Assembly (NCBI RefSeq): GCF_011067745.1
Contig: NZ_JAAMPJ010000012.1
Span: 186,001 to 250,000, forward strand
Reading direction: 5' to 3'
From: Lentzea alba
Lineage (GTDB): Bacteria; Actinomycetota; Actinomycetes; Mycobacteriales; Pseudonocardiaceae
DNA: 64,000 bases
Shown: one piece after another, positions 1 to 64,000 of the stretch
Position numbering within the stretch: position 1 is the stretch's first letter
Layout: every line of letters starts with the position of its first letter
Position numbers and translations under genes: made by a program
Notes under the pieces: model-generated
The model's database searches: none
Seen by the model: only the letters and a program-made list of their open reading frames with translations
Told to the model about the DNA's origin: nothing

Positions 1-164
1 CGGTGCTCACGCCGCTGGCCGCCAGTGGCCTGGCCGTGATCATGCTGGCGGCCATGGGAGTGCACGCGCGCCGCAAGGAGCCGAAGGCCATCGCGTTCAA
101 CGTGGTCCTGCTCATCGGCGCGGCCCTGGTGGCGTGGGGCCGGTTCGGGCCCTACGCGTTCTGA
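1..164 (+). CDS. DoxX-like membrane protein, C-terminal end (partial)
   Basis: Only the last 53 codons lie in the window. They encode two hydrophobic segments separated by a short basic loop (HARRKEP) and end in WGRFGPYAF. This pattern, with LTPLAASGL at the front of the first segment, is typical of the last two membrane helices of small four-helix DoxX/DoxX-like proteins. Members of this family are linked to redox and stress physiology, but the exact role here cannot be read from the fragment. The gene converges on the AIM24 gene, with a strong hairpin between them. Confidence 0.6.
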   Translation, partial: VLTPLAASGLAVIMLAAMGVHARRKEPKAIAFNVVLLIGAALVAWGRFGPYAF

Positions 165-179
165 GCTGACGTAACAGCG

Positions 180-214
180 GTGCTCGGGTTCTCCCACGAG
201 GAGAACCCGAGCAC
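180..214. terminator. Bidirectional terminator hairpin
   Basis: A perfect 15-bp stem (GTGCTCGGGTTCTCC and its complement) closes a 5-nt CACGA loop. It sits 15 nt after the DoxX-like stop and 5 nt from the AIM24 stop, so it can end transcription from both convergent genes. There is no T-run, which is common in high-GC actinobacteria. Confidence 0.8.
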
Positions 215-219
215 TGGTG

Positions 220-891
220 TCACTGCGCGGTCGGTACGGGGTGACCTTCCGACGCCTGCACGACGACGATGCCCTGACCCGACAGCGCGAGCTGGTACGC
301 CTCGCCGGAGCCGCGTCCGATGACGGCACCGAGCTTCGCCGTCTTGCGGATCGAGGACTGCAGCGAGGTGGACCACAGCACCGCGGACTGCATGTCGACG
401 TACGTCGGCACGTCCACGTTCAGCACGACCGGCGTCCCGTAGGCGGTGACGGCCAGCGCTCCGGTACCCGTGAACGTGGTGTTGAACAGGCCGCCGCTGA
501 GCATCGACGCGCCTTCGGTTCGGTTGATGTCCCACTTGAGCGTGCTCTCGAAGGCGAGCACGTTCTTGCCGTTGACGGTGACGCCCTCGTTCTCCAGGTG
601 CAGCACGAAGATCTCGTCGGCGTCCTGGGCGAGGAACACGTCGCCGCTGCCCGACACCTTCATCAACGACATGCCTTCACCGGTGAAGGCCTTCTTGAAC
701 AGCTTGCCGAGGCCGCCGGCGCCTTCGTAGGCGAAGTCGACGTCGCCCTGGTAGGCGACCATCGATCCCTGCTTGGCGAAGAAGTGCCCGCCGCTGCCGG
801 TGAGGTCCACCTTGAGCATGCGGTCGTTCTGCAGCTGGAAGCTTCCCGGCTCGACGGACCGTTCTGAGTGGTTGAACAGTGAGCTGCGCAT
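220..891 (-). CDS. AIM24 family protein
   Basis: This 223-aa protein reads as one AIM24/TRAP-like beta domain. It has the repeated pattern of strands with GSGGHFFAKQGSMVAY, then a GxGGLGKLFKKAFTGEG segment, then VSGSGDVFLAQ, and ends in SGQGIVVVQ. Bacterial AIM24 proteins are small beta-rich homologues of a mitochondrial biogenesis factor, and their biochemical role is not settled. I start at the ATG at 891 (MRSSLFNH) because the longer upstream reading is Arg/Ala-rich and unlike the family. No enzyme motif is visible. It is transcribed towards the DoxX-like gene and seems to stand alone. Confidence 0.85.
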   Translation of the reverse strand: MRSSLFNHSERSVEPGSFQLQNDRMLKVDLTGSGGHFFAKQGSMVAYQGDVDFAYEGAGGLGKLFKKAFTGEGMSLMKVSGSGDVFLAQDADEIFVLHLENEGVTVNGKNVLAFESTLKWDINRTEGASMLSGGLFNTTFTGTGALAVTAYGTPVVLNVDVPTYVDMQSAVLWSTSLQSSIRKTAKLGAVIGRGSGEAYQLALSGQGIVVVQASEGHPVPTAQ

Positions 892-1041
892 GCGCAGATG
901 ATCCAGGTGATCACGAGCTCGTGCACCGCCGGGTGCTTCTGGAGCACTCTCGCTCGCCCTGAGCACCGCACCACCTGCTTGATCACCACGTGCACCTGCC
1001 GTGGTGCAGTCCTGTTCGGGATGCGGAGTCGGCCTCGGTCC

Positions 1042-1920
1042 TCACGCCGGCGCCGGAAGGTGCATCGACGCGAGCCTGCCCGGATCGACCAGGATCTCGA
1101 TGCCGGTGATCCGGTCGTCGACGACCGTGAACGCGATGATGGAGAGCGGGGAACCGTCCTCGCGCCAGGAGACGTACCCGGGAAGGTCGTTGACGAGCAC
1201 GGCTTGGTGCTGCGCGACCGAGCCGGCGAACATCTTCGCGCCGGCGGCGACCTCGGTAGCGCCGAGGGTGACGACCACGCCGCCAGGAGTGTCGACCGTC
1301 AGCTGCACTTCCGGGTCGAGCACGCGCAGCAGCCCCTCGAAGTCGCCCTCGGACGCCGCCGCGCGGAAGGCGTGGATCACCTTGCGCTGTTCGCGTCCGA
1401 CTACCGCCGGCCGCTCAGTCGTCCGCACCTTTCCGCGGGCGCGGCTGGCGAGCATCTTGGTGGCGTCGGCGGACTTGCCGAGGATCTGGCCGATCTCGTG
1501 GAACGGCACCGCGAACATGTCGTGCAGCACGAATGCCAGCCGCTCACCCGGCCCGAGCGAGTCCAGGACGGTGAGGAGCGCGAGCCCGACCGAGTCGGCG
1601 AGCGCCGCGTACTCCTCCGGCGCGGGGCCGTCGTCGATCGTCACCACGAGTTCTGTCAGCCCGTCGCCGTAAGGTGCCTCAGGGCGGGTCTGGCGCGAGC
1701 GCAGGACGTCCAGGCTGATTCGGCCGACCACCGTGGTCAGCCAGGCTGCCAGGTTCTGGATGGTCGCCGCGTCCTGGCGCGCGAGCCGCATCCAGGCCTC
1801 CTGGACCGCGTCCTCGGCATCGGCGTGCGATCCGAGCACGCGGTAGGCGACCGCACGGAGCCGATCGCGCTGAGCCTCGAACACCTCGGCGACCAGGTTC
1901 GCCGGACTGGGGTCGATCAT
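1042..1920 (-). CDS. sigJ: ECF41-type RNA polymerase sigma factor (SigJ-like)
   Basis: This 292-aa protein is an ECF sigma factor with a C-terminal SnoaL-like extension. Region 2 spans roughly residues 15-80 (FEAQRDRLRAVAYRVLGS, DAEDAVQEAWMRL). Region 4 follows at about 115-170 (LGPGERLAFVLHDMFAVPFHEIG). Residues 180-290 form the extra domain and end in DPGRLASMHLP, which resembles the conserved NPDKL-type motif of ECF41 proteins. In that group the extension controls activity in place of a separate anti-sigma factor. The ATG at 1920 is preceded by AGGAAGG. The VOC gene lies about 100 bp upstream on the same strand and may be co-transcribed. Confidence 0.9.
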   Translation of the reverse strand: MIDPSPANLVAEVFEAQRDRLRAVAYRVLGSHADAEDAVQEAWMRLARQDAATIQNLAAWLTTVVGRISLDVLRSRQTRPEAPYGDGLTELVVTIDDGPAPEEYAALADSVGLALLTVLDSLGPGERLAFVLHDMFAVPFHEIGQILGKSADATKMLASRARGKVRTTERPAVVGREQRKVIHAFRAAASEGDFEGLLRVLDPEVQLTVDTPGGVVVTLGATEVAAGAKMFAGSVAQHQAVLVNDLPGYVSWREDGSPLSIIAFTVVDDRITGIEILVDPGRLASMHLPAPA

Positions 1921-2023
1921 GCTGCTACCTTCCTCGGATCGGCTCGATCCTGGGTGAAGACGGGCGGGATCGTGACGTGGCCAGCACCGGCCACGCGCTT
2001 CTGCGGACACTCAGCCGTCGTGG

Positions 2024-2413
2024 TCACGAAGTCCCCAGGCGCTGCTCGCGGAGCGAGATCCGGTTTCCATCCGGATCCACTGCCTCGATGCGGACGCCGA
2101 ACGGGTAGTCCTCCGGTTCTGGCTGTTCGAAGGTCACGCCTCGGTGGCGGAACACCTCGACGTCTTTCCTCAGGTCGTCCGACTCGAGGATGAGCGGACC
2201 GGGTACCGCGCCCGGCCCTGGCTGCCCCGCGGCGGCCGCGTGCGACCACAGGATGATCTTGACCGGGCTGCCCGCGACGCCCACGGTGAGGAACCGTCCA
2301 TCAGGCCCCGGATAGTCCGCCTGCTTCTCCAGGCCGAGTCCTTCGGTGTAGAACCTCAACGCACGGTCCTGATCGGTGACGTAGACCGTCACGTACATGA
2401 TGTTCGTCAGCAC
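2024..2413 (-). CDS. VOC-family (glyoxalase/bleomycin-resistance-like) protein
   Basis: This single-domain vicinal-oxygen-chelate protein of about 129 aa has the expected beta-alpha-beta-beta-beta start (MYVTVYVTDQDRALRFYTEGLGLE) and the family ending (AVDPDGNRISLREQ). Such proteins bind a metal and act as dioxygenases, isomerases, glyoxalases or antibiotic binders; the substrate cannot be told from sequence. I prefer the GTG at 2413 (reads VLTNIMYV) over the GTG at 2431, because the first strand begins right after it. It precedes the ECF41 sigma factor, a partner also seen for other ECF41 genes, which are often next to small oxidoreductase or carboxymuconolactone-type genes. Confidence 0.8.
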   Translation of the reverse strand: MLTNIMYVTVYVTDQDRALRFYTEGLGLEKQADYPGPDGRFLTVGVAGSPVKIILWSHAAAAGQPGPGAVPGPLILESDDLRKDVEVFRHRGVTFEQPEPEDYPFGVRIEAVDPDGNRISLREQRLGTS

Positions 2414-2586
2414 CCTGTTCTCCCGCTCCACTTGTCGGTCCGACGACCCGGACTTGCTCGGTCGTCACCTGTATGACGGGCGACGGCGGGAGAAGGTAAC
2501 CGATGCGCGACCCCCTGCCATCGGCTCGTGGGCCGCGGTCCTGCGAGTTCACCGTGTGAGCCGGTCCTGTCGGCGACAATGATCGG

Positions 2587-5500
2587 ATGCCGGGGTCGGA
2601 ACACGAGAAACCAGCCGTCCACAACGAGGTGTCCGGTTCGGCGGACAACGTCGTGCAGATCGGCACCGTCATCGGCGACGTGGTGATCGGTGACCGGACC
2701 AGGCCGTCCGCGGCTGCTCCGTTCATGGCGCCGCGCCTGCCCGCCGACTTCACCGGCCGCGTCCACCTCGGCGCGCAGCTGCTGGAGGCGTTGCTGGAGC
2801 CGGCCGCCGGTGGGGGCCGCCCCGTGGTGTTGAGCGGCCTCGGCGGATTCGGCAAGACGTCGATGGCGACGTGGGCCTGCCACCAGCCGGCCGTCCGCGA
2901 TCGTTTCTCCGACGGTGTGCTGTGGGTCGAGTTGGGGCGCAAGCCGTCCGAACAGCGGCTCGCGGCGTTGCTCAGCGACGTGACCGCGCTGGTGGCAGGC
3001 ACCGCGCCGCGCGTGTTCGCGACCGTTCCCGCTGCGGCGGAGGCGTTTCGCGACGTCCTCACCACACGGCGGCTGCTTCTGGTCCTGGACGACGTCTGGG
3101 CCGGTGACGCGGTGGACCCGTTCCTGGAGGGCGGGACGCAGTGCGTGCGTCTGGTGACCACGCGCAACCGCGGCGTGGTGGACGGCACCAGCGTGATCGT
3201 CGACGCGCTCGACGACGAGGAAGCGCGGGCGATCTTGAGCGCGGACCTGCCGGACGACGCCGCGGCGCACGTCGGTTCACTGGCGGCGCGGGTCGGACGA
3301 TGGCCGCTGGCGCTGACGATGCTCGGCGGCACCTTGCGGAGTTTGGTGACCCAGCACGGGCTTCCGGTCGCCGAGGCGGTGTCCGGTGTGGTCGCGGAAC
3401 TCGACCGGCACGGCATCACCTCCGCCGACCAGCTGTCCGACGTGGAGCTGCGTCGTGGCATCGCGACCACGCTGGAGCTGAGTCTCGCGGACCTCGCCGA
3501 TTCCGCCGGTGTGGCGAGCGTCGACCGGCTCAGGTCGATCGCGGCCTTCCCGCAGGGGACGCTGGTCCCGTTCTCCTGGCTGGAGCAGCTGTGGCAGCTC
3601 AGCGCCGTGCAGACGCGGATCGAATGCGACCGCTTCGTCCGCCGTTGCCTGGTCTCGGCGTCCGGCGTCGAGGGCGTCCGGCTGCACGACGTGACCCGCG
3701 AGGCGTTGCGCGAGAACCGGTCGATGTCGGCTGTCAGCGCGGCTTTGCTGGACGGCGGCTGCCCGCTCGGCGACCAGCTCGCGTACCACCTCGTGCAGGC
3801 AGGCCGTGCCGATGAGCTCGGCCTGCTGTTGCTCGACATGCGATATCAGGTGGAGCGCATGTGGTCGGATGGACCGCTCGCGTTCGAAGCCGACGTCGCC
3901 ACGTACTTGGCCGCGTGTGCCGCTGATGGACCCGTCGAGATGCTGGCTTCGCTGCTGCGGCAGGAGGCACATCTGCTGGTCGATCATCGTGACCGCCGCG
4001 ACCTGGCGCTCACCCTGCACACCCGGCTGTTCTGCCGTCCGGAGTTGTTCGAGCGGATCTCCCACGTCCCGGAGGTGGGCGGGGTGACTCCGCTGCGGCC
4101 CTTCCCCGACCGCGCCGAGAACGCGCTGACCAGGGTCGTCGCCGGACACCGCGGACCCGCCGCGTCCGTCACGTGCCATCCGGACGGGAACCTGATCGCC
4201 ACCGCCGGCGCCTACGACACCACGGTCCGGATCTGGGACACGCGCACCTGGAGCGAAACGAACGTCATCGTCGTCCCGGGCGCGGCACTGGACACGGTGC
4301 GATGGAGCCCGGACGGCGCGTTCATCGCCGTAGTCGGCATGACGGACCGATTCCGGGACGACAGCGGGCCGTCGCCGCACGTGTTCACCGTCCTGATCTT
4401 CGACGCGCGCACCGGCGCCGAGGTGACCGCCTTCGGATCGCGCGGGCGTTCGATCGGCAGTCCCGTGGCGATCGCCTGGGCACCGGACTCGTCGTGGCTC
4501 GCGTTCTCCTCGGCGGAGGAAGTCGGGCTGTGGCCGGTCGCGGGTGGTGCACCAGCTTTCCTGAAACCGCCCGTCGACGTCGTGGCGCTCGACTGGCACG
4601 GCGAGCACGGCTTGGCCGCCGTGACGACCGACCGGCGGCTGCTGTGGTGGCGTGGTCCGGTCTCGTCGCCATCTGAGGTGATTGTGTGGCAACACGAGGC
4701 GTTCCTGGGCGTACGCGTGCGACTTGCCTGGCGGCCCGGAGGCTCCTCCCTCGTACTGTCCACACGCGACAGTTTCCTGATCCTGGATCCGCGCAGCCAG
4801 GCCGTGTTGTGGAGCGAGTCGCCTGCTGAACTGCTGGTCTACCACACCGCGGGATGGTCTCCGGACGGTCGATCGCTCAGTTCGTACCGCAGTGACAGGA
4901 ACCGGGTGGCGAGTCTGGTGACCTGGCGGGTCCCACCTGATCCGCAGCTCGCGGCGGGGTCACCGGAGCTCGTCGGGAGGATCGGCTGCGGCGTCGACGA
5001 CGGTCTGGACGACGACCTCGTGTGGGTGCGGTCCGGCACGATGGTCGCCACGGTCGGTGCGCCCGTCGTCCGGGTCTGGTACCCCGAGAACTCGGCGGAG
5101 CAGGACCTGGCCTGGCGCGAGCTCGACACCGTGCGGTGGAGTCCGGACGGGCGGCAGTTGGCTGTTCGATGTCACCGGGAATGGGCCCTGGTCGACCCCG
5201 ACCGTCCGGAAGACCCACCACGGCAACAACTTTCCTACCCCTTCGGGACACCTCCGCTCACCGATCGGCACGACCGCGCGGAGGCTGCCGGGATCGAACC
5301 CGCCGGCTACGAATGGCACGCCGAGGTCGCGTTCGCGTCCAACTCGCTGCGCGCGGTGGCTTTCTGGTTCGGAGCCGTCAAGATTTTCCAGGCAGGCGGC
5401 CCAGAACCCGTGTGCACGCTGGAGAAACCTGCCGCGACGCGATGGGCTTCGCTGTGCTTCACCCCCGACGAATCCCGCCTCGTCTCCCTGGCCGAGGACA

Positions 5501-5802
5501 GTGGTTACACGACAGCGGAGATCATCGTCTGGGATCTCGACGCCGGTCGGCGGACAGCCACCGCGGAGTTGAGCGCGAGAGACTTCCAGCTGAGCTGCAC
5601 CACCGACAAGCTGGCCGCGAGCCTGCGCCACGTGGCGGTGGTGACGCGCTCCGGCCTGCTCGGCCTCTACGAGATCGACGAGCTTCGTCCCGTGTGCTGG
5701 ATCAAGGTCAACGGCCGGCTGCGGGACGTTTCCTTCGATCCCGCGGGGGAGCGGCTGGCCGTCGTGGGGGACGCCGGCCTGTATCTCCTGCGCGTTCGAT
5801 GA
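2587..5802 (+). CDS. STAND ATPase: RHIM-like motif, NB-ARC and WD40 repeats
   Basis: This is a 1071-aa NLR-like signalling ATPase. Residues 12-35 form a short motif with a VVQIG core flanked by glycines (HNEVSG, then GTVIGDVVIG), matching the bacterial RHIM-like amyloid signalling motif. NB-ARC follows: P-loop GLGGFGKTS (84-92), Walker B LLLVLDDVW (163-171), a TTRN sensor (191-194) and the RWPLALTMLG helical segment (238-247). A winged-helix/helical region runs to about 510. The rest is WD40-type beta-propeller repeats (VRIWDT, DTVRWSPDG repeated). The likely model is that the repeats sense a ligand, the ATPase oligomerises, and the N-terminal motif templates amyloid in a separate effector. 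No effector with the same motif lies nearby. A GACAAT box 7 nt before ATG suggests a leaderless transcript. Confidence 0.9.
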   Translation: MPGSEHEKPAVHNEVSGSADNVVQIGTVIGDVVIGDRTRPSAAAPFMAPRLPADFTGRVHLGAQLLEALLEPAAGGGRPVVLSGLGGFGKTSMATWACHQPAVRDRFSDGVLWVELGRKPSEQRLAALLSDVTALVAGTAPRVFATVPAAAEAFRDVLTTRRLLLVLDDVWAGDAVDPFLEGGTQCVRLVTTRNRGVVDGTSVIVDALDDEEARAILSADLPDDAAAHVGSLAARVGRWPLALTMLGGTLRSLVTQHGLPVAEAVSGVVAELDRHGITSADQLSDVELRRGIATTLELSLADLADSAGVASVDRLRSIAAFPQGTLVPFSWLEQLWQLSAVQTRIECDRFVRRCLVSASGVEGVRLHDVTREALRENRSMSAVSAALLDGGCPLGDQLAYHLVQAGRADELGLLLLDMRYQVERMWSDGPLAFEADVATYLAACAADGPVEMLASLLRQEAHLLVDHRDRRDLALTLHTRLFCRPELFERISHVPEVGGVTPLRPFPDRAENALTRVVAGHRGPAASVTCHPDGNLIATAGAYDTTVRIWDTRTWSETNVIVVPGAALDTVRWSPDGAFIAVVGMTDRFRDDSGPSPHVFTVLIFDARTGAEVTAFGSRGRSIGSPVAIAWAPDSSWLAFSSAEEVGLWPVAGGAPAFLKPPVDVVALDWHGEHGLAAVTTDRRLLWWRGPVSSPSEVIVWQHEAFLGVRVRLAWRPGGSSLVLSTRDSFLILDPRSQAVLWSESPAELLVYHTAGWSPDGRSLSSYRSDRNRVASLVTWRVPPDPQLAAGSPELVGRIGCGVDDGLDDDLVWVRSGTMVATVGAPVVRVWYPENSAEQDLAWRELDTVRWSPDGRQLAVRCHREWALVDPDRPEDPPRQQLSYPFGTPPLTDRHDRAEAAGIEPAGYEWHAEVAFASNSLRAVAFWFGAVKIFQAGGPEPVCTLEKPAATRWASLCFTPDESRLVSLAEDSGYTTAEIIVWDLDAGRRTATAELSARDFQLSCTTDKLAASLRHVAVVTRSGLLGLYEIDELRPVCWIKVNGRLRDVSFDPAGERLAVVGDAGLYLLRVR

Positions 5803-5889
5803 GCTGGGAAATGTCACCACTGCGCCCAGGCGCGTCGCTCGTTCGCGTAGCCTCGTCACGTCGACCGATGATGTTTCGGGGGAAGTGTC

Positions 5890-6399
5890 GTGACAGACCG
5901 CCAGCAACGGATGCAGTCGCTCATGCGCTCGTTCGAGGAGCAGGCGAAGAAAGCCGGTGAGCTCCAGCAGGCCATGAAGGACCTGCGCGGTGTCGGCCGC
6001 AGCCGCGACGGAGCGGTCACGGTGACCGCGGCGACCTCGGGCGCGGTGCTCGGGCTGCAGCTGGCGCCGAACGCGATGAACCGCTCGCACGTGCAGTTGC
6101 AGCAGGAGATCCTCGACGCGATCAGGATGGCCACGCAGAACGCCGCCCAGCAGCTGGAGCAGGTCGTGGCGCCGATCCTCGGGGACCAGCTGCAGCAGTT
6201 CAAGGACGGCATGGCCGCCTCGGGCGTCGAGCCGTTGATGCCGTCGGCTCCGCCTGCGCCCGGTGCTCCGCAGCCGCCGTACCCGCCGCAGGCCCGGCCG
6301 CCGTTCCCTCCTCCCGCCGCACCGCGACCCGCGCAGCGGAACCGACCGGCCCAAGATCACGTCGAAGACGAGGAACCACCCAGCACGTACCTGAGGTAG
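5890..6399 (+). CDS. YbaB/EbfC-family protein with proline-rich tail
   Basis: This 169-aa protein has a YbaB/EbfC core (residues 1-110): a long first helix with KAGELQQAMKDLRG, then a three-stranded sheet with GAVTVTAATSGAVLGLQL, then a second helix. The 60-residue tail is rich in Pro, Ala and Arg. YbaB proteins bind DNA as dimers. In actinobacteria, copies like this one often sit directly before WXG100/EspC-type genes, so a link to that system is likely but unproven. The GTG start at 5890 follows GGGGGAAG. The next gene starts 10 nt after the stop, which suggests one transcript through to about 9.2 kb. Confidence 0.8.
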   Translation: MTDRQQRMQSLMRSFEEQAKKAGELQQAMKDLRGVGRSRDGAVTVTAATSGAVLGLQLAPNAMNRSHVQLQQEILDAIRMATQNAAQQLEQVVAPILGDQLQQFKDGMAASGVEPLMPSAPPAPGAPQPPYPPQARPPFPPPAAPRPAQRNRPAQDHVEDEEPPSTYLR

Positions 6400-6409
6400 G
6401 GGGAGTCAG

Positions 6410-6739
6410 GTGAATTTCCACGTTCAGCCGGAGGCGCTGACCGCGTTCGCGCGCGGCAGCGACAGCCTCGCGGAGAAGTTCGGTGCGCTGGCGAAGCTGC
6501 TCGAACAGGCCAGGGTCGACGACCAGTGCTTCGGCCCGATCGGCGACGCCGTCGGGTTGAGCAGCGGCTACTTCAAGAGCCTGCAGGAGTGCCAGCAGCT
6601 CGCGACCGACGCGCAGGGGTTCCTGAAGCAGACCGGTGAGCAGCTGCAGGAGAGCTTCGACGTCTACCAGGGTGTCGACCAGGGCATCTCGCAGGCGTTC
6701 GGGCAGATCGGCAAAGGTCTCGGGGGCGGTGGGCGGTGA
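6410..6739 (+). CDS. EspC-like type VII secretion target protein
   Basis: This is a 109-aa helical hairpin protein with the layout of EspC/WXG100-like ESX substrates. It starts MNFHVQPEALTAF, has two long amphipathic helices and ends in a flexible GKGLGGGGR tail. It carries no enzymatic motif. It sits between the YbaB-like gene and a larger WXG-like gene, whose GTG start overlaps its stop by 4 nt (GTGA), so the two are translationally coupled. I see no ESX core gene (EccC or EccD) in the window, so export would depend on a system encoded elsewhere. Confidence 0.75.
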   Translation: MNFHVQPEALTAFARGSDSLAEKFGALAKLLEQARVDDQCFGPIGDAVGLSSGYFKSLQECQQLATDAQGFLKQTGEQLQESFDVYQGVDQGISQAFGQIGKGLGGGGR

Positions 6740-7872
6740 CCGGTCCTGGCACGTTCGCCGACCTCAACGACGGCGACCAGAAGAACTGGTTCCAGCAGTC
6801 CGCCGAGCGCGGCAGCTCCGCCTACGGCGCGATGGCGGACCTGGCGGACGCCACCTCGCCGCCGCAGATGACCGCCGCCACGATCTCCGGCCGCATGGAG
6901 CTGCTGCAGACGCTGGCCAGCCCCGGTCAGGCGTTGCTGGACAACGGTCTGGGCTTCCTGGTCTCGATCGTGCTCAGCCCGCTGATCGAGCTCGCGGAGT
7001 GGGCGATCGGCGACCCCGAGCAGATGCGCGCCACCGGCGAGGGCTGGGAAGAGGTCGCGAAGTGGCTCGACGAGGTCGCCGAGTCCGAGAAGAAGCGAGC
7101 GGAGACCACCACCAGCATGTGGGTGGGCGCGGCCGGTGACGGCTTCCGCAAGCAGGTCAACGAGTTCGCCGGCGGCGTCGAGGCGCTGGCCGAGGACATT
7201 CGCGGCCTGAAGCAGACCCTGGAGACGATCGCCGAGCTCTTCGACATGTTCGTCGAGTTCGTGATCCAGATCCTCACCGAGCTGATCATCGGCCTGATCG
7301 TGCAGTGGCTGGCGGCGCTGGCGGCCTCCTGGATCACCGCGGGCGGTTCGGTCGCGGCGGCGGGTGCGACGACGACCGTGCAGGTCGGCAGCACCGGTGT
7401 GCGCATCACCATGCGGGTGTCGAAGCTGCAGATGGAGCTGTTCAAGGCCGTGCAGCAGATCGAGAAGCTGCTGGTGCGCCTGCGCGGCCCGCTGCGCCAG
7501 GTCATCCAGCGGATGAACGGCCTGCGCGGCGGCAACATGGCCCAGCAGATGGCCGGCCGCCACCTCGGCTCGAACCCGGTCGTCAACATCCTCACCAGGG
7601 CCGACGGCACCTCGCTCGCCTCCACCACCGGCAACCGGTTCATGCAGAACGTGACCGGTGAGGGTGCGCTGGCGGGCAACGTCGCGCAGACCGTGCTCAC
7701 CGGCATGCTCGGCGGCCAGACCAGGGTCGGTGGCGCGGTGTTCAGCGCCGGTGCCGACGCCGCGGTGGACGGCGCCGTCAAGTTCGGCAGCCAGGAAGCC
7801 TACGACGCCGCGCAGAACAAACCGTCCGAAGAGGAGCGTCGCGACGCTCAGGAACGCGGGTTCAACTGGTGA
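6736..7872 (+). CDS. WXG-motif protein with membrane-type hydrophobic hairpin, putative T7SS substrate
   Basis: This 378-aa protein has an N-terminal helical domain with a WVGAAGDGF motif near residue 130, which fits the W-x-G hairpin of WXG100/LXG-like proteins. Strongly hydrophobic segments follow at about 168-205 (FVIQILTELIIGLIVQWLAA and on). An alpha-helical, Gln/Arg-rich C-terminal half ends in a charged tail (EEERRDAQERGFNW). No toxin motif is recognisable at the C-terminus. It overlaps both neighbours by 4 nt, so it is part of a tightly coupled operon with the EspC-like protein. It could be a secreted structural component or a toxin carrier; I cannot decide. Confidence 0.65.
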   Translation: MTGPGTFADLNDGDQKNWFQQSAERGSSAYGAMADLADATSPPQMTAATISGRMELLQTLASPGQALLDNGLGFLVSIVLSPLIELAEWAIGDPEQMRATGEGWEEVAKWLDEVAESEKKRAETTTSMWVGAAGDGFRKQVNEFAGGVEALAEDIRGLKQTLETIAELFDMFVEFVIQILTELIIGLIVQWLAALAASWITAGGSVAAAGATTTVQVGSTGVRITMRVSKLQMELFKAVQQIEKLLVRLRGPLRQVIQRMNGLRGGNMAQQMAGRHLGSNPVVNILTRADGTSLASTTGNRFMQNVTGEGALAGNVAQTVLTGMLGGQTRVGGAVFSAGADAAVDGAVKFGSQEAYDAAQNKPSEEERRDAQERGFNW

Positions 7873-8552
7873 AGCTCGACGGCGTCCTCGCCATCCGGCA
7901 GTCCTGGTGCCAGCCGGGCGAACCGATCCTGCTGTGCGTCGGTGCCGACGCCGGCAGCACCCGGTTCGACCTCGCCGGCCTGGACTGGCAGGGCAGGCCG
8001 GCGAAGGGCGGGCTGGGCAAGGTCGCCGGGGCGTTCGGCAACGCGGCCGCGGGTGTCGTGGACGCCGCGTTCGCGGGCAGCGGCCCGGAGGACGGGGGAG
8101 CCGACACGCCGCACGTCGTGGTGTGGGGCCCGCGTCCCGACGGCATCGCCACCCGGCTGTGCCGCCCGTCCGCGCGGTCCTGGCTGGTGCTCACCCCACG
8201 TCGGCTGGCCCAGGTGAGCCTGGTCGAGGAACCCGCCGAGCCCGAACCGGAGAAGAGCCTGCTCGACCGGGTCAGCGGCTTCGCGAAGAGCGCTCGGGAC
8301 GTGTTCGGTGGCAAGAGCCCGTATCCGCCGCACCAGCCCGTCGCGACCGCCGAGGTGACCACGGTCGCCGAGGTGCCCCGCGAGCAGATCGGCGCAGTGT
8401 CGCTGTCCGAGAGGAAACTGCCTCGACAGTACCAGGTCCGGGACGTTCACGCCCTGCGCGTGTCCTTTGTGGACGGATCGGGGCTCGACGTGCTCACATC
8501 GGCTCCGGAGAACGCGCAACGGTTGCTCGCCATGGCCAACGGACAAGGGTGA
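7869..8552 (+). CDS. PH-like protein of the ESX-associated cluster (function unknown)
   Basis: I do not recognise a named family. The 227-aa product has an N-terminal half with a short Gly/Ala segment (KGGLGKVAGAFGNAAAGVVD). Its C-terminal half ends in a strand-helix unit reading VRDVHALRVSFVDGSGLDV followed by ENAQRLL. The next gene has the same ending pattern, so the two look like diverged PH-like paralogues. No signal peptide is visible. The GTG start overlaps the WXG-like gene's stop (GTGA), which places it in the same operon and suggests a partner or chaperone role (inference). Confidence 0.6.
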   Translation: MKLDGVLAIRQSWCQPGEPILLCVGADAGSTRFDLAGLDWQGRPAKGGLGKVAGAFGNAAAGVVDAAFAGSGPEDGGADTPHVVVWGPRPDGIATRLCRPSARSWLVLTPRRLAQVSLVEEPAEPEPEKSLLDRVSGFAKSARDVFGGKSPYPPHQPVATAEVTTVAEVPREQIGAVSLSERKLPRQYQVRDVHALRVSFVDGSGLDVLTSAPENAQRLLAMANGQG

Positions 8553-8554
8553 TC

Positions 8555-9175
8555 ATGTCCAGGGACAGGTTCAAACTGGCCGAGATCGCCCAGAAGCACT
8601 GGGTGCGCGACGGCGAGCAGATCGTGTGGGCCGTCGAACGCAAAGGCCACGTCGGCTCAGCGGGCAAGGCACCGCACGCGCTCGCCGGCGAGGTGCCCCA
8701 GGCCGAGATCATCGAGCCCGAGTGGCCGTTGCCGACCACCGCCGTGAGCAGCGGCCGGTTCTGCACCGACGAGTGGGCCCACGACCCGGCCGTGTGGGGC
8801 TGGGCGCACGCGCAAAGTCCAGCCCAGGTCGCGGTGCGCTGGGCCGACCTGTTCACCGCGGGACGAGACGAGTGCTGGCTGCTGCTGAGCAACCAGCGGC
8901 TGGGGCTCGTGGTGGAGGGTGAGGTGCTGGAGCCTGACCGCGGGGGCCTGTTCGGCCGGGGGCGGGGGTCCCAGCGCGAGGTCGCTCCGTTGGTCACGTG
9001 GTGGGAGGCCCCGGTCGGCGTGGCCAGGCGGTTCCTGGCCGTGCCGCTGGGCAGGCAGGTGCGGCCGGAGTGGTTCGTGCGCGTCGAGTTCGCCGACGGC
9101 TCCGCCTTCGACTTCCGGGACCCGCAGGCTGAGCAGTCCGTCCGAACGGCTTACGCCAACCTGACGAGTTCGTAG
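8555..9175 (+). CDS. PH-like protein, paralogue of the preceding gene (function unknown)
   Basis: This 206-aa soluble protein follows its neighbour after only 2 nt. It is rich in aromatic strands (WLLLSNQRLGLVV, WWEAPVGVARRF) and closes with WFVRVEFADGSAFDFRD plus a helix. That end mirrors the VSFVDGSGLDV ending of the gene before, which is the terminal strand-helix pattern of bacterial PH domains. The middle contains a Trp-rich stretch and a basic, glycine-rich loop (GGLFGRGRGS). It is the last gene of the YbaB/ESX-like cluster. No catalytic motif is seen. Confidence 0.6.
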   Translation: MSRDRFKLAEIAQKHWVRDGEQIVWAVERKGHVGSAGKAPHALAGEVPQAEIIEPEWPLPTTAVSSGRFCTDEWAHDPAVWGWAHAQSPAQVAVRWADLFTAGRDECWLLLSNQRLGLVVEGEVLEPDRGGLFGRGRGSQREVAPLVTWWEAPVGVARRFLAVPLGRQVRPEWFVRVEFADGSAFDFRDPQAEQSVRTAYANLTSS

Positions 9176-9204
9176 CCACAACCTCAAGGGTTCGCTAAGT
9201 CAGC

Positions 9205-9233
9205 TGTGCTCGGCGTCACATCGCCCCTAACCT
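9205..9233 (+). promoter_or_regulatory. Possible promoter for a leaderless small ORF
   Basis: TAACCT (9228-9233) lies 17 nt after TGTGCT, a weak -35. Transcription would begin about 7 nt later, at or next to the ATG of the 39-codon ORF at 9240. The -10 is convincing; the -35 is not. Confidence 0.35.
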
Positions 9234-9239
9234 CGTTTC

Positions 9240-9359
9240 ATGAAGCTGCTGCTGTGGTTCGGGCTGGCGTGCATGTGTGCGCTCAGCGGTGACCACGTGC
9301 TCGCGGCCGTCACGATGCTGCTGCTCGCAGGCTGCGCGACGGACCGCGTGCGCTACTGA
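9240..9359 (+). CDS. Possible 39-aa hydrophobic miniprotein
   Basis: The ORF encodes a short peptide with one or two hydrophobic stretches (MKLLLWFGLACMCALSG, then LAAVTMLLLAGCA) and a charged DRVRY end. It has no Shine-Dalgarno sequence. The ATG lies where a transcript from the TAACCT box upstream would start, which would make it leaderless. It lies between the ESX-like cluster and the metallophore locus and may be unrelated to both. The 9176-9457 stretch otherwise holds only the Zur-like box. Confidence 0.3.
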   Translation: MKLLLWFGLACMCALSGDHVLAAVTMLLLAGCATDRVRY

Positions 9360-9395
9360 TCAGGGTGTCACGTGACGTGCAACTCGTGGACTAGA

Positions 9396-9410
9396 TGCAA
9401 ATGATTGTCA
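9396..9410. promoter_or_regulatory. Zur-like operator upstream of the first importer gene
   Basis: TGCAAATGATTGTCA reads in reverse as TGACAATCATTTGCA, which matches the actinobacterial Zur consensus TGAAAATCATTTTCA at 13 of 15 positions. The box ends 47 nt before the ATG of the substrate-binding protein. A related box stands at the same distance before the biosynthetic operon at 24.3 kb. Zinc control is an inference from this match. Confidence 0.65.
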
Positions 9411-9457
9411 TGAGCTAGCGTCCTGTTGTTCACGCTCTCAAGACGACAGGACGCTCC

Positions 9458-10945
9458 ATGCACCCCCGCGCGCCCATGGCCGCCCTCGGACTGATCGCCG
9501 TTTCGGTACTTCTCACCGGATGCTTCGCGTCCGGGGCGGGGGAGCCGGCCGGTGAGGCGAGAATCAAGCTGGCCATGATGCAGCCGCCGCGGTCGGGCCT
9601 GTCGCCGTTCAGCGACGACGCGTTCAAGCTGTCGCGCTGGTCCACCGCGGAGACGCTGGTGACGCTGGACGCCAACGGGGACGCCCGTCCGGGGCTCGCC
9701 ACCGAGTGGCGGCGCGCCTCGGACACCGCCTGGGAGTTCACCGTCCGGCCGGGGGTGAGCTTTCACGACGGCAGCACCCTGACCGCCGCGGTCGCCGCGA
9801 ACTCCCTCACCAGGGCGACCAAGGCAGTGCCGAAGCCGCGCATCCTCGACGGTGTCGCGCTGAGCGCGACGGTGGCGGGGGAGAAGCTCGTCGTCGCGAC
9901 CGAGACGCCGGATCCGTTGCTGCCGCAGCGGTTGTCGTCACCTCAACTGTCCATTTTGGCCGAAAGCGCGTACGCGGCGGACGGCAAGGCCAGCCCGGTG
10001 GGCACCGGCAGCGGTCCGTTCCGGCTGGTGCGGCTCGACGGGACCACGAGCGCCGCCCTCGACCGCTTCGACGGCTACTGGGGCGAGAAGGCGAAGGCCG
10101 CGGGGATCGACGTGTCCTTCGTGCCGGACGGCACCGCGCGGGCGGCGGCGATCCGCAGCGGGGAGGCGCACATCGCCGAGGCGGTCCCGGTGTCGCAGGC
10201 GGCACTGCTCGACGCGCAGACCATCAGCGAGGTGCCGATGCCGCGCACCAACACGGTGTACCTCAACACGAAGTCCGGTCCCTTCGCCGATCCGGCCGTG
10301 CGCGCCGCCGTGCGAGAGACGATCAACCGCGGCCAGATCGTCAGCAGCGTCTACGAGAACCGCGCCGACGTGGCCAAGGGACTGCTCGGGCCGGCCCTGC
10401 CGTGGACCGTGCAGGCCCGCAAGGAACTGACCGGCCGCACCGCCGCCGGGCGGGCGAACGGGGCCACGATCACGCTGGCGACCTTCACCGACCGCGCGGA
10501 ACTGCCCGAGGTCGCCTCGATCGTCCAGCAACAGCTCCAGGACGCCGGGTTCAAGGTGAACCAGGTCGTGCGCGAGTACGCCCACATCGAGCAGGACATG
10601 CTGGCGGGCAAGTTCGACGCGTTCATCCTGTCCAGGGCGACCGTGCTCGACTCCGGTGACCCGGTCGCCTACCTGAAGTCGGACTTCACCTGCGCCGGCT
10701 CGTTCAACATCGCGCGGCTGTGCGACGAGACCGTCGACGCGGCGGTGCGCAAGGCGGAGGCCGCCGATGCCGGTGACCAGCGTCGTGCGGCGATCCTCGA
10801 GGCGGAAGCGGCCGTGCTGCGCACCGACGCGGCCATCCCGATGCTGCACGAACGCGTGATCCAGGGTGACGCCCCCTCGGTCGCCGGCTCGGTGAAGGAT
10901 CCGCGGGAGCGGACGCTCGTCACCGCAGCCACGCACGTGAAGTGA
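9458..10945 (+). CDS. Peptide/nickel-type ABC importer, substrate-binding lipoprotein (system 1)
   Basis: This 495-aa SBP_bac_5 (DppA/NikA/CntA-type) binding protein is a lipoprotein: its signal ends in LLTGC with Cys22 as the anchor. Family landmarks include the first-lobe segment WEFTVRPGVSFHDGSTLTA and the pattern SGPFRLVRLDGTTSA later on. The ATG at 9458 follows AGGA and lies downstream of a Zur-like box. Its stop overlaps the start of a fused permease, so the pair is translationally coupled. In this setting the ligand is more likely a metal-chelator complex than a nutrient peptide (inference). The pair has no ATPase gene of its own. Confidence 0.85.
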   Translation: MHPRAPMAALGLIAVSVLLTGCFASGAGEPAGEARIKLAMMQPPRSGLSPFSDDAFKLSRWSTAETLVTLDANGDARPGLATEWRRASDTAWEFTVRPGVSFHDGSTLTAAVAANSLTRATKAVPKPRILDGVALSATVAGEKLVVATETPDPLLPQRLSSPQLSILAESAYAADGKASPVGTGSGPFRLVRLDGTTSAALDRFDGYWGEKAKAAGIDVSFVPDGTARAAAIRSGEAHIAEAVPVSQAALLDAQTISEVPMPRTNTVYLNTKSGPFADPAVRAAVRETINRGQIVSSVYENRADVAKGLLGPALPWTVQARKELTGRTAAGRANGATITLATFTDRAELPEVASIVQQQLQDAGFKVNQVVREYAHIEQDMLAGKFDAFILSRATVLDSGDPVAYLKSDFTCAGSFNIARLCDETVDAAVRKAEAADAGDQRRAAILEAEAAVLRTDAAIPMLHERVIQGDAPSVAGSVKDPRERTLVTAATHVK

Positions 10946-12735
10946 TGGCGGAACCGTTGCGCGGACGCGCGGGAGTCGCGTTCTCCCGGCTCGGCGCGCT
11001 CGCGCTGATCACGGTCGTGGTGGGACTGCTGCCGTGGCTGTCCGGGCGCGATCCGGCGTTGTCCGTGCTGCGGGCGCTGTCGGCCGAGCAGGAGCCGACG
11101 CCGGAGGCCCTGGCCGCGGTGCGCCGGCAGCTCGGGCTCGACGCCGGGCCCGTCGACATGCTCACCGGTTGGCTGTCCGGACTGCTGCGCGGCGACCTCG
11201 GCCGGTCCTGGATCAACGGCGCCGAGGTGCTGCCGGCCGTGCTGTCCGGGCTCGGGGTCTCGCTGACCCTGATGGTCGCGGCACTGGTCGTCGCTTTCCT
11301 GGTGTCGTCCGCGCTGTGCCTGCCGGTCCTGCTGCGGGGCGCCCGTGACGGTGCCGCCGGAGGGACCGGTGCCGCGGGGGCGGCGCTCGCCGCGCTGCCC
11401 GAGTTCCTGCTCGCCGCGGTGCTGCTGGTGACCCTGTCCGTGTGGCTCGGGTGGTTCCCGCCGTACGGCTGGGACGGTCCGCATCACCTGGTGCTGCCCG
11501 CGCTCGCACTCGGCGTCCCCGCGGGCGCCGTGCTGGGCACGCTGTTCGCCGACGCTCTTCCCGCGGTCCTCCAGGAACCCTGGGTGGGTGTGTGGCGGTC
11601 GTGGGGTTGCGGCCGCTCGGTTCTCGTCCGGGGTGTCCTGCGGCGCGCGTTGCCTCCTTTGCTGCCTCAGGCCGGCCTGGTCGTGGTCGGCCTGACCGGC
11701 GGCGCCGTGGCGGTGGAGGCGGTCTTCGCCATCCCCGGCATCGGCAGGACGGCGCTGGGTGCGGCGCGGGCGCAGGACGTGCCGATGCTGCAGGGTTGTG
11801 TGCTCGCACTCGTCCTGCTGGGGCTGGTGGCCGGTGCAGCCGTCGGTCTGGTGCGCCGGCGGATGCTGGGCCCCGCGCTGCGCGATGCCGCCCTGTCTCT
11901 GCCCGCGCAGTCCCGATGGGAGCCGAACCGGTGGCACGTCGTCGTTCCGGCGGCGAGCGTGACGCTGACGGCGGCGGTGATCGGCTGGGGCCTCACGCGC
12001 GACCCTCTGCGGATCGACCCGGTGGCCCGGCTCGGATCACCGAGCTGGGCACACCCGCTGGGCACGGACGGACTCGGTCGCGACGTCCTGGCGCGCGTCG
12101 CGCACGGCGCACCGGCGACGGTCGGGGTGGCTGCCGCTGTCTGCGTGTGCTCCTACGTGATCGCCGTGGCCATCGGGTTCCTGCCGGGCTTCGCGCGAGG
12201 CGCGGCGGAGGCGGCGAACGCGGTGCCGCCGGTGATCGCCGGCATCCTCGTGGCCGCGGTGCTGGGCCCCGGCACGTTCGGCGCCTCGCTCGCCGTCGCA
12301 CTGGTCTCGTGGCCCGCGCTGGCCGCGCACGCCGCCGCGTTGGTGGAACAGACGCGGGCGTCCACGCACATCAAGGCACATCGCGCACTCGGCGGGACAC
12401 CGTCGCGGATCGAGCTCCGGCACGTGCTCCCGGCGGTCGCGGACCCGGTCGCCCGCAACGCCGTGCTCCGCCTGCCCGGCATCGCACTGGCCCTCGCCTC
12501 GCTGGGCTTCCTCGGGCTCGGCACCCAGCCACCCGCGCCGGAGTGGGGCCTGATGCTGGCCGAGTCGCTGCCCTACGTCGAGCGGGCGCCGTTCGCGGCG
12601 TTGAGCCCCGCGGTGATGTTGCTGCTCGTCGCCGTGTTCACGATGTCGTTGTCCGCCTTGCTCAGCTCGGGATGGCGGCCTGATCGGGTCGTGCGTGGAA
12701 ACCGCCGCCGGGCAACGGTTTCCACGCGCGACTGA
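10945..12735 (+). CDS. Fused DppB-DppC-type ABC permease (system 1)
   Basis: This is a single polypeptide of about 596 aa containing both permease halves. The DppB-like half (residues 1-305) has the EAA-type loop WRSWGCGRSVLVRGVLRRALP. The DppC-like half (310-596) has its hallmark SWAHPLGTDGLGRDVLARV and a second EAA loop RALGGTPSRIELRHVLP. About a dozen membrane segments are expected. I prefer the ATG at 10945, which overlaps the preceding TGA (TGATG); a GTG at 10942 is also possible. Normally DppB and DppC are separate proteins, as they are in system 2 here. A hairpin lies inside the last codons. Confidence 0.85.
   Translation: MAEPLRGRAGVAFSRLGALALITVVVGLLPWLSGRDPALSVLRALSAEQEPTPEALAAVRRQLGLDAGPVDMLTGWLSGLLRGDLGRSWINGAEVLPAVLSGLGVSLTLMVAALVVAFLVSSALCLPVLLRGARDGAAGGTGAAGAALAALPEFLLAAVLLVTLSVWLGWFPPYGWDGPHHLVLPALALGVPAGAVLGTLFADALPAVLQEPWVGVWRSWGCGRSVLVRGVLRRALPPLLPQAGLVVVGLTGGAVAVEAVFAIPGIGRTALGAARAQDVPMLQGCVLALVLLGLVAGAAVGLVRRRMLGPALRDAALSLPAQSRWEPNRWHVVVPAASVTLTAAVIGWGLTRDPLRIDPVARLGSPSWAHPLGTDGLGRDVLARVAHGAPATVGVAAAVCVCSYVIAVAIGFLPGFARGAAEAANAVPPVIAGILVAAVLGPGTFGASLAVALVSWPALAAHAAALVEQTRASTHIKAHRALGGTPSRIELRHVLPAVADPVARNAVLRLPGIALALASLGFLGLGTQPPAPEWGLMLAESLPYVERAPFAALSPAVMLLLVAVFTMSLSALLSSGWRPDRVVRGNRRRATVSTRD
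12693..12727. terminator. Bidirectional terminator hairpin inside the permease 3' end
   Basis: GCGTGGAAACCG pairs perfectly with CGGTTTCCACGC across an 11-nt loop, and flanking bases extend the stem slightly. It lies within the last codons of the fused permease and 11 nt from the stop of the convergent GNAT gene, so it can serve both transcripts. Confidence 0.7.
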
Positions 12736-12737
12736 GG

Positions 12738-13292
12738 TCACCTGGCGAACGCCGGGACGGGGATCTCGAAGTGCACCGTCTGGTTGCGGTCGGGATCACC
12801 GTCGCGCGCGTCGCACACCTCGACCGCGACCGAGCGCCAGAACGCCTCGGCACCGGGCACGCGGGTGTCGGTGTGCAGGTAGATCTGTTCGTAGCCGGGG
12901 GTTTCGGCGATGAACCGGACCGCGGCGTCGACCAGCGCACGGGCCAGGCCGAGGCGCCGGTGCGACGGCCGGACGTACACCCGGAACAGCTGCGCGGTCC
13001 GGTCGCCCGAGTAGCGCTCGGCGAGCCAGGCCGGATGGGGCGGGCTCGCCGGTCCCTGCGCCCGCACGGCCGTGGTGCCCACGACCTCGTCGCCGTCGAC
13101 CGCGACGAACAGCGCGTGCCGGGGCGTGTCCAGGTAGGTGCCGGCCAGGTCGATCACGTCGGTGTGCCACTGGGGGCGGTAGCCGTGGCCGAACTCGCGG
13201 TAGAAGGTGTCCAGCATGACGCTGCGGGCCCCCGGCAGGTCGGCGTGAGTCGCCAACCGCACCTCGAGGGATCCCTTGTGGTGCTTGTTCAC
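12738..13292 (-). CDS. GNAT-family N-acetyltransferase
   Basis: This is a 184-aa single GNAT domain. The acetyl-CoA-binding segment is RVYVRPSHRRLGLARALVDAAV (a variant of the R/QxxGxG/A loop). The C-terminal motif is GYEQIYLHTDTRVPGAEAFWRS. The GTG start overlaps the stop of the ABC ATPase gene by 4 nt (GTGA), so it is the last gene of the transporter operon. It might acetylate the metallophore or an intermediate, or inactivate a returned chelator; the substrate is unknown. Confidence 0.8.
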   Translation of the reverse strand: MNKHHKGSLEVRLATHADLPGARSVMLDTFYREFGHGYRPQWHTDVIDLAGTYLDTPRHALFVAVDGDEVVGTTAVRAQGPASPPHPAWLAERYSGDRTAQLFRVYVRPSHRRLGLARALVDAAVRFIAETPGYEQIYLHTDTRVPGAEAFWRSVAVEVCDARDGDPDRNQTVHFEIPVPAFAR

Positions 13293-14707
13293 TGCATCCT
13301 CTCTTTCGCGCCGTCGAGGGTCGTCGCCACCGGGCCGTGCGCGACGACCCGTCCTTCGTGGAGCACGACCACCCGGTCGGCGAGGCGGGCCACGACCTCG
13401 AGGTCGTGGCTGATCAGCACGAGCGCGCACGGCACGCTCGCGAGCAGGTCGAGCAACCCGGCGCGGGTCACCGCGTCGAGGCCCGAGGTGATCTCGTCGC
13501 ACACGAGCACCTCGGGTTCGGCGAGCAGGGCGCGCACGAGCGCGGCTCGTTGGAGCTCGCCGCCGGACAGTCCGCGCGGCAGGCGCAGCACCGTTTCCTC
13601 GTCCAGGCCCACCCGGACCAGGGCGGTGAGCGCCGACGCACGGGCCTCGGCGGGACGGGCGCCGCGCAGCCGCACCGCCGTCCGGGCGACCTGGTCCAGC
13701 ACGGTGCGATGCTCGTCGAACGAGCCCCGCGCGTCCTGGAACACGTACTGCACGGCGGCCAGAGCCGTCCGCGACCGGCGGCGCAGCGACCTGGCGAGCG
13801 GCCGGTCGTGCAGCAACACCTCGCCGGTTGCCTGCTGGTGCAGACCCGCGAGGCAACGGCCGAGAGTCGTCTTGCCGCTGCCGGAGCGGCCGACGACCGC
13901 CAGGCGTTCACCGATCTCCAGGTCCACGTCGTGCAGGACGGTGGCGTTGCGGTAGCGGGCGGTCAGGCCGCGCACCCGCAGCCGTGGCGCCCGTTCGGGA
14001 ACCTCGGCGGACATCGGCGGCGCGGTGTCGAGCAGCGCGCGGGTGTACTCGTCGCGGGGATCGGTCAGCAGTTCGCGCGCGGGACCGGCTTCGACGACGC
14101 GTCCCGCGCGCAGCACCACGATCTCGTCGGCGAGTGCCCGCACCACCTCGACGTCGTGGGTCAGCAGCACGAGTGCGACGCCCTGGGCGACGACGGCGGC
14201 GAGTTCGTCCACGACCTCGGCGCGGGTCAGCGCGTCCTGCCCGGTGGTGGGTTCGTCGGCCACCAGCACCGCCGGGTCGCCGACCAACGCCTGGGCGAGC
14301 ACCACGCGTTGCTGCTGGCCGCCGGAGAGCTGGTGCGGATAGCGGCGCAGCAGGTCGGCCGGCACCCGTGCCCGGCGCAGCGCCGTGTCCACGAGTTCGC
14401 CGGGATCACCGTCGTGCAGCGCGGCCACCTCGCGGAACACGGAACCCAGCCGGCGCACCGGGTTGAGCGCGGACGCCGGTTGCTGCGGTACGAAGCCGAC
14501 GCGCCCGTGCACCTCGACGCGTCCACTGACCGTGACGCCGGGGGAGTGCTCGCCGAGCAGAGCCAGCCCCGTGGTGGTCTTGCCGCTGCCCGACGCGCCG
14601 ACCAGGGCCAGCACCCGGCCCGCGGACAACGCGAAGCTGACGCCGTCGAGCAGCACGTGCCCGTTCGCCTCGGCCCGCAGGTCCTCGACGTGCACGACCG
14701 GGGTCAT
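13289..14707 (-). CDS. Tandem-domain ABC ATPase (DppD-DppF-type fusion)
   Basis: This 472-aa protein carries two complete nucleotide-binding domains. Domain 1 has Walker A GASGSGKTT, signature LSGGQQQR and Walker B VLVADEPTTGQD. Domain 2 has GRSGSGKTT, signature LSGGELQR and VLVCDEITSGLD. Such fusions power peptide/nickel-type importers and need no second ATPase. The ATG at 14707 overlaps the permease stop (ATGA). Since system 1 on the other strand has no ATPase, this protein may energise both importers (inference). A fused permease there and a fused ATPase here are complementary oddities. Confidence 0.9.
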   Translation of the reverse strand: MTPVVHVEDLRAEANGHVLLDGVSFALSAGRVLALVGASGSGKTTTGLALLGEHSPGVTVSGRVEVHGRVGFVPQQPASALNPVRRLGSVFREVAALHDGDPGELVDTALRRARVPADLLRRYPHQLSGGQQQRVVLAQALVGDPAVLVADEPTTGQDALTRAEVVDELAAVVAQGVALVLLTHDVEVVRALADEIVVLRAGRVVEAGPARELLTDPRDEYTRALLDTAPPMSAEVPERAPRLRVRGLTARYRNATVLHDVDLEIGERLAVVGRSGSGKTTLGRCLAGLHQQATGEVLLHDRPLARSLRRRSRTALAAVQYVFQDARGSFDEHRTVLDQVARTAVRLRGARPAEARASALTALVRVGLDEETVLRLPRGLSGGELQRAALVRALLAEPEVLVCDEITSGLDAVTRAGLLDLLASVPCALVLISHDLEVVARLADRVVVLHEGRVVAHGPVATTLDGAKERMQ

Positions 14708-15477
14708 GTCCGCACCTTCCTCAGCGCGCGGTCGAACACCAGGTTCAGCCCGACGGACAACGCGACGATCAGCAACGCGGGCACCACCACGGTCAGCGGC
14801 TGCAGGAACAACCCACCCCGGTTGCGGTCCACCATCACGGCCCAGTCCGCCGCGTCGGGCGGTACCCCGACACCGAGGAAACTGGCCGACGCCACCAGGT
14901 ACAGCGCCGCGGTGAGCCGGACGCCGACGTCGGCGGCGAGCGTGCGCAGCATCGACCGTCCGGTGTAGACGATCGACGTCTGCCACCACGACTCGCCCTG
15001 CATGCGCATCGCCTCCAGGGCGGGCCGTCCCGAGATTTCGAGTGCCGCCGCGCGGGAAAGCCGGGCGACGTCGGGAAAGTTGACGAGCGTGACCACGCCG
15101 ATCAGCACCGGGAGGCCCTGTCCCGCGATGGCGGCCACGAGGATCAGCACCAGCAGTGACGGCACCGCCAGCAGCACGTCGAGCGGCCTCATCAGCACCT
15201 CGTCGACCAGCCGCAGCCGGGTGGTGGCCGCGAGGACGCCGTAGGGCACCCCGGCCAGGTACGAGAACGCCGTGGCGATCAACGCCACCAGCACGACCGT
15301 CTGGCCACCCGCGAGCACCTGGTACCAGGCGTCGCGACCCACGAAGTCGGTGCCCAGCAAGCCCAACGGCATGAAAGGCGCACTGCGGGTTTGCTGCTCC
15401 GGCACGAACAGCGGACCCAGCAGCGCCAACGCCAGCGGTACCGCGATCAGCAGTCCGCCGATGCCCGCCCGTTTCAC
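14704..15477 (-). CDS. DppC-type ABC permease (system 2)
   Basis: This 257-aa membrane protein begins with one helix (IGGLLIAVPLALALLGPLFVP) and contains the DppC signature LGLLGTDFVGRDAWYQVLAGG. An EAA-like loop follows (ALEAMRMQGESWWQTSIVYTG, slightly degenerate), and the last helices end near residue 250. The GTG start at 15477 overlaps the upstream permease stop (GTGA). With its neighbours it forms the channel of an importer of the peptide/nickel/opine-metallophore class. Confidence 0.85.
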   Translation of the reverse strand: MKRAGIGGLLIAVPLALALLGPLFVPEQQTRSAPFMPLGLLGTDFVGRDAWYQVLAGGQTVVLVALIATAFSYLAGVPYGVLAATTRLRLVDEVLMRPLDVLLAVPSLLVLILVAAIAGQGLPVLIGVVTLVNFPDVARLSRAAALEISGRPALEAMRMQGESWWQTSIVYTGRSMLRTLAADVGVRLTAALYLVASASFLGVGVPPDAADWAVMVDRNRGGLFLQPLTVVVPALLIVALSVGLNLVFDRALRKVRT

Positions 15478-16418
15478 GCGACCACCTCCGCGCGCGGTGC
15501 CAGCCGGAACGCCACCAGGTCGGCCAGCAGGTTCACGGCCACCGTGGTGACGGCGAAGACCACGGCCAGGCCCTGGATCACCGGCAGGTCGCGGGCGGCC
15601 ACGGCGTCCACCAGAACGGTGCCCAGGCCGGGGATCACGAACACCGCCTCGACGACGATCACCCCGCCCAGCAACCAGTCCGTGGTGCGCGCGACCTGCT
15701 GGACGGCCGGCGCCAGCGCGTTCGGCAGCGCGTGCGCGAACCGCACCCGCGTCTCGCCGATGCCCAGCCGCCGGGCGTGGCGCACGTAGTCCGACGCGAG
15801 GGCGTCCACCATGCCCGCGCGCACCAGGCGGCTGATCGAGCAGATCGGCCGGGCCAGCAGCACCACCAGCGGCAGCACCAGCACCGCGGGCTGGGCGAAC
15901 AGATCCGCGCCGACAGCCGTCGGTGGCAGCCACGCGAGCTGCACGCCGAACACCGCGATCAGCACCACGGCGAGCGCGAACTCGGGGATCGAGTGCAGCG
16001 CCACGCTGATCGACGTCAACGCCCGGTCCAGCAGGCTGCCCTCGCGCAACGCGGCCAGCACACCGACCAGCACCGAGATCGGGACCAGCAGCACCAGGGT
16101 CAGCGCCGCCAGCACGAGCGTCGGGCCGATCCCGCCGGACAGGAAGTCCGCGACCGGCCGCCCGGACACCAGCGACACGCCGAAGTCCAGTCGTGGCAAC
16201 CCGACCAGCCACTCCACGAACCGCTCGGGCGCCGGACGGTCGAGGCCCATGGCCGCGCGGATCTGGGCGATCCGCGCGGGGTCCGGGTTGTCGCCCGCCA
16301 GTGCCACCGCCGCGTCTCCCGGCAGCGCCTGGACGAGCAGGAACACCAGGGTGACGACGGCGAGCACCTGCACCAGCCCGAGCGCGATCCGCCGGGCCGT
16401 GTAGGACGCGAGGCTCAA
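15474..16418 (-). CDS. DppB-type ABC permease (system 2)
   Basis: This 314-aa membrane protein has the classic DppB N-terminus (YTARRIALGLVQVLAVVTLV) followed by the periplasmic AAMGLDRPAPERFVEWL segment. The EAA loop is YVRHARRLGIGETRVRFAHALP, and the AVFVIPGLGTVLVDAVAARD end is family-typical. I choose the TTG at 16418, which overlaps the binding-protein stop (TTGA) and has AAGGTG 8 nt upstream. A GTG at 16427 is the alternative. It pairs with the DppC-type gene downstream. Confidence 0.85.
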   Translation of the reverse strand: MSLASYTARRIALGLVQVLAVVTLVFLLVQALPGDAAVALAGDNPDPARIAQIRAAMGLDRPAPERFVEWLVGLPRLDFGVSLVSGRPVADFLSGGIGPTLVLAALTLVLLVPISVLVGVLAALREGSLLDRALTSISVALHSIPEFALAVVLIAVFGVQLAWLPPTAVGADLFAQPAVLVLPLVVLLARPICSISRLVRAGMVDALASDYVRHARRLGIGETRVRFAHALPNALAPAVQQVARTTDWLLGGVIVVEAVFVIPGLGTVLVDAVAARDLPVIQGLAVVFAVTTVAVNLLADLVAFRLAPRAEVVA

Positions 16419-17938
16419 CCCAGCCACACCTTGTCGAAGCGGGCCCAGTCGAGCGTGTTGGCGGGTGCGGTGGAGATCCCGCCGACGTTCGGCTTCGCGC
16501 CCACGATCCAGTCGGCGAAGCCCCACATCAGGTAGCCGCCCTCGGCGTGCAGCACCTGCTGCATCTCCCGGTACGCCGCTTCGCGCGCGCCCTGGTCCGA
16601 AGTGGACACCGCCTTCTCGTAGAGCGCGTCGAACTCCGGCCGGTTCCACTTGGTCACGTTGGTGCCCGCTCCCTTGAGCAGGCGTTGCGCGATGTGGGTC
16701 TCGATGGGCATGGCACCGGAGCGGAAACTCGACAGCGAGCCGTTCTTGAGCGTGTCGGCCCAGTAGCTGTCCTTGTTGCCCTGGACGACCTCGATGGTCA
16801 GGCCGGAACCCTTGGCCTGGTCGGCGAACACGGTGGCGGCCTCGACCATCCCGGCCGCGGCGGTGGACGTGTCGAGCTTGACCACCAGGCCCTCGGCGCC
16901 GGCCTTGCGGATCAGGAACTTCGCCTTGTCCAGGTCGCGCTGCCGCTGGGGGATGTCGCCGGCGTAGTGCTGGTAGTCCTTGCCGAACAGGTCGTTGCCC
17001 ACCTGGCCGCTGCCCGCGAGCACCGACTCCACCAGCTGCGGCCGGTCGGCGAGCAGGAACAGCGCCTCCCGCAGGTCGCGGTTGTCGAACGGCGGCCGGT
17101 CCAGCTTCATGGCGAACGCCTGCACGGCGCTGTTGGGGGAGCGGTGGATCGCCATCCGGTCGCCCGAGGCGTGGCTGCGCGCGGTGGTCGGCGTCAGGTC
17201 GTGCGCGTACTCGACCTGGCCGCCCAGCAACGCGTTGGTGCGCGCGGACTCCTCGTTGGCGATCACGAACTCCAGCTCGTCGAGCAGCGGCGCGCCCTCC
17301 CAGTAGTCGGGGTTCCGCTTGAGCAGCACGGACCTGCCCGGCTCGAACGACACGAAGCTGAACGCGCCCGATCCGACAGGCTTGGCGAAGTCCTCGGCGC
17401 CCTCGGGAACGATGTACGCGCCGAACGCCGCGAGGGCGTTGGGGAACTCGGAGAACGGCCGCTTCAGCGCGAACTCCACGGTGCGGTCGTCGACCGCGCG
17501 GCTGTTCGGCAGGTCGATCAGCGCGAGGCTCGACTTGGCGCGGAACGCGCGGTTCGGGTCGAGGATGCGCGCATAGCTGGCGAGCACGTCCTGGGCGCGG
17601 ACCGGTCTGCCGTCGTGGAACTTGGCCTGGCGCAAGGTGATCCGCCAGCGGGTGAGGTCCGCGTTCGGCTCCCACTTCTCGGCGAGGCGTGGCTGCGGCG
17701 ACACGTCGTTGCCGAGGTCCGCGAGCTTGTCGAACATCGCCTTGGACCGCGCGGCCTCGACGAACAGGTTGGCCAGGTGCGGGTCGAGGACCTCCTTGGC
17801 GCCACCGCCCGCGAAGGCGGCGCGAAGCCTGCCACCGGTGCGGGGCGCGGCGGCAGGGCCGGTCGGGGTGCCGCACCCGGCGAGGGTGACGACCGTCAGG
17901 CCGGTGAGGCCGAGGAAACCGCGGCGGTTCAGGGACAT
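16415..17938 (-). CDS. Peptide/nickel-type substrate-binding lipoprotein (system 2)
   Basis: This 507-aa SBP_bac_5 protein starts MSLNRRGFLGLTGLTVV and carries the lipobox LAGC (Cys22). The twin arginine in NRRGFLG suggests Tat export of a folded lipoprotein. Typical landmarks are RWRITLRQAKFHDGRPVRAQD and VGSGAFSFVSFEPG. AAAGGA-type SD lies 7 nt before ATG. It shares its fold with the system-1 binding protein but little obvious sequence, so the two probably differ in ligand or in metal load. It overlaps the methyltransferase gene by 10 nt. Confidence 0.88.
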   Translation of the reverse strand: MSLNRRGFLGLTGLTVVTLAGCGTPTGPAAAPRTGGRLRAAFAGGGAKEVLDPHLANLFVEAARSKAMFDKLADLGNDVSPQPRLAEKWEPNADLTRWRITLRQAKFHDGRPVRAQDVLASYARILDPNRAFRAKSSLALIDLPNSRAVDDRTVEFALKRPFSEFPNALAAFGAYIVPEGAEDFAKPVGSGAFSFVSFEPGRSVLLKRNPDYWEGAPLLDELEFVIANEESARTNALLGGQVEYAHDLTPTTARSHASGDRMAIHRSPNSAVQAFAMKLDRPPFDNRDLREALFLLADRPQLVESVLAGSGQVGNDLFGKDYQHYAGDIPQRQRDLDKAKFLIRKAGAEGLVVKLDTSTAAAGMVEAATVFADQAKGSGLTIEVVQGNKDSYWADTLKNGSLSSFRSGAMPIETHIAQRLLKGAGTNVTKWNRPEFDALYEKAVSTSDQGAREAAYREMQQVLHAEGGYLMWGFADWIVGAKPNVGGISTAPANTLDWARFDKVWLG

Positions 17939-18732
17939 GCTGGTTCCTTTCCGGGGTGCCCGCTTCGGCGGAGGCGGGCCACGAGGTGGAGACGGTCGCC
18001 GGACAGCGCTGTGCTCAGCGGGGCGTCGGCGGTCCAGGGCTGGTCGGTGCGCGGGCCGGGGGAGTCGAACAGGGCGAGGACGTCGAACCCGGCGAGGTCG
18101 AGCAGGTGGCGCAGCTCCTGGGGGAACAGCAGCCGCCAGGCCGACCGCTGCACCAGCGGTTCGGTGCCGGCCCACTCCCAGGTGCGGCGGCGGCGCAACA
18201 ACTGTTCGGCGTGGTCGATCCACAGCTCGGTGTGCGAGGTGTACTCGGTACCTCGCCACGTCACCGAGCGGGTGCGCACGCCGTCGAGGAGTTCGGTGTT
18301 GCCGAGGAAGAACGCGCCGTTGCGCATCTCGGCGACCAGGAGGCCGTCGGCGTTGAGGTGCGTGCGGCACCGGGCCAGGAAGGCGTCGAGGTCGGCGTTG
18401 GTGTGGCAGTACAGCATCGCGCTGTCCAGACACGTGATCACGTCGAAGCGGCGGCCGAGGTCGAACGACCGCATGTCGGCCAGCGCCACGTCGACCGCCG
18501 GGTGGTGTTCCCGCACGTGCGCGAGCATGGCCTCCGAGCTGTCCAGTCCGGCGACGCGATAACCGTTGCGGGACAACCACCCCGCGTCGCGCCCGGTCCC
18601 GCAGCCGATGTCGAGCAGGTCCCGCCCGCCGTCGAACCTCGTGACGATGTCGTGCACGAACCGGGCCGCACTGTGTTCGGGATCGGGGAACTGGTGCTCG
18701 TACAGCTCGGGGTTGTCGGTGAGCAGGTTCAT
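17929..18732 (-). CDS. Class I SAM-dependent methyltransferase
   Basis: This 267-aa protein has the Rossmann motif I DLLDIGCGTGRDAGWLS (residues 38-54), the acidic end of beta-2 VAGLDSSEAML, and motif II VALADMRSFDLG. The C-terminal half is the substrate lid typical of small-molecule methyltransferases. The ATG overlaps the MFS stop (ATGA). Since it lies between an exporter and an importer, modification of the exported chelator is the likely role, but N-, O- or C-methylation cannot be told apart. Confidence 0.85.
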   Translation of the reverse strand: MNLLTDNPELYEHQFPDPEHSAARFVHDIVTRFDGGRDLLDIGCGTGRDAGWLSRNGYRVAGLDSSEAMLAHVREHHPAVDVALADMRSFDLGRRFDVITCLDSAMLYCHTNADLDAFLARCRTHLNADGLLVAEMRNGAFFLGNTELLDGVRTRSVTWRGTEYTSHTELWIDHAEQLLRRRRTWEWAGTEPLVQRSAWRLLFPQELRHLLDLAGFDVLALFDSPGPRTDQPWTADAPLSTALSGDRLHLVARLRRSGHPGKEPACP

Positions 18733-19901
18733 CGAACGACCTCCGGCTGTGGTGGCGTGAGCGCGCCGCGGCGGTGCAGCCAGAAGACGCCCGCGGCGCA
18801 GGCGAGGCCGACCACGACGCACAGCAGTGACGCGAACCGGTCACCGAACCCGATCACCCACCCGATCGCGGCGTTGCCGAGGGCGGCGGCCAGCCCGGAT
18901 CCCAGGTAGAACACGCCGAAGTGGGTGCCGGCCAGACTGTCCGGGCCGAACGAGGGGATCAGGTCGTAGACCAGGGGATGCGCGATCATCACGCCGGCCG
19001 CGAGCGCGAGCGTGGCGACGAGCACCGGCACGAGTCCGGACCACAGCGCCGGCGCGACGAATCCCGCACCCATGACGGCGAGCCCCGCCGCGATCACCGG
19101 TCCGCGTTCCCGGTTCTTCAGCAAGCGCGTGATGCGGACCTGGAACAGCAGCGTGGCGACCGTGGAGACGATGAACAGCGCGGCGACCACGCTCGCGTTC
19201 CCGGTGGCTTCCTGTGCCTGGATCGGCAGCAGCAGGTAAAGCTGGTTCTGCAGCACGAAAATCCCGCTGAGCACACACGTGAACGCCACGAACCGCCGGT
19301 TCGCCAGACACTCGCGCCAGTCGCCGAGGATCGTCCCGCCCCGGCGCGCGGCCGGTCGCTTCGGCAGCACCACGGCCTGGGCGACGGTCAGCACCGCGAA
19401 GATCCCGGCGGCGACCACCGCGGAGACCCGGAAGTCCCACAGCAGCAACACGCTGCCGAGCACCGGCCCGCACAGCGCACCCGCCTGGGCGTAGACGTTG
19501 AACCGGGCGAACGCCTCGGCGCGCGCTTCTCCCGCCTCCAACGCGATGTACGCCCGCACCGCCGGGTTGAACAGCGCCCCCGCCAGCCCGCTGAGCACCG
19601 ACGCGGCCAGCACCACGGCGAACGACTCACCGATCGCGAACAGCCCGAACCCCACCGCGCGCAGCGCGCAGCCGGCGAGGATGGCGGTCCGCGGTCCGAG
19701 CCGGTCCGACACGGTGCCGCCCACCAGGAACAGGCCCTGCTGACTCAGCGTCCGCACCCCGAGCACCACGCCGATCACCGCGGCGGACATCCCGAGGCCG
19801 CCCAAATGCGCGGCGAGGTAAGGAATAAGCAGATAAAACCCGGTGTTGACAGCGAACTGGTTCACCAGCAACAACCGCACCGGCAACGCGAACCGCTTCA
19901 T
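18729..19901 (-). CDS. MFS transporter, probable metallophore exporter
   Basis: This 390-aa protein has the 12-helix MFS pattern. The loop 2-3 signature region reads GGTVSDRLGPRTAILAG, and a mirrored copy lies in the second half. Exporters of this size accompany opine and carboxylate metallophores (for example CntE, SbnD). It is the first gene of the 19.9 to 12.7 kb run. I see no Zur-like box in the 265 bp before it, so it may depend on read-through from the biosynthetic operon past the hairpin at 20.05 kb, or on its own promoter. It could instead export an unrelated drug. Confidence 0.82.
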   Translation of the reverse strand: MKRFALPVRLLLVNQFAVNTGFYLLIPYLAAHLGGLGMSAAVIGVVLGVRTLSQQGLFLVGGTVSDRLGPRTAILAGCALRAVGFGLFAIGESFAVVLAASVLSGLAGALFNPAVRAYIALEAGEARAEAFARFNVYAQAGALCGPVLGSVLLLWDFRVSAVVAAGIFAVLTVAQAVVLPKRPAARRGGTILGDWRECLANRRFVAFTCVLSGIFVLQNQLYLLLPIQAQEATGNASVVAALFIVSTVATLLFQVRITRLLKNRERGPVIAAGLAVMGAGFVAPALWSGLVPVLVATLALAAGVMIAHPLVYDLIPSFGPDSLAGTHFGVFYLGSGLAAALGNAAIGWVIGFGDRFASLLCVVVGLACAAGVFWLHRRGALTPPQPEVVR

Positions 19902-20045
19902 CGCCGCCCCACATCCAGACCTGGCGTCTCACACGGTCGCCGGTAGTTGTGCGGCACAAGGACTTGCATGGAAGACGACGTCATTCGAGTGAAGCGGCAC
20001 CACGGCGAGCGCGCTCCGTAATCCCCGCCTGCCTGCCAATGTGCA

Positions 20046-20090
20046 CGCGGGGACCTTTCGTTCGCTCCAGTAGTACGAAAGGGCCCCGCG
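20046..20090. terminator. Large hairpin between biosynthetic and transport operons
   Basis: CGCGGGGACCTTTCGT pairs with ACGAAAGGGCCCCGCG with one mismatch over 16 bp, around a 13-nt loop. It lies 77 nt after the enolase-type gene stop and 145 nt before the MFS start. It could be a terminator, an attenuator between the two halves of the locus, or a member of a dispersed palindrome family. I see nothing else in the 19902-20166 gap. Confidence 0.6.
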
Positions 20091-20166
20091 TGCCGAAAAG
20101 TGGGGCTGGTGGGGGCCTTGTGGGTGAATGGGTGGCGGTGCGGTGGCAACTGCGGGGACGGGTGGG

Positions 20167-21195
20167 TCATCGGCGGGTCACCCCCAGGCCCGGGGTGCTG
20201 GAGAGGTGCAGGGTGCCGGTTTCGCCGCCGATGCCTGACCAGGGGTCGTGGGACAGCAGCAGGTGGCCGTCCAGGTCGGCCCACCTGGCGTGGCCGGCGA
20301 GGTGGACGGCGGGCGCGATGCCGAGTGAGCTGGCGACCAGGCAGCCGAGCATCACGTCCAAGCGGGCGTCACGGGCGGCTGAGACGATGTCCAGCGCGGG
20401 TCGCAGGCCGCCGCACTTGGCGAGCTTGATGTTGACGGCGTCCACCGCGCCCGCCAGCTTCCGCACGTCGGCGACCGTGGCGGCGTCCTCGTCGGCGATC
20501 AGCGGTGCCGGGCAACGTTCGCGGATCCACGCCAGCGCGTCCGGGTCACCGGGCGGGATCGGTTGCTCCACCGCGTCGAGCACGACACCGGCGGAGGTGA
20601 GTCGTTCCACCACCTTCACCGTCTCGTCCGGGCTCCAGCCACCGTTGGGGTCGAGCACCAGCCGGGCGTCCGGCGCGGCGGCGCGGACCGCGGTCACGGT
20701 GGCCACGTCCCGTTCCGGATCGGCGCCCGCCTTGACCTTGAGCACGGAGAACCCGCGTCCGGTCAGCGCGGCGGCCTGCGCAGCGGCGTCGTCCGGCGTG
20801 GTGATGCCGATGGTGTACGCGGTCGGGGTGTCGTGCCAGACCGGAACCCCGGCGAGAACGTGCACCGGCACGTCACGGCGCAGCCCGAGCAGGTCGTGCA
20901 ACGCCGCGTCGACCGCCGCCCGCACACCGGCCGGCAGCGCCGAGTCCGCGTGCAGGAGGTCGAGAGCGACCGACGGGGACTCCGCGCCGGCGAGCACCGG
21001 CCGCAGACCGTCCAAAAAGGACGTGATCGCAGCGACGTCGAGCTGGTAGTAGGTGCTGGTCACCACTTCGCCGTGGCCCTGCTGACCGTCGTGCTCCACG
21101 ACGACCCGCACGGCGTCGCGGCGTGACATCACGGAACGGGAGATGCGCAGAGGCGTGCCCAGTTCGAGGCCGTAGACCTCCCAACGAAGCTTCAT
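20167..21195 (-). CDS. Enolase-superfamily dipeptide epimerase-like enzyme
   Basis: This 342-aa protein is of the Ala-D/L-Glu epimerase (AEE)/muconate-cycloisomerase type. The catalytic KxK is LKVKAG (K153, K155). Metal ligands are D182 (LDPNGGW), E210 (EQPIP) and D235 (IADEDA), and the second base lies in NIKLAKCGG (257-260). The ending GCLVASSLGIAPAVHLAG and DLDGHLLL is AEE-like. These enzymes invert a stereocentre in a dipeptide or N-acyl amino acid, or perform related proton transfers. An ATP-grasp ligase in the same operon could supply such a dipeptide. It overlaps the PLP gene (ATGA). Confidence 0.85.
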   Translation of the reverse strand: MKLRWEVYGLELGTPLRISRSVMSRRDAVRVVVEHDGQQGHGEVVTSTYYQLDVAAITSFLDGLRPVLAGAESPSVALDLLHADSALPAGVRAAVDAALHDLLGLRRDVPVHVLAGVPVWHDTPTAYTIGITTPDDAAAQAAALTGRGFSVLKVKAGADPERDVATVTAVRAAAPDARLVLDPNGGWSPDETVKVVERLTSAGVVLDAVEQPIPPGDPDALAWIRERCPAPLIADEDAATVADVRKLAGAVDAVNIKLAKCGGLRPALDIVSAARDARLDVMLGCLVASSLGIAPAVHLAGHARWADLDGHLLLSHDPWSGIGGETGTLHLSSTPGLGVTRR

Positions 21196-22250
21196 GTGAG
21201 CACCACCGCCTTGGGCGCGACGACCGAACGGCAGCGCGTCCAGCCCGTCGCCTCGACCCGGTGGGCGTCACCGATCTCCACCGGCCGGTCGGAGGCGGCC
21301 CCGATCAGGCCGCGGGTGTGGCAGAAGTCGTCGTCGAAGATCGTGCCGAGGTAGCGGTGCGGACCGTCCGGGAAGATCGTCGCCACCACCGCACCGGGCT
21401 CGACCCTGGCCGCCCACGCGGCGACCAGCGCGACGGCGCCGCTGCTCCAGCCGCCGGTGACGAAGGCGTCCCTGGCGAGCCGGCGGCAGGCGTCCACCAC
21501 CTCGACCGGACCCAGCCAGTGCACCTCGTCGAACTCGGCGTAGGCCACGTTGCGCGGGTGGATGCTGCTGCCGAGTCCGCGCATCACCCTGGCCCGCGCG
21601 GGTTGTCCGAAGATCGTGGAGCCGACGGTGTCCACGCCGATCAGCCGCACGCCCGGCCAGTACCGGCGCAGCTCCCGCACGACTCCGGCGCTGTGCCCGC
21701 CGGTGCCCACGCTGCACACCAGGACGTCGACCGGGTCCAGCTGCTCGACGAGCTCCCTGGCCAGTCCCGCGTAGCCGCGCGGGTTGTCCGGGTTGTTGTA
21801 CTGGTCGGGCCAGTAGGCGTCCGGGAACTCGCGCAGCACCGCCTGGAGCCGGTCCAGCCGCGCCTGCTGCCAGCCGCCCACGGGATGCGGCCGATCCACC
21901 ACCTCGAGCCGGGCCCCGTGCGCGCGCAGCAGGGCGCGCATCGACGGCTCCAGTTCGTTGTCCACCACCAGGACCACCGGGTGTCCGAACACCTGGCAGG
22001 CGAACGCGAGACCGAGCCCCAGCGTGCCGCTGGTGGACTCCACGACCACGGCGCCGGGACGCAGCTCGCCGCGTTCGCGAGCGGCGCGGAGCATCGACAC
22101 GGCCGGCCGGGCTTTCATGCCGCCGGCGCTCAGGCACTCCAGCTTGGCCCAGAACCCGCCGTGCCGGTGGGGCAGCGGCGTGGTGATGCGGGTGACCGGG
22201 CTCTGGCCGAGCAGATCGAGCAGGTGCCGGTTCTGGCGCGGGATCATCAC
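21192..22250 (-). CDS. SbnA-like PLP enzyme (cysteine-synthase family)
   Basis: This 352-aa fold-type II PLP enzyme has its Schiff-base lysine in GGMKARPA (K46), the substrate-carboxylate loop ESTSGTLG (71-78), DQYNNPDNPRGY (149-160) and the PLP-phosphate loop GTGGHS (182-187). The spacing resembles SbnA, which joins O-phosphoserine and glutamate to make the precursor of 2,3-diaminopropionate in staphyloferrin B, more than housekeeping cysteine synthase. No SbnB-type dehydrogenase is present in the window, so the SbnA-type adduct may itself be the building block (inference). The start is GTG 22250 (GTGA overlap) or ATG 22247. Confidence 0.8.
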   Translation of the reverse strand: MMIPRQNRHLLDLLGQSPVTRITTPLPHRHGGFWAKLECLSAGGMKARPAVSMLRAARERGELRPGAVVVESTSGTLGLGLAFACQVFGHPVVLVVDNELEPSMRALLRAHGARLEVVDRPHPVGGWQQARLDRLQAVLREFPDAYWPDQYNNPDNPRGYAGLARELVEQLDPVDVLVCSVGTGGHSAGVVRELRRYWPGVRLIGVDTVGSTIFGQPARARVMRGLGSSIHPRNVAYAEFDEVHWLGPVEVVDACRRLARDAFVTGGWSSGAVALVAAWAARVEPGAVVATIFPDGPHRYLGTIFDDDFCHTRGLIGAASDRPVEIGDAHRVEATGWTRCRSVVAPKAVVLT

Positions 22251-23035
22251 GACGGACGCTCCGTGTAGTGGTGGATCGTCGTGGGACCGCCGTCGAGCCA
22301 GAAGAACGGATACGGCTCAGCGGACACGGCCCGCACACCGCTGCCGATGAACCAGGGCAGGATCGCGGCGGCCGTCTGGGCGAACAGGACCATCGGCGTG
22401 CCCGCCGCGACAGCGCGCCGCAGCAACGGCTCGAACGTGCCGTTGCCGACCGTCATGCCCGAGGCCAGCACGAGGTCGCAGCCGTCCAGCTCCGCGTCGG
22501 TGGCGATCGGCTCGTCCCACTCGGTCCGGCCGCCCTTGAGGTCGCACGCCACGTAGGTCGCGCCGCGCTCGCGCAGGTGGTGCAGCAGCGAGTTGACCAC
22601 ACCGACCACCAGCACCCGGTCGCCCGGCGCGGGGTCCAGCAGGTCCACCACAGCCTCCGCGCGGGACATGGACTTGGTCAGGGAACTGCCGGGACCGACG
22701 GTGATGGACTTGGTGGCGGACAGGTGATGCGGCCGGGCGTGCGCGAGATAGGCGTCGAGCGCGGCGGTGCGGATGGCCGGGTTCGGGTGGTCGAGGAGTT
22801 CGAGCACCGTTGAACCGACACAGCCGTGCACCTCGTTGTCGGCGACGTCCTCCACCGCGCAGGAGCCGACCGCGTCCTCCACGCGGAGGCTGACGACGGT
22901 GTTGCGGTAGGACTGTCCGCGCGTGGCGTGCCGGGCGCCCTGTCTGGTGGTGAACCCGACGCTCACGGAGCACAGCGCCGGATCGGGACCCAGCCCGCCA
23001 CCACGCACGAGTTCGACGAGGTCGGTGAGCGTCAC
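22247..23035 (-). CDS. DUF364/DUF4213 putative heavy-metal chelation protein
   Basis: This 262-aa protein has a DUF4213-like first part (residues 1-105, SVGFTTRQGARHATRGQSY). A Rossmann-like DUF364 domain follows, with GDRVLVVGVVNSLLHHLRERG, an ATDAELDGCDLVLASGMTVGNGT loop and an LFAQTAAAILPWFIGSG segment. The Pfam name of these domains is 'putative heavy-metal chelation'; their chemistry is not established. Its place between an SbnA-like enzyme and an ATP-grasp ligase in a probably zinc-regulated operon fits a metal-related role. The GTG start overlaps the ATP-grasp stop. Confidence 0.85.
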   Translation of the reverse strand: MTLTDLVELVRGGGLGPDPALCSVSVGFTTRQGARHATRGQSYRNTVVSLRVEDAVGSCAVEDVADNEVHGCVGSTVLELLDHPNPAIRTAALDAYLAHARPHHLSATKSITVGPGSSLTKSMSRAEAVVDLLDPAPGDRVLVVGVVNSLLHHLRERGATYVACDLKGGRTEWDEPIATDAELDGCDLVLASGMTVGNGTFEPLLRRAVAAGTPMVLFAQTAAAILPWFIGSGVRAVSAEPYPFFWLDGGPTTIHHYTERPS

Positions 23036-24273
23036 GCGGGCTCCTCGGCGTAGTCGACGGACAGACCGCCCACGAGCTGCTCAGCCCGCGCCCGCGCGCC
23101 GAGACCGTCCGGGTCGGTCACGACGACGTGGCCGAGGTAGCTGTTGTTGCTGGTCGGGTCGCCCGCGCGGTGGCCGGGCGGCTTGAGCACCCACTCCACG
23201 ACGTCCGGGGCCGGTTCGGCGCCGTTGATGGCGGCCACCAGCCCGGAGCGCGGCGGCAGGAGGAACGAGATCGCGGCGCTGCGCACCCCGGTGTCCGCCG
23301 GGCGCGGCTCAGGTCGTTCGCCCACAGCCAGTTGCGCGTACACGGCGGGAAGGTCGATGCCGGTCACCCGCCGGACCAGCTCCGTGATCTGGTTGCCGGC
23401 GGGACGCGGGTTGACCTCGACGAGTTTCGGGCCTTCCGGCGTCAGCTTGACCTCGGTGTGCGCGACGCAGCGGTCCAGGCCCAGCGCCTCGATCGCGGCG
23501 ACGGCGACCGCCGCGGCCTCGGCGGTGGGCAGGTCGGCGGGGAACATGTGCCCGCTCTCCACGAACCACGGATCACCCGCGACGCTCTTGTCGGTGACGC
23601 CGACGACGTGCGTGGTGCCGTCCGCGGTGACGGTCTCCACGCTCACCTCGGGCCCGGTCAGGAGCTCCTCCACCAGCACGGTCCGCACCCTGGGCTGGTT
23701 GCGGGCGTTGACGGGGAACGCCTCCATCGCGGCGAACGCCTCGCGCAGCCCCGCCTCGTCGGTCACCTTGCGCACGTACATGCCGGCGCACAGGTCGACC
23801 GGCTTGACCACCAGCGGGTACCCCAGCTCCGCAGCGGCCTTGGCGAGTGCCGGCCAGTCCTCGGCGAGGGCGAACCGGGGACCGGGCACCCCCGCCTCGC
23901 GCAGGGTGGTGCGGGTGAGGTCCTTGCGGCAGGCCCGTTCGACCGCAAGGGGATCGGAACCGGGCAGGCCCAGGTGCGCGGCGACCCGCGCGGCGGTGGG
24001 GAGGTAGTAGTCGCACGAGGAGATCACGCCGTCGAAGCGCAGCACCGCGTGCAGGCGTTCGACGTGGTCGAGCAGGGCGGGCACGTCGTTGGTCTCCGCG
24101 GTCAGCACGTTGTCCGCGGCCAGCAACGGATGCGGGTGCGCGGGGGCGGCGCGCAGGTAGTGGTGCAGATCGCGGGTCATGAAGGTGAAGCGGTGCCCTG
24201 ACTCGTTGATCGCCCTGGGCAGCAGCGAGCTCATCGCGCCGACCCAGCTCTCGATCATCAACAGGTGAGCCAC
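23032..24273 (-). CDS. ATP-grasp amino-acid ligase
   Basis: This 413-aa protein of the BacD/carbamoyl-phosphate-synthase-like ATP-grasp type first has a Rossmann-type N-domain (HLLMIESWVGAMSSLLP). The ATP-grasp core follows: GYPLVVKPVDLCAGMYV, the VLVEELLTGPEVSVETV strand pair and the metal-binding EVNPRPAGNQI. Such enzymes activate a carboxylate as acyl phosphate and join it to an amine, often forming dipeptides. The GTG at 24273 follows GAGGAGGACAT, a very strong SD. It is the first gene of the four-gene biosynthetic run, 46 nt after a Zur-like box. Confidence 0.87.
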   Translation of the reverse strand: MAHLLMIESWVGAMSSLLPRAINESGHRFTFMTRDLHHYLRAAPAHPHPLLAADNVLTAETNDVPALLDHVERLHAVLRFDGVISSCDYYLPTAARVAAHLGLPGSDPLAVERACRKDLTRTTLREAGVPGPRFALAEDWPALAKAAAELGYPLVVKPVDLCAGMYVRKVTDEAGLREAFAAMEAFPVNARNQPRVRTVLVEELLTGPEVSVETVTADGTTHVVGVTDKSVAGDPWFVESGHMFPADLPTAEAAAVAVAAIEALGLDRCVAHTEVKLTPEGPKLVEVNPRPAGNQITELVRRVTGIDLPAVYAQLAVGERPEPRPADTGVRSAAISFLLPPRSGLVAAINGAEPAPDVVEWVLKPPGHRAGDPTSNNSYLGHVVVTDPDGLGARARAEQLVGGLSVDYAEEPA

Positions 24274-24319
24274 ATGTCCTCCTCGTCGGCCGCGACCCCC
24301 GCGGCGAGATTGAGGAACA

Positions 24320-24334
24320 TGGTAATCATTGTCG
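24320..24334. promoter_or_regulatory. Zur-like operator upstream of the biosynthetic operon
   Basis: TGGTAATCATTGTCG matches TGAAAATCATTTTCA at 11 of 15 positions and shares the AATCATT core with the box at 9396-9410. It lies 46 nt before the ATP-grasp start on the minus strand. The rest of the 113-bp gap to the GTPase gene shows no other feature. Confidence 0.6.
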
Positions 24335-24386
24335 TTGTCGGGTTTGCACCGCCTCTCGGGGACGTGCGATTGCGCCGGTCGAGTGA

Positions 24387-24965
24387 TCAGGCCAGCGGGG
24401 CGGTCGCCCTGGCCAGCGTGGTCCGCAGAACGGTCAGCAGCGCATCCCGGACCGACAGCTTCACGCGGGCGTCGAAGCTGATCAGCGGGATGTGGTCGCC
24501 GATCGCCAGTGCCCAGCGGATGTCCGCCACGGCGTGGCTGAGCCGGCCGTCGAAGAGGTTGACCGCCACGACGAACGGCAGGCCCGCCTTCTCGAAGTAG
24601 TCGACGGCCGGATAGCACTCGTCGATGCGCCGCGTGTCGACGATGACGAGCGCGCCCAGCGCGCCCAGCACCAGGTCGCGCCACATGAACCCGAAGCGGT
24701 CCTGGCCCGGCGTGCCGAACAGGTACAGCTTGATGTCGTCGTCGATCGTGATGCAGCCGAAGTCGAGCGCCACCGTGGTGGTGGTCTTGTCCGGGGTGTG
24801 CGCGGTGCGGTCGGCGTCCTCGGACGCCGTGGTGATGGCCGCCTCGGTGCGCAGCGGCGTGATCTCCGAGATGGACGACACCGCTGTCGTCTTGCCGACC
24901 CCGAAGCCACCGGCGATGATGATCTTGACCGGCGTCGGGGTGCGGGGCTCAGCTGATGGCTTCAA
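24387..24965 (-). CDS. Conservon small GTPase (CvnD-type)
   Basis: This 192-aa Ras-like GTPase has P-loop GGFGVGKTT (residues 19-27), switch-II region FGTPGQDRF and base-recognition motif VNLFDG. It belongs to the last protein type of the actinobacterial conservon (CvnA-D). The start is a TTG at 24965 inside the end of the DUF742 gene; no better start is visible downstream before the P-loop. It probably acts as the output of the kinase/roadblock/DUF742 complex at the membrane. Confidence 0.88.
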   Translation of the reverse strand: MKPSAEPRTPTPVKIIIAGGFGVGKTTAVSSISEITPLRTEAAITTASEDADRTAHTPDKTTTTVALDFGCITIDDDIKLYLFGTPGQDRFGFMWRDLVLGALGALVIVDTRRIDECYPAVDYFEKAGLPFVVAVNLFDGRLSHAVADIRWALAIGDHIPLISFDARVKLSVRDALLTVLRTTLARATAPLA

Positions 24966-25299
24966 GGCGGCGGATGATCCTCTCGATCATGGCGGGGTCG
25001 CCGGCGAGGTCGGCGTTGGGTCGGTGGGCGGCGACGTACCCGAGCGCGGCCAGGTCCGCCACGAGGACTCGGGCCACACCGACGTGCAGCCCGAGAATCG
25101 CGGCGATCTCCGCCACCGACGTGGGTTTCGTGCAGAGCGCCACGATGTCGCGGCGCTCGAACGACAGGACCGCGTGGGACGCCGCGCCGAGATCACTGGT
25201 CACCACCTGGGTCTCGAGCTCCAGGTTGCGGTCGATCGGCTCGGTCCGCCCGGAGGTGAGCAGGTACGGCCGCAGCAGTGAGACGTCTCGGTCCCGCAT
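24949..25299 (-). CDS. DUF742 protein (CvnC-type)
   Basis: This 116-aa DUF742 protein begins near SLLRPYLLTSGRTEP and carries a winged-helix-like segment (TSVAEIAAILGLHVGVARVLVADL). CvnC proteins join the conservon complex. Three bases separate it from the roadblock gene and its end overlaps the GTPase gene by 17 nt. Confidence 0.88.
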   Translation of the reverse strand: MRDRDVSLLRPYLLTSGRTEPIDRNLELETQVVTSDLGAASHAVLSFERRDIVALCTKPTSVAEIAAILGLHVGVARVLVADLAALGYVAAHRPNADLAGDPAMIERIIRRLEAIS

Positions 25300-25302
25300 G
25301 CC

Positions 25303-25740
25303 CTACCGCCCGACCGTGAACTTGAGTTCCTCGATCACCTGCGGGGTGAGGACGGCGCTGGCGCGGTTGGCGAACATCGCCATCTCGTAGGCGATCGTGC
25401 CGAGACTGGCCTGTTTGGACGCCAGCACGCCCAGGGCGCAGCCGATGCTGATGGTGCAGACGACCAGGTAGCCGTGGCCGAGCTCGACGATGACCTTGTC
25501 CGGCGCGCCGAGCGGGTGGCAGTCGGAGACGCCGCCCGCAAGGCTCAGCATGGCCGAGGTGATCGCCGCCAGCCGGTCGGCGTTCTCCCGCACCAGGTCT
25601 GCCGACATCGCGACGAGCAGGCCGTCGGAGGACACGGCGATCGCGGCCAGGGCGCCGGGGGTGCCCTGGGTGAAACGGGACACGAGCCAGTTGAAGTTCT
25701 GGGCCTCGACGCTGGTCCGTGCGGCGGGAAGCGCGCTCAT
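25303..25740 (-). CDS. Roadblock/LC7-domain protein (CvnB-type)
   Basis: This 145-aa Roadblock/LC7 fold is recognisable from the NFNWLVSRFTQGTPGALAAIAVSSDGLLVA start. GHGYLVVCTISIGCALGVLA and a C-terminal helix follow. Roadblock proteins regulate small GTPases, and here the partner is encoded two genes downstream. The start overlaps the kinase stop (ATGA). Confidence 0.9.
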   Translation of the reverse strand: MSALPAARTSVEAQNFNWLVSRFTQGTPGALAAIAVSSDGLLVAMSADLVRENADRLAAITSAMLSLAGGVSDCHPLGAPDKVIVELGHGYLVVCTISIGCALGVLASKQASLGTIAYEMAMFANRASAVLTPQVIEELKFTVGR

Positions 25741-28061
25741 TCACTGCTCTCTTTCGTCTGTTGCGTGCCTGCTCCGGCGGCGGCGCCCAGAGCCAGGCCG
25801 TTCGCGAACGCGTCCAGGGCGGCTCGTTCGGCGGCGGGGTCGCGCTGCTGCCAGGCGGCGACGTGCTCGGCAGCGGGGTGGGCCGGCACCGGGGTGATGT
25901 CGGTGCGCAGGCCGGGGGAGAGGCTGGCGCCCGGCACCCGCCGGGTCAGGCCGGCGCGTCCGTCGCCCTCCGGGGTGGCCGCGGGCACCGGAAAGGGCTG
26001 CGGCAGCACCGCCACGCGGGCGATGGCGGTCGACACCAGCGTGATCTCCGTGGACAGGTCGCCGGACAGGTGGTCGGGCTCGGAGATCGCGGCGGGCAAC
26101 GTGAGCGTGATGTCGTCGTCGCCCATGAACCAGCCGAAGTCCTGCTCGTGCGTCCGTAGTTGATGAGGGGAGCTTTCATAAACCTCAGGTTTGTGAAAGC
26201 TCCCCTCATCAACTGTGAGCAGACCTGGCGGCACGGTGACGCGCGCGGTGACACCGCCGCCGTCGGTCGGGAGGAGCTCGACGGCGAGCGAGTGCCTGCG
26301 CGCCAGCCGGCCCACCACGAACAGGCCGAGGACGCTGGTCGGCGTGATGTCCAGCCGCTCGCGTTCCACCAGGCGCAGGTTCTCCTCGGTGAGCTTGGCC
26401 TCGGTCATCCCGATGCCGTGGTCGACGATCCGCACGACGCAGGGCCTGCCGGCCGGGCACGTGATGTCGACCTCCACAGTGGACTCCGGCGGAGAGAACG
26501 AGGTCGCGTTGTCCAGCAGTTCGGCGAACAGCTGGATCAGGTCCGCGCCGAGTGCGGGCGCCACCGTGACCTTGGCGACGGTGCCGAGCCGGACCCGTTG
26601 GTAGTCCTCGATCTCCGCCAGCGCCGAACGCAGGACGGTGCCCAGCTCCATCGGGCCGGAGAGCCTGGTGTCCTCGCGGGTGCCCGCGATCACGAGCAGG
26701 TTGTCGGCGGTGCGCCGCAACCGGGTGGACAGGTGGTCGAGCTGGTACAGGCCGGCGAGCAGCTTCTCGTTCTGCTCGTCGCGTTCCAGCTCGTCGACGA
26801 GGGCGAGCTGCCTGCCTACAAGGCTGCGCGTGCGCCTGGCGACGTTGGCGAACATCAGGCTCACGTTGCGGCGCGTGATCGCCTGCCGTTCCACGAGCTG
26901 CGCCGCGGTGCCCTGCACGCGGTTGAACGCCTCGGCGAGCCGGCCCAGCTCGTTGCCGGACGACACGTCGATCGCGCTGAGCCGCGCCACCTGCTCGTCG
27001 GGCACCTCGGTGTCGGTGACGCGCACCAGTTCCCGGCCGGCCAGGTCGGCCACCGCGCCCGCCGCGTCGGTGAGGCTGCGCAACGGGTTCGCGATCGAGC
27101 GGCGGACGGCGATCACCAGCCACACGACCAGGGCGAACAGCGCGGCGCCGCCGAGGCCGACGGTCCACACCACCACGGCGGCCTGGTTCGCTCGCGCCGC
27201 GGCGGCTGCGGTGATCTCGTCGGTGACCCGGTCCTGCGCGACCCTGCGCATCTCCGCCTGCGCGGACACGGCGGCCAGCGCTTCCGTTGCGAACGACGGG
27301 CTCGGCTCGGTCGGCAGCCGCGTGGCGAGCTCGTCGACCTGGCGGGCCTCGGTGCCCTCCTCGACCGTCACGACCAGTGCGGCGTGGTCCGCGTCGGCCT
27401 GTTGCACGAACCGCTCGGTGAACGCGCGGGCCTGCATCACGGCGTCGTTCTGCACGGCCTGTCCGGTCTGTCGCCGGGCCGCGGCGATGATCAGGCCGGT
27501 GTCGCGCATCGAGTGCTGCTCGGAGGCGCGCAGCAGTGCTTCGAGCGCGGTGAGCTGTCTCGTGCCCTCGGCGTCGCCGGTCTGTTGCGGCACGAGGCGC
27601 AGCGAGTCGATGACCGCGGTGATGGCGGCGTGGTAGGTCCGCGCGACGCCGTCGAACGACGCGCTGCCGCGCACGGCGTTCTGCCGCATCCCGGTCAGCG
27701 AACCCAGGCGCACCAACGCGGTCGTGAGCTCGTCGGACATCTCGGTGCCGAGCGCCGTGCGCACGTCCTCGGCCGCGGCGTCCACGTTGCCGTGCTGGCG
27801 CTTCAGGTTCTCGCCGTCACCGCCGGGCGACGCGAGGTGCGCGGCGGTGAGCACGCGTTCCCTCTGCAGTTCCCAGATCAGGTTGCCCAGCTCGCGCACC
27901 TGCCGGGCGGACTCGGCGGTGGCGGCGGCCGATCCGGCGTCCCCGGTCTGACCGAGCAGGAACGGCACCGCCACGAGCACCGCGGCGACCAGCGGAGGCA
28001 CGATCAGCAGGTTGAGCTTGCGGCCGATGGAGTGCCCGTGCAGCAGCACACTTCGTCTCAC
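25737..28061 (-). CDS. Conservon sensor kinase with nitrate/nitrite-sensing (NIT) domain (CvnA-type)
   Basis: This is a 774-aa membrane kinase. TM1 lies at about 18-36 (LLIVPPLVAAVLVAVPFLL). An extracytoplasmic helical NIT-type domain follows (ELGNLIWELQRERVLTAA near residue 55), then TM2 (WTVGLGGAALFALVVWLVI), HAMP and a DHp-like helix without a clear HELRTP box. The HATPase domain has LDNATSFSPPES and DHGIGMTEAKL. The GTG at 28061 overlaps the ABC ATPase stop (GTGA), so transporter and conservon are joined. A 57-bp palindrome just after the HATPase domain adds about 19 residues (VDEGSFHKPEV and on). The remaining tail is Pro/Ala-rich. Confidence 0.88.
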   Translation of the reverse strand: MRRSVLLHGHSIGRKLNLLIVPPLVAAVLVAVPFLLGQTGDAGSAAATAESARQVRELGNLIWELQRERVLTAAHLASPGGDGENLKRQHGNVDAAAEDVRTALGTEMSDELTTALVRLGSLTGMRQNAVRGSASFDGVARTYHAAITAVIDSLRLVPQQTGDAEGTRQLTALEALLRASEQHSMRDTGLIIAAARRQTGQAVQNDAVMQARAFTERFVQQADADHAALVVTVEEGTEARQVDELATRLPTEPSPSFATEALAAVSAQAEMRRVAQDRVTDEITAAAAARANQAAVVVWTVGLGGAALFALVVWLVIAVRRSIANPLRSLTDAAGAVADLAGRELVRVTDTEVPDEQVARLSAIDVSSGNELGRLAEAFNRVQGTAAQLVERQAITRRNVSLMFANVARRTRSLVGRQLALVDELERDEQNEKLLAGLYQLDHLSTRLRRTADNLLVIAGTREDTRLSGPMELGTVLRSALAEIEDYQRVRLGTVAKVTVAPALGADLIQLFAELLDNATSFSPPESTVEVDITCPAGRPCVVRIVDHGIGMTEAKLTEENLRLVERERLDITPTSVLGLFVVGRLARRHSLAVELLPTDGGGVTARVTVPPGLLTVDEGSFHKPEVYESSPHQLRTHEQDFGWFMGDDDITLTLPAAISEPDHLSGDLSTEITLVSTAIARVAVLPQPFPVPAATPEGDGRAGLTRRVPGASLSPGLRTDITPVPAHPAAEHVAAWQQRDPAAERAALDAFANGLALGAAAGAGTQQTKESSE
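26158..26214. repeat. 57-bp near-perfect palindrome inside the kinase coding sequence
   Basis: Two 28-bp arms flank a single central base (26186). The left arm starts AGTTGATGAGGGGAGCTTTC and the right arm is its complement with one mismatch. It is read through in frame as part of the kinase tail. It resembles the shorter palindromes at 58749 (GATGAAGGG type) and 20046 (GGGGACCTTTC type), which suggests a dispersed hairpin element. Confidence 0.8.
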
Positions 28062-28831
28062 CTGGTCACCCCGCAACGGTGCTGGGCGCGGACCATGTCC
28101 TCGATGGACGCGCGCAGCCCGAGGAACGCGGGCGTGCGCTTGGTGGCGAGATCCCTGTCCTCCGCGAGCGGGATCCGGGCCTCGGCGGCGACGCGACCGG
28201 GGTCGCTCGCGAGCACGACGACCCTGGTGCCCAGGAACACGGCCTCTTCGACGTCGTGGGTGACCATGAGCACGGTCGTGCCCGTGTCGCGCCAGATCTG
28301 CCTGATCAACAGCTGCATGTCCTCCTTGGTCTGCACGTCCAGCGCGCCGAACGGTTCGTCGAGCAACAGCACGTCGGGTTCGCAGACCAGCGCCCTCGCG
28401 ATCGCGACGCGCTGCTGCTGGCCGCCGGACAGCTGGCGCGGCAACGACCGCCGCACGTCCGCGAGGCCGGTCTCGGCGAGGTACCAGTCGACCCTGCGGC
28501 GGCGTTCGGCGGCGTCCAGCGCGAGCAGCTCGAGTCCAAAAGCGACGTTGCGTTCCACGGTGCGCCACGGGTAGAGCGACCCGGTCTGGAAGACCAGTCC
28601 GCGGTCCGGTCCGGGCCCGGTGATCGGGTGTCCCTCGATGGTGATCTCGCCGCTGGTCGGCGTCGTGAGCCCGGCGACCAGCGACAGCAGGGTCGACTTC
28701 CCGGAGCCGCTCGCGCCGACGACGCAGAGGAACTCGCGCGGGGACACGGTGAGGTTCACGCCGTCGAGCGCGAGCTTCGGGCCACCGCGCTGGGGGTAGG
28801 ACATGGAGACGTCGACGAGCTCCAGCGTCAT
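28058..28831 (-). CDS. NitT/TauT-type ABC transporter ATPase
   Basis: This 257-aa nucleotide-binding protein of the SsuB/TauB/NrtD class has Walker A GASGSGKST, Q-loop VFQTGSLYPWRTV, signature LSGGQQQR, Walker B VLLLDEPFGALD and the switch histidine in VTHDVEEA. It powers the permease encoded just upstream (ATGA overlap). Its stop overlaps the kinase start, so it ties the transporter to the conservon. The substrate is probably a small nitrogen compound, judging from the guanidine-hydrolase-like gene in the same run (inference). Confidence 0.9.
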   Translation of the reverse strand: MTLELVDVSMSYPQRGGPKLALDGVNLTVSPREFLCVVGASGSGKSTLLSLVAGLTTPTSGEITIEGHPITGPGPDRGLVFQTGSLYPWRTVERNVAFGLELLALDAAERRRRVDWYLAETGLADVRRSLPRQLSGGQQQRVAIARALVCEPDVLLLDEPFGALDVQTKEDMQLLIRQIWRDTGTTVLMVTHDVEEAVFLGTRVVVLASDPGRVAAEARIPLAEDRDLATKRTPAFLGLRASIEDMVRAQHRCGVTR

Positions 28832-29685
28832 GCGGCCCACCGCCCCACCCGAGCGCGCACCAGGCGCAGGGCCACGTCGATCGTCACGCCGATGACGCCG
28901 ATGACGACGAGCACCGCGAAGATCTTGTCCGTCTGCAGGAACCGTTGCGCGCGAACGATCCGGTAGCCGAGTCCGGCCGTGGAGTTGACGAGTTCCGCCA
29001 CCACCACGAAGTTCCACGCCGCCGCCGCGTTGACGCGAACCGCGTCGATGATGCCCGGCAACGAGTGCGGCACCACGACCTTGCGCAACACCTCACCGCG
29101 GCGTGCGCCGAGCGTGTAGGAGACGTCGATGAGCGGGCGCGGCACTCCCCGGACGACGTCGGCGGTCATCAGCGTGTTGAAGAAGACCGTGCCGATGAAC
29201 AGGATCGCGATCTTGGAGGGCTCGCCGAGCCCGAGCCAGATGATGAGCAACGGGATGAACGCGCTCGCGGGCAGGTAGCGCAGCAGCCCGATGACCGGTT
29301 CGAACACCGCCTGCGCGGCGTGGAACGTGCCGATCAGGATGCCGAGCGGCACGGACACCAGCACGGCGAGCCCGAAACCTTCCAGCACCCGCCGCGTGGT
29401 CGTCCACACGTCGACCGCGAGCTCGCCCGAGCGGGCCATCTCCCAGCCGGCGGAGAGCACGGCGCCCGGCGACGGCAGGAACGTGGCGGGCACGACACCG
29501 CTCGCGCTCAGCACCACCCAGAACGTGAACGGCACGGCCAGGGATGCAACGGTGAGCGTAGTCGTGACGCGGCGGGAGATCGGTGTGCGGATGGTGAGCA
29601 GCGTGCGGGGCGGGCGGGTCCGGCGGGGCAGCGGTGGCCACGCGGCGCGGACGTCCGCCGCGCGCTCGGCGAGTGCGGTCTTCAT
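28828..29685 (-). CDS. NitT/TauT-type ABC transporter permease
   Basis: This 285-aa inner-membrane protein has a basic N-terminus, about six helices and the SsuC/TauC-type EAA loop YTLGARRGEVLRKVVVPHSLPGI. The AELVNSTAGLGYRI segment is also typical for this class. It overlaps both neighbours by 4 nt and forms the channel for the binding protein encoded upstream. Confidence 0.9.
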   Translation of the reverse strand: MKTALAERAADVRAAWPPLPRRTRPPRTLLTIRTPISRRVTTTLTVASLAVPFTFWVVLSASGVVPATFLPSPGAVLSAGWEMARSGELAVDVWTTTRRVLEGFGLAVLVSVPLGILIGTFHAAQAVFEPVIGLLRYLPASAFIPLLIIWLGLGEPSKIAILFIGTVFFNTLMTADVVRGVPRPLIDVSYTLGARRGEVLRKVVVPHSLPGIIDAVRVNAAAAWNFVVVAELVNSTAGLGYRIVRAQRFLQTDKIFAVLVVIGVIGVTIDVALRLVRARVGRWAA

Positions 29686-30668
29686 CTCCGCACCGCCTTG
29701 ACGAACCTGTCGTCGAACAGTCCGTCCAGCGAGGGCCGCTTCTGCGTGAGGCCGGTGCTCACCATGAAGTCCGCGATCCGGCCGGCCTGGTGGTTGAGGT
29801 GCGTGGGCGTGACGCCCGGCGTGAACGCGTCGATGTTCTGCCGCAACGTGAAGATGGTGGTACCCGCGTCGTAGGTGCGGTAGTCGTCGGTGCTCACACC
29901 ACCGCGCTTGGCCATGATCTCGATGGCCTGGCCGTTGTTCTGCTTGATCCAGTCGAGCGTGTCGAACCACGTGTTCACCAACGCCTGCGCCGCCTCCGGG
30001 CGGTTCTTCGCGAACTCGCCGGACACGACGAGGTGGTCGGGGATGGCGCCGGGGAACTCGGCGGAGGTCGCGATCGCGCGACTGCCGGGGCGCTGCAGGG
30101 CGGTGGTGGTGAACGGTGCGAAGGCGCCGACCGCGTCGACCTTGCCCGCGACGAAGGCCGCGGCCGCCGCGTCGGTGGCGAGCGGCACCAGCTCGATGTC
30201 CTTTTGCGACAGACCGGCCTCGGTCAGGGCGAGCAGCAGCAGGTAGTGGTCGACGGTGCCCTGCTCGACGGCGACCTTCTTGCCCTTCAGGTCGGCGACA
30301 CCCGAGATGCCCTCACGGGCGATCACCTGGTCGTTGCCGGTGGAGTTGTCGTTGACGAGGATGATCGTCTGCTGCGCGCCACCGCTGACCGAGGCGAGCG
30401 TGTCGTTGAGCGTCTGGCTGTTGGCGTCGATCGCACCGCTCGACAAGGCGTTGAGGCTGTCGGTGTAGCTGTCGAAGTACTTCAGCTCGACGTCGACGTT
30501 GTTGCTCCGGAAGAAGCCTTGTTCGTGCGCGACCTGCCAGGGGAACCAGCCGGGCCACGCGCTCAGACCCAGTGTGATCTTGTCGGTGGACGTGGGGGTC
30601 GATGTGCAGGCCGTGGCACACAGCAACACCAGTACGGCCGAGAAACGGCTGATGCGGCGGGAAAACAA
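29682..30668 (-). CDS. NMT1/Ssu-type substrate-binding lipoprotein
   Basis: This 328-aa binding protein starts with a TTG at 30668, 6 nt after AGGAG. Its signal is RRISRFSAVLVLLCATAC with lipid-anchored Cys21. The mature part begins KITLGLSAWPGWFPWQVAHE. The AWPGWFPW word is shared, as I recall, with binding proteins next to urea- and guanidine-degrading enzymes, rather than with taurine or sulfonate binders. GTVDHYLLLLALTEAGL and the second-lobe VPLATDAAAAAFVAGKVDA are NMT1-like. Guanidine or a related cation is my preferred ligand. Confidence 0.85.
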   Translation of the reverse strand: MFSRRISRFSAVLVLLCATACTSTPTSTDKITLGLSAWPGWFPWQVAHEQGFFRSNNVDVELKYFDSYTDSLNALSSGAIDANSQTLNDTLASVSGGAQQTIILVNDNSTGNDQVIAREGISGVADLKGKKVAVEQGTVDHYLLLLALTEAGLSQKDIELVPLATDAAAAAFVAGKVDAVGAFAPFTTTALQRPGSRAIATSAEFPGAIPDHLVVSGEFAKNRPEAAQALVNTWFDTLDWIKQNNGQAIEIMAKRGGVSTDDYRTYDAGTTIFTLRQNIDAFTPGVTPTHLNHQAGRIADFMVSTGLTQKRPSLDGLFDDRFVKAVRR

Positions 30669-30703
30669 ACCGAACTCCTGTGAGATTCCGTTGTGGGGGA
30701 GGG

Positions 30704-31834
30704 CTAGTCGCCTGCGGAACGGGGCAGATGGCCCGCGCGGACGAGACAGCCGAGGGTGTCGCAGATGACCCTGGTGGCGATCAACGAGGTGATCTCCGCG
30801 TGGTCGTACGGGGGAGAGCACTCGACGACCTCGATGCCGGCGAGCGGCTGCGCGGCCACCAGCTGGATGAACTTGAGCACCTCGCGAGGCAGGAACCCGC
30901 CGGGTTCGGGCCAGCCGGTGCCGGGGACGAACGCCGCGTCGAGGCAGTCGACGTCGAAGCTGAGCCAGACGGCCTCGGCACCGTCCCACGCCACGTCCAG
31001 CGCCCGTTGCGCGGCGGCCTCGATGCCCATCTCCACGCAGTCGGTCACCGTCATGATCGTGGTACCGCGCTCGCGGCCGATCTTCACCCCTGGGCGGGGC
31101 GCCTGCCAGCCGCCGATGCCGATCTGGACGAGGTTGCGGGCCGGCACGTTCGGGATGTCCGTCGCGTGGAACCACGGCGTGGTGTGCATCCGCTCGTCCA
31201 GGTCGGTTTCCTGGGTGTCCACGTGCCGGTCGAAGTGGATGATCCCCAGATTTCCGCTCAGATGTTCGGAAACACCGCGCACGGTGGGATAGCCGATCGA
31301 GTGGTCGCCCCCGAGCACGACGGGAAAGGCGCCCGAGGAGTACACGTGACCGACGGCCTTGCTGATCTGGTCGAAGGTCTTCTCGATGTTGCCGGGAATG
31401 GTGAACACGTCACCGAGGTCCGCGATGGTGATGGACTCGCGCAGGTCCACGCCCAGCTCGAAGTTGTACGGGCCGTACAGCGCGGAGATCTTGCGGATGC
31501 CCTGCGGCCCGAACCGGGTGCCAGGGCGGTAGGTGGTACCGCCGTCGAACGGGGCGCCCAGCACGACGACGTCGTACTCGCCGCACGTGCGGACGTCCTC
31601 CACGAACGGCGCCTTGAGAAAGGTGTTGATGCCCGCGAAGTGCGGCAGCTCGCCGCGGGAGAAGGTCGGAATGCGCCTGTCCACAACGGAGTCCGCAGCG
31701 GGGAGCCCCAGTTCGAGGCCGCGCGCGACCTCGCGTTCCCATCCTGTTGTCGGTAACTCGCTCTCGCGTTCGACGGCGGCGCGTGCCTCCGGGCCGTAAT
31801 TGTCGTGCAACGGTCTGCCGCTGCTCTCAGTCAT
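30704..31834 (-). CDS. Arginase-family enzyme, GdmH-like guanidine hydrolase
   Basis: This 376-aa ureohydrolase has metal-binding motifs GGDHS (175-179), HFDRHVD (200-206, where ordinary agmatinases read DAHxD) and SFDVDCLD (292-299). An N-terminal extension of about 80 residues reads RRIPTFSRGELPHFAGINTF. To my memory this extension and the DRHVD variant are features of the Ni-dependent guanidine hydrolases first described in cyanobacteria, which release urea and ammonia. Database annotation would call it agmatinase. I start at the ATG at 31834; a GTG 12 nt upstream, at 31846, has AGGA close by. It leads a run with an ABC importer and conservon. Confidence 0.78.
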   Translation of the reverse strand: MTESSGRPLHDNYGPEARAAVERESELPTTGWEREVARGLELGLPAADSVVDRRIPTFSRGELPHFAGINTFLKAPFVEDVRTCGEYDVVVLGAPFDGGTTYRPGTRFGPQGIRKISALYGPYNFELGVDLRESITIADLGDVFTIPGNIEKTFDQISKAVGHVYSSGAFPVVLGGDHSIGYPTVRGVSEHLSGNLGIIHFDRHVDTQETDLDERMHTTPWFHATDIPNVPARNLVQIGIGGWQAPRPGVKIGRERGTTIMTVTDCVEMGIEAAAQRALDVAWDGAEAVWLSFDVDCLDAAFVPGTGWPEPGGFLPREVLKFIQLVAAQPLAGIEVVECSPPYDHAEITSLIATRVICDTLGCLVRAGHLPRSAGD

Positions 31835-32195
31835 CGGTGTCTGCACGCTTCCTGTGCGCATTCTGATGTACCGAAATGCGGAGGTCCCCGGAAACTCCGT
31901 GTTCTTTGACATGCACCTGGACGGAATGGCTCGTGATTCCAGTCGCAATTGAGATTCCAAGCTTAGCCGTGTGCGCAACCCCTTCTGCCGGTTCGGGCGT
32001 TATCGAATGGAGCAATGACTTCCGATACTTCGCCTTCACGTTGGGTGACGCGTCGCAGGTGGCCTGCGGTGTCGGTCGGCGAATGGTCCGCGCCAATGGC
32101 GTGCCAATTCGCATGATTACGATGTTTGGGGCCAATCGGGTGATTCCACGGCGCGCGGCAGAACGGGTCACGTATTTGAAGATCACTCGCGTTCA
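31835..32195. other. Lower-GC divergent intergenic region
   Basis: About 360 bp separate the guanidine-hydrolase-like gene from the catabolic operon. The region is visibly less GC-rich than its neighbours. Open frames on both strands lack family features and good starts. A TAAGCT box on the minus strand would give a leader of about 140 nt. I compared the leader by eye with guanidine-I and guanidine-II riboswitch features and found none. Confidence 0.4.
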
Positions 32196-32225
32196 TTGAC
32201 TGCCGGCGGTCTGCGGGGCTACTGT
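32196..32225 (+). promoter_or_regulatory. Sigma-A-type promoter of the oxidoreductase operon
   Basis: TTGACT (32196-32201) and TACTGT (32220-32225) are separated by 18 nt. The start of transcription would fall inside the palindromic operator that follows directly. Confidence 0.6.
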
Positions 32226-32252
32226 GCAACTAGTTGCATGTAACTAGTTACA
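32225..32252. promoter_or_regulatory. Tandem 14-bp palindromic operator
   Basis: Two perfect palindromes, TGCAACTAGTTGCA and TGTAACTAGTTACA, stand head to tail with no gap, sharing the core AACTAGTT. They overlap the expected transcription start and end 17 nt before the ATG at 32270. A repressor bound here would block the promoter. The LacI-type gene at the end of the operon is one candidate, though the site lacks the usual central CG of LacI operators; a GntR-type protein elsewhere is the other. Confidence 0.65.
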
Positions 32253-32269
32253 TCAGCCGGGAGGGTGCG

Positions 32270-33331
32270 ATGCGGGCTGTCGTGGTGGGTGCCGGTGTCT
32301 ACGGCGCCGCGGTGGGAGCGGCGCTGGCTCGACGTGGCGCGGAGGTGACGGTCGTCGACGCCCGCGCGCCAGGTTCCGGGACGTCCGGGACGACGTTCTC
32401 GTGGGTCAACTCCCGCAACAAACAGCCGCTGATCTACCACGAGCTGAACGTCGCGGGAATGGCGGCGCACCAACGATTGGCGGCCGAAGTCCCGCTCGGC
32501 GAGTGGTACCACGGTGGCGGTGGCATCGAGTGGACCTCCGACGAAGCGGCGTTGCGTGCGAAGGTCGACGCTCTGCTCGCGCTCGGCTACGAGGCCAAGT
32601 GGCTGACCCGTGCCGAGGCACTGGACCTGGAACCCGGCCTGGATCCGGACCGGGTCCCGGCCGGTGGCGCCGCGTACTTCCCCGGCGAGGCGTGGGTCGA
32701 TCCGGCGCGGTTGATCGCACACCTGCTGTCGAGCGGTGTCGACGTGGTGGCTGATGACGCGGTGGCCGGGCTGGAGTTGAACGGTGACGCGGTGCGGAGC
32801 GTGCGGCTGGAGTCCGGGCGGGTGCTGACCGCGGACGCGGTCGTGAACTGCGCGGGGCCGCGGGCGGACGAGGTCTCCGCGATGGCGGGGCTGGTGCTGC
32901 CGATGCGCAACCTGCCCTGCGTGCTCGTGTACACCTCGCCGGTCGCGGTCCCGGTGTCGAGGGTCGTGCACGCCCCGAACGTCCACCTGCGACCGGAGCC
33001 CGGCGACCGGATCCTGTTGCACTGCAGCGAAGTAGACCAGGGCGGGCAGGAGGCAGTCGACCGGTTGGTGCGCGACGCCAGGTCGTTGTACCCGGCGATG
33101 CGGGCGGCGACCGTCGAGAGCGTGCGCACGGGACAGCGGCCGATTCCCGGCGACGGGCTGCCTGTGCTCGGGCGGGTCGCCCAGGTGCGCAACTACTTCT
33201 TCGCGGTCTCGCACAGCGGCGTGACGTTGTGCTTGCACGCCGGCGAACTCGTCGCCGACGAGGTGCTCGGTGAAGATCGCGACGACGCGCTGGCGGCGTT
33301 CCGCTTCGAACGGTTCGAGGAGTCGCGATGA
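32270..33331 (+). CDS. FAD-dependent oxidoreductase (DAO family)
   Basis: This 353-aa protein of the glycine/D-amino-acid-oxidase type has the dinucleotide fold VVVGAGVYGAAVGAALARRG at the N-terminus, with acidic VVDA at the end of beta-2. It also has NSRNKQPLIYHELN in the first substrate region, NCAGPRAD mid-protein, and the C-terminal FAD-contact segment GQRPIPGDGLPVLG. The ATG at 32270 follows GGGAGGG. The substrate is an amine, amino acid or hydroxy acid. It shares an operon with an amidohydrolase (ATGA overlap) and a LacI regulator, suggesting a small catabolic pathway. Confidence 0.85.
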   Translation: MRAVVVGAGVYGAAVGAALARRGAEVTVVDARAPGSGTSGTTFSWVNSRNKQPLIYHELNVAGMAAHQRLAAEVPLGEWYHGGGGIEWTSDEAALRAKVDALLALGYEAKWLTRAEALDLEPGLDPDRVPAGGAAYFPGEAWVDPARLIAHLLSSGVDVVADDAVAGLELNGDAVRSVRLESGRVLTADAVVNCAGPRADEVSAMAGLVLPMRNLPCVLVYTSPVAVPVSRVVHAPNVHLRPEPGDRILLHCSEVDQGGQEAVDRLVRDARSLYPAMRAATVESVRTGQRPIPGDGLPVLGRVAQVRNYFFAVSHSGVTLCLHAGELVADEVLGEDRDDALAAFRFERFEESR

Positions 33332-34671
33332 CGACCGTCCTCCGCGGCTGCGACCTGGTCGACGGCCGAGGCACCGAACCGCGGCGCGGGGTGGACGTCG
33401 TGGTCGAGGGCGACACCGTCCGCGAGATCGTCGAGCCGGGGAACGGCGACTACCCATCGGCGGAAGTCGTCGACGCGGCCGGGATGCTGGTGATCCCCGG
33501 GCTGATCAACAACCACACGCACGGCACCGCGTACGGCCCGCTGTTCCCCAGCGGCCACGAACCGTTGCCGCTTCAGCAGGTGAACGCGAACCTCGACCGG
33601 CATCTGCTGGAGGGGACGACGGCAGTGCTCTGCGTTGACGGGTTCATCACCGCGGAAGCCGTTGCCAGAACCGACGAAGCGCATCCGGTCAACGTGAAGG
33701 CGGCCTCCTGCAACACACCCGCGTGCCTGGAGGCGGCGATCGTCGCGGACGGAGGCGGGCTGACCGAGGAGAACAAGGCTTTCACCGCGCGCCAGGCCGT
33801 GGCCGAAGGCGCGGTCGCGTTGGGCGAGATCGGCGCGGGGCACACGCTCGGCGGTGGCGGGGCGAGCTACCTGTACATCCCCGAGGAGATCGCGCGGCGC
33901 ACGGGCGTGCGAGTCACGGCCTGGCAGGCGAACCAGCTGAAGATCGCGGTGCTGGGCCGGCACATCACCACGTCGGCGTTCGACCGCGACGCGGTGGAGG
34001 AGGCGTTGGCGGGCGCGAACCTGACCGGAAAGCTGTCCGTCGAAGACGCTCGCGAGATCGTGTCGGGCGTGGTCCTGCCGGCGTTCGACATCGCGTTGCG
34101 CGGTCTGGCCGAAGCGGCTGAGCAGGCCCGGGAACTCGACGTCCCGGTGCTCGTGCACAACGCCGCCGCGTCGATGACGCAGGTCGCCGCGATCGCCCGG
34201 ACGGACGTGCGGCTGATCGCCGGGCACTCCAACCACCCCAGCTTCACGCCACGAGAAGCCCTGGACCACGCGGCGTGGTTGAAGGAACGGGGAGTGGTGA
34301 TCGACGTGTCCATTCTGGACACTTTCGGAGGCGGACGGCCGGACCTGGGGCCAGAACTGCTCTACGCGATGTTCGAGGCGGGGCTGGTGGACACGATCTC
34401 GACCGACTACGCGGCCGGCCACCACGACCCGATCCTGCTGGCGATCGACCGGGCCACCAAGGCGGGCGTGGTCGGCCTGCCCGCCGCGATCGCGATGGCC
34501 ACGTCCACCGTCGCCGACACGTTCCCCGGCCTCGCGCCCCGGCGCGGCCGGATCGTGCCGGGCGCGGTCGCCGACCTGGTGGTGACCGACCCGGCGGCAC
34601 TGGACGACGTCCGGACCGTCATGATCGGCGGCAGGATCGTGGTGCGGGAAGGCAGGCGGGTCACAGGATGA
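33328..34671 (+). CDS. Amidohydrolase-superfamily enzyme
   Basis: This 447-aa protein of the imidazolonepropionase/dihydroorotase-like type has N-terminal strands, then the metal-binding HxH in PGLINNHTHGTAY. Further histidines lie at VLVHNAAAS and IAGHSNHPS, and the catalytic-region aspartate is in TISTDYAAGHHDP. The C-terminal beta strands end in GGRIVVREGRRV. These enzymes hydrolyse C-N bonds in rings or amides with one or two metal ions. It overlaps the oxidoreductase (ATGA) and the regulator (ATGA). The exact substrate cannot be told. Confidence 0.85.
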   Translation: MTTVLRGCDLVDGRGTEPRRGVDVVVEGDTVREIVEPGNGDYPSAEVVDAAGMLVIPGLINNHTHGTAYGPLFPSGHEPLPLQQVNANLDRHLLEGTTAVLCVDGFITAEAVARTDEAHPVNVKAASCNTPACLEAAIVADGGGLTEENKAFTARQAVAEGAVALGEIGAGHTLGGGGASYLYIPEEIARRTGVRVTAWQANQLKIAVLGRHITTSAFDRDAVEEALAGANLTGKLSVEDAREIVSGVVLPAFDIALRGLAEAAEQARELDVPVLVHNAAASMTQVAAIARTDVRLIAGHSNHPSFTPREALDHAAWLKERGVVIDVSILDTFGGGRPDLGPELLYAMFEAGLVDTISTDYAAGHHDPILLAIDRATKAGVVGLPAAIAMATSTVADTFPGLAPRRGRIVPGAVADLVVTDPAALDDVRTVMIGGRIVVREGRRVTG

Positions 34672-35621
34672 AGCGAGTCACGATCGGTGACGTCGCCGCA
34701 CACGCGGGGGTGTCCACCGCGACGGTTTCGCGAGTGCTCAACGGAGGTCTCGTCGCCGAGCCGACGGCCGCCAAGGTGCGGGCGGCCGCCGAGCGCCTCG
34801 GCTACAGCCCAAACGCGTTGACCAAAAGCATCTTCGCCGGCCGGTCGAGCACGATCGGCGTGGTCATCCGGGACTTGAGCAGTCCGTTCTACCTGGACCT
34901 GATCCGGGGGATCGACGAGGTGGCCGCGGCGAACGGCAGTCCGGTCATGCTGGCCAACACCTACCGCAGCGCCGACCGGGAAGCCGCCCAGGTGCGGGCG
35001 ATGGACCAGCAACGGGTGCGTGGCCTGGTGATCACCGCCGACGAGACCGCCGACGACCACGCCCGGCGGATGGCGGAGAACGGCACACCGTGCGTGCTCG
35101 TCGCGCGCACCGCCCCGGGGTTGCATTCGGTCAGTCTCGACGACGTCGCGGCCGGGCGGTTGATGGCCGCGCACCTGGCCGACTGCGGCCGGTCCCAGGT
35201 TGGTGTCGTGAGCGGAGGCACGCGGCCGACGCAGGTCAAGCGGCTGGAAGGGCTGCGGCAGGGCCTCGCCGAGCACGGTCTGCCGCAGCCCGAGGAAGTG
35301 CTGGTGGGCAACGAGGACGAGGTGGACGGCGCGGTCGGGTCGTTGCTGCGCCGCAACGACGCTGTGGTGTGCACGACCGGCCGGTTGACCGTGGCCGTTC
35401 ACCTCGCACTGACCGCACGGGGCCTCAAGATGCCCGACGACATCGGCTTCCTGACCATGGACGACTTCGCGTGGGCCGGCACGCTCGGGATCAGCGTCAT
35501 CGCCCAGCCCTCGTACGAGATGGGGCGCGCGGCCGCGGAGCTCGTCGTCTCCGAGCCCGCGGCCCCGGCCCGGATCGTCTTCCAGCCCACGCTCATCGCG
35601 CGCGGCTCGTGTGAGTGCTAG
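34668..35621 (+). CDS. LacI-family transcriptional regulator
   Basis: This 317-aa regulator starts with the LacI helix-turn-helix (VTIGDVAAHAGVSTATVSRVLN) and hinge (PTAAKVRAAAERLGYSPN). The periplasmic-binding-like sensor domain follows (STIGVVIRDLSSPFYLDLI and on). It is the third gene of the operon it probably controls. ATGA overlap couples it to the amidohydrolase. It may bind the operator at 32225-32252, but that site is not a classic LacI box. Confidence 0.9.
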   Translation: MKRVTIGDVAAHAGVSTATVSRVLNGGLVAEPTAAKVRAAAERLGYSPNALTKSIFAGRSSTIGVVIRDLSSPFYLDLIRGIDEVAAANGSPVMLANTYRSADREAAQVRAMDQQRVRGLVITADETADDHARRMAENGTPCVLVARTAPGLHSVSLDDVAAGRLMAAHLADCGRSQVGVVSGGTRPTQVKRLEGLRQGLAEHGLPQPEEVLVGNEDEVDGAVGSLLRRNDAVVCTTGRLTVAVHLALTARGLKMPDDIGFLTMDDFAWAGTLGISVIAQPSYEMGRAAAELVVSEPAAPARIVFQPTLIARGSCEC

Positions 35622-35662
35622 TCACTATTGCTTCAGTGTTGAGTGAAAGACAGTCAGAGGCA

Positions 35663-37147
35663 TTATCGCCAGTCGACGTCCGCCGCCGGTTCACGGCGCA
35701 CAGCCGCCCACACGACGATGGCGGCGTACGCGCAGAGCACGACGAGACCCGCCCACCAGGGCAGCGGGTAGTACCCGGCCGAGGGCGCGTAATGCGCGAT
35801 CACCTGCGGGTACTCCACCGTGGTCTGCTGGACGGCGAACGCGGCGGCCGGCGTGAGCCGCAACAGCCACTCGGAGACCGGGTCGGGCAGCAGCGGCAAC
35901 GTCGCGACGGCATAGGGCAGTGCGATCAACGACAGTCCAATGAGGACCGCCACCCAACCGCGCCGCACCCACACACCGAGCGCGAGAGCGAGAACGGCAC
36001 ACAGCGCCAGCACGGCGGAGACTCCGACGACCACCCGCACGGTGGTCAGCACGGGGATCGCCGGCACCGCGATGCCGTTGCCCTTCAGGATCGCCGTGCT
36101 CAGCGGGAGAACGACGCCGACGGCGACCAGTCCGGTGACGAACGTGGCCCCTCCGACGACGGCTGCACGTGCCGCGATCACCGATCGGGAGTGCTGGGCC
36201 GTGCGGGCACCGTGGCGGGCGGCGACGACGATCACGATGATCAGCGCGATCACCAGGCCGATCAGGGAGTTCTCGACGACACGTGCGCCCTGCTCGCTGA
36301 GCGGGCCGATGTCGCCGACGCCGCTGACGGTGACGACGCCGTCCTTCTCCGTCGACCCTGACGCGTGGTGGTACTTCTCCCAGTCGGTGCGGTTCATGTC
36401 GTCGCCGACCGCCTCGCTCCGCCACGCGCCGGCGGCGCCGCCCTGGACGGTGACGTGGTCGAAGACGCCGACCGCCTGGGTGAACCGGACCTGTTCGGTC
36501 GCGCCGCCGAGGCCGACTCGGTGGAGGGTGAGGTCACCGGGAGAGGTCGCGAAGAGGCCGACCTGTGCGGTGGCGGGAAGTCCGTCGAGCCGCACCGTCG
36601 CCACGGTGTGCCAGCTCTCGCCGTCGTTCGACTCGGAGCCGGTGATGGTGTCGCCGTCGCGGGTCAGGCGCAGCCAGCGAGGTGACTGGTCCGTGACGCT
36701 GCCGCCACTTCCGGCGACGTCGTGGCGGTAGTTGTGCTGGAAGCGCACTCCGTGGGCGCCGGTCATCATGAGCGCCGCGTACTGCGAGCCCTGCCGCAGA
36801 CCGTCCTTGACGATGATCCCGGCTTTCGCCCACGGCACCAGTCCCGGCACGATCTGGTCGTGGCCGGGCGGGGGATAGGTGATCGTCCCGGTCATCGCGG
36901 TGAGCCGGACCGTGATGCTGCCCTGCTCGCCCAGCTCGCGATGCCGGAACCAGAACCTGTCGCTCACGAAGGAGCCGTCATCGGCGGTGGGGACCGCCGG
37001 GCAGGGACCGTCGCACGACGAACGGTTGCCCATGGCGTACAGCAGACCCAGCGCGATGATCGTGAGGCCCGCGACCGCCAGGGCGATCAGGCGGCCGAGG
37101 CTGCGGAACGCGGTCCACTCCCGGCGGAGGTGTTCGGTGGTTGACAT
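35663..37147 (-). CDS. Polytopic membrane protein with large extracytoplasmic domain (ABC-2-permease-like)
   Basis: This 494-aa protein has TM1 at about 20-40 (LIALAVAGLTIIALGLLYAMG). An extracytoplasmic beta-rich domain spans about 45-280 (FWFRHRELGEQGSITVRL, RLTRDGDTITGSESNDGESWHTVATVRLDG), resembling DUF1349/laminin-G-like sugar-binding folds. Five or six further helices lie between 295 and 485. This shape occurs in membrane subunits of ABC-2-type exporters. No ATPase gene accompanies it here, so a transport role is uncertain. It is divergent from the two-component system. Confidence 0.6.
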   Translation of the reverse strand: MSTTEHLRREWTAFRSLGRLIALAVAGLTIIALGLLYAMGNRSSCDGPCPAVPTADDGSFVSDRFWFRHRELGEQGSITVRLTAMTGTITYPPPGHDQIVPGLVPWAKAGIIVKDGLRQGSQYAALMMTGAHGVRFQHNYRHDVAGSGGSVTDQSPRWLRLTRDGDTITGSESNDGESWHTVATVRLDGLPATAQVGLFATSPGDLTLHRVGLGGATEQVRFTQAVGVFDHVTVQGGAAGAWRSEAVGDDMNRTDWEKYHHASGSTEKDGVVTVSGVGDIGPLSEQGARVVENSLIGLVIALIIVIVVAARHGARTAQHSRSVIAARAAVVGGATFVTGLVAVGVVLPLSTAILKGNGIAVPAIPVLTTVRVVVGVSAVLALCAVLALALGVWVRRGWVAVLIGLSLIALPYAVATLPLLPDPVSEWLLRLTPAAAFAVQQTTVEYPQVIAHYAPSAGYYPLPWWAGLVVLCAYAAIVVWAAVRREPAADVDWR

Positions 37148-37232
37148 GCGTCTGTTCTAGGCAGCGGCGCACAACACGGGCCGAACCGCGGTTGTCATGC
37201 TGTTGTTAGGTCGGCCAGGGCATGCTGACAGC

Positions 37233-38381
37233 ATGGTCGGACAGCGCAGAGGAACCGTGCGGTGGCGGTTCACGATCTTGTACGCCGTCGTGTTCCTGTT
37301 GTCCGGTGCCGGGCTTCTCGTCCTGACGTTCCTGCTGTCCGGTGGCAGCGTGAGCAACGTCGCCCCGGCGGGGGATCAGGTCGGGCAGGGCGGTTCCGCC
37401 GGCGCGGAGCTGCGGGTCCGGCTGCTGGAGGAGCAGCTGAGGACCGTGCACGAGCAGCAGTCCCGGCAGTTGCTGGTCGGCTCGCTGGTGGCATTGGTCG
37501 TGATGGCGGTGATCTCGTTGGTGCTCGGCCGGGGGCTGGCCCAGCGCGTGCTGCGACCGTTGCGGCTGATCACCGGTGCCACGCGACGCATCTCCGCCGA
37601 CAGCCTGGACCAGCGGCTGGCCGTCACCGGTCCGGCCGACGAGGTGAAGGATCTCGCCGACACCATCGACGAGTTGCTCGAACGGCTGGAAGCGTCGTTC
37701 ACCGCCCAGCGCCGCTTCGTCGCCAACGCCTCCCACGAACTCCGCACGCCGCTGGCGACGATGCGGGCGTCGCTGGACGTCGCGGTCGCCAAGCCCGACC
37801 CGGCCGCCTCGACCCTTCGGCTGGCGGACCGCCTGCGGACCCAGCTGGACCGGGTCGATCACCTGCTCGACGGGTTCCTCGTGCTGGCACGGGCGCAGCA
37901 CGGCGCGCTGGCCGACGCCGCTCCCGTCGACCTCGGTGAGCTCGTCGACGCGGCGCTGCGCGAAAGGAGCGCCGACGCACAGCACAAGAACCTGACCGTG
38001 ACGGTGGATCTGCCGCCGGTGATGACGACCTGTGGCAGTCCGGCGTTGTTGGCACGACTGGTCGGCAACGTCGTCGACAACGCCGTCACGCACAACGAGG
38101 ACAACGGATGGATCAGGATCACCGGCTCGCTGCACGAGAAGGAGATGGTGCTGGTCGTCGAGACCGGTGGGCGGGTCCTCGACCAGCAGGACGTCGATCG
38201 GCTGCTGCTGCCCTTCGAACGGCTCGGCGACGACCGCACCGGCACCGCGGGACTGGGTCTGTCCATTGTGGCCTCCGTCGCCACCGCCCACGACGGCCGC
38301 GTCGCCCTTCTCGCCCGGCCCGAGGGCGGCCTGCGCGTGTCCGTGCACCTCCCCGCGGTGAGCGCACCGGTGGCGGCATGA
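37233..38381 (+). CDS. Sensor histidine kinase
   Basis: This 382-aa kinase has TM1 at about 10-32 (FTILYAVVFLLSGAGLLVLTF), a short extracytoplasmic loop and TM2 near 90-110. HAMP follows (LRPLRLITGATRRISADSLD), then the HisKA box NASHELRTPLATM. The HATPase has LVGNVVDNAVTHN, ETGGRVL in place of the usual DNGxGI, and GLGLSIVASVATAHDG. The altered G1 box (ETGG instead of DNG) is unusual but occurs in some actinobacterial kinases. The ATG at 37233 is chosen; a GTG at 37257 is possible. It overlaps the response regulator by ATGA. Confidence 0.9.
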   Translation: MVGQRRGTVRWRFTILYAVVFLLSGAGLLVLTFLLSGGSVSNVAPAGDQVGQGGSAGAELRVRLLEEQLRTVHEQQSRQLLVGSLVALVVMAVISLVLGRGLAQRVLRPLRLITGATRRISADSLDQRLAVTGPADEVKDLADTIDELLERLEASFTAQRRFVANASHELRTPLATMRASLDVAVAKPDPAASTLRLADRLRTQLDRVDHLLDGFLVLARAQHGALADAAPVDLGELVDAALRERSADAQHKNLTVTVDLPPVMTTCGSPALLARLVGNVVDNAVTHNEDNGWIRITGSLHEKEMVLVVETGGRVLDQQDVDRLLLPFERLGDDRTGTAGLGLSIVASVATAHDGRVALLARPEGGLRVSVHLPAVSAPVAA

Positions 38382-39064
38382 GGATCCTCGTCGTCGAAGA
38401 CGACCACGCCCTCGCCGAGGTCCTCACCGAAGGACTGCGGGACCAGGGCCTGGCCGTCGACCTGGCCCACGACGGACTGACCGCCGCCGCCAAGCTCGAC
38501 GTCACCGCCCACGACGTGGTCGTCCTGGACCGGGACCTGCCCGGCCTGCACGGCGACACCCTGTGCCAGATGATCACCGAACGGGTGGAACGGCCGATGG
38601 TGCTCATGCTGACCGCGGCGAGCGCCCCCGGTGACCGGGTCAGCGGCCTCACGCTGGGCGCGGACGACTACCTCGCCAAGCCGTTCCACTTCCCGGAACT
38701 GGTGCTGCGGATCCAGGCGCTGGCCCGGCGCAAACCGCACGCGCGGCCCCGCACGCTGCAGGCGGCCGGGATCGAGCTGGACCCGCTGCGGCGCACCGCG
38801 GTGCGAGACGGGCGCCCGCTCCGCCTCTCGGTGAAGGAGTTCGCCGTGCTGGAAGCACTGCTGAGGGCGAGCCCCGGCTTCCTCAGTGCCGAGGCCCTCC
38901 TCGAACAGGTGTGGGACGAGAACGCCGACCCCTTCACCAACACGGTCACCGTGACGGTGGGCCGGTTGCGGCGCAAGCTCGGTGACCCACCGGTCATCGC
39001 GACGACTCCGGGGGTCGGTTACCGCATTTCCGGTGGCACGTTCAGCGGGCCGATGCCGGGGTAG
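38378..39064 (+). CDS. OmpR/PhoB-type response regulator
   Basis: This 228-aa regulator's receiver domain has the acidic pair VVEDDH, phospho-acceptor DRDLPG, then TAAS and KPF (residues 1-120). The winged-helix DNA-binding domain has LSVKEFAVLEALLRASPG, the TVTVTVGRLRRKLG recognition region and GVGYRI. It is translated with the kinase gene. Its final codons include a GGGTAG box that may be the -10 of the small gene that follows. Confidence 0.92.
   Translation: MRILVVEDDHALAEVLTEGLRDQGLAVDLAHDGLTAAAKLDVTAHDVVVLDRDLPGLHGDTLCQMITERVERPMVLMLTAASAPGDRVSGLTLGADDYLAKPFHFPELVLRIQALARRKPHARPRTLQAAGIELDPLRRTAVRDGRPLRLSVKEFAVLEALLRASPGFLSAEALLEQVWDENADPFTNTVTVTVGRLRRKLGDPPVIATTPGVGYRISGGTFSGPMPG
39040..39064 (+). 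promoter_or_regulatory. Possible stress-sigma promoter (GTTC-N15-GGGTAG)
   Basis: GTTC at 39040-39043 and GGGTAG at 39059-39064 fit a SigB/SigF-type promoter. The -10 ends exactly 9 nt before the ATG at 39074, the same distance as at two other genes of this region. It lies inside the end of the response-regulator gene. Confidence 0.4.
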
Positions 39065-39073
39065 CCGTTCGGC

Positions 39074-39268
39074 ATGAGCGCCGAGCGGGAGAACCCCGAG
39101 CACGAGTACGACGAAGCGAGCCGAGCCTCGCTGAAGGAAGCCGGCACGGACGAGGCCGACACCGTCCCGGGGCGGAGCGGTTCCGGTTCGGTGCATCCCG
39201 AACCGAACCCGACGGGCAACGTGGGCCTCTCGGACCACTCGGTCGCCGACGACCCGGACCAGGGCTGA
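39074..39268 (+). CDS. Small acidic hydrophilic protein (unknown)
   Basis: This 64-aa protein is rich in Glu, Asp, Ser and Pro (MSAERENPEHEYDEASRAS), with no hydrophobic core, so it is probably disordered. I do not recognise a family. It sits 9 nt after a GGGTAG box and 2 nt before the MBL-fold gene. Another small acidic protein follows that gene, so two disordered proteins flank one enzyme. A stress-related role is only an inference. Confidence 0.6.
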   Translation: MSAERENPEHEYDEASRASLKEAGTDEADTVPGRSGSGSVHPEPNPTGNVGLSDHSVADDPDQG

Positions 39269-39270
39269 CC

Positions 39271-40083
39271 ATGACCGGCTCGCTGCAGTTCGTGGGCAAC
39301 GCCACCACGGTGCTCCGGCTCGGGCCGTTCACGCTGCTGACCGACCCCAACTTCCTCCACAAAGGACAGTGGACGCACATCGGTCAGGGCGTCGTGTCGC
39401 GACGGCTCACCGATCCGGCGATCGAGATCGCCGACCTGCCCGAGCTGGACGCCGTGGTGCTCTCCCACCTGCACGGCGACCACTTCGACCGGGTGGCGAG
39501 CCGGGAGCTCGCCCGCGATCTGCCCCTGTTCACCACCCCGCACGCGGCGAAACGCCTGTCCCGCCGGGGATTCCGGGAAGCCGCGCCGTTGCGGACGTGG
39601 GAGACCGTCGCGCTGTCCCGCGGCGCGGCGAAGCTGACGGTCACCTCGCTGCCGGGCGCACACGCCCTGGGGCCGTTGGGACGCCTGCTCCCTCCCGTCA
39701 TGGGCACCATGATCGAGTACCGGGAGGCGGCGGGTGTCCTGCCGTTCCGGATCTACCTGAGCGGCGACACGCTGGTGCATCCGGAGTTGCGCCGGATCCG
39801 CGACCGCTTCGACGGCATCGACCTCGCGGTCGTGCACCTCGGTGGCACCAAGGTGCTCGGCGTGCTGCTCACCATGGACGGCAAGCAGGGCGCCGACCTG
39901 ATCGAGCTGCTCGCCCCGCGCACCACCGTGCCGGTGCACTACGAGGAGTACGGGGTCATGAAGTCACCCCTGTCCGACTTCACCGCGGAGATCTCGCGGC
40001 GCCGTGCCGGGTTCGAAGTCCAGGTGGTGGCGCGCGGAGAGACCGTCGCGCTGCCGCTGACCGAAGAGAGGAGTTCGTTGTGA
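39271..40083 (+). CDS. MBL-fold metallohydrolase (UlaG-like)
   Basis: This 270-aa metallo-beta-lactamase-fold protein begins SLQFVGNATTVLRLGPFTLLTDPNF, typical for UlaG/RomA-like enzymes. The metal-binding HxHxDH is LSHLHGDHFD. Later ligands are seen in SLPGAHALG and LSGDTLV, with a final VPVHYEEYG. These hydrolases act on lactones or phosphodiesters; the substrate is unknown. The stop overlaps the GTG of the next small gene. Confidence 0.88.
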   Translation: MTGSLQFVGNATTVLRLGPFTLLTDPNFLHKGQWTHIGQGVVSRRLTDPAIEIADLPELDAVVLSHLHGDHFDRVASRELARDLPLFTTPHAAKRLSRRGFREAAPLRTWETVALSRGAAKLTVTSLPGAHALGPLGRLLPPVMGTMIEYREAAGVLPFRIYLSGDTLVHPELRRIRDRFDGIDLAVVHLGGTKVLGVLLTMDGKQGADLIELLAPRTTVPVHYEEYGVMKSPLSDFTAEISRRRAGFEVQVVARGETVALPLTEERSSL

Positions 40084-40247
40084 CCGAACCAGAACATGAC
40101 CACGTGGAACGGGGTGCGGCCGAGGAGCAGAGCGGTGCGCCGTTGACGCCCACCGAGGAAGAGGCGGCGAACCGGGCGCCGAGCGACCCCGACGGTCCGG
40201 GTGCCGGTCTGGACGGCGGCGGCCGCTTCGGCGACGACGACGGCTGA
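40080..40247 (+). CDS. Small acidic protein (unknown)
   Basis: This 55-aa acidic, low-complexity peptide (TEPEHDHVERGAAEEQSG, ending in GGRFGDDDG) starts with a GTG that overlaps the MBL-fold stop (GTGA). It has the same composition as the 64-aa protein before the enzyme. No domain is recognised. Confidence 0.55.
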   Translation: MTEPEHDHVERGAAEEQSGAPLTPTEEEAANRAPSDPDGPGAGLDGGGRFGDDDG

Positions 40248-40273
40248 TCAGCGCAGGGAAGGAGCGAGTCGTC

Positions 40274-40525
40274 ATGCCTGTTCCCGTTGACGACTTGAAA
40301 AGACTGCTCGAGTCGGATCAGTCGGATGCGACGCTGGTGCTGGTCGAGGGCAGCTACGTGGTGGCGGGCCGCGGGGAGCTCGCGACCGACGCGCTGCGCG
40401 GCGCCCTGCCCGTGGTCACGAGAGACGAGCTGCTGCACCGCGTCGGAGGACGGTCGACCACGGACCACGCCCTGGACGAGGTCGCCGCGACGCTGAACGC
40501 CGCGGTGGACAACCGAGGAGGGTGA
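40274..40525 (+). CDS. Small conserved-looking protein (unknown)
   Basis: This 83-aa mixed alpha/beta protein (PVPVDDLKRLLESDQSDATLV, then YVVAGRGELATDALRG) has a good SD (GGAAGGAG). The length and charge pattern look like a real small cytoplasmic protein, but I do not know a family. It follows the MBL operon by 26 nt and converges on the DUF2231 gene. Confidence 0.6.
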   Translation: MPVPVDDLKRLLESDQSDATLVLVEGSYVVAGRGELATDALRGALPVVTRDELLHRVGGRSTTDHALDEVAATLNAAVDNRGG

Positions 40526-40538
40526 CGACGGGCTCGTC

Positions 40539-41120
40539 TCAGCGGACTCGCTGGGTGGACCGCCGCACCTCGAACGGGATCACGTTCTCGTCCTCCGCCG
40601 GACGTTGCCAGCGGAACACACCGGCGCCCTGAGCGTAGGCGAGGTGACCCCCGAGCGCGCCACCCACGCCCATCGCCGCCAGCCCGAGCAGGCTCAGCAG
40701 CTTGCCCTCGGCGTGGGCTTCCCGCCGTCGCGCGGCGTAGGAAGCGGTGAAGCAGGCCAGCGCGGTGGTGTTGGCGAGCGCGTGCACCACGCCGACCCGC
40801 TGCTGCCGCCGTCCCAGCCGGTCGTAGTCCGCCAGTCCCAAGAGGACGGTCGGTGGCGCCGCCGCCAGCCCGATGCCGGTGAGGCGACGTGCCGCGTCCT
40901 CGTTGCCCGCTCGGGCGTCCAGCGCCGACGCGCACACCCAGGCGCCGATGGGCACGGTGATCATCAGGGGATGCAGCGGATGGCCGAGCCACGATCCGCG
41001 CAGCACCTCGCGCAGGCGCGACCGCCCCAGCAACCGCCGGGCGACCGCCGCCACCGCGAGTGCCGGCCGGTCGGCGGCACGGAGGTTCTCCACAGCTCGC
41101 AACGCGTCATGAAGGTTCAT
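40539..41120 (-). CDS. DUF2231-family membrane protein
   Basis: This 193-aa protein has the DUF2231 start GSWLGHPLHPLMITVPIGAW (residues 43-62), where conserved histidines precede the first helix. Three more membrane helices follow and a soluble tail ends in EVRRSTQRVR. The family is predicted to be a small membrane, possibly redox-linked, protein. A GGGTAA box lies 9 nt before its ATG. Confidence 0.85.
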   Translation of the reverse strand: MNLHDALRAVENLRAADRPALAVAAVARRLLGRSRLREVLRGSWLGHPLHPLMITVPIGAWVCASALDARAGNEDAARRLTGIGLAAAPPTVLLGLADYDRLGRRQQRVGVVHALANTTALACFTASYAARRREAHAEGKLLSLLGLAAMGVGGALGGHLAYAQGAGVFRWQRPAEDENVIPFEVRRSTQRVR

Positions 41121-41129
41121 GGCTGCGGG

Positions 41130-41135
41130 TTACCC
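41130..41135 (-). promoter_or_regulatory. Possible stress-sigma -10 element (GGGTAA)
   Basis: On the minus strand GGGTAA ends 9 nt before the DUF2231 ATG. The matching -35 is weak. It is reported because the same box and spacing occur before the genes at 39074 and 42275. Confidence 0.35.
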
Positions 41136-41176
41136 CACCACGGGCCGTTCACCGCTTCCGGGGCACGGCTCCTGAG

Positions 41177-41377
41177 TCACGGCTTTCGGGTCACGACCCG
41201 GAAGCTCTTCAGTTCGGAGTCGGCCGGGTCGGGCAGCTGCATCCCGGCGTTCAGGCCGCTGCGGACGTAGTCGACGACCTCCTGGGTGATCACCTCACCG
41301 GGCAGCACGGCAGGCGCACCGGGCGGGTAGGGCGTGACCATCTCGGCGCAGATCCGGCCGTCCGGAGAAGTCGCTCG
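41177..41377 (-). pseudogene. C-terminal remnant of an Orn/Lys/Arg decarboxylase
   Basis: Directly after the stop of the alpha/beta hydrolase, and in the same frame, about 66 codons encode GRICAEMVTPYPPGAPAVLP, then GEVITQEVVDYVRSGLNAGM and a final FRVVTRKP. This is the terminal segment of PLP-dependent ornithine/lysine/arginine decarboxylases (the EMVTPYPPG word is very typical). The catalytic domain is absent here, so a deletion has probably joined the hydrolase gene to the tail of a lost decarboxylase gene. It has no start of its own and is not expected to make a functional protein. Confidence 0.75.
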
Positions 41378-42139
41378 TCACCCGGCATCGCGCAGGTCGA
41401 ACCTTTCGGCGGCCCACCTGGCGAGGCGCGGCCGCAGGGCGAGGTACACGTCCGGGTCCACCCCCATACCGGTGTGGGTGCTGTGCACCTCGACGCACTC
41501 GGCGGACGGGTCGAGGCTGAGCTGCCACGGCACGATGCCGTCCGACTTGGAGTACACCGACACCGCGGGCATCTCCAGCGGGGTGGTGGCCGCGGCGACG
41601 TTGTCCTCGAAGCAGGTACCCGACAGGCAGTCGTTGTCCATCAGACCGGGCACGCCGATCGCGGACAGCCCCGCGAGCGCCCTGGCGGCGAGCAGCACGT
41701 GCGGGTGCGCGCCCATCGGATCGAGCACCGGGCTGCCCAGCATCACCAGCCCGCACACCAGGTCCGGACGGCGAGCCGCGGCCAGGCGAGCGAGTCCACC
41801 GCCGCGGCTCTGGCCCAGCAGCACCACCGGCCCGCCGGTGGCCTCCACGTGCTCCTCCAGGCGTCGTTCGATGCGGTCCACCAGCTCGGAGGTGCAGCCC
41901 ACGTTGAACCCGACGCCCGCGCCGGTCGGCTCGTAGCCGCGGTCGCGCAGCCAGGTGGTGGCGAGGCTGAGGCTGAAGTCGCCCGCGCCGAAACCGGGCA
42001 CCAGGACCACGCCGAGGCCGCCGCCCTCGTGCGGGTTCGCGTCGCGCCACACCGAATGGCGCAGCAGACGGGGGATCGTGAAGGCGGCGACGGCGACGTG
42101 TTCGCGTGCCAGTGATCGCAGTTGTGCAACAGCACTCAT
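41378..42139 (-). CDS. Alpha/beta-hydrolase (lipase/esterase-like)
   Basis: This 253-aa alpha/beta hydrolase has strand VVLVPGFGAGDFSLS and the nucleophile elbow GQSRGGG (the Ser in GxSxG). Late acid/histidine candidates are in YSKSDGIVPW (Asp) and VEVHSTHTGM (His). No signal peptide is seen. The second of two nearby ATGs, at 42139, is preferred because GGAGAG stands 6 nt before it. Its stop is followed in frame by a decarboxylase remnant, so its native 3' neighbourhood has been rearranged. Confidence 0.8.
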   Translation of the reverse strand: MSAVAQLRSLAREHVAVAAFTIPRLLRHSVWRDANPHEGGGLGVVLVPGFGAGDFSLSLATTWLRDRGYEPTGAGVGFNVGCTSELVDRIERRLEEHVEATGGPVVLLGQSRGGGLARLAAARRPDLVCGLVMLGSPVLDPMGAHPHVLLAARALAGLSAIGVPGLMDNDCLSGTCFEDNVAAATTPLEMPAVSVYSKSDGIVPWQLSLDPSAECVEVHSTHTGMGVDPDVYLALRPRLARWAAERFDLRDAG

Positions 42140-42239
42140 CGTCATCTCTCCGGTCTGTCCGTTCAAGTGCAGAGGAATTAGCCCGGCAGACCGCAAGCAA
42201 ACACGGAACAACGTCACGTTTCCGGGGCGTGAAACCGTG

Positions 42240-42265
42240 GTTGAGACCGGCCGTGACGCGGGTAT
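42240..42265 (+). promoter_or_regulatory. Stress-sigma promoter of the Ppx/GppA gene (GTTG-N16-GGGTAT)
   Basis: GTTG at 42240-42243 and GGGTAT at 42260-42265 fit the GTTT-N14-16-GGGTAT pattern of actinobacterial SigB/SigF-type promoters. The -10 ends 9 nt before the ATG. Confidence 0.55.
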
Positions 42266-42274
42266 GCGCACTGC

Positions 42275-43285
42275 ATGCGTCTTGGCGTGCTGGACATCGG
42301 GTCGAACTCAGCGCAGTTGCAGGTGGTCGACGTGCGGCCGGGCGCTCCGCCGCTGCCGGCCCACTCGGTGAAGGCGCCGACCCTGCTGGGCGAGGAGATC
42401 ATGCCGGACGGGTCGGTGAGTCCCGAGGGCGTCGAGCGCGTCGCGGTCGCAGTCGCGGACGCCGTGTCCGCCGCTCATCGCCACGGTGTCGACCAGCTGT
42501 ACCCGTTCGCCACGTCCGCGGTGCGAGACGCGACCAACCGCGACGAGATCATCGACCGCATCCAGCGGACGATCGGCATCCGGCCGCAGTTCCTCGCCGG
42601 AGAAGAGGAGGCGCGGCTGACCTATCTGGCCGCGCACCGGTGGTACGGCTGGTCGGTCGGCCGTCTGCTGCTGCTCGACATCGGCGGCGGCTCGATGGAG
42701 ATCGCACTCGGCCGCGACGCCGATCCCGAGCTCGCGCTGTCGCTCCCGGTGGGGGCGGGCCGGTTGACCCGCGCGTTCCTGCACCACGACCCGCCGAAGA
42801 AGGCCGAGGTCAAGGCGCTGCGCTGGCACGTCCGCGACACGCTGGGCGAGGTGGTCGACCGGTTGCGCTGGGAGGGCACGCCCCGCCGGATCGTGGCCAC
42901 CTCGAAGACGTTCAAGCAGCTCGCCCGCCTGGCCGGGGCACCGCCGCAACGCGAAGGCCCGTTCGTCCGGCGGGAGCTGACCATCGAGGACGTGCGGAGG
43001 TGGATTCCCCGCCTGGCCAGGATGTCCGCGGCGCAGCGGGCGCGGTTGCGCGGGGTGTCGCAGCCGAGGGCCAGACAACTGCTGGCGGGGGCCCACGTGA
43101 CGATGAGCGCGCTGGGCGTCGAGAGGGTGCGGATCTGCCCGTGGGCGCTGCGCGAAGGCATCATGCTGCAACACCTGGAAACCATGTCCGACACCAACGT
43201 CACGCTGCCGCTGCAGCCACTGGTGCGCATGCCCGAAGCTCCCACTGCCACCGTGACGCCGTTGCACGACAACCCAGCTGGTTGA
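42275..43285 (+). CDS. Ppx/GppA-family phosphatase
   Basis: This 336-aa protein of the exopolyphosphatase/guanosine-pentaphosphatase family has ASKHA phosphate loops LDIGSNS (near residue 7) and LLDIGGGSMEI (near 132). It also has FATSAVRDATNRDE and the ALREGIMLQHL ending. It degrades polyphosphate or pppGpp, linking it to starvation signalling. The putative stress-sigma promoter just upstream agrees with that. The C-terminal HD extension of longer Ppx proteins is absent, as in actinobacterial Ppx1/2-type proteins. Confidence 0.9.
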   Translation: MRLGVLDIGSNSAQLQVVDVRPGAPPLPAHSVKAPTLLGEEIMPDGSVSPEGVERVAVAVADAVSAAHRHGVDQLYPFATSAVRDATNRDEIIDRIQRTIGIRPQFLAGEEEARLTYLAAHRWYGWSVGRLLLLDIGGGSMEIALGRDADPELALSLPVGAGRLTRAFLHHDPPKKAEVKALRWHVRDTLGEVVDRLRWEGTPRRIVATSKTFKQLARLAGAPPQREGPFVRRELTIEDVRRWIPRLARMSAAQRARLRGVSQPRARQLLAGAHVTMSALGVERVRICPWALREGIMLQHLETMSDTNVTLPLQPLVRMPEAPTATVTPLHDNPAG

Positions 43286-43338
43286 TCTGGGCGAGTTGGG
43301 CACTTGTGCCGCGGTCAGAGGGGCGCGACGCTTTCTCG

Positions 43339-43686
43339 GTGACGTCCGGAGGGCGGGCAGAAGCGCGGGTGCGCGGTACCGCGGAGCGCATCCGCGAGCT
43401 GTCGGCACGCCGTGCCCAGCTCAGCACGCGCGGCGGTAGAGCGTCGACGGCGGGAGATGCCGAAACGGCGGTGGCCGCACTGGCTGAAGCCCTGCACCAC
43501 GCGGCACAAGCGCGGGAGAGTCTGCGCGAGAGCTTCAACAGCGCCGCTGCCGCACACGAACGAGCAGCGGAAGTCCGCGTCCAGGCGGCGGCCCGAGGTG
43601 GCAGCGGTGCCGCGGATCATCGGGCCGCGGCTGCCCGGCACAGTGCCGCCGCTCGGGCTGATCGCAGGCGCGCCGCGGAAATGTGA
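43339..43686 (+). CDS. Ala/Arg-rich helical protein (unknown)
   Basis: This protein of about 115 aa is almost wholly helical and rich in Ala, Arg, Glu and His (AETAVAALAEALHHAAQARES, AAAAHERAAEVRVQAAARGG). The heptad-like spacing suggests a coiled coil. I do not recognise a family. The start is uncertain: GTG at 43339 is preferred, with GTG 43306 or TTG 43282 (overlapping the Ppx stop) as alternatives. It may be co-transcribed with the Ppx/GppA gene. The 43687-43766 stretch shows no further feature. Confidence 0.45.
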   Translation: MTSGGRAEARVRGTAERIRELSARRAQLSTRGGRASTAGDAETAVAALAEALHHAAQARESLRESFNSAAAAHERAAEVRVQAAARGGSGAADHRAAAARHSAAARADRRRAAEM

Positions 43687-43766
43687 GGCGGACCCGAGCT
43701 CGTCCGGCGACGAGAAGTCGAGCCTCTCGAAGCGCTGCCTCCAGACAGTGGTTCAAGAGTCGCCCG

Positions 43767-44231
43767 TCAGACCCCGTCCTCCTCCATCACGGTCCGCCCG
43801 TCCCAGTCGTCGTCGACCCGGTCCGGCTGCCTAGGATGCCGCGGCGCCGGCGGCTGCCACTCGGCCTGAGGCGGCGGCTGCCACTCCGCTCGCGGCGGCT
43901 GCCGCTCGACCTGGGGCGGTGGCTCGGGAAACCGCTTCCTGGCATCGGCCATCACGAGCTCCGCGGCGGGCACGTTCGGTCCGATCGTCTGGAACATGGC
44001 CTGCCCCAACAGGTTCGGAATTCTCGCCTGCGCTCGCGCGAGGCACTCCATGATCTGTGCCGCCACCGCACCCGCCGGCTGCGGCTGCTGCCACCGCTCC
44101 TTGAGCACCAGACCGGTCAGCACACCGGAGGTCGACACCGTGACCTGAACCGTCCCGTCCCGGGACGACTCGGTCACGGACATTCGGGCGATCCTGTCGT
44201 TGAGCTCGCTCCACTTCGCGCTCTCGGGCAC
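43767..44231 (-). CDS. YbaB/EbfC-like protein with repetitive Pro/Trp tail
   Basis: In this 154-aa protein residues 1-105 fit a YbaB-type fold (GTVQVTVSTSGVLTGLVLKERW then a long helix). The tail is low-complexity, with repeated EWQPP-type units (RAEWQPPPQAEWQPP). This is the second YbaB-like copy in the window; unlike the one at 5.9 kb it has no ESX-type neighbour on its strand. The GTG start at 44231 is used. About 130 bp before it hold only short inverted repeats. Confidence 0.65.
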   Translation of the reverse strand: MPESAKWSELNDRIARMSVTESSRDGTVQVTVSTSGVLTGLVLKERWQQPQPAGAVAAQIMECLARAQARIPNLLGQAMFQTIGPNVPAAELVMADARKRFPEPPPQVERQPPRAEWQPPPQAEWQPPAPRHPRQPDRVDDDWDGRTVMEEDGV

Positions 44232-44359
44232 AGCGCCTCCCTGTCAGGTGGGAAAACCTGCCGCAGCTGGAACACGCGCCGCAAGCGGGACCAGTTCAGG
44301 GAAAAGTCCGCTGGTTGAAGGAAATACTCCGTTCACCGGCTCGGCGGCCGTCCTTCAGA

Positions 44360-45886
44360 TCAGTTCCACGGCCGGATGGTCAACCTGACGGCCGCCGTCT
44401 CGCCGAAGACCTGTCGTTGCGCCGCGGGCAGGAGAACGTCGGTTTGCCAGAGATCGTCTGCCGGGTTCTGGTCGTTGATCGGATCGGGGTCCGGGTGGAA
44501 GTCGCGAATCGAACCGGGGATCTCGGAGTTCCACCTCGCCGACGCGGACAGCACGCCGTTGCTGGGTTTCAGGTCGACGACGAGCGTGTCGTCGAAGTCG
44601 GCCGTCTGCTCGAGATGGCTGGTGAAGTCGAGCAGACCGGTGCGTTCGACGATCGAGAGGAGCCGGACGTGCAGTGCGTAACGAAGTGAGTCGGCACCGA
44701 TCGGGCGTTCGTCGACGTTGGCGGACAAGAAGGTCGTGACGAGCGGCCACGGCCGGTCGGCGAGGTCGCCCACCTCCGGCCACTCGATCTGGATCGGGCA
44801 GTGGTGCGCCGCGATCTGCTCGTGCACGAGGATCGGCAGGCCGCGGATGGCCAGCTGGACGTCGAGCTGCCAGGAGGTGTCGTCCTCACGGGTGCCCGGC
44901 AGGTTCAGGTTGACGAGCTCGACGTCGACCCGCAGATCGCCGAACAGGAAGCGCCAGAGGTTCTGGTACCCCTCCTCGGAGTTGACCAGGCCGTAGCGCC
45001 CGGAATGGCTGCGGTGGACGAAGGCCCGGTTGGCGTCCGGGACGAAGGCGTTCTCGATCTGCACGAGGCCGTCGCTGCGCACCCCCGCGGCTTTGGAGGA
45101 CAACCCGAGCGCGACCTCGTAGTCCTGCGGGTTGGTGCCGACGAGGCAGAACACCCGCTCGGGCGGAAACACGTCGGCGGGGATGACCGCGGGATTCCAG
45201 CCCGCCGGCGGGTCTTCATCAGGGCGCCGGTGTGGAGTGAGGTACTGGTACATGCGTTCCGGTCCGAAGATCGCGGCGTCGCCGAGGTCGAACGTGTCCC
45301 GCAGCTTCTCCAGCAACCCGAAGCCGATCGAGAACTCGATGCCCCCGTGCGGTGTGCCGTAGGTGAACAGCCGGTCGACGTAGTCGAGCGGCGTGCTGGA
45401 GCCGTTCTGGTTCTCGGGGATCACCCGCTGGATCATCGATCGGCAGATCAGTCCGCCCATGGAGTGGGCGACGAGGAACACCCTGGGCGCACCGGTCTTC
45501 AGCCGCACCAGCTTCACCAGTTCGAACAGGTCCTCTGCCGCCTGTTCGAGCCGGAACTCGACCGGCTTGGGGTGCAGGCTCGACGCTGCCTGGTCGTAGA
45601 AGCGGTGCACCCAGATCGTGGCCGGCGGCACCGAGTCGTCCGGCCGGGACTCCAGGTGCCCGCGCTGGTTGCCGTGCACGTGCAGCTCGTACTTCTTGTC
45701 GCGGATGAGCCGCAGCAACGGTCCTTCGAACTGGTAGAACTGCGGCTGCGCGTGGCCGTCGACCCGCACGTGCACCGAGCCCTCGTTGAAGCCGTACAGC
45801 GGATCGTCGATCGCACGGTCGATCCCGGAAGGTTTTCCGGCGAACCCGCGGACGTAGATCACGGGCAGCCTGCGGTTCTCGTTCAT
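44360..45886 (-). CDS. Large alpha/beta-hydrolase (lipase/PGAP1-like)
   Basis: This 508-aa protein's first half is an alpha/beta hydrolase: PVIYVRGFAGK near the N-terminus, nucleophile elbow VAHSMGGLICRSM, then YGTPHGGIEF, which is common in triacylglycerol-lipase/PGAP1-like enzymes. A candidate acid and histidine lie further on (GLVQIENAF, FVHRSHSGRYG). The second half (from about 330) is beta-rich and unassigned. There is no signal peptide. ATG 45886 follows AAGGG by 7 nt. It lies 19 nt behind the EEP-family gene and is probably co-transcribed with it. Confidence 0.78.
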   Translation of the reverse strand: MNENRRLPVIYVRGFAGKPSGIDRAIDDPLYGFNEGSVHVRVDGHAQPQFYQFEGPLLRLIRDKKYELHVHGNQRGHLESRPDDSVPPATIWVHRFYDQAASSLHPKPVEFRLEQAAEDLFELVKLVRLKTGAPRVFLVAHSMGGLICRSMIQRVIPENQNGSSTPLDYVDRLFTYGTPHGGIEFSIGFGLLEKLRDTFDLGDAAIFGPERMYQYLTPHRRPDEDPPAGWNPAVIPADVFPPERVFCLVGTNPQDYEVALGLSSKAAGVRSDGLVQIENAFVPDANRAFVHRSHSGRYGLVNSEEGYQNLWRFLFGDLRVDVELVNLNLPGTREDDTSWQLDVQLAIRGLPILVHEQIAAHHCPIQIEWPEVGDLADRPWPLVTTFLSANVDERPIGADSLRYALHVRLLSIVERTGLLDFTSHLEQTADFDDTLVVDLKPSNGVLSASARWNSEIPGSIRDFHPDPDPINDQNPADDLWQTDVLLPAAQRQVFGETAAVRLTIRPWN

Positions 45887-45905
45887 CGGCAAGCCCTTCT
45901 GCGGT

Positions 45906-47084
45906 TCACAGATCCAGGTCGATCCACACGGCGGCGTGGTCGGACGCGCCGTGCTTCGCTTCGGTGATCTCCGGGAAGACCTGCCACTGCCGCGGCGGGT
46001 TGACGTTCGTCGGCGTGCCCCACAGGCCGCTGCGGTCGACGCCGCCCGCCGTCACGAGCTCGGCCAGCGCGGGCGAGACGAGGACGTAGTCGAGCCGGTT
46101 GCGCAGTGAGCAGGACTGGAACGTGCCGGGCCGGGGGCCCGAGTCGAACCCGGGCAGGCTCGCCGTGTCGACCAGGGGCGTGCCGGGGTCGAGCAGCGCC
46201 TCCAACGTGGGGTGGCGCGGCGGCACGTCGTTGGTGGGGCCCTTGTTGAGGTCGCCGAGCACCACGATCAGCTCGGCGCCCTCGGCGCGCAGGTCGTCGT
46301 AGATCCGGCGGACTTCCTTGCTCTGCCTGCGCCGCAACGGATCCGGGTTGCCGCTCGAGAACGACTGGCTCTTCAGGTGGTTGAGCAGCAGGAAGAGGTC
46401 ACGGCCACCGGGCAGCCGCACCTGGTAGACCGGGCAGTCCCGGCTGAACAGCGGCCGTCCTTCCCGTGACTCGGGATCCGGCACGTCGACGTGGCTGCGC
46501 ATCGAGTGGACGTTGATCGGCGCGGTGGTGAGCAGCCCGACGTCGATGCCTCGCGGGTCGTTGCCGTCGACGAGCATCATGTGCCCGTACCGGCCGTTCA
46601 GCAGCTGGCTGTTGAACTGGACCAGCGAGGGGCGGTCCTCGGCCTCGACCACGCACAGCACGTCCGCGCGCACCTCGTCGATGACCTTGCCGGTCATGCG
46701 GGTGGCCACCTCGTCGACCGGCTCGGTGATCAGGTCCACCCAGCCGATCCAGCTGCCGCGCCCCTTCGCCACGATCTCCACGTCCGCGTTGCGGCGCTGC
46801 TTCAGGAAGTCGCCGCGGTTCTCCCGCAAGAGCGCCCACGCGTCGAACGGCTTCGGGTTGAGCACGCGTCTGTTGTTGCGGGTGCGGACGAGGATCTCCA
46901 TGACCTCGAGCGCGTCGAGCATGGCGGCCTTGTCGGCGTCGTCGTAATCGGCCTTGGCCGCGATCTTGTTGAACGCGGTGAAGGCGGACAGCACCGGTTC
47001 ACTTTCGGCGAACGTGGTCGTGGCGAGGGCTTTGGCGCGGGCGAACAGGTTCTCCACGTTGAAGGTCGCGAGGCGCAGCGTCAT
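45906..47084 (-). CDS. Endonuclease/exonuclease/phosphatase (EEP) family protein
   Basis: This 392-aa EEP-fold protein has N-terminal RLATFNVENLFARAKAL (catalytic Asn/Glu), VLCVVEAED, a central MLVDGNDPRGIDVGLL, the DLN motif in VLGDLNKGPTND and the final GASDHAAVWIDL (Asp-His). These metal-dependent enzymes cleave nucleic acids, phosphoinositides or sphingomyelin. No signal peptide or membrane anchor is seen, so it is probably cytoplasmic. The start at 47084 (MTLRL) fits the family start exactly. It shares a transcript with the lipase-like gene. Confidence 0.87.
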   Translation of the reverse strand: MTLRLATFNVENLFARAKALATTTFAESEPVLSAFTAFNKIAAKADYDDADKAAMLDALEVMEILVRTRNNRRVLNPKPFDAWALLRENRGDFLKQRRNADVEIVAKGRGSWIGWVDLITEPVDEVATRMTGKVIDEVRADVLCVVEAEDRPSLVQFNSQLLNGRYGHMMLVDGNDPRGIDVGLLTTAPINVHSMRSHVDVPDPESREGRPLFSRDCPVYQVRLPGGRDLFLLLNHLKSQSFSSGNPDPLRRRQSKEVRRIYDDLRAEGAELIVVLGDLNKGPTNDVPPRHPTLEALLDPGTPLVDTASLPGFDSGPRPGTFQSCSLRNRLDYVLVSPALAELVTAGGVDRSGLWGTPTNVNPPRQWQVFPEITEAKHGASDHAAVWIDLDL

Positions 47085-47145
47085 GGCGACACCCTCGATT
47101 CCGTAGGACGAGTTGGTATATGCACCTCGCTTTCTGGTCGGTCAG

Positions 47146-47176
47146 GGTTACGTCGTTTCACCCGATCGTCGTAACC
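47146..47176. promoter_or_regulatory. Inverted repeat upstream of the EEP gene
   Basis: GGTTACG and CGTAACC stand 17 nt apart, and the arms extend to 10 bp with one mismatch. The site lies 62 nt before the EEP start on the minus strand, a fitting place for an operator. The binding protein is unknown. Confidence 0.35.
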
Positions 47177-47284
47177 GCTGGATCGGCGCCTCGATGCAGG
47201 TACAACGGCTGCAGGCGGGCGCCGACCGAGCGTTCGAGTGAATCGGTGTGTTGTCGGTTAACGCGGTGTGATCACGAATGTGGA

Positions 47285-50140
47285 TCAGTCGAAGATGTGT
47301 ACTTCGGCTAGTGAGAGCGGCCGGTCCGAACCGACGAGCTGTACGCGGAAATAGCGCGCGGTGCGGTTGACGGGCAAGGACAGCGAGGTGCCGACAGCGG
47401 TGGTCTGGAAGTGGCTCCAGACTCCGGGTTGTGCCGCCGTGGTTTGCGGGTCGGTCGACGTGAAAGGTGTGTCGGAGGCGAAGACGTAGAACTGGCGGAG
47501 CCGGTCGGAACAGCAGTCGGTCCGGTTCCACAGCTCGACCGTGCTCACCGCTTTCGAGGCGCCGAGGTCGACCTGCCACCACGGGTTGGTGTCGAGCGGG
47601 TTCTCCGAGGTGTGGGTGACCGAGTTGGACCAGAACGCGCCGTTGGTGTTGCCGTCGACCGCCCTGCTCGCGACCGCTCCGGTGGAGTAGGTGCTCGACT
47701 GGCTGGCCGCTGCGTTCAGCGCCAGGTTGACGGGCTTCCTGATGGAGCCGGTGGCGCGGTAGGTGCGGCCGGCGGTGGCGGTGAAGGTCCGCCGGTCGCC
47801 GGTGCCGGTGGTGGCGACGGGCTGTCCGGTCGAGGTGTCGATCAGCGTGTACTGGCCGGCGAAGATGCCGTTGCGCAACGTCAGCGGCCCGGTGCGCGTG
47901 GGTTTCACGGTGAAGTCGAGTCCGCCGGCGGTGGTCCAGGACGCGTCCACGGTGACGTTGCCGCGGGCCTTGAGTCCGGTGACCGAGCCGGAGGTCCAGG
48001 CGCCCGGCTTGGCCGGCAGGACGTGGATGTCGCCGTTCTGGCTCTGCAGCAGCATTTCCGTCATGCCGGCGGTGGCGCCGAAGTTGCCGTCGATCTGGAA
48101 CGGCGGGTGGGTGTCGAACAGGTTGGCCAGCGTGGAGCTCTTGAGCTGTTCGGAGACCATCTTGTGCGCGTGGTCGCCGTCCAGCAGCCGCGCCCAGAAG
48201 TTGATCTTCCACGCCTTGCTCCAGCCGGTGCCGCCGTCGCCGCGGTCGAGCAGAGTGGCCTTGGCGGCGTCGCCGAACGTGGTGCCGGCCGCGATCTGGT
48301 GGCCGGGGTGCAGGCCGTAGAGGTGCGAGACGTGCCGGTGCTGCGGCTCGCCGGTGATGGCGTTGCTCTTCCACTCCTGCAGCCGGCCGTTGCCGATGCG
48401 CAGGCCGGGGTCCATCGCGTTCAGCTTGTCCTGCAGCTGTGCCCGGAACGCGGGGTCGACGCCGAGTTCGGTGGCGGCGGCGATGGTGTCGGTGAACAGG
48501 CCCTGCACGATCTGCTGGGCCATGGATCCGCCCGCGGTGAAGGGGCCGTGCTCGGGGGAGTAGCTGGGGGTGACGACGAGCTTGCCGTCGCGCGGATCGG
48601 TGCGCAGGTTGGCGATCCAGAACTCGCTGGCGCCCTTGAGGAGGGCGTAGGCGCGGTTGATCAGCGCGGGGTTCTTGCTGAACGCCGACAGGTCGTAGAC
48701 CTGGGACGCCAGCCAGCCGCCTGCCTCGGGGAACCAGAACGCGGTCGCCCAGTCGTGCACCCCGGTGAAGCCGAACGGGTTGGTCTCGTTGTGCACGACC
48801 CAGCCGCCGGTGCCGAACATGGAGTTGGCGGTGACCTGGCCGGGTGCCTTGAGCGCCTCGACGAACCGGACGAACGGTTCCGCCGTCTCGCCCAGGTTGG
48901 TCTGCTCGGCGAGCCAGTAGTTCATCTGGATGTTGATGTTGGTGTGGTAGTCGGCCGACCACGGCGGCGAGGTCGAGTTGTTCCAGACGCCCTGCAGGTT
49001 CGCGGGCAGCGAGCCGCTGCGCGAGGAGGCGATCAGCAGGTAGCGGCCGTACTGGTAGAACAGCGCTTCCAGGGCCCGGTCGTCCGGCGAGGAGCCACCG
49101 GTGTAGGCGGTGCGCAGGTCGTCGGTGGGCTTGTTCGGCATGACCTGGCCGATGTTCAGCTTCACCCGGTCGAACAACGCCTTGTGGTCCGCGACGTGGG
49201 CGGCGCGCAACGTGGCGAACGACTTCGCGGCCGCATCATCCACAGTGGACTTGACGCGCGCGGAGGGATCCGAGGTGCGGTAGTTCGGGTAGGTGTCGGC
49301 GTAGTTGGTGCCCGCGCCGAGGACGAACGTCGCGCTGTTCGCGCCCGACACGGTCACGGCGTTTCCGTTGCTGGTCACGGTTCCGCCGTCGGTGCGCACC
49401 TGGATCTGCGCCTCGAAGATCATGCCGTTGTTGGCCAGCGTGCCGCGAATCGTCAGCCGGCCGCCGGACGCGGTCGCCGTGAAGTCGCTGCGCGGCGAGG
49501 TGTAGCGCAGGGTGAACGACACCTTGCCGGGCTGGTCCGCGCCGAGCCGTCCGGCCACCACCTGACCGGGGTAGCTGGCGAAGTACTCGCGGTCGTGGCG
49601 GACCCCGTTGTTGGTGTAGCTGATCTTGGCGGTGGCGTCGCCGATGTTGAGCTCGCGCCGGTAGCCGGAGAACGAGGTGGACTGCCCCGCCATGTCCAGG
49701 CGCAGGTCGCCGAACGTCTGGTACGCGCCGAAGTTGGTCTTGGGCTGGCCCAGCTTGCCCGCCACCCACTTCGGGTCGGCCTGGCCGTTCTGGTTGATCG
49801 AGTTCACGACCTCGTCCAACGCGCCGGGACGCGGCGAGGTCCAGTTGCCGAAGTTGTACCCGGAGGCGCCGGGACCGCCGGTCCACAGCGACTTCTCGTT
49901 GAACTGCAACTGTTCCGAAGTCACGCCGCCGAACACCATCGCGCCCAACGCGCCGTTGCCGATCGGCAAGGCCCGGCTCTCCCAGTCGTTGGCCGGCTCG
50001 TCGTACCACAGCGTGTGGCCGTCGGCCGCCTGCTGGGCGTGGGCGGCAGGGCTCGGTTCGGAGCCCACGACGAGCCCCGCCGACGCCACGGTGACCAGGA
50101 CGGCGGCCGACATCCTCGACCTCATGAACGACCTGTGCAC
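47285..50140 (-). CDS. Secreted GH95 alpha-L-fucosidase with C-terminal F5/8-type C (discoidin) domain
   Basis: This protein has about 951 aa. It has a Sec signal (MSAAVLVTVASAGLVVG, ending near AHAQQA), the N-terminal GH95 beta-domain (ALPIGNGALGAMVFGGV) and an (alpha/alpha)6 barrel. Barrel words are TNINIQMNYW, HNETNPFG, SYSPEHGP (general-acid glutamate) and QIDGNFGATAG (aspartate). From about 800 a discoidin/CBM32-like domain follows (NLALNAAASQSSTYS, WWQVDLGASK, YFRVQLVG). It removes terminal alpha-1,2-linked fucose, or galactose in some members, from plant or animal glycans. The GTG at 50140 lies 6 nt after GGAGG. A CCGGATG-A-CATCCGG palindrome at 50171-50185 lies in its leader. Confidence 0.92.
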   Translation of the reverse strand: MHRSFMRSRMSAAVLVTVASAGLVVGSEPSPAAHAQQAADGHTLWYDEPANDWESRALPIGNGALGAMVFGGVTSEQLQFNEKSLWTGGPGASGYNFGNWTSPRPGALDEVVNSINQNGQADPKWVAGKLGQPKTNFGAYQTFGDLRLDMAGQSTSFSGYRRELNIGDATAKISYTNNGVRHDREYFASYPGQVVAGRLGADQPGKVSFTLRYTSPRSDFTATASGGRLTIRGTLANNGMIFEAQIQVRTDGGTVTSNGNAVTVSGANSATFVLGAGTNYADTYPNYRTSDPSARVKSTVDDAAAKSFATLRAAHVADHKALFDRVKLNIGQVMPNKPTDDLRTAYTGGSSPDDRALEALFYQYGRYLLIASSRSGSLPANLQGVWNNSTSPPWSADYHTNINIQMNYWLAEQTNLGETAEPFVRFVEALKAPGQVTANSMFGTGGWVVHNETNPFGFTGVHDWATAFWFPEAGGWLASQVYDLSAFSKNPALINRAYALLKGASEFWIANLRTDPRDGKLVVTPSYSPEHGPFTAGGSMAQQIVQGLFTDTIAAATELGVDPAFRAQLQDKLNAMDPGLRIGNGRLQEWKSNAITGEPQHRHVSHLYGLHPGHQIAAGTTFGDAAKATLLDRGDGGTGWSKAWKINFWARLLDGDHAHKMVSEQLKSSTLANLFDTHPPFQIDGNFGATAGMTEMLLQSQNGDIHVLPAKPGAWTSGSVTGLKARGNVTVDASWTTAGGLDFTVKPTRTGPLTLRNGIFAGQYTLIDTSTGQPVATTGTGDRRTFTATAGRTYRATGSIRKPVNLALNAAASQSSTYSTGAVASRAVDGNTNGAFWSNSVTHTSENPLDTNPWWQVDLGASKAVSTVELWNRTDCCSDRLRQFYVFASDTPFTSTDPQTTAAQPGVWSHFQTTAVGTSLSLPVNRTARYFRVQLVGSDRPLSLAEVHIFD

Positions 50141-50333
50141 GGACACCCTCCGTTGGGTGCTGGGGACAGACCGGATGACATCCGGCCGGTTCCGTCTACT
50201 GACCTGCGCAGCATAGGTCCGATGTGTGGGGAAGCGATAGCTCCTGAGGTCGTTTCTGTTTTCGTCTCTCTTCCTGGGCTTTCCCCTGTAATTAGGGAAC
50301 GTTGTGCACGATTTGCGCCTTTGTGAGGTCGCT

Positions 50334-51437
50334 TCAGCGGGTGGCTTGCTTTTGATACATCCGATGTTGTTGCGCCGAGACCAGCCCGCGGCCGGTGATC
50401 AGGGGCAGGTCGAGCGCGGTGAGCAGGCCGGGCGGGGCTTGGACGACCGCGGGAACGGCGTTCACCAGACGCATCGCCGTGGCCGCCACCCCCGCGGTGT
50501 TGTGATCGCCGTCCCCGCCGGTCAGCCGCAGGTCCAGCACGTAGTTGGGCTCGCCGGTGATCTCCACGCGGTAGCAGCCGGTACCGGCCGGTTGCGGCCA
50601 GTCCGGCGCGAGGTCCGGGCGCAGCCTGGTGACGTGTTCGAGCACCAGCACGGGTTGGTCCGCGATCATCCCGCTGACGGTGAACCGCAGCGCCGCCATG
50701 GTGCCCGCCTCGATCGTGCGGCCCGCGGCCGCGAACGGTTCCGGCGCCGGGAACCGCTCGTGGTGTTCGACGACCGAGTCCAGCTCGACGTCCAGACCGG
50801 CGGCCAGCTGGCGGACCACGCTGCCCCAGGCGAGCGTGAGCACGCCGGGTTGCAGCAGCAGGGGAGTGTGGTCGGGCGACGACCCGAAGCCCATGATGTC
50901 GAACAGCACCAACGGGTTGTCGTAGGTGGAGTAGTCCAGGATCTCCGAGCAGCGGAGGAGGTCGATGCGCTGGCAGGTTCCGGACAGCAGCAGCGGCAAC
51001 CAGTCGTTGGCCCAGCCGGGGTCGATTCCGTTGACCCAGAGGGAACTTCCGCCCTCGCTCGCGGCCTGGCGGACGGGCTCGACCACCTCGGGCGGCACCG
51101 TTCCGTCCGGATAGGACAGGAACACCGGGCCGCTGGCCACCACGTTGATCCCGTTCCGCAGCAACAGACACAGGTCGTCGATCGCCTCGTTGAGCCGGTG
51201 GTCCGCCATCGCCGTGTAGACCACGCAGTCGGGCTTCGCCGCGATCAACCGATCGGCGTCCGTGGTGGCGCGGATCCCGACCGGGTCCACTCCGGCCAGC
51301 TCTCCCGCGTCACGGCCGTCCTTCGCGGGGTTGGACACCCACACGCCGGCCAGCTCCAGGCCGGGGTGGTCGATGATGCCGCGCAACGCCCACTTGCCGA
51401 CGTTGCCGGTGCTCCACTGCACCACGCGATGCGCCAT
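50334..51437 (-). CDS. NAD(P)H-dependent amine-dehydrogenase-like protein (DapB-like fold)
   Basis: This 367-aa protein has an N-terminal Rossmann fold, RVVQWSTGNVGKWALRGI, of the dihydrodipicolinate-reductase-like type. It resembles 2,4-diaminopentanoate dehydrogenase and related NAD(P)-binding proteins (GVWVSNPAKDGRDAGEL, VASGPVFLSYPDG). The substrate is unknown; in actinobacteria relatives occur with steroid or lipid catabolic genes. It follows the SDR gene by 10 nt in a TetR-controlled operon. I see nothing definite in the 187 bp between it and the GH95 start besides the GH95 promoter region. Confidence 0.78.
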   Translation of the reverse strand: MAHRVVQWSTGNVGKWALRGIIDHPGLELAGVWVSNPAKDGRDAGELAGVDPVGIRATTDADRLIAAKPDCVVYTAMADHRLNEAIDDLCLLLRNGINVVASGPVFLSYPDGTVPPEVVEPVRQAASEGGSSLWVNGIDPGWANDWLPLLLSGTCQRIDLLRCSEILDYSTYDNPLVLFDIMGFGSSPDHTPLLLQPGVLTLAWGSVVRQLAAGLDVELDSVVEHHERFPAPEPFAAAGRTIEAGTMAALRFTVSGMIADQPVLVLEHVTRLRPDLAPDWPQPAGTGCYRVEITGEPNYVLDLRLTGGDGDHNTAGVAATAMRLVNAVPAVVQAPPGLLTALDLPLITGRGLVSAQQHRMYQKQATR

Positions 51438-51447
51438 GTGCGGCTCC

Positions 51448-52236
51448 TCAGAGGTCCGGCAGGTTGAAGTCGAGGTTGGGCGCGCCGATCCCGCCGTCGA
51501 CCCGCAGCACCGAGCCCGTGGTGTAACCGGACGCCCGCGAGGCCAGGAACAGCACCGCGGCCGCGACCTCCTCCGGGCGCCCCAGCCGGCGCAGCGGGGT
51601 CGCCTGTTCCATCGACGTCCTGATCTTCTCGTCGCGGGCGACCACGTCCAGTGCCGAGGTGTGGACCGAGCCGACGTCGATCGCGTTCACCCTGATCCGC
51701 GGCGCGAGGTCCGTGGCGGCCAGGCTCGTGTAGTGCGTCAGAGCCGCTTTCGCCGTGCCGTAGGCCAGAAATCCGCGACCGGCGAGCCGCCCCATCACCG
51801 AGGCGATGTTGACCACCGACCCGCCACCACCGTCGAGCATGATCGGTACCGCCGCACCGGTCAGCGCGTGCGCGGTGGTGACGTTGAAGTGGAAGGCGTC
51901 TTCCAGGAAGTCCGGTGTGGTCGTCAGGAACGTGTTCGGCAGGGTGCCGCCCACGTTGTTCACCACCACGTCCAGCCGCCCGAACCGCTCGGCGGCCGTG
52001 TGCGCCAACGCCGCCACAGCGTCCACATCGGACAGATCGGCCGCCACGACCACGGCCCGCCGCCCGAGTGCCTCGATTCGGCCCGCGACCTCCGCCAGCT
52101 GTTCGCCGGTACGTGCGCTGATCACCACGTCCGCGCCCGCCTCGGCCAGCGCCACCGCCGATGCCGCACCAATCCCGCGGCCCGCCCCGGTCACCACCGC
52201 CACCGCGTCGGGCAGCGCGAACATGTCCATCACCAC
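51448..52236 (-). CDS. SDR-family oxidoreductase
   Basis: This 262-aa classical short-chain dehydrogenase has the cofactor motif [15 protein letters not shown], the catalytic Ser in NIASVMGRL, the YGTAK dyad, and the C-terminal [10 protein letters not shown] that closes the active site. The likely reaction is NAD(P)-dependent reduction or oxidation of a hydroxy/keto group. The start is GTG 52236, at or next to the expected transcription start, or ATG 52230. It is divergent from a TetR gene, with an operator between them. Confidence 0.88.
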
Positions 52237-52243
52237 CCGGCCA

Positions 52244-52271
52244 CTGTTAAGCCCTGGTGCTTAAAAGTCAA
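52244..52271 (-). promoter_or_regulatory. SDR promoter with TetR-type operator
   Basis: On the minus strand TTGACT (52271-52266) and TAACAG (52249-52244) form a promoter with a 16-nt spacer. The perfect inverted repeat TTAAGC-N6-GCTTAA (52247-52264) fills the spacer, so a bound TetR protein would block polymerase. A TTAACT box at 52291-52296 may be the -10 of the TetR gene, whose transcript would be nearly leaderless. Confidence 0.6.
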
Positions 52272-52303
52272 GCGCTCGCGCTTTCACGTGTTAACTTGGT
52301 GCC

Positions 52304-52927
52304 GTGGCCAGCGCGGACGCCAGAGAACGGATCATCGTCGCCGCCGAGCGGTTGATCGCCGAGCACGGTCCCGACGTGCCGTTGCGCGACATCGCGACGG
52401 CCGCGGGCCAGCGCAACAACTCCGCGGTGCAGTACCACTTCGGCTCCAGGGACGGGCTGATCGACGCCGTCGCGCAGTACCGCATCGCCGACCTGGAGCA
52501 GCGTCGCCTGGAACTGCTCACCGAGAGCGAGGCGACCGGCGAGGCGCAGGACGTGCACGCCCTGGTGTCAGCACTGGTCGTGCCGATGCTGACCATCCCC
52601 TACGAACACGGCGCCACCCACTACGCCCGGTTCCTCGAGCAGGTCCGCACCCACCCCGCGCTGGCCGCGGACGCCAACCTCGACCGGGCGGGACGAGCCG
52701 CGGTCCGGCTGATCATCGTGCGCCTCGACCGCGCGCTGCGGGACCTGCCGCCGGCACTCAGGCGCCGCCGGCTGCGCGTCCTGCCCACCGTGCTGTTCGC
52801 TCTGCTCGCCGACCGCGAGCGGGCCGTGTGCGCAGGCGACCTGCCGCCGGACGATCCGCACTCGGCCGCGGAGCTGGTCGACCTGATCATCGGCATGCTC
52901 ACCGCTCCGGTGTCGACCGCTGCGTGA
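52304..52927 (+). CDS. TetR-family regulator
   Basis: This 207-aa regulator has the N-terminal helix-turn-helix VPLRDIATAAGQRNNSAVQYHFGSRDGLID, slightly unusual in carrying NNSAVQYHF where many members read TLYRHF. The helical ligand domain follows and shows a YEHGATHYARFLEQV segment seen in a subgroup controlling SDR/acyl-CoA genes. It is divergent from the SDR operon and is the obvious candidate to bind the intervening palindrome. Confidence 0.88.
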   Translation: MASADARERIIVAAERLIAEHGPDVPLRDIATAAGQRNNSAVQYHFGSRDGLIDAVAQYRIADLEQRRLELLTESEATGEAQDVHALVSALVVPMLTIPYEHGATHYARFLEQVRTHPALAADANLDRAGRAAVRLIIVRLDRALRDLPPALRRRRLRVLPTVLFALLADRERAVCAGDLPPDDPHSAAELVDLIIGMLTAPVSTAA

Positions 52928-52939
52928 GTCGCCGAATCG

Positions 52940-53653
52940 TCAGGCGGGTTTCAGCGGCACGTCCCGCACCGCCAGCGAGTTGGGAGCGCCGGGCTCACCG
53001 GCTCCGAACACGTGCGTGAACGTGACCGTCACCGAGGTCGCCGCCGGCTCGAGCGGCTCGCTGAAAGCGATCGTGCCGGTCCTCGATTGGTCAGGTGGAA
53101 TGTCGGTGTTCCACTTGCTGCGGAACGGTTCTCCTTCGGCGGTGAGGGTTCCGCTGGTCAGTTGCGAGTAGCCGAAGACGGGCAGGTTCACCGTCATCTC
53201 GTAGCCGTTCGTGACCGTCATCGTGACCTTGGTGAAGTGGGACGTCACCTCGACCCGGTCCACCGACATGGTCAGCCGGCCCGCGGTCACCGACCGCGGC
53301 TCGGCCAGCCGGTCGACACCGGTCTCGTTGCCGGTGACCCAGCCGTAGGCGTAACGGGCGCCCGGCACCAGCACCGCGACGATGACGAGGCAGACCGCGA
53401 ACCCGATGAGGGCCGCGCGCCCTTTGGACGGGCCACGCGTGCGTTGCCGGGTCCCAGGAGGAGGCGGCGCCTGCCCGGCGCTCATGGCCGCGAGCACGGA
53501 CAGCACGAGCGTGAGCACACCGACCGCCACCCAGAGCAGCACGTTGTCCGGCACCGTGGTCGCGAAGTTCACCACGACCGCGACCGCGGTGCCGATCACC
53601 GGGGTGAGCACCGCGACGACGGTCGATCTGAGTGCCGGACTCCCACCAGCCAT
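52940..53653 (-). CDS. Membrane-anchored protein with DUF4352-like extracytoplasmic domain
   Basis: This protein has about 237 aa. Two helices lie near the N-terminus (STVVAVLTPVIGTAVAVVVNF, LLWVAVGVLTLVLSVLAAM), then a basic Pro-rich loop and a third helix (LIGFAVCLVIVAVLV). The C-terminal 120 residues form a beta-rich domain (LTMSVDRVEVTSHFTKVTMTV, TSVTVTFTHVFG) like the immunoglobulin-like sensor domains of DUF4352-type proteins. The function is unknown. I start at the ATG at 53653; an upstream GTG or ATG would add about 19 residues with no family support. Confidence 0.55.
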   Translation of the reverse strand: MAGGSPALRSTVVAVLTPVIGTAVAVVVNFATTVPDNVLLWVAVGVLTLVLSVLAAMSAGQAPPPPGTRQRTRGPSKGRAALIGFAVCLVIVAVLVPGARYAYGWVTGNETGVDRLAEPRSVTAGRLTMSVDRVEVTSHFTKVTMTVTNGYEMTVNLPVFGYSQLTSGTLTAEGEPFRSKWNTDIPPDQSRTGTIAFSEPLEPAATSVTVTFTHVFGAGEPGAPNSLAVRDVPLKPA

Positions 53654-53737
53654 GTCGACCACGGTAGATGCGGCCGGTACTGGTGCAAATGCACCAACAG
53701 GCTGGTTCACGACGAACGGTCCAGCAGCGCCGGATGC

Positions 53738-54118
53738 TCAGTCCTCGGCTGCCCTGCGGACAGCCGCGACGATCTTTCGGTTCGGCACGCCCTTGATCAC
53801 GTACTCGACGACGCCGAGGTCCCTGAGCTCGGTCTCGGACGGGGCGTCGATGAGGCCGCACAGTGCGACCAGCCGGACCGCAGGGGCCTTCTGGTGCAGG
53901 CGGCGGATGGCGTGCAGGCCGTCGCCGGGCAGGTGGACGTCCACGACGGCGACGGCGGGCCGGTGCTGCTGGGCCAGGCGGATCGCGTCGTCTGCCGATC
54001 CGGCGACGGCGACGACCTCGATGCCGGCGGCGTCGCGCAGCACGTCCCGCAACGTGTCGCGGAACAACGGTGAGGCGTCGGCGACGAGAACTCTCAGCGG
54101 GGCGGGAGCTCCGGTCAC
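53738..54118 (-). CDS. Stand-alone response-regulator receiver domain
   Basis: This 126-aa receiver domain has no output domain: LRVLVADASPLFRDTLRD at the N-terminus (the acidic pair is reduced to a single Asp), phospho-acceptor VVDVHLPG, then LVALCG and the YVIKGVPNRK lysine region. The NarL-like helix-turn-helix expected after it is missing. The GTG at 54118 follows AGGA. It could be a phosphate shuttle, or a NarL-type regulator that has lost its DNA-binding part. It is divergent from the genes at 54.2-55.1 kb. Confidence 0.78.
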   Translation of the reverse strand: MTGAPAPLRVLVADASPLFRDTLRDVLRDAAGIEVVAVAGSADDAIRLAQQHRPAVAVVDVHLPGDGLHAIRRLHQKAPAVRLVALCGLIDAPSETELRDLGVVEYVIKGVPNRKIVAAVRRAAED

Positions 54119-54191
54119 GGGATGCGGTCCTGTCGAGTTATGCTGATTCGGACTTGCGAAGATTAGCAACTCTTGAAGAGATTTGGGGACG

Positions 54192-54398
54192 ATGAGCGAG
54201 TTCGAAGCGGAGTTGCGGAACAAGGTCGCCGAGGCCGAGCGGACTTTGCACGAGGCCCGGCAGGCAGGCCACGACTACGAGATCCACCTGCACACCGCCC
54301 GGATCCGCGACTTGCTCGACCTGGCCACCCGGCACGGCATCGACACCACCGGGTGGATCGCCGCGGCGTTGCTGGAGAACTCCGGAACCGGGTGCTGA
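54192..54398 (+). CDS. Small helical protein (unknown)
   Basis: This 68-aa protein is almost entirely helical (SEFEAELRNKVAEAERTLHEA, then a second helix RIRDLLDLATRHGID), resembling small coiled-coil partner proteins. I do not recognise a family. Its end overlaps the start of the next gene, so the two are coupled. A TTG three codons upstream is a less likely start. Confidence 0.6.
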   Translation: MSEFEAELRNKVAEAERTLHEARQAGHDYEIHLHTARIRDLLDLATRHGIDTTGWIAAALLENSGTGC

Positions 54399-55147
54399 CC
54401 GTGGAACACACCGTTGTCGCGGTGGTCGGCGGAATCGGCGCCACCTCCGCCGTGCTGCGCCGCTATGCCGCGCTCGTGGAGGAACAGGCCGGTGCGGTGA
54501 CCCGCGTGGTCGCGTCCGACTACGGCCTGCCCGCGTTGCCACCCGGCACCAACGCGGTGCTGCTCGTCCGCGCCACGGCCGAGCGCGCTAAGAAGGCCCG
54601 CGACTCGATCATCGGCGTTCCGGTGCTCACCGACCAGGACACCACCGCGATCGCGCTGACCGCCGCGCTGCTCACCACGCTGACCCGCGCCGGCCGTTCA
54701 CCGGAGACCAGTCGGGTCGTCGTCGCCGGTGCGAACACGATGCCGATGCTGAACCCCGTGCTGCTGACCGCGGGAATCCGGGACATCACCACCTGGAACC
54801 CGGCCGACGCGCTCGCGTTTCCGTTGCGGCGCATCGCCTCCGACGCCGACGCGGTGATCAACCTGGTCGGCGGAGGAGGCCGCTTCGCGTGGCCGCGGCA
54901 CGCCGCGCCGGCCGTGATCGTGCCGGATCCCGCCAGGGACCCGGTGCTGGCGCTTCCCGGCCTGCTGCACGCGCTCACCCGGCATCCGCACGCGAGGCTC
55001 ACGCCGGACGTGCAGCACGCCTGCGCTGTCGCGTTGTCCGCCGCCACCCCGCCGGGCGAACAGGTGCCCCGACGGTCCGACGACGCCCTCACCCGCCAGA
55101 TCGCGGATGCCGCGACGGCCGCGTTGCACCGAGGCGCCGCCCGATGA
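54392..55147 (+). CDS. Malic-enzyme-like NAD-binding protein lacking the catalytic domain
   Basis: This protein has about 251 aa. The stretch GVPVLTDQDTTAIALTAALL and RVVVAGANTMPMLNPVLLTAG aligns by eye with the IPVFHDDQHGTAI region and the NAD-binding fold of malic enzymes. The acidic metal ligand pair DDQHGTA is altered to DQDTTA, and the Gly-rich GAGAAG to GANTMP. The usual N-terminal Tyr/Lys catalytic domain is absent. It is therefore probably not an active malic enzyme but a regulatory or repurposed relative. The GTG 54392 start overlaps the small helical gene; GTG 54401 is an alternative. Confidence 0.6.
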   Translation: MLTVEHTVVAVVGGIGATSAVLRRYAALVEEQAGAVTRVVASDYGLPALPPGTNAVLLVRATAERAKKARDSIIGVPVLTDQDTTAIALTAALLTTLTRAGRSPETSRVVVAGANTMPMLNPVLLTAGIRDITTWNPADALAFPLRRIASDADAVINLVGGGGRFAWPRHAAPAVIVPDPARDPVLALPGLLHALTRHPHARLTPDVQHACAVALSAATPPGEQVPRRSDDALTRQIADAATAALHRGAAR

Positions 55148-55238
55148 CGCGTCGGTTGAACCGCATCCCGAGTCGCAACGGCGGGGATCCACGAGGGAGG
55201 ATCGGCACCATGACGACGGTCGACGGGAAGGGGCACCG

Positions 55239-55601
55239 ATGAGCAGGCCCCTGTACCAGGTCAAGGCGGAGTTCTTCAAAACCCTCGGCCACCCGGCGCG
55301 CATCCGCGTGCTCGAACTGCTCAGCCAGCGCGAGCACTCCGTCGCCGAGATGTTGCCCGAGGTCGGCATCGAAGCCGCCAACCTCTCCCAGCAACTGGCC
55401 GTGTTGCGCCGTGCGGGCCTCGTCACGACGCGCAAGGAAGGCTCGAACGTCTTCTACTCGCTCACGACCCCGCACGTCGCCGAGCTGCTCGCGGTCGCGC
55501 GGCTCATCCTCACCGGAGTCATCACCGGGCAGATGGAACTCCTCGACGACCTCCGCGCCCCCGCCACGACCGCGCCTCGCGGCAGGAGCCGCAGGTCCTG
55601 A
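55239..55601 (+). CDS. ArsR-family regulator
   Basis: This 120-aa winged-helix protein has AEFFKTLGHPARIRVLELLS, recognition helix AANLSQQLAVLRRAGLV and wing TTRKEGSNVFYSL. The metal-binding ELCVCDL cysteines of ArsR/SmtB sensors are absent, so it probably senses something else. It converges with the antiporter gene, 6 nt between the stops. AAGGGG stands before the ATG at 55239. Confidence 0.88.
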   Translation: MSRPLYQVKAEFFKTLGHPARIRVLELLSQREHSVAEMLPEVGIEAANLSQQLAVLRRAGLVTTRKEGSNVFYSLTTPHVAELLAVARLILTGVITGQMELLDDLRAPATTAPRGRSRRS

Positions 55602-55607
55602 GCCTGC

Positions 55608-56774
55608 TCAGGCCTTGCCACGCACACGCGTTCGGCGCGCCCACCGCCAGTCGCCGGACCAACGGGTGAGCAGCGGCCCGATCGTGGCGAGCACGAGCAC
55701 GTAGGCGGTGACCACCGGGCCGAGACCTGGGCTCGCGGCACCGGCGAGGCTCATGATCACGACGGAGAACTCGCCGCGGGCGATCAGGGCTGTTCCGGCG
55801 CGGAGCCGGCCGCGGACGGCGATGCGGTCGCGGCGGGCCGCGTACCAGCCGGTGGCGACCTTGGTGAGGATGCCGATCACGGCGAGGGCGAGTGCGGCCG
55901 GCAGTGCCGGGAGCAGGTCGGCCGGGCTGACGGCGAAACCGATGGCGAGGAAGAACGCGGCGGCGAACAGGTCGCGCAGCGGGGCGAGCACGGCGCGGGC
56001 GCGTTCGGCGGTGGTGCCGGTGAGCGTGAGCCCGACGAGGAACGCGCCGACCGCGGCGGAAACCGAGACCAGTTCCGCCAGTGCCGCCACGACGAGGGTG
56101 CTGCCGAGCACGCGAAGCATGAGCTGCTCGTCGTCCGGGTGGGCGAGCCAGCGGTTGACGTGGTGGCCCCAGCGGTGGGAGGCGACGAACGCCGCCGTGA
56201 CGCTGCCGATGGCGATGAGCACCCCGATGAGCGCCTGCCACCAGGTGCCGCCGGAGGCGAGCACCACGAGCACCGGCAGGTAGATCGCCATCGCGAAGTC
56301 CTCCATGACGAGGACCGACAGCACGGCGGGCGTTTCGCGGTTCGCGAGCCGGCGCAGGTCCGTCAGCAGGCGCGAGATGATGCCGGAGGACGAGATCCAG
56401 GTGGCACCCGCGAGGGCGAGGACCCCGGGCCAGCTCAGGCCGAGCAGCCAGCCCGCGACGGCGCCGGGCGTCGCGTTGAGGACGAGGTCGACCACCGCCG
56501 ACGGGACGTGGCGGCGCAGGCTGTGGGTCAGTTCGGCGGTGTTGAACTCCAGGCCCAGGGTGAGCAGGAGCAGCACCACGCCGATGGAGGCGCCCACCTC
56601 GACGAACTCGCCTGCCGCCGACACCGGCGCGATCCCTCCCTCGCCGAGTGCGAGACCCGCGAGCAGGTAGAGCGGGATGGGCGAGAACGACCACCGCCGC
56701 GCGGCCGCGCCCAGCACGCTCAACCCGACGAGGATGACGCCGAGTTCGAGGAGCAGCGCGAGAGAGGTGTGCAT
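55608..56774 (-). CDS. CPA2-family cation/proton antiporter (KhtU-like)
   Basis: This 388-aa membrane protein has about 12 helices. The family words are LYLLAGLALGEGG, LLLLTLGLEFNTAEL, ATWISSSGIISRLL, SVLVMEDFAMAIYLP (membrane-embedded Asp) and ALIARGEFSVVI. Together with the TrkA-C protein encoded 2 nt upstream it matches the KhtTU type of K+/H+ antiporter, in which the soluble subunit gates the channel. It lacks the long C-terminal RCK domains of KefB/KefC, as expected for that pair. Confidence 0.88.
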   Translation of the reverse strand: MHTSLALLLELGVILVGLSVLGAAARRWSFSPIPLYLLAGLALGEGGIAPVSAAGEFVEVGASIGVVLLLLTLGLEFNTAELTHSLRRHVPSAVVDLVLNATPGAVAGWLLGLSWPGVLALAGATWISSSGIISRLLTDLRRLANRETPAVLSVLVMEDFAMAIYLPVLVVLASGGTWWQALIGVLIAIGSVTAAFVASHRWGHHVNRWLAHPDDEQLMLRVLGSTLVVAALAELVSVSAAVGAFLVGLTLTGTTAERARAVLAPLRDLFAAAFFLAIGFAVSPADLLPALPAALALAVIGILTKVATGWYAARRDRIAVRGRLRAGTALIARGEFSVVIMSLAGAASPGLGPVVTAYVLVLATIGPLLTRWSGDWRWARRTRVRGKA

Positions 56775-56776
56775 CG

Positions 56777-57256
56777 TCAGCTTTCGATGATCTGCCGCAC
56801 GCCGTTGATGCCGTCGTGGGTGCCGATGACCACGAGGACGTCGCCGGGCCGCAGCACCTCGTCCGGTGTCGGCGAAGCGATCACGTGGTCACCGCGGACG
56901 ATCGCGACGATGGAGGCGCCGGTGCGGGTGCGTGCCCTGGTGTGGCCGAGTGGCTTGCCCGCGTGGGAGGAGGCGGCGGGCACGGCGATCTGTCCGGCGC
57001 TGAGGCCGGGCACCTCCTTGGTGAGGTCGGCGAAGCGTTCGGCGATGCGCGGCGCGCCGAGGATCTCGGCCACCGTGTCCGCCTCGTCCGCGGTGAGGCG
57101 GAACAGCGGCTGCGCTTCGTCGGGGTCGTCGGAGGCGTAGCGGCTGACCTCGAAGGTGCCTTCTCTGCGCGCGACGATGGCGATGTGGTCGCGGTCGGCG
57201 TTGGTGAACTCGTAGCGCAGGCCCACGCCTGGCAGGAGAACCTCGTTCACGTCCAT
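56777..57256 (-). CDS. TrkA-C (RCK_C) regulatory subunit, KhtT-like
   Basis: This 159-aa protein's N-terminal 75 residues form a small sensor domain (LLPGVGLRYEFTNADRDHIAI). An RCK_C domain follows (ASIVAIVRGDHVIASPTPDEVLRPGDVLVVIG). In characterised KhtT proteins this domain binds nucleotides such as c-di-AMP and responds to pH to control antiport. The two genes are adjacent (2 nt), so they form one unit. Confidence 0.85.
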   Translation of the reverse strand: MDVNEVLLPGVGLRYEFTNADRDHIAIVARREGTFEVSRYASDDPDEAQPLFRLTADEADTVAEILGAPRIAERFADLTKEVPGLSAGQIAVPAASSHAGKPLGHTRARTRTGASIVAIVRGDHVIASPTPDEVLRPGDVLVVIGTHDGINGVRQIIES

Positions 57257-57318
57257 CTGGTCATCATGGGTGCCTGACGGGGGTGCGGAAAGCCGACCTC
57301 GTCACGTGCGCCGTTCCA

Positions 57319-57347
57319 TTGACGGGCGTCACGAATGTGCCTAACGT
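57319..57347 (+). promoter_or_regulatory. Sigma-A-type promoter of the secreted hydrolase
   Basis: TTGACG (57319-57324) and TAACGT (57342-57347) are separated by exactly 17 nt, giving a leader of about 40 nt with GAGGTAAGG near the GTG start at 57393. Confidence 0.65.
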
Positions 57348-57392
57348 TCTCGGCATCGCTCGCCGTCCTCCCGAGGTAAGGGGCAGAGCACT

Positions 57393-58736
57393 GTGAAGAC
57401 TCTTCGACGACTGTTCGTCGCGATGATCACCTCGCTGACCGTGCTGGGCCTGGTGCCCGCCGCGGCCCAGGCCGCACCGGCGACCCGGTACGACGGGGTG
57501 CTGCCGAACGGCGCGACCTGGATCGCCGACGTGCCGGCGACCTGGAACGGCACGCTGCTGCTCTACAGCCACGGCTACAACCCCACCCCGGTCAACCCGC
57601 CGACCAACAGCCCCAACCCCGCCACCGCGGAAGCCCTGCTGGCGCGCGGTTACGCGCTGGCCGGCTCGTCGTACTCCCGGCCCGGCTGGGTCGCCGACAC
57701 CGCGGCCCAGGACGGGCTCGACACGCTCCAGGCGGTCACCGGGATCATCGGCAAGCCCCGCCGCGCCATCGCGCTCGGGACGTCGTTCGGCGGGATGATC
57801 ACCGGCCAGCTCGCCGAACGAGCCGGACGACAGCTCGACGGCGCCGTCGCGACCTGCGGGATGATGGGCGCCGGGATCGACCTGCACAACTACCAGCTGG
57901 ACGGGTCGCACGCGATCGCGCAACTGCTGCTCGCGGGGCAGCAGGTCCCGCTCGTCCGGTTCACCGGCCCCGCCGAGGCCGCCGCCACATCGGTCCGGAT
58001 GATCGCCGCCCTCGACCTGGCGCAGGCGAGCCCGGCCGGCCGCGCCCGGCTCGCCCTGATCACGGCCCTGTTCCAGGAACCCGCGTGGGTCGCCGGGCAG
58101 CCGAAGCCGGCGCCGGGCGACGTCGACGCCCAGGTGACGGGCCAGTACCAGAACCTGCGCGCGATCATGCCGTTCATCCTGCTCGGCCGCTCCGACATGG
58201 AGCGGAGCGCGGGCGGCAACCCCTCGTGGAACAAGGGTGTGAACTACTGGCGGCAACTCGCCGAGTCGGGACGCCTCGGCCAGGTGGCGCAGCTGTACGG
58301 GCGGGCCGGCGCCGATCTGTCCGCCGACCTGAACCTGTTGACCCGCACGGCGAACGTGACGGCCGACCCGGCGGCGCTCAGCTGGATGCAGCGGACGTCC
58401 ACTTTGACCGGACGGTTGGCCATGCCGGTACTCACGATGCACACGACCGATGACGGCCTCCTCCCGGTGCAGCACGAGGAGGAGTACGCGGAAGACGTGC
58501 GCGGCAGCGGTTCCGGCGCGTTGCTCCGGCAGGCGTACACCGAGCACGCGGGACACTGCACCTTCACGACCGCCGAACTGGTCGCGGCGGTGCTCACCAT
58601 GGACCAGCGCATCGAGACCGGTCGCTGGGACGGGCTGGCCGATCCGCGCCGGTTGCAGACCCGCGCCGAAGCGCTCGATCTCGGCCCGGCCGCCTTCGTC
58701 GCGTTCCGTCCGGCGGAGTTCCTCGGCGACCGCTGA
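57393..58736 (+). CDS. Secreted alpha/beta-hydrolase
   Basis: This 447-aa protein has a Sec signal peptide (KTLRRLFVAMITSLTVLGLV, cleavage near AAAQA-AP). The mature enzyme has strand WNGTLLLYSHGYNP, nucleophile elbow LGTSFGGM, late acid in MHTTDDGLLPV and histidine in EHAGHCTFT. These fit the Ser-Asp-His triad of an esterase/peptidase-like hydrolase exported by actinomycetes. The natural substrate is unknown. The GTG start follows a good SD. A clear promoter lies upstream. Confidence 0.83.
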   Translation: MKTLRRLFVAMITSLTVLGLVPAAAQAAPATRYDGVLPNGATWIADVPATWNGTLLLYSHGYNPTPVNPPTNSPNPATAEALLARGYALAGSSYSRPGWVADTAAQDGLDTLQAVTGIIGKPRRAIALGTSFGGMITGQLAERAGRQLDGAVATCGMMGAGIDLHNYQLDGSHAIAQLLLAGQQVPLVRFTGPAEAAATSVRMIAALDLAQASPAGRARLALITALFQEPAWVAGQPKPAPGDVDAQVTGQYQNLRAIMPFILLGRSDMERSAGGNPSWNKGVNYWRQLAESGRLGQVAQLYGRAGADLSADLNLLTRTANVTADPAALSWMQRTSTLTGRLAMPVLTMHTTDDGLLPVQHEEEYAEDVRGSGSGALLRQAYTEHAGHCTFTTAELVAAVLTMDQRIETGRWDGLADPRRLQTRAEALDLGPAAFVAFRPAEFLGDR

Positions 58737-59075
58737 GCACGAGCTGGCGATGAAGGGTCCCTTCATCCAGGTGAGCCGGCGTCGACGCTCGTGGCAGTCT
58801 GCGGTCCACGATGGTGCGCATCGACTCGATCGACAGCGGTGCCGGAGTTCCGGGGATGGCGTTGGTGCCCGCAGTGTCGTGGGCGTACGCCAGCGCGGTG
58901 ACGGCCGCGAGCGCTCCCTGCACGTGCGGCGTGATTCGCACGAGTTCCCCCGGCTCGTCAGCCTAGAGGCTGAGAGGGAAATCAGGCGGAGGTCAGGGGG
59001 AAACCCTGATGGCAGGGACACCCGGCCACGGGCACTCTGGAGGTGTCACGAGAGATCCGCAGTTCGAGGAGAGTC
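58737..59075. other. Intergenic region with a short palindrome
   Basis: About 340 bp lie between the secreted hydrolase and the DUF4342 gene. They contain the palindrome at 58749-58767 and a small TCAGGG/CCCTGA hairpin near 58993. An open frame on the minus strand (58941 leftwards) has no recognisable family features and crosses the palindrome. I see no promoter of known type, though one for the DUF4342 gene must lie here. Confidence 0.4.
58749..58767. repeat. 19-bp palindrome (GATGAAGGG-T-CCCTTCATC)
   Basis: It is perfect in both 9-bp arms around one central base, 12 nt after the hydrolase stop, so it may help termination. Its arms resemble part of the longer palindrome at 26158-26214. Confidence 0.6.
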
Positions 59076-59366
59076 ATGAGCGAATCCAAGCCCGAGTACA
59101 CCCGTACCGCCGTCGACTCGGTGGTCGACGCCGTTCGCGGGCTGGTCAGCGAGGGCCTCAACCGCCACGTGGTGGTGCGGGACAGCAAGGACGACGTGGT
59201 CCTGGAGGTGCCGGTGGCTCTGGGGTTGGTCGCGGCGCTGGCCGCGCCGGTGGCCACGACGATCGGTGCCGGGGTCGCGCTGGTCGGCAAGTGCGAGATC
59301 AAGCTCGAGAACCGGAAGCAGCCCGGTAGCCAGCCCGCGACGACGGTCGAGGGCGAGCAGGTGTAG
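59076..59366 (+). CDS. DUF4342-like protein
   Basis: This 96-aa protein has a short N-terminal helix (SVVDAVRGLVSEGLNRHVVV), then the DUF4342 pattern VVLEVPVALGLVAALAAPVA with a hydrophobic stretch, and a strand-type ending (KCEIKLENRK). The family is small, uncharacterised and possibly membrane-associated. GAGGAGAG precedes the ATG at 59076. A strong terminator follows 4 nt after the stop. Confidence 0.7.
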   Translation: MSESKPEYTRTAVDSVVDAVRGLVSEGLNRHVVVRDSKDDVVLEVPVALGLVAALAAPVATTIGAGVALVGKCEIKLENRKQPGSQPATTVEGEQV

Positions 59367-59370
59367 TCAG

Positions 59371-59422
59371 CGCTGCGTTGTGCCGCGGCGTGGTGAGCCA
59401 CGCCGCGGCACGGCAGCGTTTT
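59371..59422. terminator. Strong intrinsic terminator
   Basis: GTGCCGCGGCGTGG pairs perfectly over 14 bp around a TGAG loop. A second CGCTG/CAGCG stem lies outside, and TTTT follows on the plus strand. It ends the DUF4342 transcript and can also serve the convergent gene at 59424. Confidence 0.85.
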
Positions 59423-59423
59423 C

Positions 59424-59870
59424 CTACTCGTCGGGCTGAAGGATCATCAGCCGGAACGTCGTCGACGGCGACTCGCGCCCGCACGTCTGCACCATGTGCC
59501 AGGCGAGGTTGCCGGGGCCGTTGTCCGCCTGGGGGAGTCGTTCCCTGCTGATGCCGAGGACGCCGTCCGGGCTCTCGTCGAGGAGTTCCGGTGTGCCGAC
59601 GAGCACCGCCAGGCCGTACGCCAGCACGTCGGCGCGCAGGTCGTCGTCCAGGTCGTCGGTGAGTCCGATCATGCACCGCGGCTCGCCGTTCTTGTCGGTG
59701 CCGAGACCGACCAGACCCGCGAGTCCGACACTGCGTGCCGCGGGAATCTCGAACACGCGGACGTTCGTGCCCATCGCCAGTGCCATCAGTCTGGCCACCG
59801 GGGTGGTGAGCAAGGGGTCGTGGATGGTGCCGTTGCCATTGCCTGAGGGGTCGTCCGTGCGTTCGCGCAT
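59424..59870 (-). CDS. Hypothetical protein
   Basis: I do not recognise the family of this 148-aa acidic protein. It has strands and helices consistent with one alpha/beta domain (RVFEIPAARSVGLAGLVGLG, LTDDLDDDLRADVLAYGLAV, STTFRLMILQPDE). There is no HExxH or other catalytic motif. The start at 59870 (MRERTDD) has no close neighbour upstream. Codon use looks normal for the window. Confidence 0.5.
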   Translation of the reverse strand: MRERTDDPSGNGNGTIHDPLLTTPVARLMALAMGTNVRVFEIPAARSVGLAGLVGLGTDKNGEPRCMIGLTDDLDDDLRADVLAYGLAVLVGTPELLDESPDGVLGISRERLPQADNGPGNLAWHMVQTCGRESPSTTFRLMILQPDE

Positions 59871-59983
59871 GATGCGTCGGATGGTATTGCCGACGGCGTC
59901 GATCGGTGTCCGATCTGCGCGGTATGTCGGCTTCAGGGGCGCGGTGTCACCCGTACGTGGCTACCGTGTCGCCCGATCGCCGC

Positions 59984-60397
59984 TCACGCCGACGCGATCG
60001 GAGTCGTCTGTGCCAGGCCGATCTCCCAGCCGCCGGAGGTTCGCACCACCACGTAGGTGAGGGCGCCGGTGGCGGGCGGAGTCGTCTCGGCGCCGGGACG
60101 TTGGTCGTGCACCGTCTTGACGCAGCTGACGAGGACGGCATCGGCGGTGAGCGCCCGGACGTCGATGATCTCAACGCTGGTGCGGACATCCCCGAGGCCG
60201 CTGCCGAGGGCCGCGCTCATCGCCGTCGTGAAGGTGTCCCGCCCGAACAGGCGGCGGCCGTAGAAGTTCACGATCACCGTCGACTCGGTGTGCAGGCCCG
60301 GGAGCACGGCGGGGTCGGCCTGGGAGCGGTCGGCCAGCGACACCAGATCGCGGATGGCGTGCTCGTCCTCGGCCGACAGCGTGTTGATCGAAGTCAT
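59984..60397 (-). CDS. SnoaL-like (SgcJ/EcaC-type) protein
   Basis: This 137-aa cone-shaped alpha+beta barrel fold starts DEHAIRDLVSLADRSQADP, with a YGRRLFGRDTFTTAM loop, DVRALTADAVLVSCVKTVHD and the ending ALTYVVVRTSGGWEIGLAQ. SgcJ/EcaC and DUF4440 proteins act as isomerases, cyclases or accessory proteins. No biosynthetic partner is nearby. Confidence 0.8.
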   Translation of the reverse strand: MTSINTLSAEDEHAIRDLVSLADRSQADPAVLPGLHTESTVIVNFYGRRLFGRDTFTTAMSAALGSGLGDVRTSVEIIDVRALTADAVLVSCVKTVHDQRPGAETTPPATGALTYVVVRTSGGWEIGLAQTTPIASA

Positions 60398-60445
60398 GCA
60401 ACGCAGTGTTCAACCTCGAGCGTGCTGGAGGTCAACCCCCTTGGA

Positions 60446-60949
60446 TCACAGGTCCAGCCACATGATGCGCAGGCCGACAAAACCTTGGGTGGGATGCCGG
60501 AATGCGCCAGGGGCAACGCCGAGCGTGACGAATCCGAGGCTCTCGTAGAGGCGGACGGCGGCTTTGTTCGTGTCGACGACGGCGTTGAACTGGACGGCCG
60601 CGAACCCGTTGCGCCGCGCCCAGTCGATCATGTCCGTGGTGAGGGCTCGACCCACGCCCGTGCCCCGCGCCTGTGCGGCGACCATCAGGGTGCCGGACGC
60701 GACGTGGCTGCCGGGACCCTGCCGGTTGGCGTACATGTTCGCGGTACCGACCACCCGGTGGTCGTCGGCGGCCACGACCACTCGGGCCGGTGCGGGCAGC
60801 TGCCACATCCGCCTGGCGTCGGGTTCGCTCATGCCTGGGTCGTAGGGAATGGTTCGCTGTTCGGTGATGACGTCGCGGATGATCGACCACATCTGTGGCC
60901 AGTCGCCGTCGTGTGCCTCGCGGATCGTGGGTGACTGCACTTCTCTCAT
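60446..60949 (-). CDS. GNAT-family N-acetyltransferase
   Basis: This 167-aa single GNAT domain has an acetyl-CoA loop ARGTGVGRALTTDMIDWARRNG, and FNAVVDTNKAAVRLYESLGF with the typical final GF. The N-terminal IREAHDGDWPQMWSIIRDV is also family-like. The start overlaps the truncated phosphotransferase gene by 4 nt (ATGA). The substrate is unknown. Confidence 0.87.
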   Translation of the reverse strand: MREVQSPTIREAHDGDWPQMWSIIRDVITEQRTIPYDPGMSEPDARRMWQLPAPARVVVAADDHRVVGTANMYANRQGPGSHVASGTLMVAAQARGTGVGRALTTDMIDWARRNGFAAVQFNAVVDTNKAAVRLYESLGFVTLGVAPGAFRHPTQGFVGLRIMWLDL

Positions 60950-61500
60950 CCTCCGGCGAGCGCCTCGGTGATCTGGCGGGTGGTCTGGGCGGCGACGCGG
61001 GGATCGCCCACGCCGAACGCACCGAAGTCGATGACGGCGCTGAGGCGGCCGTCGGTCGTCAGCAGGTTGCCGGTGTGGAAGTCCCCGTGGCGCCAGGCCG
61101 GGTTCCGTTCAGGGGTCGCGAGCGCCGCGTCCCACAGCTCCGTCATCGCCGCGGTGTCGAAGGCGTCGCCGGCTTCCGCGATGACGGATCGCGTCGCCGT
61201 GTCCCGTGCGGCCAACGGCCTGCCGGCGAGGTCCTCGGGCGGTTCGGCGTCGAACCGGTGGAGTGCGGTCAAGTACTCGGCCAGCACGCCGGCTGCCTCG
61301 TGCGAGCCGGACAGGGCGTCGACGGTCGCCACCTCGCCGTCCAGCCAACGCGACACCGTCCACGGGCAGCCGAAGTCGGGTTCTCCCACCTCCACCACTA
61401 CGGGGACGGCCAGCGGCAGTTCGGCCCACCGCGGGAACTGGGTGTCGACGAGCCGCCTCGCCAGGACGGCGTCGATCGCCGGGGCTGTCTCGACGGTCAA
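60946..61500 (-). pseudogene. Aminoglycoside-phosphotransferase-like gene with two deletions
   Basis: The 184-aa product keeps the catalytic HGDFHTGN loop (D140) and the metal-binding VIDFG (D158). It is far shorter than the roughly 290 aa of this APH/'aminoglycoside phosphotransferase family' group. Two blocks are missing. After QFPRWAELPL (residue 30) the sequence jumps to AVPVVVEVGEP, losing the nucleotide-binding strands (about 45 residues), and after GVGDP it ends in an unrelated ARG/THR-rich tail. The LPL word at the joint is normally present on both sides, pointing to recombination between short repeats. It is probably inactive, though the frame is open. Confidence 0.65.
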
Positions 61501-61549
61501 CTGCGGCTCCTGCGGGTAGCGGTGACCCCGGAGTCTGCCAGTCGGGACC

Positions 61550-63751
61550 TCAGTGACCCACCAATTTTCGGATCTTGTCGCGAGTGCGCGGGGAGAGCCG
61601 GCGGCTCTCGGACAGGCCCCGCAGCATCCGCTTCCCGAGCTCCTTGTTGATCTCCATGGCCCTCACGCCCGCCGTGACGAGAACGTCCTCGTGGTCCTGG
61701 TCGTCAACGATGTGGCGCAACGCTTCGAGCGCCTGCTTGTCGGGAAGCAGGCAGGCCGCCCTGACCCGGATCTCACCACCCCGGCGCGTCCGGACGATCT
61801 TGTTGATCACCTCGGTGGCGAGCCTCCGGTCGATGTCGAGCAGCGCGGCGGCGGCCTCCAACCGCAGTTCGATCGACGGCGTGTGCAGCCCCAGTTGGTG
61901 CAACAGGGTCTTGCCCCGCGTGCCGGCTTCTCGGGCGAGGTTCACCTGGAAGGCGGGGTCCGCGGTGAACTTCTTCGCCAGACGCGCCATCAGCTGTTCG
62001 CCGGTGTCCTGGTTCATCACGAGGACCTTGCGCGCGGCCGTGCGAGCGTCTTCCTTGTCGCGCGTGGTGATCGCGATGTGTTCGTAGAGCTCGATGGTCT
62101 TGTTCTTGCCGAAGAGGCCGAGTTCGACGGTGCTGATGCGGAACGACGCTGGTCTCCGCTCGTCCCTCGCGATGTCCTCGAGCGCTTTCGCGGCGGGGGA
62201 GGGCGCGAGTGCGTGGGCCTCCCGCAGTACTTTCAGCTGCGCGGGATCCGTGGACTTGTAACTCTTCGCGATGGCGACGAGCAGTCGGCCACCGCTGTCG
62301 GTGTCGACCTTGCCGACCCCTCTGGCGGCCAGGATCCGGCGGTCGCGGCTCTTCTTCGGGTTCGCGGCGAAGTCGTGCAGCGCTGTGCTGGGGCCGCCCT
62401 GTTCGACGATGTCGGCCGCGGCGTTGAACTGCGTCTCCTCGTCGGGCACCTCGCGGGAGAGCCGGTCGAGGTCCGCGAACCGGCGGGCGGGCACGAGTTT
62501 GCCGATCAGGTGCACCGCTGCCCGTCGCACCGGACCGGGGACCTCACGCCGCGTCGGCCAGGCGATCGCGTCCGCCATGCGCAGCGCGGCCTGCGGGTCC
62601 ACCTTCCGGATCGTCCTGGCGATCTCCACCGGTGTCGCCTCGTCGGTCGCGGTTTCCGCGAACCGCTCGGCTGTCGTGACGGCCGCTGCCTTGTCGGCTT
62701 TCACCAGTGCGGCCAGCAGCCTCAGCCGTGCCTCGTCGGAGATGCCGCCCTCGTCGCCGACCAGCTTCGCCCACAGCGCGAGGTCACCCGTGAGCTCGGC
62801 CGCCTCCACGCGCAGATCGCCCATGTCCTGGGCGTCCGCGAGACGTCGGATGGCCACCTCGCCGAGTTCGGTGTCGCGCTGTCCGATCATCTTGGCGACT
62901 TCCAGCCGCTCGTACCGGTCCCCGGCGAGTGATTTCGCCAGCAGGCCGAGGTTGTGCTTGCCGCGCACCGGATCGCGTTCGGTCAACTCGTCGACGGCGT
63001 CGAGCCGGCGGAGAGCCCTGCGGGATCGTTGCTGGGCCAGGCTTTCCAGCGCGGCGGCGGTCTGCTGGGGTTCGAGCAGCTCCAGCGCGCCCACCGTCGC
63101 CCGCCACGCTCCGCTCTCCCTGCGGTCCTCGGCGAGGTGCTGCCGCAGGATCTCGACGGTCTTCTCGCGGAGGTCGTCCGCGCTCACCAGGCCGCGGTGC
63201 AGCAGCGCGGCGACGAAGTGCACGTTGGGATCGCAGTGCCTCCGGCTCAGCAGGTCGTTGAGCCGCTTGCGCATCTTGGTCTCCGCGACGGGCCACCACA
63301 GCGCCACTTGGAAGAGCGCTGTCTCGCTGTCCTGCCACGGCCAGGTGGCGTGGGGGCGCAGGAACTTGCGGTGCGGGTGCAGCACGCTCGGTCCGCGCGG
63401 ATGCCGGCGGACCACGTGACACGCGGCGAGGTAGTCCCCGACGCCGTCGGGGACGAACCGGATGCCACCGTCGTGCTCGGCGACCACCCCGCCGTCGGAC
63501 AGCAGGTCGTGCAGCGAGGTGCCCTCCGGGTCGTCAAGCCGATGAGCCGCTGCCGTTCTCGCCAGTGCGGCAGGGAAAGGACGCTCAAGGCACCGGAAGG
63601 CGACCTCTTCGAGGAACGGGCGCGCTTTGCCGTTGAGGAGAGGAGACGCCCCCACCGCCGTGACATGTCGTCCCACAGCCGCTTCCAGCAACGCGATCTG
63701 CCCAGCGGCCGGGCTGTGCTCGTTCCGAGGTGGCTCATCGGCTGTCGTCAC
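61550..63751 (-). CDS. HEAT-repeat protein resembling the C-terminal part of a NACHT NTPase
   Basis: This is a 733-aa soluble helical protein. Residues 15-130 look like the winged-helix/helical segment that follows the NTPase domain in NACHT proteins (FLEEVAFRCLERPFPAALA, LLSDGGVVAEHDGGIRFVPDGVGDYLAA). From about 170 to the end, pairs of helices repeat in HEAT style (LRLLAALVKADKAAAVTTAER, RLEAAAALLDIDRRLATEV). No P-loop or Walker B is present. Either the gene has lost its N-terminal effector and NTPase, or it is a true ATPase-free sensor. The GTG at 63751 is preferred over the longer reading. Confidence 0.6.
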   Translation of the reverse strand: MTTADEPPRNEHSPAAGQIALLEAAVGRHVTAVGASPLLNGKARPFLEEVAFRCLERPFPAALARTAAAHRLDDPEGTSLHDLLSDGGVVAEHDGGIRFVPDGVGDYLAACHVVRRHPRGPSVLHPHRKFLRPHATWPWQDSETALFQVALWWPVAETKMRKRLNDLLSRRHCDPNVHFVAALLHRGLVSADDLREKTVEILRQHLAEDRRESGAWRATVGALELLEPQQTAAALESLAQQRSRRALRRLDAVDELTERDPVRGKHNLGLLAKSLAGDRYERLEVAKMIGQRDTELGEVAIRRLADAQDMGDLRVEAAELTGDLALWAKLVGDEGGISDEARLRLLAALVKADKAAAVTTAERFAETATDEATPVEIARTIRKVDPQAALRMADAIAWPTRREVPGPVRRAAVHLIGKLVPARRFADLDRLSREVPDEETQFNAAADIVEQGGPSTALHDFAANPKKSRDRRILAARGVGKVDTDSGGRLLVAIAKSYKSTDPAQLKVLREAHALAPSPAAKALEDIARDERRPASFRISTVELGLFGKNKTIELYEHIAITTRDKEDARTAARKVLVMNQDTGEQLMARLAKKFTADPAFQVNLAREAGTRGKTLLHQLGLHTPSIELRLEAAAALLDIDRRLATEVINKIVRTRRGGEIRVRAACLLPDKQALEALRHIVDDQDHEDVLVTAGVRAMEINKELGKRMLRGLSESRRLSPRTRDKIRKLVGH

Positions 63752-63828
63752 ACGGCACCATGCTAGGTGCGCCCGCCGATCCAATACAGGCCAAGAACAT
63801 GACAGTTTTTGCCGGGTGTCGCACCGGG

Positions 63829-63859
63829 CCGTCTTTCGTCCACAGTGGACGAAAGACGG
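63829..63859. repeat. Hairpin with perfect 15-bp stem
   Basis: CCGTCTTTCGTCCAC and GTGGACGAAAGACGG flank a single A. It lies 78 nt before the HEAT-repeat gene start and 90 nt after the stop of the partial gene at the window edge, so it may terminate that gene. The CTTTCGT/ACGAAAG core recalls the hairpin at 20046. Confidence 0.65.
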
Positions 63860-63949
63860 GCGTTGCGACTTTCAGAGGCGCTGGAGTGCGAATCGCACAT
63901 CACCGAACACCGAACAGGTCGTAGCACACATCAGGAAGACGGGGCCAGG

Positions 63950-64000
63950 TCAGCCGAAGACGCGACGCTGGATCTCCCGCCGGTAGTCCTCGAGGGTCCG
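63950..64000 (-). CDS. C-terminal end of an unidentified gene (partial)
   Basis: The last 16 codons of a minus-strand frame (TLEDYRREIQRRVFG then stop) reach the window edge. The charged helical ending looks like real coding sequence and matches the strand of the HEAT-repeat gene, but the fragment is too short to name. Confidence 0.35.
   Translation of the reverse strand, partial: RTLEDYRREIQRRVFG

Follow-up and report, generated by a model that had tools for sequence, protein, structure and literature searches.

In a window of 64,000 nucleotides of Lentzea alba (assembly GCF_011067745.1, contig NZ_JAAMPJ010000012.1, positions 186,001 to 250,000), eight tightly packed genes run in the same direction, as the initial annotation had stated and as our analysis confirmed; all lie on the minus strand. 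In order of reading these encode an arginase-family hydrolase of 376 aa (30704-31834), a solute-binding lipoprotein (29682-30668, in our reading with a TTG start after CAGGAG), an ABC importer permease (28828-29685), an ABC importer ATPase (28058-28831), CvnA (25737-28061), CvnB (25303-25740), CvnC (24949-25299), and CvnD (24387-24965). Five of the seven junctions overlap (binding protein/permease, permease/ATPase, and CvnA/CvnB by ATGA, ATPase/CvnA by GTGA, and CvnC/CvnD by 17 nt), whereas CvnB and CvnC are 3 nt apart and the hydrolase and binding protein genes 35 nt apart. Pfam searches identified Arginase, NMT1/NMT1_2, BPD_transp_1, ABC_tran, NIT plus HAMP plus HATPase_c, Robl_LC7 (roadblock), DUF742, and ATP_bind_1 domains, respectively, the last, in the Ras-like small GTPase CvnD, with P-loop GGFGVGKTT; the consecutive CvnA, CvnB, CvnC, and CvnD genes thus form a conservon, a G-protein system of Actinomycetota, with a sensor kinase-like CvnA that carries an outer NIT domain. 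The motifs DRHVD, RRIPTFSRGELPHF, and AWPGWFPW, on which the initial annotation relied, are present. ATP-grasp/DUF364/SbnA-like genes lie downstream, but among the other Lentzea-group loci retrieved they were found beside the unit only in locus L201 and were therefore not considered part of the system.

To investigate whether the hydrolase is a guanidinase (GdmH type), as the initial annotation had proposed, or an agmatinase or guanidinobutyrase, we used similarity scores and residues rather than a phylogenetic tree. The protein scored 716 bits, with 82% identity, to the guanidinase of Nitrospira inopinata (9fek) and 575 bits to GdmH of Synechocystis (7esr/7oi1), the next best score being 186 bits. 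All ten published metal and specificity positions are kept: the metal ligands H182, D207, H209, D211, D299, D301, and E344 correspond to H178, D202, H204, D206, D294, D296, and E338 of the query, and the Thr, His, and Trp at N. inopinata positions 105, 222, and 313, which serve as the criterion for guanidinases (PMC11410670), to T101, H217, and W308 (chain offset +2). The best NCBIfam hits were indeed agmatinase models, but these stayed below their cut-offs (214 of 302 and 166 of 174 bits), and the other arginase-family protein of the genome (L002) showed the reverse pattern and behaves as the guanidinobutyrase-type protein (277 bits to 3nio, 157 bits to 9fek). Together with the riboswitch linkage of relatives described below, these results led us to reject an agmatinase or other ureohydrolase identity, and with it a run that has nothing to do with guanidine, as very unlikely.

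The binding protein gave NMT1 and SsuA_fam hits, has a predicted TauA/SsuA fold (mean pLDDT 88), and carries a nearly invariant Cys in a lipobox-like signal. NCBIfam calls it an aliphatic sulfonate type, but its orthologues sit in riboswitch-led guanidinase operons, and it is here considered a putative guanidine-binding protein. In other taxa, guanidinase plus this importer mostly follows a guanidine-I riboswitch (31 of 35 loci without a co-linear conservon). In contrast, in the 5' region of the Lentzea run (31835-32233, minus strand), which contains blocks conserved in Lentzea, no guanidine riboswitch was found: there was no Rfam match over the gathering threshold, no relevant match at E values up to 5, and none with a model of our own, nor was an RF00442 aptamer found in the rest of the genome. 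A comparison of the regions upstream of the units revealed no shared operator in all groups, at least in the part of it that was inspected.

We next investigated whether the linkage of importer and conservon is unique to this strain. Binding protein, permease, ATPase, and CvnABCD were co-linear in 60 of 60 nearest CvnA loci of three other genera of the Pseudonocardiaceae, in eight Lentzea-group genomes (one split over contigs), and in two loci of the Pseudonocardia group (L184 and L185), a pairing of importer and conservon kept in dozens of related species, which rules out linkage by chance. Thus, neither outcome that would have counted against the initial annotation (grouping of the hydrolase with agmatinases or guanidinobutyrases, or a linkage confined to this strain) was observed. 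Outside the family the unit was not found in the sample examined: in 394 genomes of the class, the best CvnA hit other than that of the own genome had an E value of 1.1e-104, and 0 of the 5 such loci retrieved had binding protein and permease. A conservon next to a guanidinase in Actinomadura craniellae (L035) is on the opposite strand, its CvnA matches ours only over 311 residues, and it falls with unrelated paralogues of the L. alba genome in the CvnA tree; we treat it as unrelated.

Conservon-linked binding proteins form one clade (support 100/100) inside those of guanidinase loci, although all nonconservon binding proteins in the tree come from guanidinase loci, which is a sampling bias; this tree left out L034, L204, and L205 and used every fourth locus of L239 to L285. 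Locus L184 carries riboswitch, guanidinase, importer, and conservon in one run. Hence, strict replacement of the riboswitch by the conservon was rejected as a rule, also because loci L041, L049, L051, and L079 have neither a detected riboswitch nor a conservon. At locus L188 only binding protein plus conservon is kept, the binding protein open reading frame overlapping that of CvnA with no permease or ATPase between them. In 11 loci in which the importer was lost, no CvnC was found (0 of 11 with a hit) and CvnA had diverged; these CvnAs nest inside the unit clade on a long branch, in a tree made by a quick method with several long branches, which left out L034, L204, L206, L181, and L186 and used every fifth locus of L239 to L285. 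Guanidinase remnants precede 8 of 62 units that lack the enzyme. The predicted NIT domain of CvnA matches NasR (4akk; Z 27.2, 2.9 Å over 264 residues), a comparison at the level of the fold and not of the nitrate-binding arginines of NasR, and the NIT segment shared by most units is not well kept in L185 and in the unit at L268.

An alternative explanation is that the conservon is merely made together with the importer, in a link of dosage or timing, while its NIT domain senses another signal, such as nitrate or cell status. The NasR fold fits this, and overlapping reading frames alone show co-expression only. However, the locus with binding protein plus conservon and no transporter, the loss of CvnC hits and divergence of CvnA where the importer is gone, and the retention of importer plus conservon after guanidinase decay argue against it, and we consider it unlikely; nitrate as the signal has no support here beyond the name and fold of the NIT domain. 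Still less likely is that, in lineages without guanidinase, the binding protein has shifted to another small cation or guanidino compound that the conservon then senses. In favor of such a shift, 53 non-Lentzea units (60 loci minus 7 with a remnant) show no guanidinase remnant, and genomes G399 and G651, which have a unit, lack both guanidinase and a carboxylase over the cut-offs used. On the other hand, 117 of 140 conserved binding-protein columns are kept in conservon-only units and only 2 of 140 switch cleanly to another conserved residue, and 15 of 18 tested unit genomes without guanidinase carry a full-length urea/guanidine-type carboxylase, scored without regard to the guanidine-specific Asp residues (HMM positions 701 and 956; PMC11410670). 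This carboxylase is not specific to the unit, since it also occurs in 4 of 9 genomes that have guanidinase and in 2 of 3 importer-less ones.

Taken together, the run is best explained, with moderate confidence, as a guanidine uptake-and-use operon into which a NIT-type conservon was built once within the Pseudonocardiaceae. What the sequences show is a guanidinase, its SsuA-type binding protein and ABC importer, and CvnABCD, kept as one co-linear unit across genera. Nickel-dependent hydrolysis of guanidine, guanidine binding, and all of the signaling are inferred: the membrane-anchored binding protein would capture guanidine, feed the importer, and, when loaded, dock on the outer NIT domain of CvnA, which would then act through CvnB, CvnC, and the GTPase CvnD to set expression of guanidine and nitrogen genes. 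In this view, the system would work beside the guanidine-I riboswitch, as in the relative that keeps both (which also shows that the conservon need not replace it), or in its place, as in Lentzea and the units without guanidinase, which have no detected riboswitch at the locus. The suggestion of the initial annotation that this conservon senses a nitrogen compound (guanidine or nitrate) is therefore supported only in part, guanidine being the best inference, backed by the riboswitch-led copy of the whole run, the locus with binding protein plus conservon only, and the change of the conservon where the importer was lost, in the absence of binding or signaling data. Possible, though somewhat less likely than not, is the further reading that a Ras-like GTPase system does the job that the riboswitch does elsewhere, with guanidine presented to the NIT domain by a dedicated binding protein, and that it has been kept in dozens of species even after the guanidinase was lost. 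If true, this would be a protein route to guanidine sensing beside the known riboswitches. A conservon fixed next to an importer with a well-supported substrate gives one specific ligand to try for a class of switches whose signals are unknown, with natural variants (riboswitch plus conservon, binding protein plus conservon only, and importer lost) as ready-made tests. Among the papers searched, none contained both "conservon" and "guanidine."

Compared with known systems, the hydrolase shares its enzyme family, metal and specificity residues, and long N-terminal region with GdmH of Synechocystis and N. inopinata (7ESR/7OI1 and 9FEK), and an ABC importer as partner with Synechocystis (PMC12186494), but in this run no riboswitch and no nickel-loading genes were noticed and the operon continues into a conservon. 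As in guanidine-I riboswitch operons, guanidinase is accompanied by binding protein, permease, and ATPase, but the window and all Lentzea-group loci have no detected riboswitch and a G-protein system is appended. The conservons of Streptomyces coelicolor (cvn1 to cvn13) have the same CvnA-B-C-D order and domains, including NIT-bearing CvnA, but their described accessory genes are of the P450 (cvnE) and GAF (cvnF) types (PMC13343842), whereas here a binding protein plus ABC importer is the fixed partner. The proposed logic resembles that of binding-protein-assisted sensors such as TorT/TorS, LuxP/LuxQ, and ChvE/VirA, in which an extracytoplasmic binding protein presents a small ligand to a sensor, although the TorS-TorT entry 3o1i was only a weak match in the structural comparison; in the inferred complex of binding protein and CvnA, the output would instead be a Ras-like GTPase system.

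The window lies in a 10.2-Mb genome close to Lentzea, the nearest named hydrolase being that of L. aerocolonigenes (locus L003; 96% identical), from a genome of the window's own genus. The initial annotation had described eight co-oriented genes in which a guanidine-hydrolase-like gene and an importer are joined to a conservon with a NIT domain, and this observation held: all eight genes are present, co-oriented, and almost gapless, and their domains are as described. The ATPase stop and the CvnA start share GTGA at 28058-28061. In Lentzea-group loci (L003, L004, and L202-L205), a conserved short reading frame (close to MEFSGTSAFRYIKNAQRKRADTDD) lies upstream of guanidinase, with its end overlapping the guanidinase ATG, whereas in the window (about 31827-31905) and in L201 a one-base difference shifts its frame; a pattern for its core occurs once in this genome. 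Two copies of the palindrome AACTAGTT were found near the start of the divergent oxidase-like gene at 32234 (window about 32215-32262) and are conserved in several Lentzea-group loci (L004 and L201-L204). At 18729-24258, ATP-grasp, DUF364, SbnA-like, enolase-superfamily, and a further transporter-like gene follow the conservon after a gap; L213, a guanidinase-importer locus of another family, has distant relatives (31 to 36%) of four of these near its operon.

To assess the identity of the hydrolase, we compared it with solved structures by phmmer, which gave 716 bits to 9fek (the Nitrospira inopinata guanidinase, so named in PMC11410670) and 575 bits to 7esr/7oi1 (Synechocystis GdmH), followed by a drop to 186 bits for proclavaminate amidinohydrolase and 164 bits for guanidinobutyrase. 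The only other match found in this genome (L002) showed the reverse (277 bits to guanidinobutyrase and 157 bits to 9fek). Upon mapping of the positions named in PMC11410670 onto the alignment, with a +2 offset of the chain that we inferred from the residues, all ten were found to be kept. The genome also has a urease alpha-subunit match.

We next investigated the genes that accompany guanidinase in other taxa. Among the 80 best hydrolase loci of the GTDB collection, the order guanidinase-binding protein-permease-ATPase recurs in Micromonosporaceae, Streptosporangiaceae, and others, and two Chloroflexota loci have the importer in front of the guanidinase. A covariance model built from 17 guanidine-I riboswitches found the riboswitch in 31 of 35 loci that have guanidinase plus importer and no co-linear conservon (33 from these hydrolase loci, together with L212 and L213 from a further set). 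It was absent in L041, L049, L051 (in which the importer is divergent and 43 to 52% alike), and L079 (37 to 45%). The binding protein is predicted to have the TauA/SsuA fold. Of 140 binding-protein columns conserved in the 25 rows without a conservon, 117 are kept in the 16 conservon-only rows and two switch cleanly.

To investigate whether the linkage of importer and conservon is conserved, we searched 24 genomes of the window's genus and found guanidinase in 7, the CvnA orthologue in the same 7 plus one, and neither in 16. In one of these genomes (G584), guanidinase and CvnA lie on different contigs, each broken off inside the unit (L205 and L206). In the eighth (G593, locus L182), importer and conservon are kept beside the same upstream neighbours, and only remnants of the guanidinase are left. 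In the family, 84 of 390 genomes hold CvnA at an E value of up to 1e-85, the window's genus included. All 60 with E values of 2.5e-207 or better, other than that genus and G641, were fetched in two sets (13 and 47), and 60 of 60 have binding protein, permease, and ATPase directly in front and CvnB, CvnC, and CvnD behind; they belong to three genera (here g2, g4, and g95). G641 (locus L184) and G645 (L185, the same place as L034, Pseudonocardia sp. TRM90224) have guanidinase, importer, and conservon in one run. In contrast, the 13 weaker CvnA loci (L177-L181, L183, and L286-L292) have no importer in the fetched stretch (0 of 13); L186 (G639), a short contig, was not counted. This genome has 7 CvnA-type hits in all.

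Three variants of the unit were informative. L184 begins with a guanidine-I riboswitch (8502-8619, minus strand), followed by guanidinase, importer, and conservon. In L188 (genome G651), the binding-protein ORF (stop 2709-2711) overlaps the CvnA ORF (start 2708), followed by CvnB, CvnC, and CvnD, with no permease or ATPase between at this locus, which fits the binding protein, not transport as such, being the conservon's partner. Eleven importer-less CvnAs of genus g4 (L177-L180 and L286-L292) nest inside the unit's clade on a long branch; 0 of these 11 loci have a CvnC hit, and L177 and L178 have no CvnD hit either. L177 and L286 were seen to share upstream neighbours with importer-bearing loci. 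So conservon change goes with importer loss.

In the phylogeny of binding proteins, the conservon-linked proteins are one clade (100/100) inside those of guanidinase loci, next to the Micromonosporaceae (96/75, not starred), although the comparison rows all come from guanidinase loci and are thus a biased sample. Guanidinase remnants lie just upstream of the binding protein in 8 of 62 loci without intact guanidinase there, i.e., in six of the eight g95 loci, one of g2 (19 residues only), and G593. We then assessed whether unit genomes in which no guanidinase was found carry another pathway. Of 18 such genomes (including G651, with binding protein plus conservon only, but not G564, which has a riboswitch-led guanidinase elsewhere), 15 carry a full-length carboxylase over the TIGR02712 cut-off, G405 has a partial one in a riboswitch-led operon, and G399 and G651 have none over the cut-off. 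In the fetched loci of 12 of the 15 (not G459, G489, and G508), both carboxyguanidine-deiminase-type genes lie beside the carboxylase in 11 of 12 (not G407), as does allophanate hydrolase in 11 of 12 (no hit in G511); one set was named by NCBIfam. That these are guanidine rather than urea carboxylases rests on the deiminase-type neighbours alone, and the same carboxylase is found in 4 of 9 genomes with guanidinase and in 2 of 3 importer-less ones, so it is common in the group. Guanidine-carboxylase-type clusters (L301-L314, L318, and L320) mostly lie beside a TetR-type regulator gene and often an APC permease, with no riboswitch found in these loci. In L316 (5871-9900) and L317 (6039-9363), a guanidine-I riboswitch is followed by two deiminase-type genes and a carboxylase relative matched only over about 660 to 676 residues of its middle and end, without the biotin carboxylase part.

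We next investigated the distribution of the riboswitch in the family. In 23 of 37 guanidinase genomes, it lies directly upstream on the same strand (counted by hand from coordinates), and three more have it nearby on the opposite strand. The seven guanidinase genomes of the window's genus have no match anywhere at an E value of up to 0.001 under strict filters, nor has this genome in its own search. The standalone units have none either (0 of 14 in L164-L176 and L182 and 0 of 47 in L239-L285). This fits the conservon taking over regulation, but it is a correlation over few lineages, and L184 keeps both. In the 390 genomes of the family, there were also many matches to RF00442 below its cut-off (roughly 36 to 54 bits, mostly 110 to 155 nucleotides), which perhaps represent another ykkC-type riboswitch class.

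The binding protein has a lipobox-like signal with a nearly invariant Cys, and CvnA has an outer NIT domain with the predicted fold of NasR. Most importer-bearing CvnAs share a segment close to DSLRLVPQxTxDAEGTRQLTALEALLRANE, which is less well kept in L185, L268, and the importer-less CvnAs, and we propose that the loaded binding protein docks there. The interpretation in the initial annotation, that this conservon senses a nitrogen compound such as guanidine, was partly supported. The guanidinase, as identified from sequence, and the conserved importer-conservon unit are well supported, whereas hydrolysis of guanidine by this enzyme, binding of guanidine by the binding protein, docking of the binding protein on CvnA, and signalling are inferred; sensing of guanidine by the conservon is the most economical reading, but it rests on comparative evidence alone.

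In the literature searched, no paper combined conservons with guanidine, although some papers mention both conservons and ABC transporters. As to the known systems, for Cvn8 a repressor including CvnC has been hypothesised (PMC8510531), the accounts of conservons consulted in PMC13343842 give no known CvnA NIT ligand and describe P450 and GAF accessory genes, and the guanidine review PMC12186494 covers riboswitch control and ABC import.
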